64,000 nt of DNA from Paragonimus westermani (taxonomy: Eukaryota; Platyhelminthes; Trematoda; Plagiorchiida; Troglotrematidae): positions 267,226-331,225 of the forward strand of contig QNGE01000299.1 of the NCBI GenBank assembly GCA_008508345.1, written 5' to 3'. The notes under the pieces are model-generated. The model searched no databases and was not told the origin of the DNA. It saw only the letters and a list, made by a program, of their open reading frames with translations. Below, in pieces: positions 1-64,000 of this stretch. The position numbers and the translations under genes were made by a program. Position 1 is the stretch's first letter. Each line of letters starts with the position of its first letter.

Positions 1-1950
1 GCATAAAATTGCTCATTGAGATAACAATGACTTAACAGACGACACATATCTTACATCGGCAAAGGTTACGAATGTATTGCCAATTTAATCAAGAATATGC
101 CACACTGGCGAACACTAGTAAGAAAAATTGGGTGATTTGTGCTATTCTTCGCAGTGAGCCAAGTGGCAAAGGTCTGTACGAGTTTCGCGGGGTGCTGTTT
201 ACAGTCAGGTACAAATCTCCGTCTGGAGGTGAAAACGGCAAAGGGTACGGTCCATAGTGCTCCTCAGGCTATCGTGGAACAGCGAAAAATATCACATTGA
301 ATGTCATTCAAACGTAGTGACGAAAATCTGTCAGCTCTAATACATGTTGATGAATGTGACTTCGGAAGTGCTGTAATCCATCTGTATAAGGATAGGTCGC
401 ACACCAATAGGCTTACAAAAATGAACGTATACACAAAAAACCTAGACTACCAAACAACGTGACAAAGTGATCAAGGTTAGACTACAAGCAATTTCTAAGC
501 ATTCGCGTGTTTTAGCAAGTTTTCGGAAATACACGCCAATTCGGTTGAAACAAATCACAACATTGAAGAATCTAATTTTGTGTTCCATCAAAAAAAAGTT
601 ATGTAAAAGTATGTTACATCTAACGCCCTAGGTGTAGCTAATGACTGTGGATAAAAATCGCTCTTACCAATTTTTCGTGTATTTTTAACCTTCTCGGAAA
701 TTACCGGTTTTTGTCCGTTTACTCTTTCTTTGTGAACACCTTCTGCAAACTACTGTTTGCCTGCGACCTAATATCTACCCGCTTATATCACCCCGTTTGT
801 TAAACTTGGTCTATCTAAACACACAGTACAGTTTGGCTTGCTTATTTATCGATTATTGTAAGGTACAATACACCAAGTAGTTGTACAGAACATTGACCAT
901 GTTTCGGACTGACTGGTACTCAACCTTTTTGCGATTGCGGAGTAAATAACAGGTTCGAGTAGTGGCTTGATGACTTGCAGGTAAGACGTTGTTCAGAGTA
1001 TACCTAATTGGTATACTCAAAGCGAAACACTGATCTTGTAATATCAGTTAATGGGTAATCATCATCAGATATTCTAATCAACACTGTGTTCTGATAGTTG
1101 CAGCCAGTGCAGATTGTCCACCAGAGCTGGCTTATGCACGAACAGTGTATCCGTCGGCAACACATTGTATAACTTAAACTACATAAATGATCACCGTGTA
1201 AATTTTCCCTATAGGCAAGTGAGATGTCAATAATTCATAATCAGTTCTCAGTTTTCTAGGAGGAAGCAAGCAGAAAAACATGGTCTGCCCCCTCCAGATA
1301 ACTCATCAATTTTCGGTATGAGGTTCACTGTGTCTGCTGTTACCATCTTACCGGCTCACTACATAGCAGAAACTTGTTGCCTGTGCAAAGCTGCTTATAT
1401 GTTTTTCTCCCATAAGCTCAATAGCTTCGCCGAAACAATAGAGTACACACTCAAATCCGGGCACAACCATGAGATTTTCGTAGTGACAAATTGAACTGGA
1501 CACGGATAATTTTGAAACACAGAATTTTGTGGGGCCAAGAGGTCAAGGCCAACTGTGAAACTGTTGGATCTGTTGAAGCTCACCTCAGGCGTTTGTCCTC
1601 TTTATTCAATATGATGCAGAGCGATGAATTCGTTGAGGCGTGTTTGGTTTGTTTGTAGAAAGGCGACCCCAAACGCCACCTTATTTGTCTCTACCGTGTG
1701 CATTAAAAAATTGCGGTGGGGTTTGCACCATAACTGCACATAAAATGCGTTTTCTTCCTTTCACAACTACCGTTGGTTATCTGGCAAAACTTTCTTACTT
1801 AGTGTTGTTTGAAACGCACCCACCTTCATCTACATTCACTTGTTTTAATGAGCTCATTTTCCGTTGACTGATGGTTATTTGCAGACTCGTGTTTTCTCAC
1901 TCCAGTTTGAACGCCTTCCTGTCGCGTAGTTTGTGTATCCGGCTAATCCA
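1..1950. other. Anonymous DNA, no gene recognised
   Basis: Moderately AT-rich sequence. The short open frames here (about 60-75 codons) lack recognisable motifs and show no protein-like composition. I see no repeat family member in it. Confidence 0.6.
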
Positions 1951-1953
1951 CAT

Positions 1954-1975
1954 TCAAGGTGCGATAGCACCTTGA
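1954..1975. repeat. Perfect 9-bp hairpin with GATA loop
   Basis: TCAAGGTGC and its exact reverse complement GCACCTTGA are separated by GATA. There is no T-run after it and no gene next to it, so nothing marks it as a terminator or control element. It may be chance or the remnant of a small inverted-repeat element. Confidence 0.5.
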
Positions 1976-2149
1976 TTGTAATTTTATCAAACATTACCGC
2001 ACAAGTTCCAATCTCTTCGATCGCCTTTTTGTGATGTTTTTTGGACTTCGAATATAGTCCCGTTAATCCGACCGTTAGAACAAGGGTTATTTGAACTGTC
2101 GAGTATACGTTACCAGGTGAATTGTCCTAAATCGCCAGAATCGGTTTAA

Positions 2150-2440
2150 CAATTGACCATCACTCACATTTGATCACAGCGTTCGCATTCAGATAGACTT
2201 TCCAGCCAGCCTCTTTCGAAAAGAAGCACTAGACTCGAGTTTTGCTCTCATTAGAGCTCGTCAGCAGTGCATATCCTTGCCACGGCCGGGATATTAACTC
2301 GGGTCTTTCAATCACGAGGCAACCGTGTTGACCACTGAGCCAATGACCTCACATTGGGCACGACCGAATTATCGAATCTGAACGCCCAACCACTTTCGCT
2401 TGTGAACAATGATCAGGCTGGCCGATCGTCTCGAATAATA
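2150..2440 (-). mobile_element. tRNA-derived hammerhead SINE, copy 1 (nearly full length)
   Basis: Read on the minus strand, this copy has four parts. They are a head of about 80 bp, a tRNA-like region (box A-like TGGCTCAGTGG, degraded box B), a hammerhead-like block, and a tail with the family sequence GTGAGTGATGGTCAA. It matches the copies at 25.9 kb and 47.6 kb over almost its full length with scattered substitutions. SINEs are non-autonomous and would depend on a LINE or PLE enzyme for copying. The partner is unknown here. Confidence 0.8.
2226..2270 (-). ncRNA. Hammerhead ribozyme in SINE copy 1, core-mutated
   Basis: The 45-nt block has the family layout. Stem I is GCACTG/TAGTGC with one G-T wobble. 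It is followed by CTGACGA, a 5-bp stem II with loop AATG, and a palindromic stem III ACTCGAGT ending in C17. The GAA that should follow stem II reads AAA, a change of the core G12, which is normally needed for cleavage. It is therefore probably inactive. The match of all other parts argues it was once functional. Confidence 0.75.
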
Positions 2441-4937
2441 AACTATCAATGCATTGTTAAATTCGGATCATCTGGAGCACTTGATCGCGTGTATCCACTG
2501 AGTACATAATGCACGGTCGAGGAAAGCCCAATAGAATCCAGATTGGAGAACCCACCGTATCTGTAATCTCAGAATCTCCACCAAGCTTCGAAGTTTTTCG
2601 AATGGGTCTCCATCTGTCAAACGTACGGCTGATGATGGATTGTGTGTTACCGCTATGTGTTACCCCCCAAACCCAACCTCTGGACAAGCAAACGGTCAGT
2701 CACCCAGTAATGCTCATGAAATTTTTAATCCTAATGGCGGATTTATGACTTTAGGTGAGACCTAACTGTGAAAAGTCAGGGCTTCGGCTGGATTCGAATC
2801 TGCGGCAGACACAGCACAATTTGTCTTCTCATTCTTATGTTTCTAGGGATTAGGCTAGAATTGATTATATTTGTGCTGTTTATTATAATCGCAGTAAGTT
2901 TGGGCTGTGAAAGCTACGCAGTAATCTGGCCCAGGAGAAGAGCTATTACGCGGGGTGAAAGGGCACATAAAACTTACGTTCTTCCAGAACCTTCTACTCC
3001 GTCAGTTCTCAAGACACACTGAGGCAATAAGAATTGTTAGTTGCCCAAGACCAGCATAAGCTACGTAGAAGAAGGCTTGAGTTACAGCAGCCCACAAACA
3101 CCTCGAACGAGAAGTTGTTTTAACAAGACCGAATGAACGCGACGAGGTGGGAACATTTCACTCACTATCCCAATCCGGCCAGGTGAGTAACTTTGTCAGG
3201 ACGCTGGAAGAGTCACTCAGGTTACTAATACTGGGTATAGATCTATCAAAACTCTAGATCGGATCATTTAATGGGTCGCCCTGGGCGATTTGTTACTTTC
3301 TCATCCCACTCCCATCAGTTTTGAAGCAAAAGTACACCAAGTTTTTAGTAAGTCCGTCTTCGATCAAACGAAACTTGTCGAACTTGGTAACTACATGAGC
3401 GCAGGTCGATGTTGATGTTTATGAATGTGTGAACAAAAACTGAGTCTGCCAAGGAAGTTTTCACTAAGTCAAACCTTTTGGTAAGTCTAACGAATACATT
3501 TTCGGGTTATATCTGTTAGGGCTATCATGATTCAAAATGAGTTGCTTAAATTATTTGATTAAGTCCATTCAGTGATGAGAAGCCAAATTTACTTGATGCT
3601 TAAATTCAGTCGCTTATATTCCTTGGTAGAACGCCGGATTCCGTTTCAGAATAACTTGTATAAACAAGAAATTCTTGAAAAATCACTGATTCGAACTAAA
3701 TTTTGATTAAGTTATAGATCTTATTTAAAAATCGAGAAATAATTGCAACTATCTACTTGTTATGAATCACTTTCTACCAACGAATATCGGATAACTTTGC
3801 ATTGCTGCTGTCGACAACATCAAATTTGATGACATTCAGGTCTTTTCTGACAAGGCATAATGCACCGTTATCAACAAAGATAAATTTACTTAGTGCGACG
3901 CATCTCAGACGTAACATAATAAGCTCGTGGGAAATTTTTAATGAGGCGCAGATGAGCTCAAAAATTTAACTTTGCCCATTTAGGGTATAACAGAAAGTGT
4001 GTGGTTTATAAACAGTAATCATTAAGTATGGAGTTCTTTGAAAATGTCTACTTGTCTTCCGAACTAGTCATGGTGATAGCATTCCAAACAGATCTTCAAA
4101 ACACTGCTAGTGTTTATCAAGTTGATTTAAAGTTCACCGGCTTTATGTGGGTGAGAGGACGCAATTCACTGGGATGAAGATTTCATTTAAGTGTTTAACT
4201 GTTTGTGACCAAAATATTTCAAAAACTCCATGAATGAAAGCTAGAGACCTCTGTACTCATGTTTTTATGATGAAAAGTGTAGAATTATGGTTCACAGAAT
4301 AAAAACAGACAAAAAAGCATAAACAACCGACCAAAAAAGTTGATAGAGACCGACTTTCTTTCAAGCCTTGGACGACAAAATTGCTTGTATGAAACTCCAC
4401 TAGTATGTTGTCGTATTGATTAACCAAAACAGCCGTAATTTAGAGTGTAGCTTGTTGGCTTGCTAACTGACGGGTATTCAAAAACCAGCAGTGTTTTAGG
4501 GCTGAATTTGCGATCTGTTTTTCCTGATAGTTGTCATTGTGATACTGCACAACGTAACCTCCCCGGAAAGATAATGTTTCGACGACAGGAAATTGTGACA
4601 AATTATTGGTGGCAATGCAGAGTGCTGAAAACCTCCAAGTTATCGCAGCTATACATGCTAGGGAATTATGAGCCTTCGTGGCTAGCATAAAAATGGCATT
4701 TGACCGAAAGGAATGGATTGCATTTGGTTCATTTTTTGTACTTGAGAAGAATCATGTGTATTTTCAGGATGTGCTTGAGAAAGTTGAGGATGTCACACTG
4801 ATAATACTCCATTTTTGTTTCAGCCCACCTTTTTCTCTACTGTTGAGTTGTCAACTCTAGCACTACGTTAAGGATATCGAGTTACGAGTTTCAAAAGGTC
4901 CCCACATAATTAACGATGAGTAACCGGGGATTTTGTC
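2441..4937. other. Anonymous DNA, no gene recognised
   Basis: About 2.5 kb without a supported gene. Paired open frames on both strands at 2.46-2.75 kb and 4.44-4.69 kb have no recognisable motifs. A box B-like string near 2.79 kb has no matching box A and does not fold into a tRNA by eye. Confidence 0.55.
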
Positions 4938-5200
4938 GATTTCAAGTTGAACACTACTCACATTTGAATGATGCCTTAGCATTTAAAGTGGTTTCCCAGT
5001 CAGAATCTTTCGGAAAAAAGGTTTTGCTAAGCATAGAGCTCACCAGCAATGCGCTTCCTTTTTACAACTAAGAATAAAACTCTGCCCACGTTTGCCATGG
5101 GGTAACCACGGTGACCAAGTGCATCACGGGATTCGCATTACGCAAGTCAGAATCAACACATAAGAACGTCCAACCACTTTCGTCTGAGTACTTATCCAGT
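4938..5200 (-). mobile_element. tRNA-derived hammerhead SINE, degraded copy
   Basis: The minus strand carries the family tail (GTGAGTAGTGTTCAACTTG), a worn hammerhead block around 5015-5060 with the core lost, a worn tRNA-like part and the start of the head (AAAGTGGTTGGACGTTC). The tail includes the fuller 3' end CCCCGGTTACTCATCG seen in the 26-kb copy, which helps define the family's 3' limit. It diverges clearly more than copy 1. Confidence 0.65.
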
Positions 5201-5267
5201 TCCCCACTGACAAGCATACATGCAACTGGTGAGCTGTAGAAAAAGTTTGAAAAATGGGGGTTTTGTG

Positions 5268-5345
5268 GTTCTCTTCGAAAATGCGGGTTGAAAAGTCTAC
5301 CTGAATGCGAAGATCCCAAGCAAATGTGAGTGATGTCCAACTTGA
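5268..5345 (+). mobile_element. SINE 3' fragment, inverted relative to its neighbour
   Basis: This plus-strand fragment covers the region after the hammerhead (CTCTTCGAAAATGCGGGTTG) through the tail (GCAAATGTGAGTGATG). It lies about 70 bp beyond the head of the minus-strand copy, giving an inverted, head-facing pair like the one at 25.5-26.2 kb. Confidence 0.6.
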
Positions 5346-6164
5346 CGTTCTCCAGTGAGCTTCTACTGATACCGTGTGCACACTATTCAGTATTATGTGC
5401 TTCACAAAAATTATCATGATCGTTGTGTATATCCCGTGCAGTGTTGAATTGTAATATGTAAAACTGCAACCTCCACCCATATGTTGCCTAATTATTAACA
5501 GTAGTATGCAACCCCTGCGCGTCATTATGGGGTATGTTATCTCGTCAAGATAACGTGCAAGAATATCTTTCTGTTTCGCTTCTAATCGAGGTATTACCTT
5601 ATAGTACTTGATGTACAACCGAGTTTAGTCTTTAATTAGTATAAACACACCCTTAAAAATTGTCACAACCTTTGCTTTTCCAAATCACATCAAGTCATTT
5701 TCTCGTGTTCTAGTAAAAAGTGACAAGACGATGATTGGATTCGCATTTTGCGATAATGTCTATCTCGCGAGAATTATAAACTGATCGATCTCATAAAGAT
5801 TAATATGCCATCCTAGTCAACCATAAGGCATTTATGTGAATAGGTTTTTGCTGAGATTGTGAACACGGAAACACATGTTGTTTTTGGGTTGGACGTGAAA
5901 GAAACAAAAGCGCCACAACAAACTTATGATGGGTCATTTCCACATGTTCTGCTTATTAATATCATCTAATAATTATTTACGAAATATTACCCATCTGCGG
6001 CGAATTTCAGTTGACATACATTAAGTCATATCCTCCACAAAGACAGTAACTTCTCTGATTTCCACTTAGAGGAAAGCCCTAGTCGGGGGATTATCGACTG
6101 AAGCCAACAGGAGAAATCGGGCACTCTGAACAGTATTCACAATAGAATGTGGCTGAGTGTTTAC
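5346..6164. other. Anonymous DNA, no gene recognised
   Basis: A 164-codon minus-strand frame (5124-5618) runs through this stretch, but its C-terminal half is antisense to the SINE fragments and it has no domain-like motif. I therefore do not call it a gene. Confidence 0.5.
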
Positions 6165-6345
6165 ATATGATGAATCAGCTGTGCTTAGTACGAGGTCAAT
6201 GGCACAGTGATGAACGCGGCTGCCTCATGAAAGCCTGGTTGGAGTTCAGATCGCGGCCGTGGCAATGATAAGCACTACGTACGAGCCCCAATGGAAATGT
6301 AGTGGTTCTTCTCGAAAGCATGTGATTGGAAAGTCTGAGAAAATG
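6165..6345 (+). mobile_element. tRNA-derived hammerhead SINE, 3'-truncated or degraded copy
   Basis: The plus strand has the family promoter region: box A-like TGGCACAGTGA at 6200-6210 and box B-like GTTCAGATCG at 6244-6253, then GGCCGTGGCAA. The stem I strand GCACTA is present at 6271. The core that follows is CGTACGA instead of CTGACGA, and stem II and the GAAA are scrambled. The ribozyme is dead in this copy. The family tail is not recognisable. Confidence 0.7.
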
Positions 6346-6546
6346 CAACGGGTACGACAAATTGCGTTTTTTAATCCATCTAAATAACAGGGTCACACGT
6401 ACTTTTTTCTCTGGAGTTCCTTATTTACCCTCTCTGTGTCTGCATAAAAGTGGTCTCGATTTTCAGACCAGAGTGATGTAAAACGTTTTCAATCAACAAC
6501 AGTAATCACTGTAACAAATGTAACAATGTAACAAAATGTAAGGAAA

Positions 6547-6629
6547 CTGGAGAAGGCCACCCGAGATGGTTGAAACGTAAAGTATTACAACTTGCTCGTA
6601 ACGTTGTGTTATTCCCAATCTGTTTATCA
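6547..6629 (+). repeat. Conserved 83-bp motif, copy 1 of 2
   Basis: It runs from CTGGAGAAGGCCACCCGAG through GTTGTGTTATTCCCAATCTG. The second copy at 37446-37529 differs at only a handful of bases, while the flanks are unrelated. The pattern CTGA-GA, GC-rich hairpin, GAAACGT resembles the centre of a hammerhead, but an extra A precedes the hairpin and no clear stem I or cleavage site is visible. It may be a piece of a PLE terminal repeat (inference). Confidence 0.6.
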
Positions 6630-7560
6630 AAAACCGTGTATACAATTGTTGTAAGTTGTCACAACCAGTTTGACTTTAACTAAATGATTGAATGATTTCT
6701 TCTAAAAGGCACTAAATATCAACCAACAGGCCAATTAATGTATACACGTCGATGAGCTACAATAGGTAGAACAAGAGAGTTAATGACCTTTGAATATTCT
6801 CTAATAAAAGTTTGCATCATTCGTCTCATGTCACCTTCGTTAAGGGGAAAAACAAGCTTGCTCTCTCATTACTCTTGGTCTTTCCTAATGTTCACTGCGA
6901 ACTTCAGCTTTGAACATTACATAAGGTAAATGGAGCTGAGCTGCAACTCCTGATCCGTGTGTCAACGGTGCAGAACTGTATCCATCTGTTCAACCGGTCC
7001 AACGTAGAAAGCACGTAATTAGCATACTATAAGTGTCTAGATGAGCTCTAGTGACCAGGAAGTACTCGGGATAACCCGCTGATGGTTTACAGAGATGAAT
7101 AAGTCGGCTGAGTCCCACCGGTGTGGGGTTGGTTGTGCTTGATAGTAACTAGCTCGTGTTTGACCTAATAGTTATTGACGTAGCACTACGTTCCAATAAA
7201 TTTCATACCATCACGTTTCACTCAAATGAGTAATATCCAAACATTTTACGACATTTTTACCAATCAGCGATCAGGGCGTCAAATTCACTCGCGTTGTAGT
7301 TGTATTGTACTCCAAGCTGCCGATCGATCGGCTGTCAACCAAAAAATGTGAAATCTGGAAATACGGTTCACCTAAAACCACATACCTACAGCATTGTTGG
7401 ATGTTTTCACAGTGTTCACCTACAACAAAACTGGGTTGCCTAACTGTTTGTGAGAAACTGTAATCCCCTCATGTAGACTTTCACATTTTGGGATGTCTCT
7501 TACGAACACTTCTGTATTTCACCTATGTGGCCCGATTAGTGTCCTGTTTTACTCAAGCCA
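6630..7560. other. Anonymous DNA upstream of a PLE fragment
   Basis: No gene recognised. If the PLE at 7.58 kb was once longer, its reverse transcriptase and the first half of its endonuclease should lie here. I can read only faint traces and no confident motif. Confidence 0.45.
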
Positions 7561-7582
7561 AAATAAATAGGTACAGAAGTCC

Positions 7583-7816
7583 GTGTTACCGGAGAATGGT
7601 AATGTTGCTGAAACGCGTAAACAGTCAGTTTCCTCAGTCGCCAGACACGTCCTGACCACCGATCATGCTATCGACCCATCTTGTGCATTCAAAATCCTGT
7701 TGCTTCATTCCAACCCGAGATTCTTACGGTTTGCCGAAGCAGTTGCGATTAATCGACTCAAACCAGTTGTCTGTGTTCAGAAACAACTGTTCGTGAACTC
7801 GATTATCCACCCCTAA
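7583..7816 (+). pseudogene. Penelope-like element, C-terminal end of the GIY-YIG endonuclease
   Basis: This is the tail of a PLE protein, the part after the GIY-YIG endonuclease core. PLEs copy themselves with a telomerase-related reverse transcriptase and cut target DNA with a C-terminal GIY-YIG nuclease. The last ~45 residues read RFLRFAEAVAINRLKPVVCV, then QKQLF. They match the PLE signature (FAEA-AI-RLKP--CVQK) also seen at 19.06-19.19 kb and 19.66-19.79 kb. The preceding VARHVLTTDHAIDP fits the usual H-L---H segment. The frame runs to a natural-looking stop at 7816, but the YIG motif and the reverse transcriptase are not readable upstream. A hammerhead-like motif follows 42 bp after the stop, as expected for a PLE terminal repeat. 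Confidence 0.8.
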
Positions 7817-7858
7817 AATCAATTGTTTTAAAAAACCCCACCCATGTTATTGTAAGTT

Positions 7859-7897
7859 TGGTACTGATGAGTCAGTACGAAATGCTTGCGTCTACCA
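7859..7897 (+). ncRNA. Hammerhead ribozyme-like motif behind PLE endonuclease
   Basis: The parts fall in exact hammerhead order: stem I TGGTA (7859-7863), core CTGATGA (7864-7870), stem II GTCAGTAC (two base pairs around CAGT), GAA (7879-7881), stem III ATGC/GCGT with a two-base loop, then C17 at 7892. Stem I closes with TACCA (7893-7897), an exact partner. Stems II and III are minimal, as in the short type I hammerheads known from PLEs, which may work as dimers. Activity is not proven. The location just after a PLE coding end supports the call. Confidence 0.6.
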
Positions 7898-9131
7898 GTT
7901 TTCATGTTCTATCTGCTTTCTTCAAGACAAAATAGTCGAACGTATGCTTCTGTTCAGCTGTGTGACTATGATGCTCATGATTATGGTATCAGCATCAATT
8001 CCCCAAGTTATAGTCAAGTGGACGCGGCCACTTCTGTAATAATTCTACGCCTTTTAAATGAGTGACAATCCGAAGGATTGTTTGGTTATTTGGTTCCGTG
8101 ATAGAAATTTTCAGTTCTGTGAAGCACAATTCATGCTAACTACCACAACGAAAACCAGTCATTATGAAGCATTACATAAATCCACAAAAAAAGACCAGGT
8201 TTCATCCTAGAAAATAAATATCCACATATCTTGATTAATAAAACTAGTTGTGTGAAAATTTAAAATGTGATCAGAGACATTCTCGTCAATACCAACAAAT
8301 TTGCACACTTTTATTCTGCCATTGTTTTAGTGATACGTAGAAACAACATATTACTTTGAAAAACCCACCTTACCGCATTCGTTAGATGCTAATTAGTCGA
8401 CTTCCGTAGCCCAGGCTGTCTTTGAATGGTCAGCCATGATGAAAAACATCTCCGCTTATTTCGCTGCCACACAGTAGTAGTGTACCTACCTGCCAAGTTA
8501 TTTAAACCAAGGAAACTCAAGACTTTCTTATCACGTCGCAATAAGTACTGAATCATTGGTAACCACAATATCAACTAGGTCGGCCTAGTAAACCTTTTCA
8601 ACAAGAGATCAGAGAAACAGATTAATTACCGCACCAAGACTACAGTCACCAATCGGTGAACGACAGTTCCTTGTGCTCAAACATGTGGTTACGTATGTGG
8701 GCAAACAGTTTTGCTCATGTACAGCGAACAGTACACAGTGGGCGTGTTCGTGTAAGCGAATGTCCACAGGAAAGGGGACTGATGGAAAAGACAACAGGTA
8801 AACATGGTTCTCCTCCTGTTAAGCCTAACAATCGACATTGTCGACACTGACCAAGTTCATTTCCTAAAATTGGCCTACTACAACCAGAAATTATCATACG
8901 AAACCGGATAACCGCTAAAAATACCCCAAGGAATGTTGAAGTACTGGCAGTTTGGAACTGTCCAAGCGTTTTCAAAAATATTGCGATAGCTTCAACTAAT
9001 ATAGACAGCCTAGTTGTCATATTCGAGTACGAGGTAGAAATTTTATAGGTAACCATCAAACTCATAGTCTGAGTGGGATTTTTGTTGATACGAATTAAAC
9101 GCCCCTCATAAGTGCTTGCAGCTTTCACCTT
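7898..9131. other. Anonymous DNA, no gene recognised
   Basis: Open frames at 8.4-9.1 kb on both strands overlap each other and lack motifs. The first few hundred bases may be the rest of the PLE terminal repeat, but I cannot define its end. Confidence 0.5.
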
Positions 9132-9320
9132 GACATAAATACTTCAGTCAGCCTCTTTCAATCAGAAGTACTTCAGACTCGAGTTTTGTTCGCGTTGAAC
9201 CCGGTCAGCAGTCCACACCCTTACCATAACTAGAATCCGAAATTTGGCCGTTTTCATGAGGCAAATCAGTCAACTGCTGTGCAAGTGAACTCAAGTTGGA
9301 CACGGCTGAAATTTTTGGGA
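9132..9320 (-). mobile_element. tRNA-derived hammerhead SINE, degraded copy
   Basis: The minus strand shows the family order tRNA-like region, ribozyme block, then the region after it. The stem III palindrome and cleavage site (ACTCGAGTC) survive, but the core reads CTGACCG, the GAA reads AAA and stem I no longer pairs. The promoter boxes are worn. This is an old, inactive copy. Confidence 0.6.
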
Positions 9321-12300
9321 CAAATGTCATTGAATTTCCGTTACTTACCCACAGGACATGGGAGAGGTTTCACAGGTGACGGTACATGTACTAATATTTA
9401 CGCACGCATTTGAACACAAAATACATTTCTTCTTGCAATGTAATCTAGATTTCTTACATTAAAAAACTGTACATAACTTTTTGTTTATCAGTAGCCTTCG
9501 ATGATATAAGTCGAGAAAGCGTTCATATGATTGTAAAATATTTAAAATACAACATGAAACGTTGAAAGGTCATGTCATGATTCATTAGTACGGATGACTC
9601 AGTCTAGCTCATAGGTTCCTAAACCAAAGTGCTCCTACCAGTTTCACTCATCTTGCACTGGAGTTGACGGATTCATCGAAACAGCGTTTATCTGAAATAA
9701 GTTTCATATTGTTTTATATATTGTTTATATATTTGTTTGTTTATATTTATATTTATATATTATATTTGTTTATATATCGTTTTATGCTATTCATAGCTAT
9801 GTAGGGTCCCGTGCATGGTATCACTTGCGTAATGCAGGACAGAGTATAAAGTGGTCGGATATACAACTTAATTTAATGGAGATATACAACCGCGCTATTC
9901 ACTCTTCGGTCGCAAATGGAATGTCAGGCCCCAACTAACAAACAAGTCCATCGGAACATACGTCACACAGAAGGATGTAACGAACATAAGTCAGTAGCTA
10001 ATGGCTCGAGATAGTGCACCACTTATCATGCCAGCGTAACAGTACAGTCCAAACATAATGGAGTCGTGTGTTTCGAATCAAACGACAACTTTGGGATTGA
10101 AGTTCACTTTACGAAACCAGTTTGATTCGGGTAGAATTAAACTTTGCCACAGCAGTGGACTGAATCGTCACGTGAACACAAGGTCAGCTAATTTGACTGA
10201 AATCTATGGTTATTGATCCGCAACACCACCTCATCACCAGACTGAAGTAGGCTGGTACAACAACCCTACAGAGCTCCTGTTTTCCAGGCTACATGATACG
10301 CCAAAACAGCTTCTTCTAACGACCTCTTTGCCTAGGCCAGCGGGGTCGATAGTTAAGTGTTGACTAAAATCCACCTATATGCTATCCACACGGACAAGAC
10401 AAATCTCTATGTAGGGTAGTCTCATGGATGAACTAGAGTTGACAACCCCCGTTTGATCTGCGTCACGTGCACCATCGTTCTAATCCAAAGAAGTATGTTG
10501 CGTGGTGAATTGTTTATTGGGTGGAGAAATCTTCTGGTGATCCGTGACATAACTCATTCATTAAAATCCAACAAAATAATTAGCATGGGAGGATTTGGTA
10601 ATCACACGAATTGCATGTTGATTAGCCTGTACCAAGTCTGCAACAACACCGTTATTTCCATGGTAACAGATTTCTGCATCTACGTTGGCAATCGTTCAAT
10701 AATTCTAAGATAACACACAAATAAGTTTTTTCCGAGGGTTTCAGTGCTGCTCGATTTCTGTTCGTAAGAACGGCGTATTCAATAGTGTGCGATTGTGGCT
10801 GATTAGTGTGAATCACCTTTCAATTACCCAAGCAGTTTAGTTTACAGTTTATAGTGTACACCTTTATTCATCCGTTTGCCCAGGAGCTGACGCTTTAGCC
10901 GCCTTAATTTCGGTCATTCGCTTCCGTTCCGATAGTGGTGCTGCGATCTGTTGCACTTACTTCGTAACATTAAGTCTAAAAATATCAATATGATCACCTG
11001 TCCGTCGACCACATCATTGGGGTTTCCCTACCAGTTGTCCAACATGAACAAGTTAACTCACTGTGTGAAACGTGAAGTTGACAATCGGGCAGATTCGACC
11101 TGATGGCAATACACGCTGGCAGCTTAGCAAGTGAAACTTACATCAACGGGATTTCACAGTCGACATTATGTACTTAGTCATGTGAACAGTTGGCAAACGG
11201 TGAACCGGGGCAGTGCGATCTTATGCCACAGCTAACAGGTGCTTGAATCAGATTGACCTAAACCCAACGCCACGTTGCGTACAAGTTGCCCTCTCTTCCC
11301 TACCACAATAAAGTGCAACTGTTTCTGTACAAGGAACACCAGCACAACCAAGGTTTATCAGTCGCGTGAAACTTGTGAATGCTTGTGTAGTATCCACCTT
11401 GTGAAGTTTCTACAGGATATGATGAGTGCTGGTTGATGTGTTGGTTACTGCTCTCACAGGTGGGCACCTGTCTGTGTTTACGACACCTGCTTTAATATAC
11501 TTCGAGTCCTGAGACTTCAGATGCTGCTGCTGCCTGTTTGTTTAATCATCCCAGTAACCACATACAAGTTGTTGAATGACGCATTGTCTGGCGAATCTAA
11601 CTAAATAAATTTTAGATTTATGGTTATTGTCACCAGTCCTATTGGATTGTCTTCAACAGAAACGTTTAAGCGACATAGACACTGTTCATAACTGACTGTT
11701 CCTGAACCTAAGCAGAGAGGCAGGACAACGAAACAACGGTTGAGACAGTTACGTGCTGCACAATTTTTGATGATCGTCTTTTTACATACTTAACGGTTCT
11801 AATAAATGTGGTTTCCTCATTGATACAGACGGCAAAACGTATATGACCCGAAAATTTCCAAATATCCCCTAATTATGTCGATTTACAAAAGCGAAAAAAG
11901 TAATTATAGCTTGTGAACTAGGTTTTAATCAGTCATAAAGGCCTACTCCACAACTATGAAACAATTGCTGATTTACAAGCAAACAGTATCACCATCAAGT
12001 ACGTCTCTTTCGAATGTTCGATCACTCGTCACCCAAGCAGTCTAATTGATACATTTTAACCTGTTTGTGATGTCTTATCATTAGCTATCTTTGGCTGCTC
12101 ACAGATTCGTTAAAACTTAGAGATTAACGCTGCATATAAGAACCAACGGTTGTTAGAACGGCATGTCGTACAAACGACTCAACAGAGTAGTACTGAGTAG
12201 CCTGTAAGCTGACAATTATATGACCTTGCTCACATAAACGGCTGTAGGTACGATAAGAGTAGCCAAACTAGTGGACCTGTTTGTCTGCCCTGAAGTAGGG

Positions 12301-13250
12301 CATAATTCCTCACACTGAACACACAATATGTGAACAGTAAAAATCTAGAACAGTGGCGGTTGAAAAGAATATTCAGTATACCTAATTGTAAAGTTACATG
12401 TAGTTCGCAAAATTTTAACTCTGTTAATAAAATCTGGAAAGTGATATCATTTTATCAAAAAAAAGCTGGATTTCCACTAGAAGAGGTCGCAAATTTCATT
12501 TGTAGAAATGTGAATTTTGTTCCGATGATTGTATGGAAATTGTGTAACTGAGTCAAAATCAAATGTATAGTGTTGAATGAGCATTGAAGAAAATTCTGCT
12601 TATTTCCGCATTTCCAGTTAGAGTTCACAGATAACTTTCAGACTAGGAAATTTGGCACAATTTTGCGAGCCTGAGCTTCAACTCCACATAATTTTTTTAA
12701 TGAGACTAGATTGTCAACTGTGTATGTTTCCATTGATGCTCGTAACAGTAGGCAAACAGTGTATCTAAACCATGTGTGCGAGGCAATCAAGGCTTGTCGT
12801 TAGTTAACCTAACCAGCACGTATGTGTCCATCATTGCGAAGCATGTTCGGTGATGGAACGCAATGTACCTACTAACTATAAATTAATTGGTTCAATTATT
12901 ATTGAAGATGTTTTGCTGCTTGTATAACATTTTCCGTGTTAACAAGCTCACCTGTGCTGTACTGTCCAATTTCTCAGTGTTGCTCCTTCATATTTATTAC
13001 CAATCCCCCTGGGGGTAACAGTCTCGTCGGTTTTAGGAAACACCGAGCTGCACTGTGGAAATTTTGAGTAAGAGATTTAAACCGGGCCAAGGTGGTACGA
13101 TGAGATTAGAAACTTCAAATTAATTGCTAAGTCTTGATCGCGGAATTATCGTCTGGATAGAACAGAACGACTCAGTTTATTCTCCATTCGAAACGATCGG
13201 ACAAGCTGTAAACTAATCACAAAAAATTTGGGGTTTGGCATTTGGGTATG
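9321..13250. other. Anonymous DNA, no gene recognised
   Basis: Nearly 4 kb without a supported gene or repeat family member, apart from the AT-rich tract at 9.7 kb. A plus-strand frame of 86 codons at 10453-10713 shows no motif. Confidence 0.5.
9708..9790. repeat. AT-rich low-complexity tract (TTTATAT/TTTGT runs)
   Basis: About 80 bp made of TTTATAT, TTTGTTT and ATATTTAT units with hardly any C. It is a simple-sequence region. It contains TATA-like strings but no gene starts nearby, so I do not call it a promoter. Confidence 0.8.
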
Positions 13251-13609
13251 ACCTTTCGGCCAAATACCAAATACCACACTGCATCGGCCGTCTCACAGGA
13301 TAAACGGAGTCGCCCGATTTTCTGTTTGCAACAGGGTGGACAGGCAAAAATATGTTACTACCAAACGCTCACCCTTCACTAATAACCTTCCAGCACAAAT
13401 CCTAGAACAAGCAAAGCTCACTAAATTCTCAATAGAACGACAAACAATCCGAAACAGGCTCGGAGACGCAAGACGCTCTCAACTGGGTTACGGAATGCTG
13501 GATCGGTGCAGCATCACAGAACCGGCAGAATGCCACACCACACTAATCGCCATGGAAGTGAAAGGTTATGGCATCGACGTAAATGCCTAGAATGAAACAA
13601 GGCTTGTGG

Positions 13610-14110
13610 ATCAATGGAAGCTCCGAGAAGCGGGTGCTGGTGCACCTACTGGATAGGTTACCAGACGGACGGTGCTCGGTAGCAGGGTGTCCAGTTTACA
13701 GTCTCCGGTCGCACCAGTGCTTTGATGATAGACAAACCACACATAATCAGTCGTCAAATTCTGCCGGCGCGGATGAGACTCGGTTGAGGCAAATGTGCCA
13801 TATTTGTTAACGTTTATGGCCCAACTAGGTATCACTTGTGATATAAAGGACCACCTCAAAGTTCGGTTGTCCGCCACAATCCAGTCGGCACCGGTGAGTG
13901 ACCATCTGTTTATTCTGAGTGACTTGAGCGCTTTAGTTTGGCGCGACTCGGCGGCCTGGCAGGGAGTCCTCATATCTCACGGCATTGATTCAGTCAACGA
14001 GAACAGTGATCGTCTGCTCCACCTGTGCGCTACTCATGAGTTGGATATCACAAACATTTGATCCCAGGTGGATGCGAGCACAATCATGGGGAGGATTCAC
14101 CCACAAAGCG
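13610..14110 (+). pseudogene. LINE endonuclease domain remnant
   Basis: The clearest stretch is in the frame 13795-14061: DSAAWQGVLISHGIDSVNEN, then LLHLCATHELDITN. It matches the family segment D-AAWQGVLG-HG-GS-N-NG--LLRTCAEH-L-LTN, the second half of the endonuclease fold. Upstream, the reading ALNKTRLVDQW at about 13.58-13.62 kb fits the start of the catalytic LSETR block, in a different frame. The G-D-NAR catalytic block expected between them is not legible. Known role of the domain: nicking target DNA to prime reverse transcription. Confidence 0.75.
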
Positions 14111-14839
14111 GCCATCATCATTTGTTTGAGTACGTGAGTGTGCGGCAACCCGATTATCGGGAAGTACATATCATGCGATTGATGTGAGGTGCTAAATGTA
14201 GCACTAATCGTAGGCCGGTCAGGACCGAATTGTTCATACCTCTATACAAGCCCGTCTACTGAGGATCATTCAAACAATGGCAAAATATTAAACGATAGCA
14301 GAATCCAAAGAATGGGATGGTATTTTTCGTGTGCAGTTGCCAGTTACCTGGAAGACGCTTCCTTATCCACTACATCCGTGGCAACAGCTCAAAGAACACA
14401 TCACGCAAGCAGTCATCGTGATAATAGGTATCAAACGTCATGAACGTTTGGACTCATTCGTCGACATCAGTGTGGCCATCTCTGGTTTAGTGTGGGAGAC
14501 CATAGCGTCTGCCGCTTTCACTGCGGACCCGGACAATGAAGACTGGAGAATGACATTCCGGAGTGTTCATCAACAACACCGAATGAATTAGCAGAGTCAA
14601 GAACGAATGGTGGGGAGGGGGTGCAAGGTGAGCGAATGTAGCGCTACGTCAATCGCCGACAACGCAAGCAGATTCGCAATCCGCTTAAGGCGATTTTCGG
14701 CCCATCCGTCCAGTCTAACATAGTACTGGTTGGCGTGGACACTGGCTCTTCGTGCGCCTAGGGAGAGGACATCATGAAAATCTGACACAAACACTTTGGT
14801 AGCCTACTTACTCGCACTGCTACAGTTGATTGGGCGACC

Positions 14840-15700
14840 GTGAACAGCCTGCCGCAACAGGCCGCCAAATCACCACTTGCTACCGTTGCGGATTTGTCAG
14901 AGATGCAGAAAGCGATTAGACAACTGTGCAATAGGAAAGCTGCCAGCGTGGACGGATTGTCGGTTGAAATCCTGAGGAATGACGGATGGGCATTAGAACG
15001 CGTTTTGTTCCAGCTGGTTTACTTTACCTGGGAGCAGGAAGAAATGCCATGGGAATCCAAAGACGCTGTGATAGTGCTCATGTTTACAGGCCAGAATAGC
15101 CATCAATTGACCGACAGCTATAGGCACATTATTATGCTGAGCTGTGCAAGCAAAGTGCTTGTAAGAATCCTTCTGAATTGACTGAATACGGATGGTTTGG
15201 AGGCCAGTGTTTCAGAGGAGCAGTGTGGATTCCGGGCAAGTCACAGTACGATAGGCCTAGTGTTTGCTGCTCAGCAGATTTCGCAGAATTGACGGGAATG
15301 CAACCAGCTCCTATATACTGTCTGAGTGGACTTCACCAAAGCCTTCGAATCTGTGAACCACGTGGCGTTGTGGACTGTACTTGGTAAGTTCGGATGTCCA
15401 GCCGAGTTCGTCTATTCGATTAGAATGTTATATGAGAACATGAAGGCGAAGGTACAGTCGTATGAATCAACCTGTGAAGATTGTCACATTGTCGCCGGCA
15501 TGAAGCAAAGTTGTATCCTAGTCCCGATTCTGGGTTTATACTTGACTGGAATGCTGACAGTTGCTTTTCAGGACTCGACGGAAAACGGTGTTGGGAATAC
15601 CGGACGGATGAGTGCCTACTGAACATTCAACGTTTTGGTGCCTTAAACCGCAATGATGCGCAAGCTTCTGTTCTCATATAACAGGGGCAATGTCTCCACA
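14840..15700 (+). pseudogene. LINE reverse transcriptase remnant
   Basis: Several family blocks appear in order across three frames. At 14.9 kb, IRQLCNRKAASVDGLSVEIL is the K-A-GPDG-P-E block. From 15.06 kb there is the weapon-less thumb-side string SYRHIIMLSCASKVLVRILL. From 15215 follows EEQCGFRASHSTIG, then DFTKAFESVNHVALW from 15329, which includes the first catalytic Asp. GMKQSCILVP at 15497-15526 corresponds to G-KQGC-LAP. The next expected block, FADD with the two catalytic Asp residues, cannot be found; the sequence from 15.62 to 15.73 kb appears deleted or scrambled. The enzyme is inactive. Confidence 0.8.
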
Positions 15701-15949
15701 CAATGGAGGCAAACTACAGTGGCTGGCCACAGATTTATCGATTATGACGTTCAAGTTTGGGCTGAACATCAACAGATGTTATCTGTACTGCTGCAAGACA
15801 GTGAAACGTGAACACTGTAGTAGCGGAACTTGCGCTATCAGAGCCGTTTGCATTTGTAGTGTCTGTGACGCATCTTTGGTATTCGGTGGTCGAGCACGAT
15901 TCTGTACACTGAGGTACTGCGACGAGCGGATACGAAAGGAATGGGAGCC

Positions 15950-16230
15950 GTGCTGATGCTGAATCAGCTTCATTGGCTAGGTCACTTCCGTCGAATGGGC
16001 TATGGCCGTGTTCCAAAACAGCTGTTGTATGGACAAATCAAAGCAGGTATGCGAAATCCTAGTGCTCAAAAGCTGAGATACTAGGGTGTTATCCAGACAA
16101 ACCTTTCGCGTTGTAACACTCATGTTAGATGTCTGGAAGAGTTGGCCTTGAACCAGGCGGTCTGGAGAAGCGCGATCCGGACAGGAGTCCGAAAGTTCGG
16201 TGAGCAGTTACTGTACGGCCAAGAAAGGAA
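15950..16230 (+). pseudogene. LINE C-terminal tail remnant
   Basis: From 15953 the frame reads LMLNQLHWLGHFRRMGYGRV, then PKQLLYGQ. This is the conserved L-WAGHV-RM-D-RLPK-LLYGE block that ends RTE-like proteins. After one stop it continues with TNLSRCNTHVRC, LEELALNQAVWRSAIRTGV and RKFGE, matching the final segment (A-NRDAWR--I--GV--FE). The frame stays open to 16540, but nothing after about 16.23 kb resembles the family. Confidence 0.8.
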
Positions 16231-16961
16231 TTGGGTGGTACATAAGGGAGTCATCGGTGTCACAGGTCGTGGTGACAATAATATGGCGTTACGATGTGTG
16301 CAGCCGCGTACGCGCTGGCATTTTTTGGGCTGGTATCTCATCAACGTACTCATACTACACTGTAGGCTAAGAGAAGCCGAGTATGCCAGGGTCGAGTCAG
16401 TTATATCGGTTACATTCATTGTTTTCTCGTTCACATTAACCAAAGACTACCGTCGTTTAGAATTCATCTGTTCCCATGTTCAGAAACGTGGTTTTCTGTG
16501 GCCCTCTGCTTTTCCTCTTCTTCAGCTTTTTAATGTATAAGATTAATGTATTTTATGTTTTCCAGTCCAACCTTAAAGTTTGTTTTTCATCCAAATCCTT
16601 CCTGTAATCACTAACCTATACTCTTATACTGGACTATTTCTTGCATTATAATTTCGATAGTTTTCTTTTTAGTTTAAATGTTATCACCGGAGTCACTGTT
16701 TGGTTTCCCGGAGATAGGGGCTTTAGTTTCTAGGTAGCCTATCAGTTGGCCAACTAGCACTGGTTGGTTGAGCACAAACGTCTCACTCGCCCGCCTTCTG
16801 GTGTTATTCCTTCGGATACATGATGTGTGAATGGAAGCACAAGTCTTGCAGCACAAGCCATTTGTAGTGATAGTTATGTGCATGCATCCTTTGGTTCCGG
16901 TCACTGTGACAGGTTGATCCGAAACGGATCCTGCTAACCATGATCATTCGGTCACACATGT
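16231..16961. other. LINE 3' flank, anonymous
   Basis: The first part may be LINE 3' untranslated sequence (pyrimidine-rich at 16.49-16.67 kb). No other feature is recognised. Confidence 0.4.
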
Positions 16962-17130
16962 TGTGATGTTACTGACTTTGTGGTTAACACGCTAGTCACA
17001 AGCACATAGGTCGGATTACAAACTCCGGTTCGGAGAATGATATACGTTACTGATAAGCCAAAATAAGGCAGAACCTCGAGTCTGATGCCTATTTTGAAAG
17101 TGGGCTAGCCGAAAGGCTCAGCTGAATACA
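16962..17130 (+). mobile_element. tRNA-derived hammerhead SINE, old divergent copy
   Basis: The family order can still be traced: GTGGTTAACACG (box A region), ACAAACTCCGG (box B region), CTGATAA, a GCC/GGC stem II, AGAACCTCGAGTC (stem III palindrome CTCGAG and C17), then TATTTTGAAAGTGGGCTAGC. The core has changed bases and stem I does not pair well. It is probably an older subfamily member. Confidence 0.55.
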
Positions 17131-17679
17131 AAGCCTGTGAACAGACAACAGCGGTGTTCAATTTAAAATCTGAAGTGGTCTTCTGTTTGCTAGAGAAATC
17201 GCGGTCAAACTTCTCAGAACCACAAATACATTGAAACCAGTGGTTATGGAAGTTGGAACTACATCTGACGTTGATGTTACTGCCGTACTCTTGATTCGTT
17301 TCAAATAGCACCCAAATGCCGTCCAGTTAACGTAAATCTCATGGTACCTCGTGATTGGTAGCAAACGGTAAGGCACAGCGGTGTGATGAACAGCTATTTA
17401 CTCATCCTTACGCAGTTAGAATTAATGAAGTTTCGTCAAGACGTGACATAATTCCGAACAGAAAACTTACTGGGTGAGTGTATTAGTTGATGGGAAGCTT
17501 GAAAGGCTCAGTACCTTTTAGGCAGTTCATCAATTAGCAAGACACATTGCGAGATGCAATCATTCCGTCCATTTTCCTTAGTCGACTGCGTAAACCTTTC
17601 GGTCACACAGGGCATGACGACGAAACAGTAAAATGGTCAGAAGTCACATGGTTCGATCAGAGTTGAAATAAACGGTTTC
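17131..17679. other. Anonymous DNA beyond the PLE-A 3' end
   Basis: It lies downstream of PLE-A on the minus strand and could hold its 3' terminal repeat. No match to the other PLE terminal repeats in the window was seen. Confidence 0.4.
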
Positions 17680-18735
17680 AGTGCCACGGCAACGAAACTG
17701 ATTGTGTCCGCATCTTTTGCCAGCAGGGGACCCGTGCTTGACGCCTGATCAATAACGCTTCGGAAAACATCATCTTAATGTTGCGATTGTGTAGCAGGAC
17801 CATAAACGAGGTGGTGGAGTCATTCACATAACCTGTTGCGATTGGGTGTTTTGGGCTCGACGACACCAGATTTCTGTTTGTACGTTGGTAATCTGGCATG
17901 CGTTGACTCATTGTCCCGGCGAGCCACTTGGGGGATGTGCTCCACTCTCCTCTGTTGGAAGTTTCGGTCCGTTCTGCCAAGGTCTGAGTAACTACAACTG
18001 CAGATGAACTAGTAGATGATGACAGGTAAAACTTTCCGAACAAGAACGGTCGGGATAGTGGAGACTGATCTTGTGTGAGGAGAGTAACAAACGTAACTCC
18101 GCTGTGGGATAAGTGCGACCAATGACAGATTTCGACTTTTGAATTGCATCGGTAATGTTGTGGTCTGCTGTGTGAAGAAGGTTGATAGGAGGAAACTTGC
18201 TTCTTCGCTGCTGATCGTGAGTGAGATTTAACCATTCAGTGCTTGCAATGAATTTCAACAAATTTGAACAGATATTCATCCGCAAACAGAGCACTCCTCA
18301 CGAGCTCCTCTTCAGACCTTAGATGGTCTGTCTTGCACAGTTTCCTTACTCGATTAAAAAGTGGTTACACTAAAACACGTTTGTAAGCTTCTGGCACAAA
18401 TGCGGCGAATTGCAGTTACCGCCCTCGCCATGTAGCTTTCCTACAAAGAGATCGGCGAACACACCGACAAAGAGATTTCGGTGAGAAAAATTAAGCTGAT
18501 GTAAGAGTTATTAAGTGATCGAAATCGGCTAATACGAAACTGTCCTCAACGCATCGTTTGTAAGACAAAGAACAATCAGTACACTCCGTCAGTCCACCTT
18601 TGACCATTTCAAGATAAATATCGGCCACTCTCTGACCCAAGGGACTGCTCATTACGTCATCAAATTGCTTATAAAGCACAACCATTGAACTCAAACAGGA
18701 TACTTTCCCCACATACGAGAACTATTTCTTCAAGG
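17680..18735 (-). pseudogene. PLE-A: Penelope-like reverse transcriptase plus endonuclease, decayed
   Basis: On the minus strand, PLE protein blocks follow in order. The frame 18712-18491 carries the palm: YKQFDDVMSSPLGQRVADIY is the YEQ-DGVAMGSPLGP--A-I- block. Then YKRCVEDSFVLADFDHL stands for Y-RYVDDTF, with CVED in place of YVDD at 18542-18553. After stops, the linker appears (GRTYPTAELRLLLSSHKISL in the frame 18294-17992), then GRTDRNLQQR around 17.97 kb, the YIG-T region of the endonuclease. The C-terminal EALLIRRQARVPCWQKM follows at about 17.75 kb, matching EA--I-----LC-QK. Many stops and frameshifts, and a changed catalytic site, make it inactive. The N-terminal domain is absent. Confidence 0.75.
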
Positions 18736-18844
18736 CAGTCGACGGACACATAGAAAAGTAGTATGAAACAAAGTAGTCATATAAATAATCAGCTTTTTCA
18801 TACGGTGAACCATCTGTGGATAGTGGGTCAGCGTCAGTTGAGCT

Positions 18845-19195
18845 GTAACTTGGAGGAGTTTGTTCCCTTGATGAACTTGAATAAAGCAATGAAAAGACGC
18901 ACTTCGTGTGATGTTCTCCGGAGTAACATTTCTTACATTCTGATCACACATGTAACTATTTTTAAACGGGTCAACATTCCACAGGGCAGAGGTCATGGCT
19001 TAATGGATTAAACAAACAGACACCAAAAATGAAAATCATAATTGTGGGACTGCTGACTACCATGGTAGCCGCAGTGTCAACACAAATTGTTTTTGAACAC
19101 ACAGGGGGAGACTGTGACGTTTAATGGCCAAAGCCTCAGCAAACTAGAGTATGCGCTTCCGGTTGCTCCGAAAGATCACCGAGAACGCGTCAGAA
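18845..19195 (-). repeat. PLE-B 3' end, left arm of inverted repeat
   Basis: It is the reverse complement, with scattered mismatches, of 19655-20010. Each arm holds the last ~45 codons of a PLE endonuclease followed by 3' non-coding sequence with the shared string GTTCTCCGGAGTAACATTTC. This is a PLE terminal repeat present in inverted orientation on both sides of the endonuclease. Confidence 0.8.
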
Positions 19196-19593
19196 ACTCT
19201 GACTGTGTCCTGATTATATTATGCGCCTTGCAACGACAGATGCGGGGTGCAGTCCATCGGCACCCATACAGGCTCCTGACGTTTCTAATTGCGTCTCTAG
19301 CCATTTGGGTACATGCTCCTTGATACTAACAGCTAGTTGTTGGTTTGCCTCCCTATGTAGTTCATACTGCAGCTACACGAGTATTTGTATAAACAGTGGG
19401 ATGTGACAGACGTACACTGTTTGTTCGTAACCGGGACGACTGGTAGAGTTCTCGTTCGTTGTGTTACACACAGCTTTGCAACATTATAAGTCATGGATAC
19501 AGCCGCTGTTAGACTTTTCCTAATCATTGTTGACCAGCTGCCCCCTAAGAATGGGAGTTCTAAATACACCGTCCTCTTCGGTGCCGTCGTCAC
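19060..19593 (-). pseudogene. PLE-B: GIY-YIG endonuclease remnant
   Basis: The minus-strand frame 19593-19333 reads KRTVYLELPFLGG (linker), MTYNVAKLCVTQRTR, then HCLYKYSCSCSMNYIGRQT. The last piece is the GIY-YIG core (Y-C-C----YIG-T). After a disrupted stretch, DAFSVIFRSNRKRIL and FAEALAIKRHSLPLCVQKQF (19191-19060) give the C-terminal end, with one stop between them. Together they are about two thirds of a PLE endonuclease domain; the reverse transcriptase is missing. The 5' end abuts, within about 60 bp, an inverted second copy of the same C-terminus. Confidence 0.8.
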
Positions 19594-19654
19594 TTCTACA
19601 GTTGGGATGACGGCTTTGCCGTAATTTTTAATAAATCACAGGGGGTACCCGTTT

Positions 19655-20010
19655 CTGACGCGTTCTCGGTGATCTTTCGGAGCAATCAGAAACGCATACT
19701 CCAGTTTACTGAGGCTTCGGCCATTAAACGTCACAGTCCCCCCTGTGTAGTTCAAAAATAATTTGTGTTGACACTGCGGTTACCCTGGTAGTCGGCATTC
19801 TCATAATTTCGATTTGCATTTTTGGTATCTGTCTGTTTAATCCCTTAAGCCATGACTTCCACTCTGTGGAATTTTGACTGGTTTAAAATTAGTTACATGT
19901 CCATGTGGGATCAGAATGTACGAAATGTTACTCCGGAGAACATCACATGAATTGCGTCTACTCATTGTTTTAATCAAGTACATTCTTTGTGATAAACTCC
20001 CCGAAATATC
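19655..20010 (+). repeat. PLE-B 3' end, right arm of inverted repeat
   Basis: Partner of 18845-19195. Both arms carry a string about 130-150 bp after the coding end that aligns without gaps to the hammerhead motif at 7864-7883 at 14 of 20 positions (in this arm GGGATCAGAATGTACGAAAT). The CTGATGA core is lost in both, so they look like dead hammerheads at the same place. Confidence 0.7.
19657..19788 (+). pseudogene. PLE endonuclease C-terminus, inverted copy
   Basis: The plus strand reads DAFSVIFRSNQKRILQFTEA, SAIKRHS and, after a small frameshift, a K-stop-FVLTLRLPW end. It is the same protein end as 19191-19060 but on the opposite strand. It opens the right arm of the inverted repeat. Confidence 0.75.
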
Positions 20011-20375
20011 TTCCAAAATATCACACAACTTTAAGGAATCCTTCACAGAGCGAGAGTGGCGGGTTTCACGGGCAATATCAAAGAGCTGAACTAGCCATCA
20101 AGGGAGCTTGTGATATGCTTAATCATCTATGGCAAGGATAGGCTTCAAGAGAATACCGGTTTTGTGTCATTCGTCTAATCCTCTCATTCTTAGTTTACGA
20201 ATCACAATCACTTTCAGCCGTTTATACTCTCACTTATTTGTGTAGCCATGCAGCATGTAACAGGCAAGCCGGACGTTCTGGCTTCGTGTACCCGATACAC
20301 TCGTAAACCCACTTTGTGCAACGTGGAGACACCAGGGGACAGCGTTCCTCAGAAGTACGGGGTTCCAACGATAGT

Positions 20376-20442
20376 CCTGTAAAAGGAGATAACAGAAACA
20401 AACGTGAGCCAAAGGCCCAGTAAGGCATGCACACGACTTACA
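20376..20442 (-). other. Possible 65-nt intron (splice-site pair)
   Basis: On the minus strand a strong donor GTAAGT (20441-20436) and a strong acceptor (pyrimidine-rich tract then ACAG, ending 20377) would remove 65 nt. They join an open exon (TRRAVDAILVFVC) to DYRWNPVLLRN and the rest of a 49-codon frame. No start Met is seen upstream. This could be a real minor exon pair or chance. Confidence 0.2.
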
Positions 20443-20810
20443 CAAACGAAAACCAAAATGGCGTCAACAGCACGCCGCGTTACAAGCAAAAGGTTTGTAA
20501 CTCCCTCTATACTTGTTTTCCCGTTGGGGTGTTATTATCTGTTTTATAGTCAACCAAAGAACATCCGTTCATCAGCCAAAACGTTGCGAATATCCACCAC
20601 ATTCAGGTTTCTTCAAAATTTTGATATCACCACCTTTGTCTGATCTGAGAGGTACCAAGTCCTGGTCAATTGTTTGATGACCTCAAATTTTTCAGAAAGT
20701 AAACGACAATGATGGCGATTGTTTTAAGATGGAAACACACAAGAAAATATGAACAGTTTATCAGTCGAAAAAACTGACGTTTATGGTAAAATGGGAAATA
20801 TCATTTCTAG

Positions 20811-20990
20811 TTAGTCGTATAGGCATTTAAAACTGAAATTGAGTCTGAAACAGTTTGTTCCCTTTACGAACTTGAATAAAACAATGAGAAGATGCTTTTC
20901 AGGTAATATCTTTCGGGAATCTTCTTTGTAGAAATTTGAAACTGAGTCGTTAACCGGTTGACTTACAGACATCACGTACGAGTCTGTTGA
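20811..20990. repeat. Third fragment of the PLE-B terminal repeat
   Basis: GAACTTGAATAAAACAATGA, preceded by GTTTGTTCCCTTTAC, matches the outer end of the 18.85-kb arm (GTTTGTTCCCTTGATGAAC). The similarity fades after about 60 bp. No coding part is present. Confidence 0.55.
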
Positions 20991-21104
20991 CAAAAGGTGC
21001 AGAACTAATCAATTATGTTGCCGTGGCACTGAAACACTTTATCGCAATTACGATCCAACCGTGAGACTTCCGTTCATTTCGTTTGAAAATACTGACTGAA
21101 GTCA

Positions 21105-21300
21105 TGAGAACGACAGAGTAGCGAACACGACTTGTTTTCTGTGTTTGATCATCAGGCTAATTAATACACAATATGAAAAACAGTGACTAATGTGAGTCAG
21201 AAAAACGGTCAATATAGGTTAAGGACGACGTGTTTGTTATCAGTTACGTGATCACTGTTCCAAATCGTGGGCTTGATTGATTGTGGGCCAGAGCAGGTTA
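21105..21300 (-). repeat. PLE-C 3' end, left arm of inverted repeat
   Basis: Reverse complement, with few mismatches, of 21950-22150. It begins at the coding end (LLWPTINQAHDLEQ, then stop) and runs into 3' non-coding sequence. A more distant copy is at 27895-28100 in the same orientation. Confidence 0.85.
21119..21159 (-). ncRNA. Hammerhead-like motif in PLE-C terminal repeat
   Basis: Read on the minus strand: TAGC, CTGATGA, a nine-base spacer, GAA, AACA/TGTT around AGTCG, C, then GCTA. Stem I (TAGC/GCTA) and stem III pair exactly and C17 is in place. The spacer that should form stem II pairs hardly at all. The copies at 22.1 kb and 27.9 kb keep the layout but have CTGGTGA or CTGGTCA. I read it as a decayed hammerhead. 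Confidence 0.4.
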
Positions 21301-21869
21301 AGTGTCCGCACGAACTTCTTCCGGGCACAGAGGTCAGGGTTGCGCAATCGGATGCTGATGGCTTCGGCAACGGTCAACATTCGGAATCTCACCATTTTTG
21401 ATCGATTCCTTGGCACTCAGTAGACAAACCGGAAAGCATCTTTCTTACTGACAGAATGATTGCAGTCGGTCAAGTGAGCAACAGTCGCGCCTGAAACCGT
21501 TTTAATCACACCACTGTTCAATAACGCAGGATGATGTTTACGCACTCTGTTAGACAACCGCCTCCTAGTAAGACCAATATATGATGCATGACACGAGCAA
21601 ACAAATGAGTACACACAATAGTTGGTTGTACGACATGGAGGTTTGACTTTGAGTTTTGACATGATAGCGGGTGTTGAACGGAAACCCACACACAGTTGAA
21701 CGGCAAGGTAGGTCGTTTCGACTGACTTTCTGAACTTTCTTGCGATAACTTCGGCTATGGGATCTCCCTTGAAAGGAGGACTAATGAACGCAAACCTCTT
21801 ATTCACAGAGGGTGGCTTAAGTTTCAACTCTACGGCCCGCATCGCCTTCTGAATGAAACGCACTGGCAA
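21250..21869 (-). pseudogene. PLE-C: GIY-YIG endonuclease domain, one in-frame stop
   Basis: This is the best-preserved protein domain in the window. The frame 21869-21417 starts with a linker (FISPPFKGDPIAEVIARKF, typical of PLEs), then CVYSFVCSCHASYIGLTRRR (residues 85-104). That is the GIY-YIG core with its Cys pair and YIG, followed by RVRKHHP where E-H is usual. GATVAHLTDCNHSVSKKDAF is the H-L---H-- segment. After a TGA at the end of RFVY, the same frame continues VPRNRSKMVRFRMLTVAEAI, then LRNPDLCARKKFV and LNLLWP, the normal C-terminus. Only one stop breaks about 200 codons. The reverse transcriptase is missing upstream, where an inverted copy of the 3' end begins. Known role: target-site cutting for PLE insertion. 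Confidence 0.88.
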
Positions 21870-21949
21870 AATGGCTTGTCGGTCTGCTCGAACCCATCAG
21901 GTTGCAGCTAGCAAAACACAGTCTCCGGGATACGTTCCATTTCATTGAC

Positions 21950-22150
21950 GCAACCTCCTCTGGCCCACAATCAATCAAGCCCACGATTTGGAACAGTGAT
22001 TGCGTAACTGATAGCAAACACATCGTCCTTAGCCTATATTGACCGTTTTTCTGGCTCACACTAGTCACTGTTTTTTCATACTTATTGTGTTGTAATTAGC
22101 CTGGTGATCAAACTCAGAAAACAAGTCTTGTTCACTACTCTGTCTTTCTG
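21950..22150 (+). repeat. PLE-C 3' end, right arm of inverted repeat
   Basis: It starts with CTCTGGCCCACAATCAATCA, the coding end of the element, and runs to AACAAGTCTTGTTCACTACT. It is the inverted partner of 21105-21300, placed about 80 bp before the 5' end of the endonuclease frame. Confidence 0.85.
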
Positions 22151-25100
22151 TTCATTTCATTGTTTCGTCTTCATCCCCCGTATGACCGAAACATTCACGT
22201 AATCAACTGAGGGAATAGGCAAAATGCTTGTGCCTCAAAATGTGTCTTCTTGCTGTCTTAATGCGACAGTGCAAATACGCACCACATTTTTTAACACCGA
22301 TTACGAGTGATAGTGGGCTCGAGTGAATAGTAATCTAACCACGCTGGGTCAAATGCCTGCGTAGGGTTACGTTGTTTTCTATTGTCCCATGGCCCCAAAA
22401 GTTAGGAAGATTGACCCAATTTCTGTGAGATCAATTTGTTTGGGTGGTTTGTTGTAATCTAAGGTCTGAGCAGCGAGTTGATTGACGAATATCTGGAGTG
22501 TCCCAGAGTGTCTTTGGTATGAAAGCAGCCAATCATAAGAAACCGCCAGATGACGAACTAATTCAGCCATACCAACAACGACGTTGTCCACTAGATCTGG
22601 AAGACGTCAGTTTAGGAATGAGGCCATAAGACGTTGTAGTCACTTATACAATAGAAGAACCGAATTCGTCCACTGCACAAAACTGCATGACTCGACAACG
22701 GCTACGAAGGTCACATCGCCGATCACTGAGTCATTGAGTCTAAATTTCTAACCCGTTTCCTCTGTTCACGAACGACGGTTTATTGGCATACCGATACCCT
22801 GGTATTGAAACGCCTATGAACTCTGATATTGTAACTCTCCCCACTGTATATTTTCATTTGCTCATTTCGAAATATAAGCGGTAAGCTGTGTGTGCCGGTA
22901 AATGTGTAGGGAGATAAAAGTGGGCATAGATAATGTGACGTCAGTCTTCTTTTTTCAGTCAACGATGTTTTAAACCTCCCTCTGATCACGTAAACTGAGC
23001 AAATTTACATTGGTCCGAAAAACACTCCTAGTAGCTAGCGTGAACCTCGATTTTGACAGTTACATTGTAACTTAAATGCCAAGTTCGACTGTAGTTCGCT
23101 TTAGTTATATACAAACCGCTAAGTAGCTCCGATGATAACTATAGGAATTCTCTGAATTAACAAAGAGAATTGAACGTGAATTGAAGAGTTCGTACGTCCT
23201 GTAACCGACTGACGTTTATTCACAAATTTTCCCACGAATGTTCCTCCTCGTGGGACGGTTAAATTTTTGTGATTCTTTCTCTAGCCAGAAATGTGATAAG
23301 GACATTACACTTGGATATCTTAAGGATCCCATATAACTCTGTACAGAAAACCTTATGTTTAGTTTGGAAGAATTAACTTACAGACATGTGTACGGAGTTA
23401 CTGTTGGTAGTTCAGTAGGCCAAATGTTAGTTGAACCCTATTCTGATTGAGTGGGCGTCGGCTACGAGAAAACATCACCAAAACTTTAATGCACAAACAG
23501 CATGTTGATATCGTTTTGTATTTTCTACCATTGTTGGTCATTCCGATTACTTTTTGACCTACCTAACTTTAGCTCACTCCAACTCTTCCTCGTCTCAAGA
23601 AATTCAACCAAACGACACTAACCCCTTTAGAGTTACTCATTATTAGACGTGTGGAGGAAACGATACGGCGATGTGTCCATTGTAACACAACATAGGATGG
23701 ACACAATCTTCAATCACCCCACCATCCGCTTTTACTACCAACAGCATACAAGCATAGCTTGGCATCAGGCTGACTGGAAGTCTAATATGTTTCAAGCCGG
23801 ACGAAGGTGAGACTTCACTGGTGAATAAGTTTCCTAAAAAACTATAGAAAACTCTAAACATGAGGAAAGTGTGCAATGAGCCATTTCGAACGGCTTGAAA
23901 CAAAGATACCTGACAAAATGTACAATTCAAAAGAGATCGTCTGGCAAACGACATCAGGTACAAATTGAAGTCTGTCCATCCCCGTATGTACACGGATGTC
24001 CAATTGTGTTCGATTCAAACTACCAAAGCGCCAGTTTCATACAATCACGTATAGAGTTTGTCTAATTATTCTTTTTGTCACGCAGTCTGCCAGTTCACTT
24101 GTAATTGCAGCGACATCTACATAGACACCACAGACCAATAACTATCTCAGCAAGTGATAAAGCACATCCAGAAATGGTCGAAACTACTGGTGACCCAAGA
24201 ATGTTAAACCTGTGAATCCATTATTACAGACTACTGGATACCCTCTGGCAACAAACCATTAGATTAATTTACGCAGCTAATTCGAAATATGACTACTAAT
24301 TCAGAACCCAAGGCTATTAGTATTTGAGGAAGCCACTTTGAGTAGAACTGAACAGCCGGCGTTTTGTACACAAGAATGGTTGAGGTAGCCTATCAGGTTG
24401 ACATGGTGTTGATGGTTTCATACTCGATGTGAATATGCATGTATCCGTTCCCAGTTCCTTACTGTGTCTGTCACATATGATCAGCATCTTTTACGTTAGC
24501 GAATGCTGGGAGCTAACGATGCCAATAGAACGCAACATTTGTATTCTTTCTGCTCCCAAACAGGCAGTATTATTGAACGCTTTGGCAAAAGCAGTGATTC
24601 AAATACTGGTGTGTCTCTTTTTTCCAAGCTGTGGAAGCAACCAGCACCAGATGTGAAATGAACAGTTCACCGGAAAATATATATTGGCGATTAAATAGTT
24701 TGGTTATCTCACGAGTTCCTTTCACTATCTGATGTACATTTGCAAGTAAAACTCAATAAGGATCATTGAGTCGAATATTCATAGTACATAATCCTCATCA
24801 AGCAGATTAAAAAACTTCCCTTGATAATATTCAGTTCCTGTGTCGAAGGTTGTACAAGAACATGACACTAGGTCCTCAAAGTGTATCTTAAGCTTCAGCA
24901 TTGTATTTACAGTTATTTAATGCTCACCATTCCCATAACGTGAACCGCAGTCGCGTTTGAAATATTTTCTTTGGTAACAACAAATACCGGTTTATTCAAA
25001 CAGTCCATTAATTCGTAATTTCGTTTGAGTCGTGTTTTGATAAGGAATTCACCTTCGTGAAATACATCTTTTAGTTGTTTACATCAACCACTAATTACTG

Positions 25101-25505
25101 TCTTATCTTAGTAAAATATGCACTCACATAGGAAGTTTTCCAAATATTGCCCTTCCGCTTTATGAAATGGTTCGATATCCTTCTTCCGAAAGGACGCTGC
25201 GTGCTTTATCAGCGATTCGACGGCGGACTACTGTGGTAATAAGCAATTCTCTATTGGTTAATGATCCACCGAACTCATTTCATGCACCGTGCTATACTTC
25301 CGTTTCATCGTCCGTTGTACGGCTTCTGTCGAGAAACTGGACTTTTAACCTGGACTCGAAAACAGCCTGTTGCATCAAAAGACAGTTTCTATATTTACCA
25401 TATGTCCGACTATCGATGAAACTGTCCGTCATACTCTTCCCATTTCGTTTCTTCTGGATAGCGTGCACCAGTACTTCTTTACATTTGAGACATTTTGGTA
25501 ATATC
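22151..25505. other. Anonymous DNA, no gene recognised
   Basis: Over 3 kb without a supported gene. Plus- and minus-strand frames of 60-120 codons (for example 23993-23643 minus and 25167-25529 plus) have no recognisable motif. The latter runs into a SINE tail. Confidence 0.5.
23220..23272. repeat. Two-part hairpin
   Basis: TCACAAA (23220-23226) pairs with TTTGTGA (23266-23272), and inside it TCCCACGA (23230-23237) pairs exactly with TCGTGGGA (23248-23255). The loop is ATGTTCCTCC. Two nested perfect stems with an internal loop suggest a folded RNA or the remnant of a small inverted-repeat transposon. No gene is adjacent. Confidence 0.55.
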
Positions 25506-25800
25506 TGTTTTCAAGTTGAACACTACTAACACTTGATCACAGTCTTCGCATTCAGCTAGACTTTCCAGCCGGCCTCTTCCAAAGAAATCACTAGACTTGA
25601 GTTTCGCTCTCATTAGAACTTGTCAGTAGTGTATAACCTTGGCCCGACCGGGATTAGAACGTCGGTCATACTTCCATGAGGTAACCGTGTTGACTACTGT
25701 CTAGTTGGTCTCACATCAGGCACGATCGAATAACCACATCTGAACGCCCAACCACCTTCACTTGTGAGTAACAGTCAGATCGTCCAATCGTCTCGATAGG
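25506..25800 (-). mobile_element. tRNA-derived hammerhead SINE, copy 2 (near full length)
   Basis: On the minus strand it carries head (CGAGACGATTGGACG), tRNA-like part, hammerhead block and tail (GTGTTCAACTTGAAAACAG). The head extends like that of copy 1 at 2.4 kb. It faces the copy at 25.93 kb head to head, about 130 bp apart, giving a large imperfect palindrome. Confidence 0.8.
25588..25632 (-). ncRNA. Hammerhead ribozyme in SINE copy 2, core-mutated
   Basis: Same 45-nt layout as the intact copies. Stem I keeps five of six pairs, stem II GTTCT/AGAGC pairs with one wobble, GAAA is intact and C17 is present. The core reads CTGACAA instead of CTGACGA, so the critical G8 is A. Stem III has also lost its inner C-G pair. 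Cleavage is not expected. Confidence 0.75.
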
Positions 25801-25861
25801 AGACACAGTAACTGCCCCGTTAACTCCAACAGATAAACCCGTGGTTAAGTCTTCCGAGACA

Positions 25862-25912
25862 CTGATGTTCAAACTGAACTCAATCAAATCCCTGACTACT
25901 TACCAGTAATAT
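25862..25912 (+). mobile_element. SINE tail fragment directly upstream of a full SINE
   Basis: GATGTTCAAACTGAACTCAA, then CAAATCCCTGACTAC and CCAGTAAT match the family tail (GGTCAACTTGAAACTAAACC, AAATCCCCGACTACTCATC). It is on the same strand as the next copy and about 20 bp before its head. The pair thus looks like the end of one unit followed by the start of the next. Confidence 0.6.
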
Positions 25913-26009
25913 CTATTTTGGTAAACTGCAAATTACTGATCATTGCTCATAAGCGAGAGTGGTTGAGCGTTCAGATTTGATGATTCGGTCGTGCCTAATG
26001 TGAGGTCAA

Positions 26010-26020
26010 TGGCGCAGTGG
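26010..26020 (+). promoter_or_regulatory. Pol III box A of the SINE
   Basis: TGGCGCAGTGG fits the eukaryotic tRNA box A consensus TRGYNNARNNG at every fixed position. Box A lies about 80 bp inside the repeat. A Pol III start about 12-20 bp upstream of it would therefore leave out most of the head. Confidence 0.75.
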
Positions 26021-26054
26021 TTAACACGGTTGCCTCATGATTGGAATGTCCGGA

Positions 26055-26064
26055 GTTCAAATCC
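26055..26064 (+). promoter_or_regulatory. Pol III box B of the SINE
   Basis: GTTCAAATCC fits the box B consensus GWTCRANNC and lies about 35 bp after box A, normal tRNA spacing. The 45-nt ribozyme starts 19 bp further on, so any Pol III transcript would contain it. Confidence 0.75.
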
Positions 26065-26082
26065 CGGCCGTGGCAAGGATAT

Positions 26083-26127
26083 GCACTACTGACGAGCTCT
26101 AATGAGAGCGAAACTCGAGTCTAGTGC
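26083..26127 (+). ncRNA. Hammerhead ribozyme, type I, intact core (SINE copy 3)
   Basis: Parts in order: stem I GCACTA (26083-26088); core CTGACGA (26089-26095); stem II GCTCT-AATG-AGAGC (26096-26109); GAA (26110-26112); stem III ACTC/GAGT (26113-26120), a perfect palindrome with no loop; C17 (26121); stem I TAGTGC (26122-26127). All invariant core bases (CUGANGA, GAA, A15.1-U16.1, H17) are present and all helices pair. Predicted cut after C26121. Stem III is too short to close in a single molecule, so two copies would probably pair through the palindrome, as known for other short-stem-III hammerheads. Established parallel: the Sm-alpha repeats of schistosomes. Confidence 0.88.
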
Positions 26128-26243
26128 TTCTTTTCGAAAGAGGCTGGCTGCAAAGTCTATCTGAATGCGAACGCTGCGATCAAATGTGAGTGATGGTCAA
26201 CTTGAAACTAAACCAAATCCCCGACTACTCATCAGTAATTGTA

Positions 26244-27894
26244 TAACCGCTTTTCGGTTTTAATTGTGCATAGATATCAATACCACGAATGAAAAAAGTC
26301 GTTGTTGTCAGGTGTTTAGAACACTTCAGCAGTTTCTTACCTGACAGTGGGCATCAAGACGCGTTACAAACATTAGTTCGAGCCCTCGCAGCATTAGCTA
26401 GCGCAAGCTAGTAACCAGAAATGGACTGCATCCACCCACACTGACGGGATACAAGCAAGCCTTAACTCAAAGACGAATATCTGTGTCCTTTTCTGCCGAA
26501 GCCTACTGACCGATATACAAGTGTTTTGATATGCTCCTTTCAAATTGGTTCAGGCGTGACAACCGTAGAATTTGTTTATAACAAACCCGGATAATCATTA
26601 ATTATGCTTGACACTATTAGACAACATTAGTAAGCACGTAAAGAACGCTTCTTACTACTAAATTACTTTTACGTCTGTAGTGAAAAGTGTCAACTACATT
26701 CTGTACTGACTAGTTTAAACCGTTCACATATTCTGAAAGCGTTGCATCTTTCTCTCGGAAACTGATGGTTCACATGTTTCTGGCCAGCTCTAGTTGAGGC
26801 TGGAATGGTTGTGTTTTGCAATGCTAATACTGCTTTTGGTTTGCGATTATCACTATCCCCTCCCGCCTCCATCACCAGCAAGCCTTACTGAATCGCCACC
26901 CTCTACGCAACTAGGGGATTGAACAGCTGTGTTTGGCTTTCGAATGGAGGACATCGTCCGTGTCCTGGTATGGCTGTGTGTGTGTGTGCGTGTCATTGCG
27001 AGTCCAAAGGCACAGCTTTGCAAATGATTTGCAATGCAAATTGCCCATGACCACCGGAATCGGATTTTATATTGTGTGTTTAGACTGATGCAAACGCATC
27101 CCAGTCAGTTGTCTTGCAATGTGTTGAGAAGTAGCATCGAAAGCAAGAAACCAAACACTATCAGTGTTGTCACATGGATACGATATACTTAAGACTGTAT
27201 GTTGTGAAAGTCTGATTAGCTCCCTCTCTCACGATAGGAATGGATGACAAGGTATGTGCGAAGGCAGGATTAGATGTGAAGCTCTGTGAACAACTGGCAG
27301 ATGAAAAAGTAGACAGACATGCTGAGAGCAAGACGCACAAGTAAAAAAACCGACACAAGTACTAGGTAAAATTCCACTAAAAGTATATGATTAGCTTTAT
27401 GGCTGTGGTCACTTATCAGATTTTCCTACGCAACGTACACAAACGCCAAGTCACTTCGTGAACCGCCCATATTTGAATCCCGTTAATATCTACCAGCCAC
27501 ATCAAGCCTGAGCTACGCCGTAGAAACAATTCACAAACAAGTGACTATCCTCTAATATGAAAGCACTAGAAATAAACTGCTTTTTTTCAGAACTCATCAT
27601 TTATGTCTGTCCAACTGAACCGTTAACTCGTGTTCTGATGAGAGCAACCATGTTGAACACAACACCAGTAACATCACATCAGATGTGACCAACTTATCTT
27701 GTTTAAAACAGTCGTAGGTGATTAGGAATACTGCTTTGTTTCAGTGATTCTTTTCGAAAGAGTTGAGCTAAAATGTGTGCGAAAAATATGCAAATCCTTT
27801 TGGTGCTCAATCTAGAGTGACAAGGTCTCGACCACTTATCTGTGAAGTAAAAGCCAGTGATGTAAGAAGTCTATTACGCTCAGAAATATCCATT
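26244..27894. other. Anonymous DNA with a short TG run
   Basis: No gene recognised. A short (TG)n run is at about 26.98 kb. Minus-strand frames near 26.7-26.9 kb and 27.2-27.4 kb show no motif. Confidence 0.5.
27746..27800 (+). mobile_element. Possible SINE 3' fragment
   Basis: GATTCTTTTCGAAAGAGTTG resembles the family string GCTTCTTTTCGAAAGAGGCT that follows the ribozyme. After it the match is weak. Confidence 0.3.
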
Positions 27895-28100
27895 AATATC
27901 ATGAGAACGACAAATTAGCGAACAAGACTTGTTTCCTGTTCTTGGTGACCAGGTTAATAAAAGCCCAGGAAAACCGTAACTAGGACGGGTCAGGAAAGCT
28001 GTCAATAAAATTTATGAATGGTGTTTGTTAAAGGCTACACAATCACTATTTCAAACTAGGGGCTCGCTTATTGTGTTTCAACTAGTCTGATGCTAAAACA
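27895..28100 (-). repeat. Solo PLE-C-type terminal repeat, divergent
   Basis: GAGAACGACAAATTAGCGAA, then AAGACTTGTTTCCTG, with further matches out to CACTATTTCAAACTAGGGGC. It aligns along the 21105-21300 arm in the same orientation. No PLE coding sequence is attached, so it is a solo terminal repeat. Confidence 0.65.
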
Positions 28101-28554
28101 CAAGAGACAGTTCTTGTCAACCTCTTTATCGTTCTCACGTGAGGATTTCACACACTGCACTTAAGTCTTTCATTAAACATAAACATCTTTGCAGGACTTG
28201 CTATTATCCACCAAATTTCTGGTCGTATACATGAAGGAAAATGGCATTCCTGTGAGAAAAATTCCACATTTCACCAGTCCCTCTAGAGAAAAAGATTGAG
28301 TTTTGTCTTGCAGCTCACATAATGTGTGAATTTCAGTAAATCATCAGACTTTCGGACCTAACTTACAAACTGAAACCAGAAATAAGCTAGTTTGATTTCC
28401 AGAATAACTGATACAGCATGCAGTAGTTCATCGCCGTGGTTGGTTTCCCTTTCTTTTCCTTCGATGAAGAGTGTTGTGCAATTCAGCGACAATTTTGGAC
28501 TGCAGCAACCCATGTAGCAACGTTGACTAAAATGTCTCTTCTTATTTCTTTCAG

Positions 28555-28611
28555 TCTGATGACATTCAGGCTATCTACTTAGGATCGATCAGCAAAATTT
28601 TCGAAAACTGA
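28555..28611 (+). other. Exon-like segment after a strong splice acceptor
   Basis: A pyrimidine-rich tract ending TTATTTCTTTCAG is followed by an open frame SDDIQAIYLGSISKIFEN and a stop. It could be a terminal coding exon, but no upstream exon is identified and the frame is short. Confidence 0.15.
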
Positions 28612-28711
28612 ACGCGAATTACTTTATTGATGAGTCATGGTGAATCCCTAAGGTCATGTCAAAATAAGTGAACGTTATATGGTCCAGATCAATGAATGTC
28701 GTGTAATGTGA

Positions 28712-29035
28712 CGACGCAGATACGTTGTAGCATCGACTGAAAAGCAATCACCACGGGGAGGTAGATGCACACAAAGGAGGTTCTACTCTAGGTGTGAGCA
28801 AGAAAGCCTTTACTTGGATCTGAACAAGGCGGAAAACTGGATGTGGCGGGTCTATCGAGACACCCGTTGGCTCAGACAATTACCTCGTGACACAGATCCC
28901 GTAGTTTTCCGAATAAACGCTCACCTTCTGTTGAAAACGCCCGCTCAGTGGTCTTCCATAAGCCGGGAACATTTGAAAAACAATAGGTTCTGGTTATTTT
29001 TCCATCGTGACCGTGGATCTGTTCAGGCCAAATAA
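28712..29035 (+). other. Open frame of 107 codons, unrecognised
   Basis: Open from just after a TGA at 28709 to a TAA at 29033. It includes LNKAENWMWRVYRDTRWLRQ, then DTDPVVFRINAHLLLKT. The residue mix is more protein-like than most frames here, but there is no ATG at its start and no known motif. It could be an exon, a retroelement scrap or chance. Confidence 0.2.
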
Positions 29036-32000
29036 GCCTATCTCACAACATTTATTGACGAGCGCAAGTGTTGATGATACGTTGACTGTGATCACCCAGA
29101 CATTTACTGACTGTTGTTGTTAAGAGTGTGAAGTGAATCAACGTACGTTCATCTTGCATATTTTCTCGATGTGATCGGTTTTTACCATCTCACCTAATTT
29201 TCGTTTAATCAGCTGATGGCCTCTGCGCACGAGGACAAACCATCTTATCGAACAAGAGAATTCGATAACGCGTTTGACCCTACTCTTATATAAAAAGGAA
29301 AATGTGTTGTGTTCAGCGTACGCGTTCCGTTTATTTAGTGAGCTTCTTCGTAAGAATGGAATGTGTTGTTACTTGCATTCAAGTTAGCCTACCGGATAGA
29401 CAGTATTTACCACAACATACAAAACTGAAGGAATTGAATACTACTTGTCAAAAACTAGTTATCACAAATTAAAAAAAAGTAATCAGAAGATACTTAATTA
29501 AGACAGGAAGTTCGTAACTAAAGAAAGACGTTTGTAAGGTTTGAAGCATGCGTTGTAGCTTTCTATTTACAACACCAGTACTGCATTTTCTAAAGAAATC
29601 GTGAATAATCGACTCTGCATTATGGCATCAACAGTCATTTGAACTTGTTAGAATCAGTAGTCGTCTGACGTGCAGTTAAACTGTTGAGTTATTTTTCTCT
29701 CACAACTGGGTGTATGCATTTTATTTGACAGATGGACCTAAAGGTTGTACTGATGCAACTGACGCTCTGTTATGCTTCTTAACTCTCTCAGCCCTGGATG
29801 ACTTTTGGGTGACTATCATGGTTCTACCGCTGTAGTCGTCCCTAGCGGTCGCTTTTTATTATTATAAAGAATTGACGGATAGAAAAAATAGAGGTTTGTA
29901 AGAGAAACAAGTGAATTCTTAAATCGCTTACCACTGTTTGTCTTCTTGGTGGAGAGAAAACGATACAGACACCACACATTATAATTCATCAGACAAGAAA
30001 GTGATTCGACACCATCGTTGTGTTTGCACTGAAGACTGCATGCCTCCATGTTTATCAATTAGCATTTGTTCTAAAGATTTTCAGTGGTCGTCTCACAATG
30101 GTCAGTAGAATAGCGACGACAGATCGGGAATTAGTACGTAAAACTCTTGATCGATCATAACACAGAATCCACCGACTTTCTAAGTGATTTACCCCAAATG
30201 TCTTAAAATGTCTTTAAAACATCAGGAGAGGGACAACGTTCTACCACAGTCCTGCAAGATTCATGTAATCATCTCTTCTTTTCACGCTTCTCCAGAAAAT
30301 GTTAACAAGAGCGTTTGGGTATTCGAGTGTTTCTCGGTCCCTGGTTTCCGACTTTATCTCGAATATCTAAAACTCAATGACTTAAGAGCCCATCGGTCAT
30401 TCACCTTCATTGTCCACTAACCAGCACCACTTGGTCCACTTATACCGACAAAAATTCAGTCGTGCGGACAGATAACCGCCCTGAAAGATAAAAACGTCAA
30501 CATGGAAACTTTTTGTCATAGTTATTGTAATACAGGATTAGACGTTAAAACATGATAAGTCAAACGATGGATATCTTGCAACCACAGATCGGGTATCATT
30601 TGTAAGTCGTTCGTTTTTTGAATGTGATTTTGTACGCTCTGTGTTTTTGTCCGGACACAGACACACCAGACACACGGAACCTCGGAGTAGACGTATATTT
30701 CGAGCAATTGTAAGAAAACATCTACTAGGGAGTGAATCGCACAGTGAAGAACAACTTATCGAATACAATATGCTGAATACCAAATGTTACTTCCATACAC
30801 GTGGTCCCACGATGAATTGTTGCGGCTACGGAGGTCATCGTGCACACCACGTAATTATATCATCTGTACAAAACCTACCTATGCGTGTGTCCTAGCAAGA
30901 CGACCACGTTGTAAGTTGTTGGTCTATGCCAAACAGATCATTCATCTATTCGGCCTTGTAGCCTGTTGTCAATGTCAGCCTGGTCAGTACATACAGAAAT
31001 GCGATGTGTTGTTGTTGGTGGTATTGATAAATATTTATACAACCATTTTGACTCCATATATTTGTCGCGGTTGCCACTGTGCGCTCTTGGTAAATAAGGC
31101 GAACCAGGAACACAACGTAGCACGGCATAATACAGTAAGAATGTCACTTGTAAGTTGTCATTTGGTCCTGACAAGTGTTTATCGTATGTGAATGCTTTGT
31201 AGAAAAGGGACACCACTATCTGACATCTGACGGCCTATGTGCGCTTGTTGTGGGATTTTAAAATGTTAGACGGAATACTGGTGATTCTTATCTGCCAAAT
31301 CGTTGCGTAATTCAGTCAGAACCAATAACGTGATTTGGGAGAAAAATACAGTGTTACTGGTTCACTCCAAACCAACTGGTTATGCATACGCACATGTAAC
31401 AGTTAGAAAATACCTGACTTTTAGTCATTTGTGCTGAAAATGACAGTCAGCAATCTGTATTCGAAAATAAAGGGTTTATACAAAGCTACAAAAGCTATGA
31501 AAGGATATATTCACGTGTAGTAAAGATGAGAACTATGTAGTTCAAATGTGGTAATATATAGCAGAAACTGGTTCAAGTAGCGTAAGCATTTGTTTGGGGT
31601 CTAGATGTACCATAGCTGAAACTGTTACTGCCAGTTGTGGCGGTCTCGATTTAGAGTTTTGTAGCCCACATTTCTCCATCACGAAATTCGCCTTATTAAC
31701 AGTAATCTGAAAACAGTTTTTGTTTATTCCTGACTCGGCTAATGATGACGACTTAGTGAAAAACCGGATGCCCAATTGCAGGCTCCTACAGATGACTTGC
31801 ACGTGGTCAGTTTATTGGATTTGTTCCCACATTTTGGCTGTTTTAATTCCTGGATGGCGGAACAAACCTTGAAGGTCAAAGTTCAATAGTACAGAGTGAA
31901 CAGCGAGCTCAATCAACGAAGTTGGTTATCTCAATTATGTATTTTATATCCGTTTTCAGTTATTTATCACTGAATAGATTTGACGTATCCACTAAACTCT

Positions 32001-33590
32001 GTAGGGGACTTAAATAGCAGTTGTGATAAATAAAACTATGCTCGGTTTCGTGCATAGAGACGCGCAGTTTAGTCGCGGAAACTAGGATTTCTTGCTTTAA
32101 GTAAGCCGAAGTGTGAACAGCAAGTATTTCGTGAGTCAACACTTGACATCTAGATGGCGGAAGATCGGAAGGAAATGGTCAAAACATCCAAAAACCGAGG
32201 TTCAGCGCACTGCATGTTCATTTGATTTACAATGAAATGCAACATGCATAAATCTGCTGGCTTTAGAGTGAACATTATTTGTAATGAATACAATCTTTGT
32301 ATTCAAACCAACGAAACGTTGGACAGTGCACGACGTTAATTCTATGGATTCTCCTCAGTTGAGCAGTTCAGCTTCTAATACATCCAATTACAGTTACAAG
32401 GACAGTTGCCCCCAAATCTGATGGTCTGTTAAACTGAGTATTGTTGAAATCCGAACGCTATTTCGCGAATGTATGGTAAGTCGGTTGTGTGTATTGCGAA
32501 CTCAATAATCTCGCGATCAACACGGTTGATTCTTAGGAAGATGGATGGGAATTAACATTCCGGAGGTGGTGAGTATACGTACTGCTATCGAACCTGAACG
32601 AAAACGAAAGTCAAGTCCGGAGTTTCTCTTCCACAAAGACTAACACAATGTGTGTGTGTGTTTATTACATACTCACCAATATTTCTCCAATACACAACTA
32701 ACATACTAAACGCTATACAGGTATATTGGGGGAACAAAACAAGATTAATTGCTGTCCACATATTGCTATTTTTTTGAGAATGCCAAAATGGACAAAGTGG
32801 ACGGAAGTAAAGTAGTCTCTAGAAATTACCAACACATCTATATATTTCAAACCGATTCAATGGTTTTTTCCTTTCACACTTCACCTCGGATGCTGATGAC
32901 CATGCTGTGATTAATTAGGCCTTATTCTCGCAGATTTTGACCTAAGGGCGTATGACTGCATGTAACTTCAATGAGTCTAGGCTTATTACGCTCATCGCAA
33001 ACTAGAGATCATGAACTTGTGAAGTAGGGATTTTCTACCTAAAAATCGTCGTTAACATCGTATCGGGATATCCCAATCCAGTCTGGTATTAGTCGGCAGA
33101 TTTACCAATTCTTTAAGAGAAAGGATAAAAGTAGCATTCATACGAACACAACTTTCAGTGTGCTTGTAGACATCCTTCTCAGAAATGTCATGGCATATTT
33201 CTTATCCGTCAAAGTCCGGCTAAAGAATGTGACAAAATATTTACAAAAATGAAGTACCGAGAAGTGGTAAGCGAGAGAGAATCTTCAGTCAAAGGAAATC
33301 TGAGAGAAGTAATCCAATTTCTAGACGTTCTCCACTCATGTATCTTGTTCGAGTATAGTCAGAAAACACGTTATAGTTTTTGAATAAACCATTATAATCT
33401 GTATTTAGCTAATTGTTCACCGTAACGTGCGACCATGAATGTTATGAAGTCCACTCCTGTCGAATCAAATAGTTCATTAATACCCATATGACGCTAACAA
33501 AAATCATAAGAAACATTTTTTCACGGAAAACAGTAAACGGAGCAGCCACTCTGCATTTAAATTACTATCTGTGTGAGTGCCTAAAGTGGA
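29036..33590. other. Anonymous DNA, no gene recognised
   Basis: Overlapping frames on both strands at 30.5-31.2 kb (up to 135 codons) contradict each other and carry no motif. A short (TG)n run is at about 32.65 kb. No repeat family member is seen. Confidence 0.5.
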
Positions 33591-33593
33591 TAG

Positions 33594-33857
33594 ATTGACT
33601 ACAGTGAATGGTTTGCACTAAAGCACATTTCATTGTGCCTTGAAAGTTTAGTTTTGCCTTCGAAAACTGATGAATTCCCTCTGCTCACAAACAAAAAGAG
33701 AAAGTCTGTGTTCAATACCAATCATCACTCTTATCTGTTTTCACCAGCGTTCCAAAATATTAACAGATTGTTTGAAGATAAAAATCTATCACACCAAAAG
33801 AAACGGACACATGACAAAATTACAAAGCCGAGTATTAGTGCACTCATAAATAGGTGA
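33594..33857 (+). other. Open frame of 87 codons, unrecognised
   Basis: Open from a TAG at 33591 to a TGA at 33855. It is rich in Lys, Ser and Asn (LLTNKKRKSVFNTNHHSYLF, then NINRLFEDKNLSHQKKRTHD). The composition could suit the disordered, basic end of a nuclear protein. No Met start, family or partner exon is seen. Confidence 0.2.
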
Positions 33858-36158
33858 CCCTCTGCGTTAATTTGCATCAGCATCCTCTGATGAAATGTTT
33901 GTATAAATGTGTACAAATGAAGCATTATTAATGAACCATTTCAAATAAGGCACCAGAGGTGTGTTTGGTCTTAAATTATGAAAGTTTTGATTTTTGCTAT
34001 CAGTATCACTCACGAACTAAATCAATCCGTAAGCTTTTTACTCATTCACTAATTCCATTCCCTTGCGTGAAATATTCAAATATGATTAAAAAATATTTAT
34101 GGAAGTGTAATTTCTGATGAAATCTTTACTGAACCAAGCTACTAGAAAAATGAACACTTAATTGTGTGAATATGTGATGATGATTGTCCGGCGAGTTTTA
34201 GGACGTCTCTTGTGATCGATAAAAACTGCAGTAGGCCACCTTATCAAGTACTGGATTCCACTCATATGGGCAGTGCAGGAAGTGTGAAGGAGGTAGCTTC
34301 TGGTCAAACCGGTCGCACAACATTCTTGCACTGTACATCATCTCTCAGATATGCTGTGGTCCGAAACAATTGCATTCGTGTACCCCAATCTATTCAAACT
34401 ATATTCGTTTGTTGCGGTTGGTCTTTACCACAGAACGAAAGAGTAAACACCATGCAGAAAAACGTTCGATGATTTGGACGCAGACGAGGCGCAAGTGTCC
34501 CGCGACTATTGTTGTCCACGGATGCACAATTTGTTATAACCATTCGCGGGGGATTTCGCTTTCATAGTAAAATATCAGAGGGACTAAACCTACATGCGAT
34601 CCAAAGTTGATCCTCATTGATTTACTTATTCCCATTTTAGAATGGTTCACCTGTTTGGGACGATGTTACGTGCATTCTTCTACTCTATGGGGTCATGTAG
34701 GTTCATTTAGGTTCACGTCGCTCCATCCTCGCCTAAGTGAATACTCGAACCCCCGACGAAATGTGATTCATGAACATATGTTCAATTCACTCAAGCAAGA
34801 CGGCTGAAACCCCTGACGTCACGTAGAACGCCGTTTAGGTTGTCTGTTGTTTTGGTCTGAAGTGACCTATAAGTAAGTCTCTTCCTCTAACTATATAACC
34901 ACATCCTCAGTTTGTTGGATGAGCTTATGGCCGTCCGATAAAACGAAATCTCTCAAATGCGGGGTCGACATTCAACTGTTGATAGTGACAATGGAGTTGG
35001 AACATTTGTTTTAATATGGCCAAATCTGTCGTTCGTTCACTACGACCATAAACCTAACCAGAAAGTATTGTCGTTCAGGTTGCTTCCCACCACAGTAGCG
35101 ATGTGAAACAGCCCAGAAGAAAAAATGGACCAAAAACAATAAAAGGAGGTTAAGTAGAACGGCTAGAGGTGAAAAGAACACATACAGTGGCGCACTGCAT
35201 TGCTAAACAAAGATTTGGGTGATCACACGAACCTCAACTAGAAAGGACAGTACCCACTCAGTTCATGGAATGGTCAGGGCCTTCATATTTTCTGACCATG
35301 CCGTTATTGGACCGCCACGTGGTTTTACCCAACTGTTACCGATTTCAGTATGCAACGTGTGATGAGGTTAAAGTTCAGATGGTACGCGGAGTACCTGACC
35401 CAACAATTGCAGACTGTGCAGCGTAAATAGTTTGCTAACTGATCGCCCATCTTCATGGTTTCAAAGTACTCGCTGTTGAGCAAATGTATTGCTCCTGTGA
35501 TCATCTTCTTGAGGTCAGGTAATTGTCGAGAACAACGATGGTCAACCACAGCAAGTCTGTTGACCTCCAGTCAGTGAAAACCACCAGACTGCATAGCGGT
35601 TAATTTACGCCACATTTCAACTTCATAGAATTACCACTTAGCCGCTCAGCTTTGTTTAACTAAGAGGGATCTACTGGGAATATCCCGTGGTGTGGAGAAC
35701 TTTGTAGGTGATAGTCAGTTATTTTCCAAGATTTGTGCAATAAAATGAAACTTGGATAGAGTAAGTTATTGCTTACTGTCACAGTACTAGTGGTCTGTTC
35801 CTCAGCACTTTCAACAAGTGCCAAACGGTTTTCAGGATATGGTTTGTATGCCCAGTTTTAAATACGGATGGATGATATTGCTGAACACAGCAGCAATGTT
35901 TGTAGTTCAAGATTCAACAAGAGATCCCTGGAAGATTTGATATCGTTCGTGCCTCTTAAGGTAAGACCCCGAAGGTTACCGATAGGCATATATTGCCTGC
36001 CACAGGTCCTTCTACGCCCTGTTCGTATACTTCTGTGAATAGTTTATGGACGTCACAATAGGGTGGTGAATACAAGGTTGATAGCAAACATGTGTGACTT
36101 TGCAGATGCTTAAAAGTAATAACAACCTGTTTTCTAAAAACTACCTATCAAGAGAATT

Positions 36159-36205
36159 CAAGTAGTTTTGCAGGTTTTTTCGTTTTTCGGAAAACCTGCG
36201 ACTTG
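36159..36205. repeat. Two-part hairpin
   Basis: GCAGGTTTT (36170-36178) pairs exactly with AAAACCTGC (36191-36199). Outside it CAAGT (36159-36163) pairs with ACTTG (36201-36205). The loop is 12 nt. Overall 14 base pairs with one bulged side. No function is assigned. Confidence 0.5.
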
Positions 36206-36987
36206 TCATCTTACAGCAGCGGCGACGTTTTAAAAAGCCTCCAATTTGCACAATTTCTAAGCTCCCCAGGTGATTTTGCACTCTTCAGATGAAAGTGAAG
36301 CCCACCTTGCGTTTGGAAAATTCACTAAAGCATTCTCCCGACTGAAAAACCCTACATTCTTACACAGAGGAAGCTTGTAGTTTACAACGTCGATTTCAAT
36401 GCATAATATAGAATACCACCTACACTGTAAGAGCTTCGCCTAGGTGAAATTGACTGGTATTATTATATTATGCAAAACACAACTCCATTATTGACCTATT
36501 CCTGTTAAAGTAAGATTTTCTTCGAAGTTAGTGCAATGGATAATTATTAGCTGGCGAACCATTTGTAGGACGTTTGGTATCAAACAATTTTATGGTCACC
36601 TACTTTGACCGCACCTTCCGTATAACCGACAATACAATTTCCCCACAATAAATGGTTCCATTAAACATGATTAATTACATAGACGTGTAAATCAATTGCG
36701 CGTTTCCACTGTTTTGTAGCAGAACATTTCTTCTTATACTTCAGTGACAGCCAACATTATTTCGGGACTAGGTATTTGAGCAAAACTGCCGACATCACTG
36801 GATCCATCAGTTCAGATACCTAAAACGATCCTGCAGAAAAGTGAATACGCAGTTAGCTTTTCGTGTTTCTTAAAGCGATGCGTATTCTTCCTTCTCCATT
36901 TTCTCAGCACAAATGAACAGTGTTCACTGCCATCCTATTGCTAGTTTATGCACAATTCTAGTGTTAACGAAGATCACCAGACTCGCC

Positions 36988-37041
36988 AGTAGTATACTAT
37001 TGTTGTATAACAGGCAGTTTCGTTGTTAGTAGTATACTACT
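36988..37041. repeat. Repeated palindrome AGTAGTATACTACT
   Basis: The 14-bp string at 37028-37041 is a perfect palindrome. Its first 12 bases occur again at 36988-36999, 40 bp away. Such paired palindromes can be protein-binding sites or traces of a small mobile element; there is no gene beside them. Confidence 0.45.
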
Positions 37042-37445
37042 CGTGAGTAGAATGTTATTCGCAGGCAACATTCAGGAACAAAAGAGCAGGAAGAAGAGGG
37101 ACAGAAAAAACATTGGAATATTTTATGCGTTGTGTGAAAACTTCTTTTAAGGCAAGTGATAACTTACTCTCACCCATTGTGTGCGGATGCATAGCGGCCG
37201 TGCAAATGAGTGTACTTGTTTGTGGTTCAATTGTTTGCATGACTTATGCGGAAAATTGCGTACTAGATGAATTCATAGTCTAGGCGTTCATGCGGTCACA
37301 ACACTACCATCTAACAACTATGCTCGCGACTTCTTGAAAAACGCGTGGGCTTACGACGGTGCTGTTGTATACTCCATCACATTGTTTGTTTGTGCACCAG
37401 TTTTTCAACTTTAAGGAAAAGGTGAAATGATCACTTGACAGCACT

Positions 37446-37529
37446 CCTGAGGAAGGCCACCCGAGGTGATTGAAACGTAAAGTATTACAACTTGCTCGTA
37501 ACGTTGTGTTATTCCCAATCTGTCTATCA
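37446..37529 (+). repeat. Conserved 83-bp motif, copy 2 of 2
   Basis: Second copy of the motif at 6547-6629, same strand. It starts CTGAGGAAGGCCACCCGAGG, then GAAACGTAAAGTATTACAAC, and ends ATTCCCAATCTGTCTATCA. Here the CTGA-GA start is unmutated. The flanking sequence is unrelated to that of copy 1. Confidence 0.65.
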
Positions 37530-40500
37530 CAATCACTTCTGGGCTCCACAGCTTTTGGGTACAAATGACGCATCAGCCTTGCTGGCTCCATACTATCGTT
37601 TCTACCAAGTTCGAATAAAAACGCGACAGATTCTTAGATAATTACAACAAACTCTGAATCCAAGATAGGTTTGATTAGGTTCTCTGCATTTTTTATCACT
37701 GCTGTGCGTTCCTCCCTTTGAAAACCACTTTATTAGAAGTTTGTGTTCTTCCCTCATGTTTGGAAATGAGCTGAGTGAAATCAGGTTATTTCCGTCTAAC
37801 GACAACGTTTTATCATTTTCACCTTGGTTAGCTTTTTTGTCTGGATAATTTGCTTGGACGTCATTAGCAAAACAGATGGACGAATCAAGAATGAGGACCG
37901 AACTATAAAGTTCCAGTGGACAGCCATCCATTTAGCTGAAAAACAGTCAGGCTACTGAACAAGTGCCGATCAGTGTTGTATAACGGCTGATCGGGTCAGG
38001 TGGTATATAAACTGGTAGATCTGTCACGCGACCGGATAGCACGCATGTGCAACTGATGTCATGGGTAGGACGAAGGATGGATGAACGTGTTACGCACTCC
38101 CAATAAATGACACATGAATCCATGAGTTTCCGCCTGACATTCATTCGAGTTATCCATAACCCGCAAAAATACGGCAGCAGTTTTGTGTGCACTTCTTCGA
38201 CTATCAGTTAGGCCGCCTGGTTTGAATGTTGTTGGTGTTTTGTTCTCTGAGGTACATTAGATATGCAAAAAAATACTCAACCAGGAACAACCGGAGCTTG
38301 CATCTTGGAGAATCCGTCTTTCTAAGATACAGTATTCCATCGTCTTCCAAGTCAAAGATAAGACAGAGGCGTAATTGTGCACTTCAGCTTGTCTAGACGA
38401 ATGATACACATTGGGCCAGATTGATAATATTAGGGATGTGCCAGAGTTCCATCCACAAAAGACAATGTGAGAAGTGCATTTCGATCACAAGCTAGTTTGA
38501 GTGATGTGATTTGTCTTGCGCACGTATCCTTGTAGACCGAACAAAATTGGAAGTATCACAGTACGAGACAAAAACTGAAGCGGAATGTAACTTGTATGTT
38601 GTCAGTGGGTATATGCAGAGACTAGCTCTCTGGTGCTTTCATGAACATCAGTTAACTAAGTATTGGTGTGTTAAGACAACTAAACGCAATAAGCTGGCCT
38701 AAACAAATGAAAATATTTCAGGCAGGAGGTGTATGGCATATAAACGCGGATGAAACGGTATGCGTAAACAATCACATTGGCCGACCTATCGTGTAGTATC
38801 ATTGCTGTCACGACTCTAGTCATCACTGAGCACACGAATTATCATTCGAACTTCGTCGGCCCACAAGTAAGGATGATATCACTCAATTCCGCAAGATTTG
38901 CATAAGATTTGAGTTGTACACGTAGGAAATGCACACGCAGCTTCAGACTCAAGGTCATAAGTCCTAGATGTGGGGTACTTCGGACAATGAATCATGAAAA
39001 CATTAATTATGTGGACAGACCAAGTGGATCAGACGGTATTAAAAGTGCATGGGGACTGGAAAATAACTACAACAAATGGGTGCCTACTAGAAAAATAAAC
39101 TAAATGTGGCTGGAGCCACGTTGCACAAGCGATGACAGTTTTGAATTCAGTAGGTACTTCGTCGCTAAGTTTACAAGAAAGTATTTTGACAAGGTTCACC
39201 AATAAGAAATTTGTTTCAGATACAACCGTAGTCCATAAGAAGGTCAGGACGAGCTGGTCCGTGAAAACCGCACGTGGAGTTAGGTTATTTGGGCTGACAG
39301 AAGCTGATGGAATACTTCAAGAACAAGAAACCGATCACCAACCAAAGGAAGTATGCAAAAATTTATCTCATGTTACGACGTTTCCAGTGGTGTGTGGATA
39401 GTGACAAGGAGAACAACTGAGTTGATAGTAATGAATGGGAAAGCTATGGTACGGAAGCACTCCGAAGTCTTGCTAGTTCGTGCAGATTTCACAGTTCAAA
39501 ATTAAAAGACAAACACTGGTAGACGCTAACATTTCACATTGGCTTTTCAGTAGTGAGTTACCAATAACATGGCAGTTCTCAGTTTGACGTCTACAATCCC
39601 TGAAGAGAGGGACTTTATTGATTTAAACATATTACACAAATGGGTCACAGACAGTCGTTTACCATTTAATGCAACTGAATACAAAATGTTGTATCTCTGT
39701 TTTTTCGGGATGCACATGTTGTATTCTGGTGGCCGAAAAACTGGATGCCATGACACGCGACAGCTAAATGGACATCATCATCTCAGGTAACTTTAGCTTG
39801 TCTCCTAACAGTGCGTGAACGAAAAACAATTCGGTATTTCAGCTACTCAACAATCTGTCTGGGCAGTTTTATTCAGAATGTTTCACTATCCTGCTCACCT
39901 AGCTAGTGCACCTCCAACTTGATCCGTATGTCCAAGTTTGTTGTGCCTAATTTGTGAACGGTATCACTACTACTGTGAATGCATAACACAGAGGTACAAA
40001 GCGGCTTACGACACTACATCCTCTGCCTTACCCAGATAGCTTGCGCAAATTGAAGAGCTGCTGGTACATCAGAAGAGACATAGGTTTAGTATGTAAGGTT
40101 TATTATTAGCCCCAACGTACCATAGAAAAAGAGACATGTGCCTAGAGAAAATAGTGATCTTTGGGTTGAATCGGTAAATCGACAACATCAAGTGAGCCGT
40201 TTAATTTGCAGATGAATATCTTTCAAAATCCGGGTATATCCAGTCTGGAACACACTAACGGTCTGCCATAGATACGTGACCAGTAGTTGAATTCGAGCGC
40301 AGGTTTGGCGTGTGTGTTCAGGAAATTAAACATAATATTTTGAGGACTTGACCGTCGGAATATTTGTGGTGAAAAGGGGATACTCTCGACCTCTCACTGT
40401 TGATACTAACCACCTGCTCTCTGCTATATTTTGCGGTACGATTGTTCTGTGCTTGATAGGCAGTGGTTAGGATTCTATTACGTTCGTTATCTCTTGTTCT

Positions 40501-41193
40501 TCTCTTTCACAGTCATTCTGTTGCTGGTCATCTGAAACTGAAACAATCTTCCGATTTATCTCTCCATCCTAAACAGTCCAAAACTAGCCCATATTTATAT
40601 GAGTTTTCTCAGCTTCACTTAATCCGTAAAATTCCTGCGAATCATATGGACAAATGATTAAACATCGAAGAGTGCGACCGAAATGACATTATAACTTACA
40701 TTCGCCCGCAGCCTGTGTAACTTCGGCCAAAAATGGGCAACCAGTTGGAACGAAAACAAGTTGTGTATAACAATTTTCACAAAAATTCTGAGAAAATGAC
40801 ACAAGCAACACTGGTAGATCATTTACCACAGATACTGAAGAGCACATACCCAAATGAGTTCACAAAATGATCACACAACTTGGCACTGTAATCACAAGAA
40901 TTCGCACACTCCAAACTTAACCGACACAAAGACACATCTTGTAAAATGGTTAAAACATGTAGCCAACCTCAACATCCTTCATTATAATGCACCATCATAA
41001 CTGTGAGAAAGTCACGATTAGCCGACTATGTACAGTTCATCGTTCAACTGCTTTTTATCTGTTTATTTTTGTAGGAATTACAAGTCTGATGTCTTGAACT
41101 TCCAATGTGATGCTGTTACCTCAGACCCGCCTGCTGATTAGTCAACGAAATGAATGCGATCCATTGAAAAAGTTAAAGTTTCACAAACTTTTT
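37530..41193. other. Anonymous DNA, no gene recognised
   Basis: Several frames of 60-110 codons (37602-37931 minus, 39132-39401 plus) show no motif. No repeat family member is recognised. Confidence 0.5.
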
Positions 41194-41345
41194 TAAAACC
41201 TGAACATCACTCACAAGTGATCGCCACTGTCGTATTTCCATAAGTCTTTCAATTAATCCCTTTTGAATCGAGGCCATAAACTACAGTTCCATTATTAGTA
41301 ATGCTTGTTAGCAGTGTATATCCTTCTTACATGTAGAATTCAGCC
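41194..41345 (-). mobile_element. tRNA-derived hammerhead SINE, old 3' remnant
   Basis: Read on the minus strand, GAAGGATATACACTG, CTAACAA and the final CACTTGTGAGTGATGTTC follow the family order from stem I to the tail. The ribozyme core and stem II are badly worn. This is among the oldest copies. Confidence 0.5.
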
Positions 41346-42455
41346 GGGGAGGCAGTTACCCAGTGACTGTTTTTGTTGTTAGATTGAGCAGGGTGAATGT
41401 GAGAAACAAAAAATGGGCTAGGTTAAAGCTGTGTGAAGAGCGGATCGTTGTTGGAGTGATGAGAAAGACTGTTTTGTTAAAATGCTGGTTCTGGCCATGG
41501 TTAGATCCCGCCCATGAGAGGTGGACATCACACTGTTGAGTGATAGACACTCAATCAATTAGATATTGGCTATTGTCTTATGAAAATTAGCCAATTAAAG
41601 GTTCACTAAAGTCAAGCTCACAAGCCGTAACCGAAGATAGTCGTTTGAACAGCTCTTCGTTAGTCCATCGTGATGGATCTCAGATTACTGACACGTTGGG
41701 CTTCCGTATTTTTATTGGAAACATGGAGGCGGAGCGTTTCAATAAAGTGCTCGCCAAGAAGCCCGACTACGATGGTTGCCACCTGATAGACTGACCCGCA
41801 CCAAGGCCGGTCTAATGCGATCACTAGTGTTCGCCAAACAACTTATTACAGAATGACTTCATGAGTATGAAGTACCCTGTTCACGAAACAAACCGGTCAT
41901 CACGGGATCAATCTCCTGAAATTAGAAAAAAGTAGACGTGAGACCGTCGTACGGGAAGCAGACCAAGTGAACTCAGCGTTAACCGTTCTCAAGGGTGCTG
42001 TTCATAGTGTAGACCCGTAAGCTAGTTTAGGTGAAGAGCATATTCTGCGGTGCTCTCCTTCTTGAAGACCGGCAATAGGTCACTTCAAGCCCAGCTATCT
42101 ATCAGATGCAAGAGCAATTCAAAAATTATCTCCTTTTACACACGCACCAAGACAGGCCACTTACTTTTCGAGCGCCAACATTTCTGTTTTTAGCGTGGAG
42201 GCAGTGACCACAGGCTTACCGGATGGGTTACCGAAAAAGTACTCCAAATCTCAGCTACGAGCGGATGGAAGTATCCGAAGCTGCAATGTCTTCCATGGTG
42301 AAAAACGTCAAGCGAAAGCCCTCATTAGTTGTTTTAAGGAGATATGTGGAGCGAACGCGATACCTTACACTATCTTTCCAAACCCTGCAGCAGTGCTCAG
42401 CTAGCCGCTCTCAGATTTCACACGAAATCCTTCCAGAAGGACGGACCCCCGGACT
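41346..42455. other. Anonymous DNA, possible LINE-2 upstream sequence
   Basis: Short protein-like stretches occur in shifting frames (FIGNMEAERFNKVLAKKPDY at 41.73 kb, READQVNSALTVLKG at 41.96 kb, YVERTRYLTLSFQTLQQ at 42.34 kb). They could be the linker before the reverse transcriptase at 42.46 kb, but I cannot match them to a family. Confidence 0.3.
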
Positions 42456-42757
42456 TGGAATATCATCGATAATACTCCGGTCTATAAGGGATACCAAAAA
42501 ACGGACGTAGTCAGTTGTCATCCTACATCGCTGCTGTCATTAATCTCTAAAATGATGAACAGAATCGTTGGTAGCTACCTCAGACGTCATCTATGGAGCG
42601 GTCAACATAGGCTCCGTATGGGCCATTCGTGTATCATTATTCTATTCTCCTCGGTGGATCGATGAGTAACTACAACTGCCTCCCTAAATAAGGCGGAAGA
42701 GACCAATGAGTCTAAATGGAGAATCCGACGTTTTCGTCACAAAGCTCCTTATTCTTG
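42456..42757 (+). pseudogene. LINE-2: CR1/jockey-like reverse transcriptase, N-terminal blocks
   Basis: One frame reads WNIIDNTPVYKGYQKTDVVS, then CHPTSLLSLISKMMNRIVGS, QHRLRMGHSCI and, after a stop, VTTTASLNKAEETNE. These match W--A-V-PI-KKG----NYRPISLLS--SK-ME-I and QHGF-KG-SC-TNL, then the VT---D-G segment of CR1- and jockey-like LINEs. The catalytic F-KAFD block that should follow is absent. The family differs from the RTE-like LINE at 13-16 kb. Confidence 0.72.
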
Positions 42758-44589
42758 ACGCATTAGCATTGTGCTGTCCCCCACAGTTTCATCCTAACAA
42801 GACCTGAACACCATCATCGCAAAGGTTCTGAGTGCCGGATCAAATTGTAAGCTGATGGCATTGATCGAACTCACAGTTGTTGAGTATTGGTACGGTTACA
42901 TGAAATGTCATTGACGTCTCGGCACGTTAGAAGAGAAATAAATCGCTGTTCTCAAAGTGTTCTTTCATTTGTGTCGACAATGGAACACCCCTATCCGGTT
43001 GAGCAGATTATCCCTTCAAACTGGTGGGATGATTTTTCTGAGGTTCAACCGACCAGTGTAGTTTGATTGTGCTGTAGTCACGTGAAACCATGATTTATTT
43101 GAACGTGCTATGGTGAAGTGTCATTCCACTTGACTGTTTGTGCTATCCGATCGTCTTATTCGTGCGACTTGAGACTGAGCTATTGAAGCAGACCATGTTT
43201 TGGGTTTGCTGACTTAAAAAGTGGTTTTTGATTTCCTATTAAAAACGTTATGGTCAGATTGTTTTGGTCAAAAAATGTCACTTATAAGCAACCGCTCTTT
43301 CAGTTTACGGTCAGTGTCTAGAACACTATTGCAAATCTGTATGTTCAGGTGGAGTTATCGAAAGAGTATATATATTTTCGTTGGTTTCATGTCCTTCAAA
43401 TGGTGAGAAGGATGTGATCTTTGAATCTATCTGTGTTGAGTTATTCATGTAAATTTTTGTAGGCGACTGTATGTCATCAACCGACTGTCAACGATCATAC
43501 TAGCTGATAGGTTTGTTTTTGATCATATCTACTTATTATATATAACACAATACCATCGTTTTTCATCTGACCGAATCAACAATTATGCAATTTAATAGGT
43601 AGTGTTTGACTTACCAGAACTCATTAAATTTGGCGGGATGTCCGCTTCAAGACAAGAATGACCAACAATCGTTTATTCCTAGAACAGTCAAAAGATGCTT
43701 CCTGACTGAAGCCCATTAAAGAGTCTGTCATGGTGTTGTGATTTTTGGTGAGCAGCTTTGTAAATATATCACCCACTGAAAAAGCTGTCCACACGTCTGT
43801 TATGGTTTACCTGAGAGAGTATGTGCTGAAGAAAGAACGACATTAAATTCAGGTTGAATGTGATTATTTCGGAAAACGTTTTACATCCACACCATATATT
43901 ATCATACACAATTGTGTGCATTAACAATTTTGAAGTCTCAGTTGTGTAAACCGAGCCTATTGATGGTTCCGTGTACCTTAATAAACAGTTTATTACAATT
44001 AAAATGCATAGATAAATGGCAGCAAATAAAACGCACATTTTAAATAGAAGTAATTCCGCAATTAAATCGCTTGCATGGTTGTAATAAAAAACTGCAAAGT
44101 CCACATTCAAGTAAGTAATGTTGGCCAGAAGATAGTCTAGTTAGTTTCACTTTGCAATGAAAATTAACGTGAGGTCAACCCAATCAACGGTGTGCTGCAG
44201 AATAATGAAACCTAATGCGCCCACAGATAACGGTAGGTTGGGTAGATTCACTTGATGCAACCGTTTCGTGGGTACATAGTTGATTTAGAGAAGCATTGCA
44301 CGTTAAGGTTATGTGTAAAACTCTCAGTGCTGATCTGACTAAAGTACATGAACGCCTCCGGAGAGCAAACCGTTCGCTGTTGTCCACGTTTTGATGAACC
44401 TATCCACTTCGAGGAAGAAGAGGCCCAACAATCGGGTTTTCAAATTGATTCAAACAGACATTCTGAGGATTTTATAGCTCAAGACTACCGAATGCGACAA
44501 CCGTTCTGCGATATATGAAATGAAATACTTCCCAAACGTACGATTACCCGCAATAAGCTTCGTTTCCTTGATGTTCGTTTGTTATTAGG
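42758..44589. other. Anonymous DNA separating two LINE-2 pieces
   Basis: About 1.9 kb that no LINE motif explains. It may be a later insertion into LINE-2, or the two pieces may be from different elements. No terminal repeats or target duplication were found by eye. Confidence 0.4.
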
Positions 44590-44739
44590 GTGAACATGCA
44601 CGCTAAAAATGCTCCCCAACAGCCAAGAAAAGTTGCAACGTGTAACCATCCCTGTGGTACACAGATTCCACACCAGGAAAAACGAAACTTTCGAAAGCTA
44701 TCAGTTTTTACTTCCATCCATCATTCATCGAATCCATTG

Positions 44740-45010
44740 AAGAAAGCAGTGGACCACAAACTGGAAGTTTACGGTATGCAAGGAAAGGTTTTACGCCGGA
44801 TTGTCTCTTTTCTTGATAACAGACCTTTCGTCTCCTTCTTTCAATTCTGCGGGAGTTCTTCGAGGGTCAGTGCTAGGTTCTCCTCTGTTGCTTATTTACA
44901 CCAACCCCGTTAAAACGAGACCGGGCGTTGACACGGTGTGCAGTTTGTGCATCTCGATGACCAACTGGGCTAAACTGGACGATGTGATAGCCACACCAAC
45001 AGAGTTCCTC
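44740..45010 (+). pseudogene. LINE-2: reverse transcriptase palm remnant
   Basis: The frame 44590-44913 gives KKAVDHKLEVYGMQGKVLRR, then IVSFLDNRPF, matching H--L--KL--YGI-GKLL-WI-SFL--R. The overlapping frame from 44801 continues with GVLRGSVLGSPLLLIYTNPV, the GVPQGSVLGPLLFLIYIND block. SLCISMTNWAKL then stands where LFADD-KLW is expected, so both catalytic Asp residues are gone. A frameshift separates the two frames. Confidence 0.78.
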
Positions 45011-45067
45011 TTACCAGGCAGGCCAATAGGTAAGGGTCTGACAAACCACAGTCGCCTGATCCTCTAG

Positions 45068-47551
45068 GTTATTGAGGGAATTTTGACGTGGTGAAATATG
45101 AGATACCGTGCACAAAATACATTCGCAAACGTGTGTATTTCAATGTGAGAATCTTGGTTGCTTCAATTCTGTTTGTTAGTTATTTTAAATATGTAGTCAG
45201 GAAGAAAGTAACATTTTGGGCAATCCGCGAATAGTTACTGACACTGTTGCAGCAAAAAAGGGTCGAAAGTTGTGTACCAGGGGCTCTTGCTTTATAATGT
45301 TGCTGACAAAAGTCTGTGGGAATAGCACTCAACTAACAAGGACTAGCTTACTGGGCTTATAATAAAGTGGATATGTACCGAATACACAAGATGACATATG
45401 TACGACCACGGTGTACAGCGAGCGCACACTTAGCTGGCAACTTCAAGATGATCCGCTGCGTCCAGGACAGAAACAGGCATGACAACTTTCACATAAGCCT
45501 CACATACACAGACGCACCTGTGAAGTAGTAAGTAAACGTTGTACATAAACACGAAACGATCGAACTGTGGATGTGCCATCATAAGATTGTTGTTGGACAG
45601 CAGTCGATTGGTGTGTAGCTGTGTTCCGCCTTAAAAGCATGGGTGTAGCTAGTATGCTGTGATGTCGAAAGACAGATGTTCTGTATAACAGTTACATTCT
45701 CACACAAGCCGGCATATCCACCATCCCCCCGAAGGAAAGACGCGCGGGAAAGTGATCACCTGAGCATGCGATTTTGAGAGTTCCTTGGAACCCAAATGCA
45801 CCACTAACGATGGCGGTTTCCCAATGTGGTGTGTGGTAATGACCGACTGGTCTGACTTTCACAGGCCACAGAGAAGTACATCGTTCCACATCAAGTAGCC
45901 GACGCTTAAATGCAACATCGTCACGAACATGAGATTATCCACTTCAGCCTAGAACCAATCAGAAATTGGTCAAAACGAACTGGTGCTGACACAACAAAAG
46001 TTGACTGTGTAAATTCAAGATACTGGAGTATACAAAAATAGTTAAAACCAGTGTCGCATTCTGCTTAATAAGTCCAACGCCACTTAGACTGGATTGCAGC
46101 ACTCAAATCCAGAAAAACACAAAAATTACCACAGATTCGCCCCCTGTTGGAGATTATGAAGAGTAGTGCGAAGCCTTATTCAGCCCAGGGGCCGAATCCT
46201 AACTGGGGTTGGCAACTTGGCGTACCAACACTAATCTCACACTGGGAACGACAAAAACCACCACATGTGACTCCCCTCACTAGCTCAGCTGATCATTCTT
46301 GTGAGAAAGGCAGTGATGGTCCCACTAATTACCATAGTTCTATTATCATGATTCATCAATCGGGTTGAAACTACTAGCTACACTGAACCTTCCATGAATT
46401 GTTTTCTGCACTGTAAGCCTAGAACTGGTGAGTTTTTGTTACCCAATAAACCTTGCACATATGCGATGGTAGGTTTCGTAGTAATTGTGCCTGAATATCT
46501 GTTTTGTTTAAGTGTTGCAACACATAAGAGCGCCTATGCACGTGATTGTCGCACCACATGAACTAGACTGAAGAGGAATATACACATTCACGCTTTTCAA
46601 CAATGACCACAATAGCGTTAAGCTCAACACTGTTCGGTGGATCACGGTTATTACCAAGTTACATCATTGAGGTGATGAGCAGTTGTACAGTCGTCTTCAA
46701 GGGGGATCGTTATTTAAAAAATACCCGAGACGTTCCACGCGTTTGTACAACCTATTATGTTATGCCAAGCCCATATGTTCTCCTCATAGCAGAGGAGGAA
46801 CCAGTAGAACAAAAACACATAAGGGAAAGGCAGTGTCATAAGACAGTGAAACACTTCATGTAATAAAACCCCCATGCCACTTGTTCGTACAACAGATTGT
46901 AGCAATGCAAGAAAATGAGGCAGGCTAAGCAGTTCCATGCTGACTATCCTGTCGTTCGTTGGATGTATTTTGAAAATGAACCGTTAAATTCATAATTCAT
47001 TCTTATGGTAGCTCAAAAGTGAGCAGGCCAGAACAGAAATATCGATCCTTGTGTCTAGTCAGCTACGAGCAAACTAGGGGATTTATAAAAAGTCCACTGA
47101 CTATGTAAAAAATGTGGCAAATACTGCACCGTTTCGTAGATGAACGAACAAATAGTGAGTCACAATCGAACTGCTGAGCCCGAGGCTCAAATGCACTGGT
47201 TCCACACAGTAATCGCCGGCAGCTTCAGTCAACAAAAGCAGAGTTCTTACATTCTGCCATACAAACGAGTTGGTTGGATTCAGACGGCATACACCTTGTG
47301 GTTTTTACTGTTCACGCATCAGTAATTATCACAGTAAACTCATTTGAACGACGAATGCATCCGCCACCATTCCGTTCAACATCGGGAACAGCAGGCTCCT
47401 CGAAGCACGGAAGCCTTAGCAGGAGAGACAAACGTGGTATATAGCAGACTGCTTGCTAGCAACTGCACTCAAGTCACTGTGTTGAAATGCCACTTGTTCA
47501 CAAGGTATCTTAAGGCAATAGGCTTTACTAAATGATTAATTAAAACCATGA
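45068..47551. other. Anonymous DNA, no gene recognised
   Basis: Frames at 45692-45889 (minus), 46147-46368 and 46603-46863 (plus) have no motif. No repeat family member is seen. Confidence 0.5.
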
Positions 47552-47735
47552 ATACATTGCGTGGCCAGAGTGCAAATCCCGGTCGTGGCAAGGATATGCA
47601 CTACTGACGAGCTCTAATAAGAGCGAAACTCGAGTCTAGTGCTTCTTTTCAAGAAAAAGGCTGGCTGGAAGGTCTATCTGAATGCAAAGGCTGCGATCAG
47701 ATGTGAGTGATGTTCAACTTGAAATAAACTCTCCC
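47552..47735 (+). mobile_element. tRNA-derived hammerhead SINE, copy 4 (5' truncated)
   Basis: It starts within the tRNA-like part, just before box B (GTGCAAATCCCGGTCGTGGC), and runs through the hammerhead to the tail GTGATGTTCAACTTGAAA. Box A and the head are missing, so it cannot drive its own Pol III transcription. Apart from the truncation it is close to copy 3. The missing 5' end fits incomplete reverse transcription. Confidence 0.85.
47598..47642 (+). ncRNA. Hammerhead ribozyme, type I, intact core (SINE copy 4)
   Basis: Stem I GCACTA (47598-47603) with TAGTGC (47637-47642); core CTGACGA (47604-47610); stem II GCTCT-AATA-AGAGC (47611-47624); GAA (47625-47627); stem III palindrome ACTCGAGT (47628-47635); C17 at 47636. 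It differs from the 26-kb ribozyme only in the stem II loop (AATA for AATG), a position where change is tolerated. Every core base is kept. Confidence 0.87.
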
Positions 47736-50711
47736 AATCTTGGAAGTTAAACCCAATTGTTCAAGGATCCCAAACATTCTGGTGGCTGAGATACTGCACG
47801 TACATAGCGTGAATCATATCTCAGACCCAGGTAATGAGGTGTATTGGTTCGCGAAAGGTACCACGTCGGTGTTCGTTTGATCTAATCATGTGCTGGATTT
47901 ACTGAATCCCTAAACCTGCATGTATTACCAACACTACATATAGAATTTTAGTTTGTTTCTTTCTACTAAGGAGGAGCGCTGTGATTCGATAACCTTAAAA
48001 CACTCTACAAACATACGGCAGGGCAAATTCCTGACCGACTTTGCTACCTTGACATGGTTGCTAGACTTGCATACAGCATTGACCACACATCAAGAAATCT
48101 GTCATCGGGAGACGGTAATTCTCTACAGCTTGTATCGATTCCACAGAAGCGGTCGCAATAGAGGAGCCCAGTAGTTGAGCTTATACGATCAACACTCTTG
48201 ATCAATCAAAATAGTTTGGTATTGAAAGAACGTATAAGAATTGGAGGAAAGATTCATTAATCCTAAGAGAATATGGAATCTCCCGTGTTCACCTAGAGAA
48301 TGCTGAATCTGTCGATCAGTAAGCGATAACATCGGTGGTCGAATGTCCCATCAAATTCAACGTGAGAGAGTCCACCATCTGCTGCTATACGATTCAATTT
48401 GTTAAAGTGCAATTAAATGCAGAAGAGCAACATACAATTTTTGAAATATGCTCAGTTCAAGATTTTCTTATGAATTCGCATGAATGACAAAGTTGGAGAA
48501 GGGAACGCAATAAAGTTGCACTAAAAAGTACGAACTATCCAAGATCAACTGCTTCCAGGTGGGATCACCTTAGAAAATCCGGTTCGGCCTATTGCTCATA
48601 CGATTGGTTTAAAAATAATGAGAATTAATTAATTAATTTTGAATAGACGGTTACTAAACGACGTGCTACTAGAGAAAGTCTTGAGTATAGTTCAATTCTG
48701 ACGTTTGTCTATAACTCGATTAATTGAACAAACCCTAAACGAAATACTACATTCCAATTGTCGAGCCCAACCTGTGCATAGTAAACTTCGTAGGCGTTCG
48801 TAAACTAAGACGCAGAAAAGTGTGATCAAAGCAGATATGAGTTGTATTGTTACAGATGACGATCAAAAAACCAGGTGATATGCACAACTGTGTGAAACAC
48901 AAAAATCAGACTGAGGATTTGGGTGCTGATGAATTGTCGTTAAAGCTCTGATAAGCCAATCCTTCCCGGAGTTTTAGTTCTGTATGAGAAAAGACAAAAC
49001 GAAAATCGTGGAAAGACCCGCAAGACAAACAAAGGGAATATGTTTCGAAAGTGCAAGTATCCATAATAATCAGACCAACCTGTTAGCACATGGGAGAAAG
49101 ACAGAAAAGCGGGGTACCTAGCCAGTGGCACAATTCATCAAGACCCACTTGATCAGAGAATGTCGGTCAACACTGATAAACGGACAAGCAATTCCGTAAA
49201 GTCAAGGAATTCGCCAGAGAGACGTTCATTAGCAAACAGTTTTTCGCATGTAGGCAAAATTTATTGTGTCGAATTAGAAGAGGACTGCCTCGAAGTGTGG
49301 AAATACGACCGCATATTCAGTGATGCACATCGGACTTGAAAATTTTTTCTCCAACAGCGTTTGTGTGAGCGCAGAAATGATGTATCGTGCGGATCACGAA
49401 GGCATACACATTCGTAAGACCAAAGTCAGTGCTGAATGTGGCGCTTGACATCACCATGTTGTACATTGTCCAGCACAAACTGCATTCGAGCACAGCCCCA
49501 TAGCAAAAAACCTGACGATTTTTGTAAAATAGGCGAGCAGAAGTGCGGATGCCCATCTAGTGTGAAAACAACAGATCGGGCACAACCAGAACCACCGATT
49601 GGTTGACAGTTGTTAATGTCATATTCAACTTTAGTTGGATGAAACGTTTCACGCCTGTTGTATAACGAAAACGGGGATAGTACTGAATGAGGCAGGCGAA
49701 TATGGTTAACCGAAAAGATTTCCACCATTCTATGTATACACAAATCTGGGTACGTTAACCATGAATTCTGCTGACGATAAATTTATCATTTCCACAGTAA
49801 AATTCGTCTGACGTGTGCAATTTAGCTCGTATGTTTAAAGCAACTGTTCATTCTGTTGTTGAGTAGGCCCGCTTTGAAGTAGTAAACATGCGATTGGATG
49901 CAGCGAACAGAGCCTGAGAAAAGCACTGTTGTGTATATAGCTTCCCTCTTAAACTATATTAAGAAAAGCGAGGATTTTGAACTTAGGGAAAAAAGCATTT
50001 AAGCTAAAAGATACGCGATAAAGTGCCTCCCCTATATCAACGATCCTCCGAAATCAAGGACATCAGTTGCTCTACGAAAATGGACGTCGTAAGCGCGGTC
50101 ACATCTTACGTTCCTATTCGGAAATTGGTCTTTGGAGGGGTTGAAGAAGTCATAGAAAACTAGTTTTATAGACGTCAAACAGTTCATTACAAAAGTGGTC
50201 GCTGTGGGAAGCAGTGTGTGCGTACACATACTGGTTAAATAAATAAGATATCCGGTCAAGATGAAGTGTCAGAGCACTTACTACAACGGGCTGTATTCTC
50301 ATCATATTCCACCTGGATGACTGTGGTTCGCAGAAGCATCTCCACATCCTCAGCGTATTTGAGCAACTGGATGGAACAATAAAAACGTGAATGTGTGAAA
50401 CAGGAACAACCGTGCAAGTCAAAGCAAGAGAAGTTGAAAAGATTTCGGGTGAAGGTTGTACTTATGTCAAGTTATACGTTAACTTGATAATTTTGTCAAT
50501 CTCGTAAAACAGTAACGAATTCAATGGACTGAAAGAATCGTATCAAATAAGAACAGTGTTTGAATTGATCAACCAAATCACCGAGTGCTAATCTGTAATT
50601 GAAACAATGCTCAGCAGCTTCAACGATATGTGCGACTTTAGACTGATTGAGTAGTGTTTTGATTGGATTCAATAGGGTAGGGTACTGCGCGCTCTCACTC
50701 TGCACGATCGC
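47736..50711. other. Anonymous DNA, no gene recognised
   Basis: About 3 kb. Overlapping minus-strand frames at 49.3-49.7 kb and 50.0-50.4 kb lack motifs. Confidence 0.5.
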
Positions 50712-51010
50712 GCAATTAATTCACAAATATGATTATCGCCTAGCGTTTAGACGCGATAGACCGATCGTGCATGGGATACTATCAATGACGCAATGACCCA
50801 TACGATTACCTCATGAAAACATAAGCCACAGTTCACAGTTTCGTTGTAGCATTTGTATACATTACTGGTGAGATATAACGAGAGTGAAACCTGAATCTAG
50901 CACCCGTCTTTGAAGTTGGTCGATTAAGAAGACTATCTTGACGCCAGCAGATTATCACATTTGAGGAACATTAAATTTACACCAACTCAATCCCTCATTA
51001 CTTGTCAGCA
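50712..51010 (+). mobile_element. tRNA-derived hammerhead SINE, old near full-length copy
   Basis: The order head (GATCGTGCATGGGATACTAT), worn box A (TGACGCAATGA), ribozyme block (CTGGTGA, then GAGAGTGAAACCTGAATCTA) and tail (CCAACTCAATCCCTCATTAC) is preserved with many changes. GAAAC survives, but the CTGANGA core and stem I do not. It spans the same ~300 bp as copy 3, which supports the inferred unit length. Confidence 0.6.
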
Positions 51011-52438
51011 AGCCACTGGAAGAAGCAGTTGATAAGGACAAACATCACTAATCATCCATACACGGTACTATCGTAACTTTCACATGCATGTAGCGACAAA
51101 GCTATAAGGCCAACAAACGTTTTACAAGTAATTTTGAAACGGTACCTTCCAAAGTCCTACTTTACGTGTTTAAGTAACCGAGAAAATTACGCGTCATTTG
51201 ATGAATAGAACACGTTAGGCACCCATTCAGTCATAGTGAGTTAACAAAAGAATTCGTGAAAACGACCGCGACAAAATCACAAGATCAAATCGTCGCACAA
51301 ACTGTCCTGAATCTTCAAACACGAAGTATGAATCGACAATAAGCTGGAAATAGTGACACACAACTGGCCGTCTCGCCAAAGGAATCAAAACTAGAACGGT
51401 AACATGGATGCTCCCAGAAAGTGGCTACTTTTAAAGCATTACTCGTACCTATGGCAACATATTCGAAGAAAGACACACTGATCCTTGATTTGAGAGAAAC
51501 CACCAACGAAATTTGTGAAAGGTTGTTAGTAGTAAACAGTCAAAGCTACAGCGGCAAATCATACCGATAAAAAAAACAGCCACCCATGTCTGGCCCAATT
51601 CCAAAACGTTTGAAATCAGAGAAAAAGAAAGGCAACAGCAACGGTAGACGGAGAAATGCCTTTCTTGGTCTTGAGTATAAATCGCTGACTGTCATGGTAC
51701 CATACCCGGAGAGTTCGGAGAGCAGTGACAAACTCCGTCCATGCAGTGCAATTCTACGTAGTCGAAAGCTCATCGCTCCGACCTCTGAAATCGCAGTCCC
51801 GATAGCAATATGTTGGACAGACAGTTTTGTGACAAGCCCTTGACGCCTTAGATGCACCAACGTAGCTCGCTTTGATGGGAAGTCATCAGTAACGCTTCGA
51901 CTCTGTTATTGACCACCAGACAGCTTTCTGAACAGCTTAACACTGGTCACATCACGTGTGTACCAAGGACTTCCAATCGCCGATATTGGATGACTTTCAC
52001 CTAAGTTCTTCTTATCGAGTGGGCACAGAGTGCAGTCATATGATTCTATACGATCGCTAGGCTATCCAATTTCTATCTGGATGACAGCAAATTGGTTTCT
52101 TACAATGAGACGACGCACAGTTCAGATGGCAGTCACTATTCAAGATTTGATCACATAACGGCTAACAGAAAACCGTGATATTTCGCTGGTAAATGTCAAC
52201 GGATCTGAAGACTTTCCTGCACATCTTACTATTCCCTCTCAAGAGCACTGAACTTCCACGACGCATCTATCACTTCGGGCAGTTACCTACAGTCAGCTTA
52301 TAAATCAGATCCCATTCTGGAGACCGTGACCTTCTCTCGAAGTATTAATCAAGGAGATACTCTGCTGTTTACCACGGCCTCGGAGGAGGTGCCCTGATCC
52401 TCTTTGGATTTTATGAGAGGCACGCTGTTAGAACATGA
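51011..52438. other. Anonymous DNA, no gene recognised
   Basis: Two opposed frames at 51.55-51.86 kb (85 codons plus, 104 codons minus) cover each other. Neither shows a known motif. Nothing else is recognised. Confidence 0.45.
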
Positions 52439-52920
52439 TGTCAGCAACGATGAAGTTCACCGAAGTATCTACTGAACAAACCCATAAGCATACTGATCTT
52501 TTCTCACAGACTTCGTTGGCGTAGTAACATTATACGAATGTCAAATCATCGCCTACCACATCATGCCTTGTTTGCGAGTGGTAGGTTGCACTGGGAGCGG
52601 TAACCTGGTGACCAACATATGACTTTGGTTCAGCGTGTGATAGCACTCACTTTGAAGCTTGTTCCAGTAAGGCGCCTCCGGCTTCCTGGCTGGGGTCCGA
52701 GGTACATTGAACATCATTGGTTGGGGACGTTATCTGATGTGGCGAGGAACCGACGCCAATGTAGTTTTTGTTGCGAGTGTTTGCGTGCATTGCCGTAATT
52801 TTTTTTCTCTATCCCTCTACACTTTTTCCCTCTTCATATCACCTTTTTCTTCCCATATGGTAGCACATTTGCCACTCCGTGTGGCCTTTACATGGCAAAT
52901 ATACCTATTTGACTTTTGAA
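52439..52920 (+). pseudogene. LINE-3-type C-terminal end, 5' truncated
   Basis: Reads VSNDEVHRSIY, then FSHRLRWRSNIIRMSNHRLP, HHALFASGRLHW, GDQHMTLVQRVIALTLK and RRLRLPGWGPR in shifting frames. These are the final blocks of fluke-type RTE-like proteins (LRWLGHVLRMP-HRLP-RAL and LPGWGPRD). A pyrimidine-rich 3' stretch follows at about 52.8-52.86 kb. Confidence 0.75.
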
Positions 52921-54956
52921 TCTATCCTAACCCGGTGGCTGGTGGTCAAATGAACTACAATACACACACGGATGGCAAACCTGGTAGCGACTCTTACAAG
53001 GTATCTCCGCGCAACTGGACTACTACACTTGTAACACAGTTTGCTCAAAATTGCTTTTAACGTGAATCAATACATCTTACAAAGTCAGATGAGTACAGGA
53101 ACATCATCGTTTATGATGAACGACTGGTGGGAGTAAGGATACTCATTACTATGCTGACTTCATTACGAAGAAATAAGGGTAACCAATAAACTAAAAAGCG
53201 ACCTTATCAACAAATACATCGGCGAATCTATCAGAAATATACAACGTGGCGGGGGCAATGCTGATAAAGAAAACATGGTGCATTCATCTATTATCATGGT
53301 TGATTCCTCAAGGATATCTCAGGGATATCCAAAAGAAGACAGTTAAGTTCTAAGGTCGGGCAGTTACGTTGAACTTCTAGAAATGGCTATGGATGTTCAA
53401 AGACGTTTATTTGCTTTGACATAAATTCAGACTTTGATGCGATATCCCACTTTCAACCACGCATTCTTCTGAATTGAAAACTTCACGGCAAAAGAGACCT
53501 ATCATTTAGAAATTCAATTCTATACTGAACTTCACGCAGTCTCCCATTCCGCACATATCATCATACTGTTCTAATGGCGGGTTCTGCCACCAGGATGGAG
53601 TAAACTAAGTGTACTGTGAAGCGTTCTGAAGTACAGAGGATGTTGATTACTTCCAGTGGTACTGCGCAGCACAGCTGGCCAAAGAAACTTGCCAGCATCT
53701 TTCCCGGTTCATATGACCAAACCGACAGAAGTTGGAACCGGCGAGTTGTTCGCGAAAAAAAACTCGTTCACGGGGCCACCCTGAGTTAAAGGGGTAAGTA
53801 AAATAGCGACGTGGTGGGAACAACGAAACTCAATCGCACATACTCCAAGCATATTCGCTTGCTTAGTGCACCGGATGCAAAGGACACAACTACTTAGCTA
53901 TATCAGGCATTCAGGAATTTACAAATGAATCCTCTCGATCAGCTCCTCTCCAAACGTGACACCCTTATCCTCATAGATGGTGTGACCTACGTGGTCGATG
54001 TAGTCAACCAGGGCGTGAACAAAATGGGCGCCACAATAAAAGAGATAGGTCAACACCCTCACATACTTCTTCTTCGTAGTACACGATAAAACAGGTCAAA
54101 TATATCCACCGCCATAAAGATCCCATTAACAGATGGGTTTTTCAAAATGTGATATATGAAATGTTTGTGGAGCATTGACTCAAGGCTCCCAGAAAGGACT
54201 TAATGAACATTTGTGTCGCTGGTATGCATATTCCCAGATTTTTCTATTTTCCTATGTTGAGCGAAATGTTTCGTGTAATGTACAGTTCATATTATCGATT
54301 CACAGGAAATTGTGTGAATGACGTGTCTTGTGTCAAAAATAGGTACATCGTCAGCGCCGATCTAGTGGAGAGCACACACTGTGGAATGAGAGCACTGCGG
54401 ATACAAATAGATAATTCAGGGATGGATGGACAGTCTCAGTTGTCATAATCGGGAGCAGCCAGCCAATTCGGGTTGTTGCCAATTTCACTAAGCCACATTA
54501 TACAAAGTTTAGAAATTCAAAAAACATGGCACTGGTTTTCATACGAATGCGTTTCAGGACATGAAACATTGCTACAGAACACTCCCAGGTGATAGGCTTT
54601 CTGCTGCTCCCATCTGAGAAACCAATCGCCACGTGCAGATGACTAAAAAAGATGACGAATGCCGACTAGAAAAAGAAAAAACAAAATTCAGATTCTCGAC
54701 ATGAACGCAACAAAAAATTGTTCGGAGTGGAATCAGTGCATATTATGACGTCTCCACAAAAAGCATAATAACGCCACTGCACGGCTGCTCCCATTAAAGT
54801 CGCGGGAAAACGAACGGTTCACTATCAGAAACCACGAAAAAAATACGCACCGTTTAAAGGGGATAGAGATTGGCGCCGAAGCAAAAACGGATCCTTATCT
54901 CAACTTCAATCTGGGAAGTTTCTCGCACCCATTTTCAGAAAAAACACGTTGCGGTC
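52439..54956 (+). repeat. 2.5-kb direct repeat, copy 1
   Basis: It matches 57510-60017 along its full length with scattered substitutions and small indels (a few per hundred bases by eye). Both copies begin inside the C-terminal part of an RTE-like LINE. They continue about 2 kb past the LINE end into DNA I cannot assign. Within it, two frames stay open in both copies: NPLDQLLSKRD with LILIDGVTYVVDVVNQGV (near 54.0 and 59.0 kb), and the frames at 54203-54448 and 59285-59509. Confidence 0.9.
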
Positions 54957-55480
54957 ACTTTATCTCAATGCTGGTTTCCAGAAATTTAGAAAGCCAATTT
55001 TAATCTTCGGCATTACAATTCCTTCTCAATAAGTCATACCACATCAGCAATAGATGTACCGCCGTATACGTGAGTCTAAGTTGAGTGCACTGTCCTAGGG
55101 AGTGGTGAAGACACAGTTTTATATGAATTTGCTAGACTTCCATATCTGTTAACCAGTGCTCTTAGTCCAGTAAGAAATCTCTCAATTCGTCCAGCCTCAA
55201 CACATTATGAAACGCATAAATTCCCAAATAAAATCTTGCACAAAGTAACAACCGTTATTCGTACTCGTAAAAATGAAGTATGCACATTCTACCACACCTT
55301 ACCAAAAACAGGACATCCCAACATCACTTTCGGATGTCTGCACACTTTCTGGGTTTTAACGGTTAATGGGGTCGCGCGGATTACGTTCACATGGATAGAC
55401 TGACAGACACAGGGAATGGGTGTCTCTTACAAAGAGTGAGGGGACACAAGCCAGCCGGATGCAGGGACTGAACGAAGCTC
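54957..55480. other. Anonymous DNA between direct repeat and inverted repeat
   Basis: No gene recognised. The sequence just before 55481 becomes GC-richer and may belong to the same unit as the inverted-repeat arm. That cannot be tested because the other arm stops at the window end. Confidence 0.4.
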
Positions 55481-56280
55481 GCGCGCCTACACCAAGTTGT
55501 CGGGCTAACGGTGTTGCGTCTAGGCTAACACATACGCGGTGAGCACCGAGTACGTGGGTGTATTCTTTTGACGTAAAATCCACCTGGTGAACACTTTCTG
55601 TAAGCCGGTCGTCCGGCTATGGGTTCATGGGCAATCCACTCCGATTGGTAAAGGATTCGGTCGTCGTCGACCACACAGCCAGGCAGACCGGGTGCTAGAA
55701 CGATAGCCATCCGATTACCAGTCTGACAGCTGCCGTGATGGCTGAAGGCAGGAATGGAACACCCAGGGTAAGCGATCGGCCGCGATCTGCAAGCCTGAGA
55801 AAATACTGTCCGGGGTAGGTGGCAAACCATTGCAAGTCCACTATGACCTTGCGTGATTGAGGCGTAACTCAGCCGAGACAATCCGTCTGATGTGAGTGAC
55901 TAAGGGATCTGCTGGCTACTGCGCTAACAGAACGGTACGACTGAGGACAAACTGACTGACGCCAACCACATTCCTGCACTATGGCTGAGCTAGATGACGG
56001 TGGGCATTGAGAGTGGTTGGTCAAATATGAAAATGTGTTAGTCTGTGATGAACCGGCCAATTGCTGGTTACACATCATCTATCCGCCCCGTTCCATCCTT
56101 CTCTTCTAGAGGTCTCTGCCGAAGAATTGAACCAATCACCGATTCTAGTTGGTTTCCGGTTTCCCCACGTAGTTCTCTTCACTGCTGTTTTATGGAAGTT
56201 TTTTTGAACCATTTCACACGCCTCATACATGTAGACGATACCGCTGTCGCAAACGCCAGTAAAATCCGTCCCAAAAACGC
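55481..56280 (-). repeat. 800-bp inverted repeat, left arm
   Basis: Exact-length reverse partner of 63201-64000, with only a few substitutions and no indel seen. It is GC-richer than its surroundings. On the minus strand it holds a 118-codon frame (55881-55525: LAMVCHLPRTVFSQACRSRP, then DDDRILYQSEWIAHEP) that I do not recognise. The inner edge is sharp at CCAAAAACGC (56280). Confidence 0.92.
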
Positions 56281-56539
56281 TTATATCTTGTTTCTCGTGA
56301 AAATGCATATACTTAAGTTGAATACGGAGGTTCCGTGTTGTTTTTGTCTCGGAATCGATAACTCACGTAATCAGTGTTAAGTGTATTATTCCCAAAGTCA
56401 TTTCTCATTCGCTGATACGCTTCACTTTTATTCCAAATTCACCTGTCTAAGCTAACAGGATCACGGACGCTCTGCGCTTACCACTGCGCTTGTCTCTAGT
56501 CCAGATTCCCACTCACATCGAAGCACATTAGGAACATAT

Positions 56540-57990
56540 ACGAGGTGCAATGCATCAGTGCGGTAATCGCCGGAATGTTCCATCTAGCAGTGAGTGTAAC
56601 TCGGTCCTCAGGGCTACTCACTCGGGACTTTGGAGGCAAGTACGAAAGGATCGCGGGGCCTACTGGACACAGCGCGCAATCGAAGTGGAACCGGTCTATG
56701 CTATCAGGAACTCTCGGAAGCTTTCCTATCTCATCCGAGCAACTGGTGACAAGAGGCCTGATGTGAGTGAGATAACCTGCGAATCCAACTGTGAGCCTAT
56801 TCATAACCTGCAACGACGTTTAGGACGTTGGGCTGAACACTTTCGGTAGCATTTCAACTTTTCACCTCCGCCACTGACCACGCCTTCTGGCTGTCTCTGT
56901 GTTCATTGATCTGTTGTTTCGTTTCTCTCAAAGACAGAAGTCTCAGTTGAGATCAACTTTCTGAGATATCATAAGGCACTCGGTCCAGACGAACTCCCTC
57001 CTACCCTTAATTGGAGAGCTGAGGGCTTCGCACCAAAAACTCTGCATCAATAGTTGTTCAAAATGTAGGTTAGCTAACATAATTCACATTTTCAACAAGG
57101 GCTCACGCAGTTCATATGTAAATCACAGAGAGGTTAGTCGAATTTCTGTTGCGTCATGCTTCTTCGTAGTCACCGTGTTTCGTGGACTAAACGCGAAGAA
57201 CATGGTCGTGAGCTGTGTGTTCATAGAGGGCTTACATCTTCTTAAACAGACTGGAGGCTTCAGTTCGCCAGTTTGGTATCGCCTTTGTACCTACTAAGTG
57301 CAAGGTGCTGTTGCAAGATTACCATGACTCTGTGGTTCCTCTTACACGTGGTGGTGAAACGTTGAAAGTAATCGAGGAGTTTATGCACCTTAAAGATTGT
57401 CTCAGCACTGGTGGAATGTCTGATGAGATCACCATTCACATAGCAAAGGCTCTGAAGACGTTCACTAACTTACGCCGTCTGTGATGTAGGCATGATCTGT
57501 CTTTCTGCGTGTCAGCAACGATGAAGTTCGCCGAAGTATCTACTGAACAAACCATAAGCGTACTGATCTTTTCTCACAGACTTCGTTGGCCTAGTAACAT
57601 TCTACGAATGTCAAAACATCGCCTACCACATCACGCCTTGTTTGCGAGTGGTAGGTTGCACTGGAAGCGGTAACCTGGTGACCAACATATGACTTTGGTT
57701 CAGAGTGTGATAGCACTCACTTTGAAACTTATTCCAGTAAGGCGCCCTCGGCTTCCTGGCTAGGGTCGGAGGGACAACGAACACCATTGGTTGGGGACGT
57801 TATCTGATGTGGCGAGGAACCGAGGTCAACGTCGTTCGTGTTGCGAGTGTTTGCGTGTATTGTCGTAATTTTTTTCTCTATCCCTCTACACTTTTCCCCT
57901 CTTCATATCACCTTTTTCTTCCCATATGGTAGCATATTTGCCACTCCGTGTGACTTTTACATGTCAAATATACCTATTTGACTTTTGAAT
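56540..57990 (+). pseudogene. LINE-3: RTE-like LINE remnant with internal deletions
   Basis: Family blocks in order: RQVRKDRGAYWTQRAIEVEP, RKLSYLIRATGDKRPDVSE and RRLGRWAEHFR (56.63-56.85 kb, the pre-RT linker). Next come RYHKALGPDELPP (56.96 kb), IIHIFNKGSRSSYVNHREVS with ISVASCF (57.08-57.16 kb, first RT blocks), and PTKCKVLLQDYHDSVVPLTR with KDCLSTGGMSD (57.28-57.43 kb, after the palm). RVSNDEVRRSIY and the tail from 57.51 kb close the set. The whole catalytic palm, with all three Asp residues, is deleted near 57.2-57.3 kb. It lies on the same strand as the 13-16 kb LINE but is closer to fluke-type consensus. Confidence 0.83.
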
Positions 57991-60017
57991 CTATCCTAAA
58001 CCGGTGGCTGGTGGTTAAATGAACTACTATACACACACGGATGGCAAACCTGGTAGTGACTCTTACAAGGTATCTCCGCGCAAGTGGACTACTACACTTG
58101 TAACACAGTTTGCTCAAAATTGCTTTTAACGTGAATCAATACATCTTACAAAGTCAGATGAGTACAGGAACATCATCGTTTATGATGAACGACTGTTGGG
58201 AGTAAGGATACTCATTACTATGCTGACCTCATTACGAAGAAATAAGGGCAACCAATAAACTAAAAAGCGACCTTATCAACAAATACATCGGCGAATCTAT
58301 CAGAAATATACAATGTGATGGGGGCAATGCTGATAAAGAAAACATGGTGCATTCATCTATTATCATGGTTGATTCCTCAAGGATATCTCAGGGATATCCA
58401 AAAGAAGACAGTTAAGTTCTAAGGTCGGGCAGTTACGTTGAACTTCTAGAAATGGCTATGGATGTTCAAAGACGTTTATTTGCTTTGACATAAATTCAGA
58501 CTTTGATGCGATATCCCACTTTCAACCACGCATTCTTCTGAATTGAAAACTTCACGGCAAAAGAGACCTATCATTTAGAAATCCAATTCTATACTGAACT
58601 TCACGCAGTCTCCCATTCCGCATATATCATCATACTGTTCTAATGGCGGGTTCTGCCACCAGGATGGAGTAAACTAAGTGTACTGTGAAGCGTTCTGAAG
58701 TACAGAGGATGTTGATTACTTCCAGTGGTACTGCGCAGCACAGTTGGCCAAAGAAACCTGCCAGCATCTTTCCCGGTTCATATGACCAAACCGACAGAAG
58801 TTGGAACCGGCGAGTTGTTCGCGAAAAAAAACTCGTTCACGGGGCCACCCTGAGTTATAGGGGTAAGTAAAATAGCGACGTGGTGGGAACAACGAAACTC
58901 AATCGCACATACTCCAAGCATATTCGCTTGCTTAGTGCACCGGATACAAAGGACACAACTACTTATCTATATCAGGCATTTAGAAACGAATCCTCTCGAT
59001 CAGCTCCTCTCCAAACGTGACAGCCTTATCCTCATAGATGGTGTGACCTACGTGGTCGATGTAGTCAACCAGGGCGTGCACAAAATGGGCGCCACAATAA
59101 AAGAGATAGGTCAACACCCTCACATACTTCTCCTTCGCAGTACACGATAAAACAGGTTAAATATATCCACCGCCATAAAGATCCCATTAACAGACGGGCT
59201 TTTCAAAATGTGATATATGAAATGTTTGTGGAGCATTGACTCAATGCTCCCAGAAAGGACTTAATCAACATTTGTGTTGCTGACATGCATGTTCCCAGAT
59301 TTTTCTATTTTCCTATGTTGAGCGAAATGTTTCGTGTAATGTACAGTTCATATTATCGATTCACAGGAAATTGTGTGAATGACGTGTCTTGTGTCAAAAA
59401 TAGGTACATCGTCAGCGCCGATCTAGTGGAGAGCACACACTGTGGAATGAGAGCACTGCGGATACAAATAGATAATTCAGGGATGGATGGACAGTCTCAG
59501 TTGTCATAATCGGAAGCAGCCAGCCAATTCGGGTTGTCGCCAATTTCACTAAGCCACATTATACAAAGTTTAGAAATTCAAAAAACATGGCACTGGTTTT
59601 CATACGAATGCGTTTCAGGACGTGAAATATTGCTACAGAACACTCCCAGGTGGTAGGCTTTCAGCTGCTCCCATCTGAGAAACCAATCGCCACGTGCAGA
59701 TGACTAAAAAAGATGACGAATGCCGACTAGAAAAAGAAAAAACAAAATTCAGATTCTCGACATGAACGCAACAAAAAATTGTTCGGAGTGGAATCAGTGC
59801 ATATTATGACGTCTCCACAAAAAGCATAATAACGCCACTGCACGGCTGCTCCCATTAAAGTCGCGGGAAAACGAACGGTTCACTATCAGAAACCACGAAA
59901 AAAATACGCACCGTTTAAAGGGGATAGAGATTGGCGCCGAAGCAAAAACGGATCCTTATCTCAACTTCAATCTGGGAAGTTTCTCGCACCCATTTTCAGA
60001 AAAAACACGTTGCGGTC
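57510..60017 (+). repeat. 2.5-kb direct repeat, copy 2
   Basis: Offset 5071 bp from copy 1 at its start. Its 5' limit falls inside LINE-3, where the frame reads RVSNDEVRRSIY across the junction. Its 3' end is cut by the single N at 60018, so its true length is unknown. Nearly all differences from copy 1 are single bases. Confidence 0.9.
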
Positions 60018-60018
60018 N
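60018..60018. other. Single N: assembly join
   Basis: The only ambiguous base in the window. Left of it the sequence is the direct repeat up to GCGGTC. Right of it the sequence jumps to CGTGTATTGTCGTAATTTTT, a string that belongs near the start of the same repeat. This looks like two repeat copies joined by an assembler, with an unknown amount of DNA missing or falsely joined. Confidence 0.85.
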
Positions 60019-60135
60019 CGTGTATTGTCGTAATTTTTTTCTCTATCCCTCTACACTTTTTTCTTCTTTATAATATCCCATACGGCAGCACATTTACCAT
60101 GTAGTCTTTGCGTGTTATATACTATCCCCCTTTCC
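60019..60135 (+). repeat. Third copy of the LINE-3 3' end, divergent
   Basis: CGTGTATTGTCGTAATTTTT, then CTCTATCCCTCTACACTTTT match 57.86-57.92 kb and 52.79-52.84 kb. After that the match weakens (CATACGGCAGCACATTTACC) and ends by about 60.13 kb. Confidence 0.75.
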
Positions 60136-63100
60136 ACCCATTGGCGGATCAACTCAGCACTTGCATATAAGAGAAGAAAAAGCGGTCTATTTCGGAGCAA
60201 ATTCCCACTGACGACGTTGTTCACCTATTTGTCACGTCTAATCAGTGATACACCTCATGTCCCTCCGCGATAGGGGAATTCTCAGCTTTTTGCCTACTCT
60301 TATATTCAGCAACTGAAAGACGATTACCTAGTGCGTCCCAGCCCTAGAGTAGTAACACTGACTACGAATCCTGTGGTACAGATGGCTGTCGTTCACAATA
60401 CGTGTCAGCTGGAGAGAAAATCCATTCGTCCTGTTTACGATTTAAAGACCCTGTAACTTTTGGGGCGGTTAACCAACTGAGCTTGGTGTGATAGTTTGCA
60501 ACAAGTCATTAGATTATTGGCATTATCTCCTGGAGAATCGAACTGACCACCATTTTTGTTTGGCTCAGACCGCTTGATCGTTTCCCCTATTGCTGTATTT
60601 CATGGACGACACCATGCGTTTTGTACGAAATGTCCCTGTTCATGCTGAATTTGAAACTGGTCATTCACCCTCCTCACCCTAGTAAACTCAACGTACTGCG
60701 TGCATTGTTTCGCCGCATATTTGTTACCCAAATGCAAAACAAAAGATGCCATAGTCGCCTATCCTCATTATTAAGTAGTTTCAAAGAGAACGACTCAATA
60801 TCCTTTATCATGGTATGACCGGAGAGTGCTACCTCCGCAATTCTGGCCCGTCCTGTTGATTCGTCTAAGCGTCTTGATCACACTGTCATGTTTAGAGAGC
60901 TTATCACAAAGATCCTTTGCGAGTATGCGGTCATTATTTTTGTCGCATCAGTCGCTTTATTCGGTGTTTCAACATACTGCACAGGACTCTGATTAGGTTC
61001 AGTGCCGAGAAGTAAGGCACCAGTCGTAAAATCTTTCTAGCGCTATATTCTGCATCTTTTAACATACCCTCAAGGTCCGTGTGGCATGGCGCATTGTTAC
61101 ACACTACCACCGATTTCCTTTTTTAATGACCCTCGAAGCTGCGTAACACAGTCCGCAGTCGGCATTGGTATTTTGCCTTAGTATACGATCTAGGTTTGAT
61201 GGAACACCTCAGCACCTCTCGTTCTGCTATAGCGCCAGTGATGGGCTGCCATCAACCGATGCTTGCACATTCTGTTCACGTATTTCTGTTCCGCAGGTTC
61301 TATTGTAGAACACATTGAACAAATGAGCAAATATAGTCAAATGTGTTAACGTCCTACTGACATGTCTTACTTTTGTCAATTCAGCTAACATAGTCTCCTG
61401 TAAATTTTGAACAGACAGTTTTCTGCTGCGTTTGTTCATCTCGTGGACTAAGTTTACTTTTTTGACCGCTATCAATCTCCCGTCTAGGTTGTCACTGGTG
61501 ATGCGTCCACCGGACCCCATGGTATAGTTAACTTGAAGTAATAGATTTGATGGCACCTCGCGCGCACTATTATTACTCTGTGTTAAACCGACGAATGTAC
61601 CACAGAATGAAGGGAAGGATTTTGGCTGAATTATGTTTGCATTTGCAGACGAAACTGATAAACAGGTCTAAGTACCCGATCGTTTAGAGTTGATTTCATA
61701 CAACTCCATGACAAGATTTGCAAGGGTGGAAGCCGAATTGTGGGACAAGGTGACTTTATAGTTGTGTACTAACTGAAGTTAGCTAAAGATTCCGCAAACT
61801 TTCTGTGAATCTTGTGCTAATTCACCAGCTGGCTTAACCTAGAATACACAGTGAGCGTTGAGACTTCTCAAATTAACTGAGCGTAGATAGTTCATTTCAG
61901 TGGGATTGGGTCATGGCTTATGGGCGCGTCGATGGATAATCCATTCTTCCTTTGCGCCTAGCTAATGTTGTCAATTGTACTATCGCAAATAGTGGGAGCG
62001 CTGGTGACAGTGATGCGACAAAAATGTTGCCCCTTACGGTGGAGGGCGACTGATTGGAATACGCCAATTCACATTATCTAACGAACTGTCAGTTTGGTGA
62101 CACTTCGCATGTCCCACTGTCACTCTGTGTTCAACGTATGAATGTACTTTTAAATGAATAGAAAATGTTTATTGGATTGAGTCCGCGGTGGGAACCACAC
62201 CTCAAAGAGATTCATAGGGAATTTGCAGATAAGAGGAGACCAAGTAATTTTGTGAATATCTCTGTCTGTGTTGGGAAATCCAGAAAGACAAGATGGATTG
62301 GAGGGTCTTGGAAGGTCAACAGTAGGAAGACTGCCACGAAGAAGGTCAAATGAGGATAAGTGGAATAGAAACCCAACCGCTGTCAATCAAACATATAACA
62401 AACGTACTGCAACATAAAACAGATAACAGCTAGACAGCGTTAACGGTGAGATGTTGAGTGTATTTACATTCTTCCTCAATGATTATCAATGTCAAGTTGT
62501 CTAAAGGTCTTGTTTGGTGTCTCGAGTATGTTCATTAAGTCTGAGGTTGAACCCAACAACCGAAAATGCAGTAACGACCGACTGTGGTAGAGTTTTTCCG
62601 ATGTGTACCACACACGAACACTAGAAGAGTGTCAGAAGGCGTATTCGATGTTGAGGCTTTAACCAGTAATCTCACAGATGGTTGTGTTCGCTGAGCGCGT
62701 CTCCTCACATATACAAACAAGTACATGGTCATAAGACAGATCAATAGGGGAAATAATGCGGAAAATGTCGGACTGACGATAGCTGGCGGTTGGTTCGATT
62801 AGTCAGTAGATATCTCTCATGAAATATTGACTTACATCAATCTATCAAACTGACCTCTATTATTCGAATTCCTGATGGGAACAGGATACGCAAACCATAT
62901 GCACAGTTGGACGGAAAGGTGAACAAACTAGGCAGTGTGAACTTCCGCCGATTTGTTTCGCTTTCTTTCTCCATAAACCGATGTCGAATTGGTTCACATT
63001 TGGCGAAGGGCGGAATAGGTGAACAGAGGTCACGTGAGGGATGAAATAAGCACTGATGGCTTGATGAATAAACAATATTCATCACTGAGTACGACGGTAG

Positions 63101-63200
63101 TCAGCACCAAAATGAGTGGGTGAATGTTTAACGTGTTGGGTGGACTAGGGAAGCGACCTTAACTTCATGGATATGTACGAGCAAGGGATCGAAGGAATGT
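60136..63200. other. Anonymous DNA, no gene recognised
   Basis: About 3 kb inside the inverted repeat. Frames at 61.23-61.56 kb (minus) and 62.15-62.39 kb (both strands) show no motif. Confidence 0.5.
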
Positions 63201-64000
63201 GCGTTTTTGGGACGGATTTTACTGGCGTTTGCGACAGCGGTATCGTCTACATGTATGAGGCGTGTGAAATGGTTCAAAAAAACTTCCATAAAACAGCAGT
63301 GAAGAGAACTACGTGGGGAAACCGGAAACCAACTAGAATCGGTGATTGGTTCAATTCTTCGGCAGAGACCTCTAGAAGAGAAGGATGGAACGGGGCGGAT
63401 AGATGATGTGTAACCAGCAATTGGCCGGTTCATCACAGACTAACACATTTTCATATTTGACCAACCACTCTCAATGCCCACCGTCATCTAGCTCAGCCAT
63501 AGTGCAGGAATGTGGTTGGCGTCAGTCAGTTTGTCCTCAGTCGTACCGTTCTGTTAGCGCAGTAGCCAGCAGATCCCTTAGTCACTCACATCAGACGGAT
63601 TGTCTCGGCTGAGTTACGCCTCAATCACGCAAGGTCATAGTGGACTTGCAATGGTTTGCCACCTACCCCGGACAGTATTTTCTCAGGCTTGCAGATCGCG
63701 GCCGATCGCTTACCCTGGGTGTTCCAGTCCTGCCTTCAGCCATCACGGCAGCTGTCAGACTGGTAAGCGGATGGCTATCGCTCTAGCACCCGGTCTGCCT
63801 GGCTGTGTGGTCGACGACGACCGAATCCTTTACCAATCGGAGTGGATTGCCCATGAACCCATAGCCGGACGACCGGCTTACAGAAAGTGTTCACCAGGTG
63901 GATTTTACGTCAAATGAATACACCCACGTACTCGGTGCTCACCGCGCATGTGTTAGCCTAGACGCAACACCGTTAGCCCGACAACTTGGTGTAGGCGCGC
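63201..64000 (+). repeat. 800-bp inverted repeat, right arm (runs off the window)
   Basis: Reverse partner of 55481-56280. It starts sharply at GCGTTTTTGG and continues to the last base, so the true arm may be longer. Three overlapping plus-strand frames (63167-63406, 63403-63612, 63600-63917) follow each other. Seen differences include a stop codon (TGA) after FYVK that reads AGA in the left arm. Product unknown. Confidence 0.92.

Follow-up and report, generated by a model that had tools for sequence, protein, structure and literature searches.

A type I hammerhead ribozyme sequence in a dispersed SINE-like repeat with Pol III boxes

The segment 26083-26127 of a 64-kb stretch of DNA (the window, meaning the whole stretch analysed) is a complete type I hammerhead sequence that is predicted to cut itself. 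It lies in a dispersed repeat which, in the same copy, carries consensus Pol III boxes A and B. We consider that this repeat is probably a non-autonomous, tRNA-headed, SINE-like retroposon of the Sm-alpha or non-LTR retrozyme kind.

Structure of the hammerhead ribozyme

Read 5′ to 3′, the ribozyme of copy c1 (26083-26127, plus strand) consists of the first strand of stem I (GCACUA), the core segment CUGACGA, the first strand of stem II (GCUCU), the loop AAUG, the second strand of stem II (AGAGC), the core segment GAA, the palindrome ACUCGAGU of stem III, a C, and the second strand of stem I (UAGUGC). Stem I has 6 bp and stem II 5 bp; in its hairpin form, stem III has 2 bp and a UCGA loop. The predicted cleavage base, C26121, is preceded by GU. 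An earlier reading of the sequence alone (the sequence-only reading) had listed every invariant hammerhead base, these two stems and a palindromic stem III, all of which are present, and the cut that it predicted after C26121 is likewise supported.

The covariance-model search that it had proposed also bore it out. Rfam model RF00163 matched the c1 site at 34.7 bits (E 6.2e-5; gathering score 34) and a second intact hammerhead, 47598-47642 on the plus strand in copy c3, at 35.3 bits. Both sites have the CUGANGA...GAAA...UH core and three stems of the RF00163 class and are open at stem I. A strict descriptor (fixed core plus minimum stem lengths, both strands) found these same two sites in the window. 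The HH9 model (RF02275) matched a longer region of c1, 26071-26144, at 35.3 bits (E 3.5e-5). Four window sites matched this model at E ≤ 0.0044, all under its gathering score of 52, including the minus-strand sites 2209-2282 and 25571-25644 in the core-mutated copies c2 and c4. In the predicted folds of both c1 and c3, stem I continues outwards and includes an internal loop; this extension may supply loop-loop contacts.

Table 1. Copies of the repeat in the window and features of copy c1
Feature	Position	Strand	Remarks
Repeat element, copy c1	25936..26245	+	Homology to copies on both strands; 5′ end possibly about 25 bp further upstream, 3′ end uncertain
Box A, TGGCGCAGTGG	26010..26020	+	11/11 to TRGYNNARNGG
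Box B, GTTCAAATC	26055..26063	+	9/9 to GWTCRANNC
Type I hammerhead ribozyme, c1	26083..26127	+	RF00163 match and strict descriptor; cut after C26121 predicted
Ribozyme with predicted outer stem I extension and internal loop	26071..26144	+	HH9 match, predicted fold
Palindromic stem III, 8 nt, ACTCGAGT	26113..26120	+	
Fragment resembling the 3′ tail of the element, directly upstream of c1	25863..25910	+	
Copy c2, core broken (G of GAAA to A)	2133..2408	-	
Copy c3, 5′-truncated, intact hammerhead 47598-47642	47554..47735	+	Alignment to element begins after box A
Copy c4, head to head with c1, core broken (second G of CUGANGA to A)	25495..25770	-	
Decayed copy, ribozyme partly deleted	4934..5191	-	
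Decayed 5′-truncated copy, head to head with 4934-5191	5183..5345	+	
Decayed copy, ribozyme partly deleted	6134..6398	+	
Decayed copy, palindromic stem III kept	9074..9312	-	
Decayed copy, CTCGAGT kept	16932..17177	+	
Decayed copy	32472..32633	+	
Decayed copy	41189..41331	-	
Decayed copy	50742..50981	+	
5′ piece of element without ribozyme	27638..27707	-	E 1.3e-5
3′ piece of element without ribozyme core, weak	27743..27815	+	E 0.011, fails inclusion threshold

The repeat family in the window

The sequence around the ribozyme was used as query in BLAST and profile searches; these found 14 dispersed matches in the 64-kb window, down to E 0.011 for the weakest (Table 1). Twelve of the 14 extend into the ribozyme region, and in two of these twelve (26083 and 47598) the core is intact, that is, all 11 scored core bases are present. 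Besides c1, the copies reaching this region are one intact copy, two with a mutated core, and eight that are decayed or truncated; the sequence-only reading had named none of these. The longest pairwise homologies between copies span 265-295 bp, and a tail common to some copies would bring the unit to about 310-330 bp. The 310-bp unit proposed earlier is thus roughly right in length; comparison of the copies gave no clean 5′ or 3′ end.

The fragment directly upstream of c1 is 48 bp long and has 82% identity to the tail of c1 itself, 328 bp apart; it could be the remainder of a 5′-truncated dimer or an older neighbour. Six copies were checked for target-site duplications and none was convincing: the 16 nt matched at the flanks of c1 represent the tail-like fragment, and the two 10-nt flank matches at copy 5191-4934 are shorter than the longest match in shuffled sequence (11). 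Within the 64 kb, Tandem Repeats Finder reported no array built from this unit, and no intact head-to-tail dimer was found.

Two pairs of copies are inverted head to head, c4 (minus) with 25944-26214 of c1 (plus) and 4934-5191 (minus) with 5183-5345 (plus); therefore a read-through transcript could form a long hairpin. The segment 27638-27815 holds two pieces of the element, first an inverted one from its 5′ part and then one from its 3′ part in direct orientation, a layout like that of twin priming in LINE-driven insertion.

Pol III boxes and a possible tRNA-like head

The Pol III promoter consensus is TRGYNNARNGG for box A and GWTCRANNC for box B. Both are matched perfectly in c1, with 19 nt between box B and the ribozyme start, the spacing given in the sequence-only reading. 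Among the 14 matches, c1 alone combines both perfect boxes with an intact ribozyme; c2 has a full box A and 7/9 of box B, and in the remaining matches the boxes are degraded or absent.

ARAGORN was used to look for tRNA genes and found none at default settings. With relaxed settings on five element heads it gave differing anticodons in four and nothing in the fifth. A minus-strand match to the Rfam Plastid-ycf2 leader model, which we take to be a tRNA-like family, was found at 26007-26076 (E 1.2). A tRNA origin of the element head is suggested by boxes A and B together with this weak match. Of the description of the repeat as a tRNA-derived SINE, the dispersal of the copies and the Pol III boxes are supported; no consistent parent tRNA emerged, with no default ARAGORN call and inconsistent anticodons.

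Conservation of the ribozyme among copies

Leave-one-out identity was 108/132 (0.82) in the 11 core columns, 241/341 (0.71) at stem positions and 1657/2315 (0.72) outside the ribozyme. Comparison of core with rest gave p 0.027 by column permutation, and 0.020 for all matches and 0.050 for the older ones by Fisher's test on cells. This favours the SINE-like retroposon, but the support is weak because the copies are not independent. In the four youngest copies the core (42/44) was no better conserved than the stems (107/112) and slightly above the 3′ part (288/320). The expectation that the core would be better conserved than the rest of the SINE was therefore borne out only marginally across the window copies. 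Among the 12 copies that extend into the ribozyme, four (c1, c2, c3 and 9312-9074) retain the palindrome ACTCGAGT, and a fifth (16932) has it as CTCGAGT.

Covariation was examined in an alignment of 10 copies, two of the 12 being excluded for a partly deleted ribozyme. Paired cells made up 75.4%; the shuffles gave 72.8%, and 54/500 of them were as high. Double changes were seen in five pairs, compared with 3.8 for the shuffles (161/500). The covariation score of the 10 copies was not significant, being reached in 38/500 shuffles. We therefore rejected covariation (38/500, 54/500) as proof of selection on the stems. The hammerhead structure exceeded slid versions of itself in both paired cells and covariation score, a comparison biased in its favour because the structure was taken from c1. 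The window data are compatible both with selection on cleavage and with its absence.

These results bear on a rival reading, in which the SINE family is dead and its ribozyme a passive fossil: the copies would descend from a source element that was formerly active, and the motif would no longer have any function in this genome. The loss of core bases in 10 of the 12 copies, the lack of an intact head-to-tail dimer in the window, a core identity barely above that of the rest (and no better than the stems in the youngest copies) and the non-significant covariation all agree with it. Post-insertion decay is, however, expected of SINE copies whether or not their source is active, and c1 and the 5′-truncated c3, 21 kb away, share an identical core, identical stems I and II and the palindrome. 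We regard a fossil as rather unlikely.

Folding and dimer pairing

The earlier proposal to fold the RNA gave a mixed outcome: the minimum-energy fold of the c1 dimer is a double hammerhead, but that of the monomer is not a hammerhead (-13.7 versus -8.8 kcal/mol). The monomer misfold says little, because the RF00163 consensus behaves likewise (-12.8 versus -7.8 kcal/mol for its hammerhead, with a 4-bp stem II) and the energy model is one without loop-loop contacts. The exact double hammerhead was the cofold minimum for two c1 or two c3 molecules (-34.1 kcal/mol each, compared with 2 × -13.7 for the monomers) and for two c2 molecules (-33.7 kcal/mol). For c4, in which the palindrome is broken, the cofold minimum was a different structure.

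Shuffles of the inner six nucleotides of stem III gave the double-hammerhead fold in 24/200 sequences, but the real dimer energy gain (-6.7) was hardly larger than the shuffle mean (-6.0). The RF00163 consensus, which is also palindromic, forms a double hammerhead at -33.7 against a dimer minimum of -34.9, 1.2 kcal/mol apart. The palindrome thus permits a double hammerhead without setting the element apart, because the RF00163 consensus nearly does the same; as a special trait, the double-hammerhead cofold is weakened by both results. Nor was thermodynamic stability accepted as proof of a ribozyme, no z-score being decisive: -0.13 (c1), -1.80 (c3), 0.28 (c2) and -0.81 (c4) for the 74-nt regions, -1.64 for the 45-nt core of c1 and -1.85 for the whole element (100 shuffles).

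Dimer-assisted cleavage is plausible on these models. Pairing of two hammerheads may aid cleavage, because stem III has 2 bp as a hairpin and would form an 8-bp palindromic duplex between molecules. A bolder form of this reading would make the repeat a hammerhead SINE family of a non-schistosome host, with a ribozyme independent of that of Sm-alpha and cleavage dependent on the palindromic stem III pairing two RNAs, so that processing would rise with copy number and expression. We hold this version to be unlikely. The palindromic stem III does offer a simple test of dimer-dependent cleavage.

Proposed mechanism and alternative explanations

On the preferred explanation, a SINE-like retroposon with a hammerhead, Pol III would transcribe the element from its internal boxes A and B and the RNA would cut itself after C26121. 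The 5′ product would carry boxes A and B and end in a 2′,3′-cyclic phosphate, and the 3′ product would begin with a 5′-OH. Two cuts in tandem or read-through transcripts would release unit-length RNA, which might be circularised by a host RNA ligase and copied by a LINE-type reverse transcriptase.

This explanation accommodates the RF00163 matches above the gathering score at two places, the perfect boxes of c1, the extension of 12/14 matches into the ribozyme region, the core identity, the double-hammerhead cofolds of c1 and c3 pairs and the palindrome kept in 4/12 copies. It has precedents in Sm-alpha and Sj-alpha, which are SINE-like (PMC2770079), and in animal repeats some 300 bp long (PMC7229834). 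Set against it are the intact core in 2/12 copies, the union of ribozyme and both perfect boxes in c1 only of 14, the non-significant covariation, the monomer minimum, the z-scores of -1.80 to 0.28 in the 74-nt regions of the four best copies, the dimer energy gain close to that of the shuffles, and the negative results for target-site duplications, a tandem intact dimer and a default-setting tRNA.

Alternatively, the element could be a strict non-LTR retrozyme, in which tandem monomers are read through, cut twice and circularised and the Pol III boxes are incidental. Its unit size and type I ribozyme fit those described for animal retrozymes in PMC7229834, and the tail-like fragment adjoins c1 upstream at a spacing of 328 bp. 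At 48 bp and 82% identity, however, this fragment is unlike one recent dimer insertion; head-to-tail monomers each with a hammerhead were not found within the 64-kb window, nor was a unit array by Tandem Repeats Finder, and both boxes are perfect in c1. We judge a strict retrozyme improbable. Finally, that the hammerhead is a chance match of a short motif has a negligible probability: although the RF00163 scores barely exceed the gathering score, chance is rejected at the sequence level because the strict descriptor found two sites in the real window and one in total in 200 dinucleotide-shuffled windows, and the motif is common to homologous copies of the element.

Other sequences searched and other features of the window

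Five viral contigs with a degenerate core pattern were considered as related loci and rejected: none (0/5) contained a hammerhead at the Rfam gathering score, and one alone (L001) could be aligned to the element, the aligned part being the search pattern. A longer pattern gave no matches, and a stricter one gave none in bacterial and archaeal genome contigs.

Pfam searches of 10 window ORFs returned only matches under the curated cut-offs. Among these was an RVT_1-like fragment at 15326-15619 (E 0.00095), a possible LINE relic. Two minus-strand ORFs, 21417-21896 and 19333-19635, may resemble the C-terminal region of Penelope-like elements; neither had a supporting Pfam match. No homologous protein or confirmed viral-contig relative was found for ORF 21417-21893, and none for ORF 56532-56846. 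Near-identical translated ORFs run in opposite directions at 55525-56380 and 63128-63917, which points to an inverted repeat or a transposon copy. A hairpin at 36981-37048 had a weak mir-137 match (25.2 bits versus 56.7; E 0.77) and is probably a chance match.

Comparison with known elements

All three stems of the window ribozyme differ in sequence from the RF00163 consensus, which we take to be mainly schistosome. The window has a GC content of about 42%, and that of Schistosoma is lower. The ribozyme shares with HH9 (RF02275) the core, the GAGCUC...GAGC edges of stem II and a similar outer stem I; unlike HH9, presumably a single intronic motif of amniotes, the window motif is a repeat, and c1 scores under the HH9 gathering score.

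Hammerheads are described in Sm-alpha and Sj-alpha, the SINE-like elements of schistosomes, with about 38,500 candidates in S. mansoni and about 5,000 in S. japonicum, and 2,342 of 2,368 tRNA-Gln-TTG-like sequences of S. mansoni were classed as SINEs, similar to Sm-alpha (PMC2770079). A full tRNA-Gln is mentioned in schistosome hammerhead repeats (PMC4918200), and the Sm-alpha unit of S. mansoni is 335 bp (PMC8490949). S. haematobium has 16 hammerhead-like small RNA clusters, seven of which overlap SINE/tRNA elements (PMC5993326), and elements of the Sm-alpha/Sj-alpha type are reported from S. haematobium and S. rodhaini as well. Beyond schistosomes, hammerheads occur in interspersed repeats of mosquito, sea anemone, frog and fungus (PMC3088659). 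Animal non-LTR retrozymes with type I hammerheads include those of platyhelminths; type I hammerheads in which stem III is 2 bp long and capped by a tetraloop are likened to invertebrate ones, and the animal repeats are about 300 bp long (PMC7229834). Non-LTR retrozymes could count as a novel SINE family (PMC7761336).

The sequence-only reading was thus correct in recalling hammerheads in Sm-alpha and other animal retroelements (PMC2770079, PMC7229834). It overstated the novelty of joining a tRNA to a hammerhead, since Sm-alpha, which is tRNA-Gln-like, and Sj-alpha are in print with their hammerheads (PMC2770079, PMC4918200). The combination of a tRNA-derived SINE and a type I hammerhead is already published for schistosomes, and the kind of element is known because the Sm-alpha/Sj-alpha and retrozyme literature describes such elements; our finding contributes a further example and no new principle. 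In the literature searched, no tRNA-headed hammerhead SINE outside schistosomes was found among the matches listed. If the host is not a schistosome, such SINEs would be older or more widespread than the schistosome cases, and a comparison across lineages might tell whether a need of retroposition for the ribozyme is what preserves it.

With the metazoan non-LTR retrozymes of cnidarians, mussels and axolotl the element shares a repeat of about 300 bp, a type I hammerhead, a weak stem III and a lack of coding capacity (PMC7229834). Those retrozymes are described as tandem copies (PMC7229834), whereas the window copies are mostly single; a tRNA-like head is not mentioned for them in the available text, schistosome repeats excepted (PMC4918200), whereas c1 has boxes A and B. 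With Sm-alpha and Sj-alpha, compared by description, the element has in common a short dispersed repeat, a type I hammerhead, a high copy number and, as far as boxes A and B suggest it, tRNA similarity (PMC2770079, PMC8490949, PMC5993326). The best reading is a probable tRNA-headed SINE with an embedded type I hammerhead, which may be functionally like Sm-alpha.
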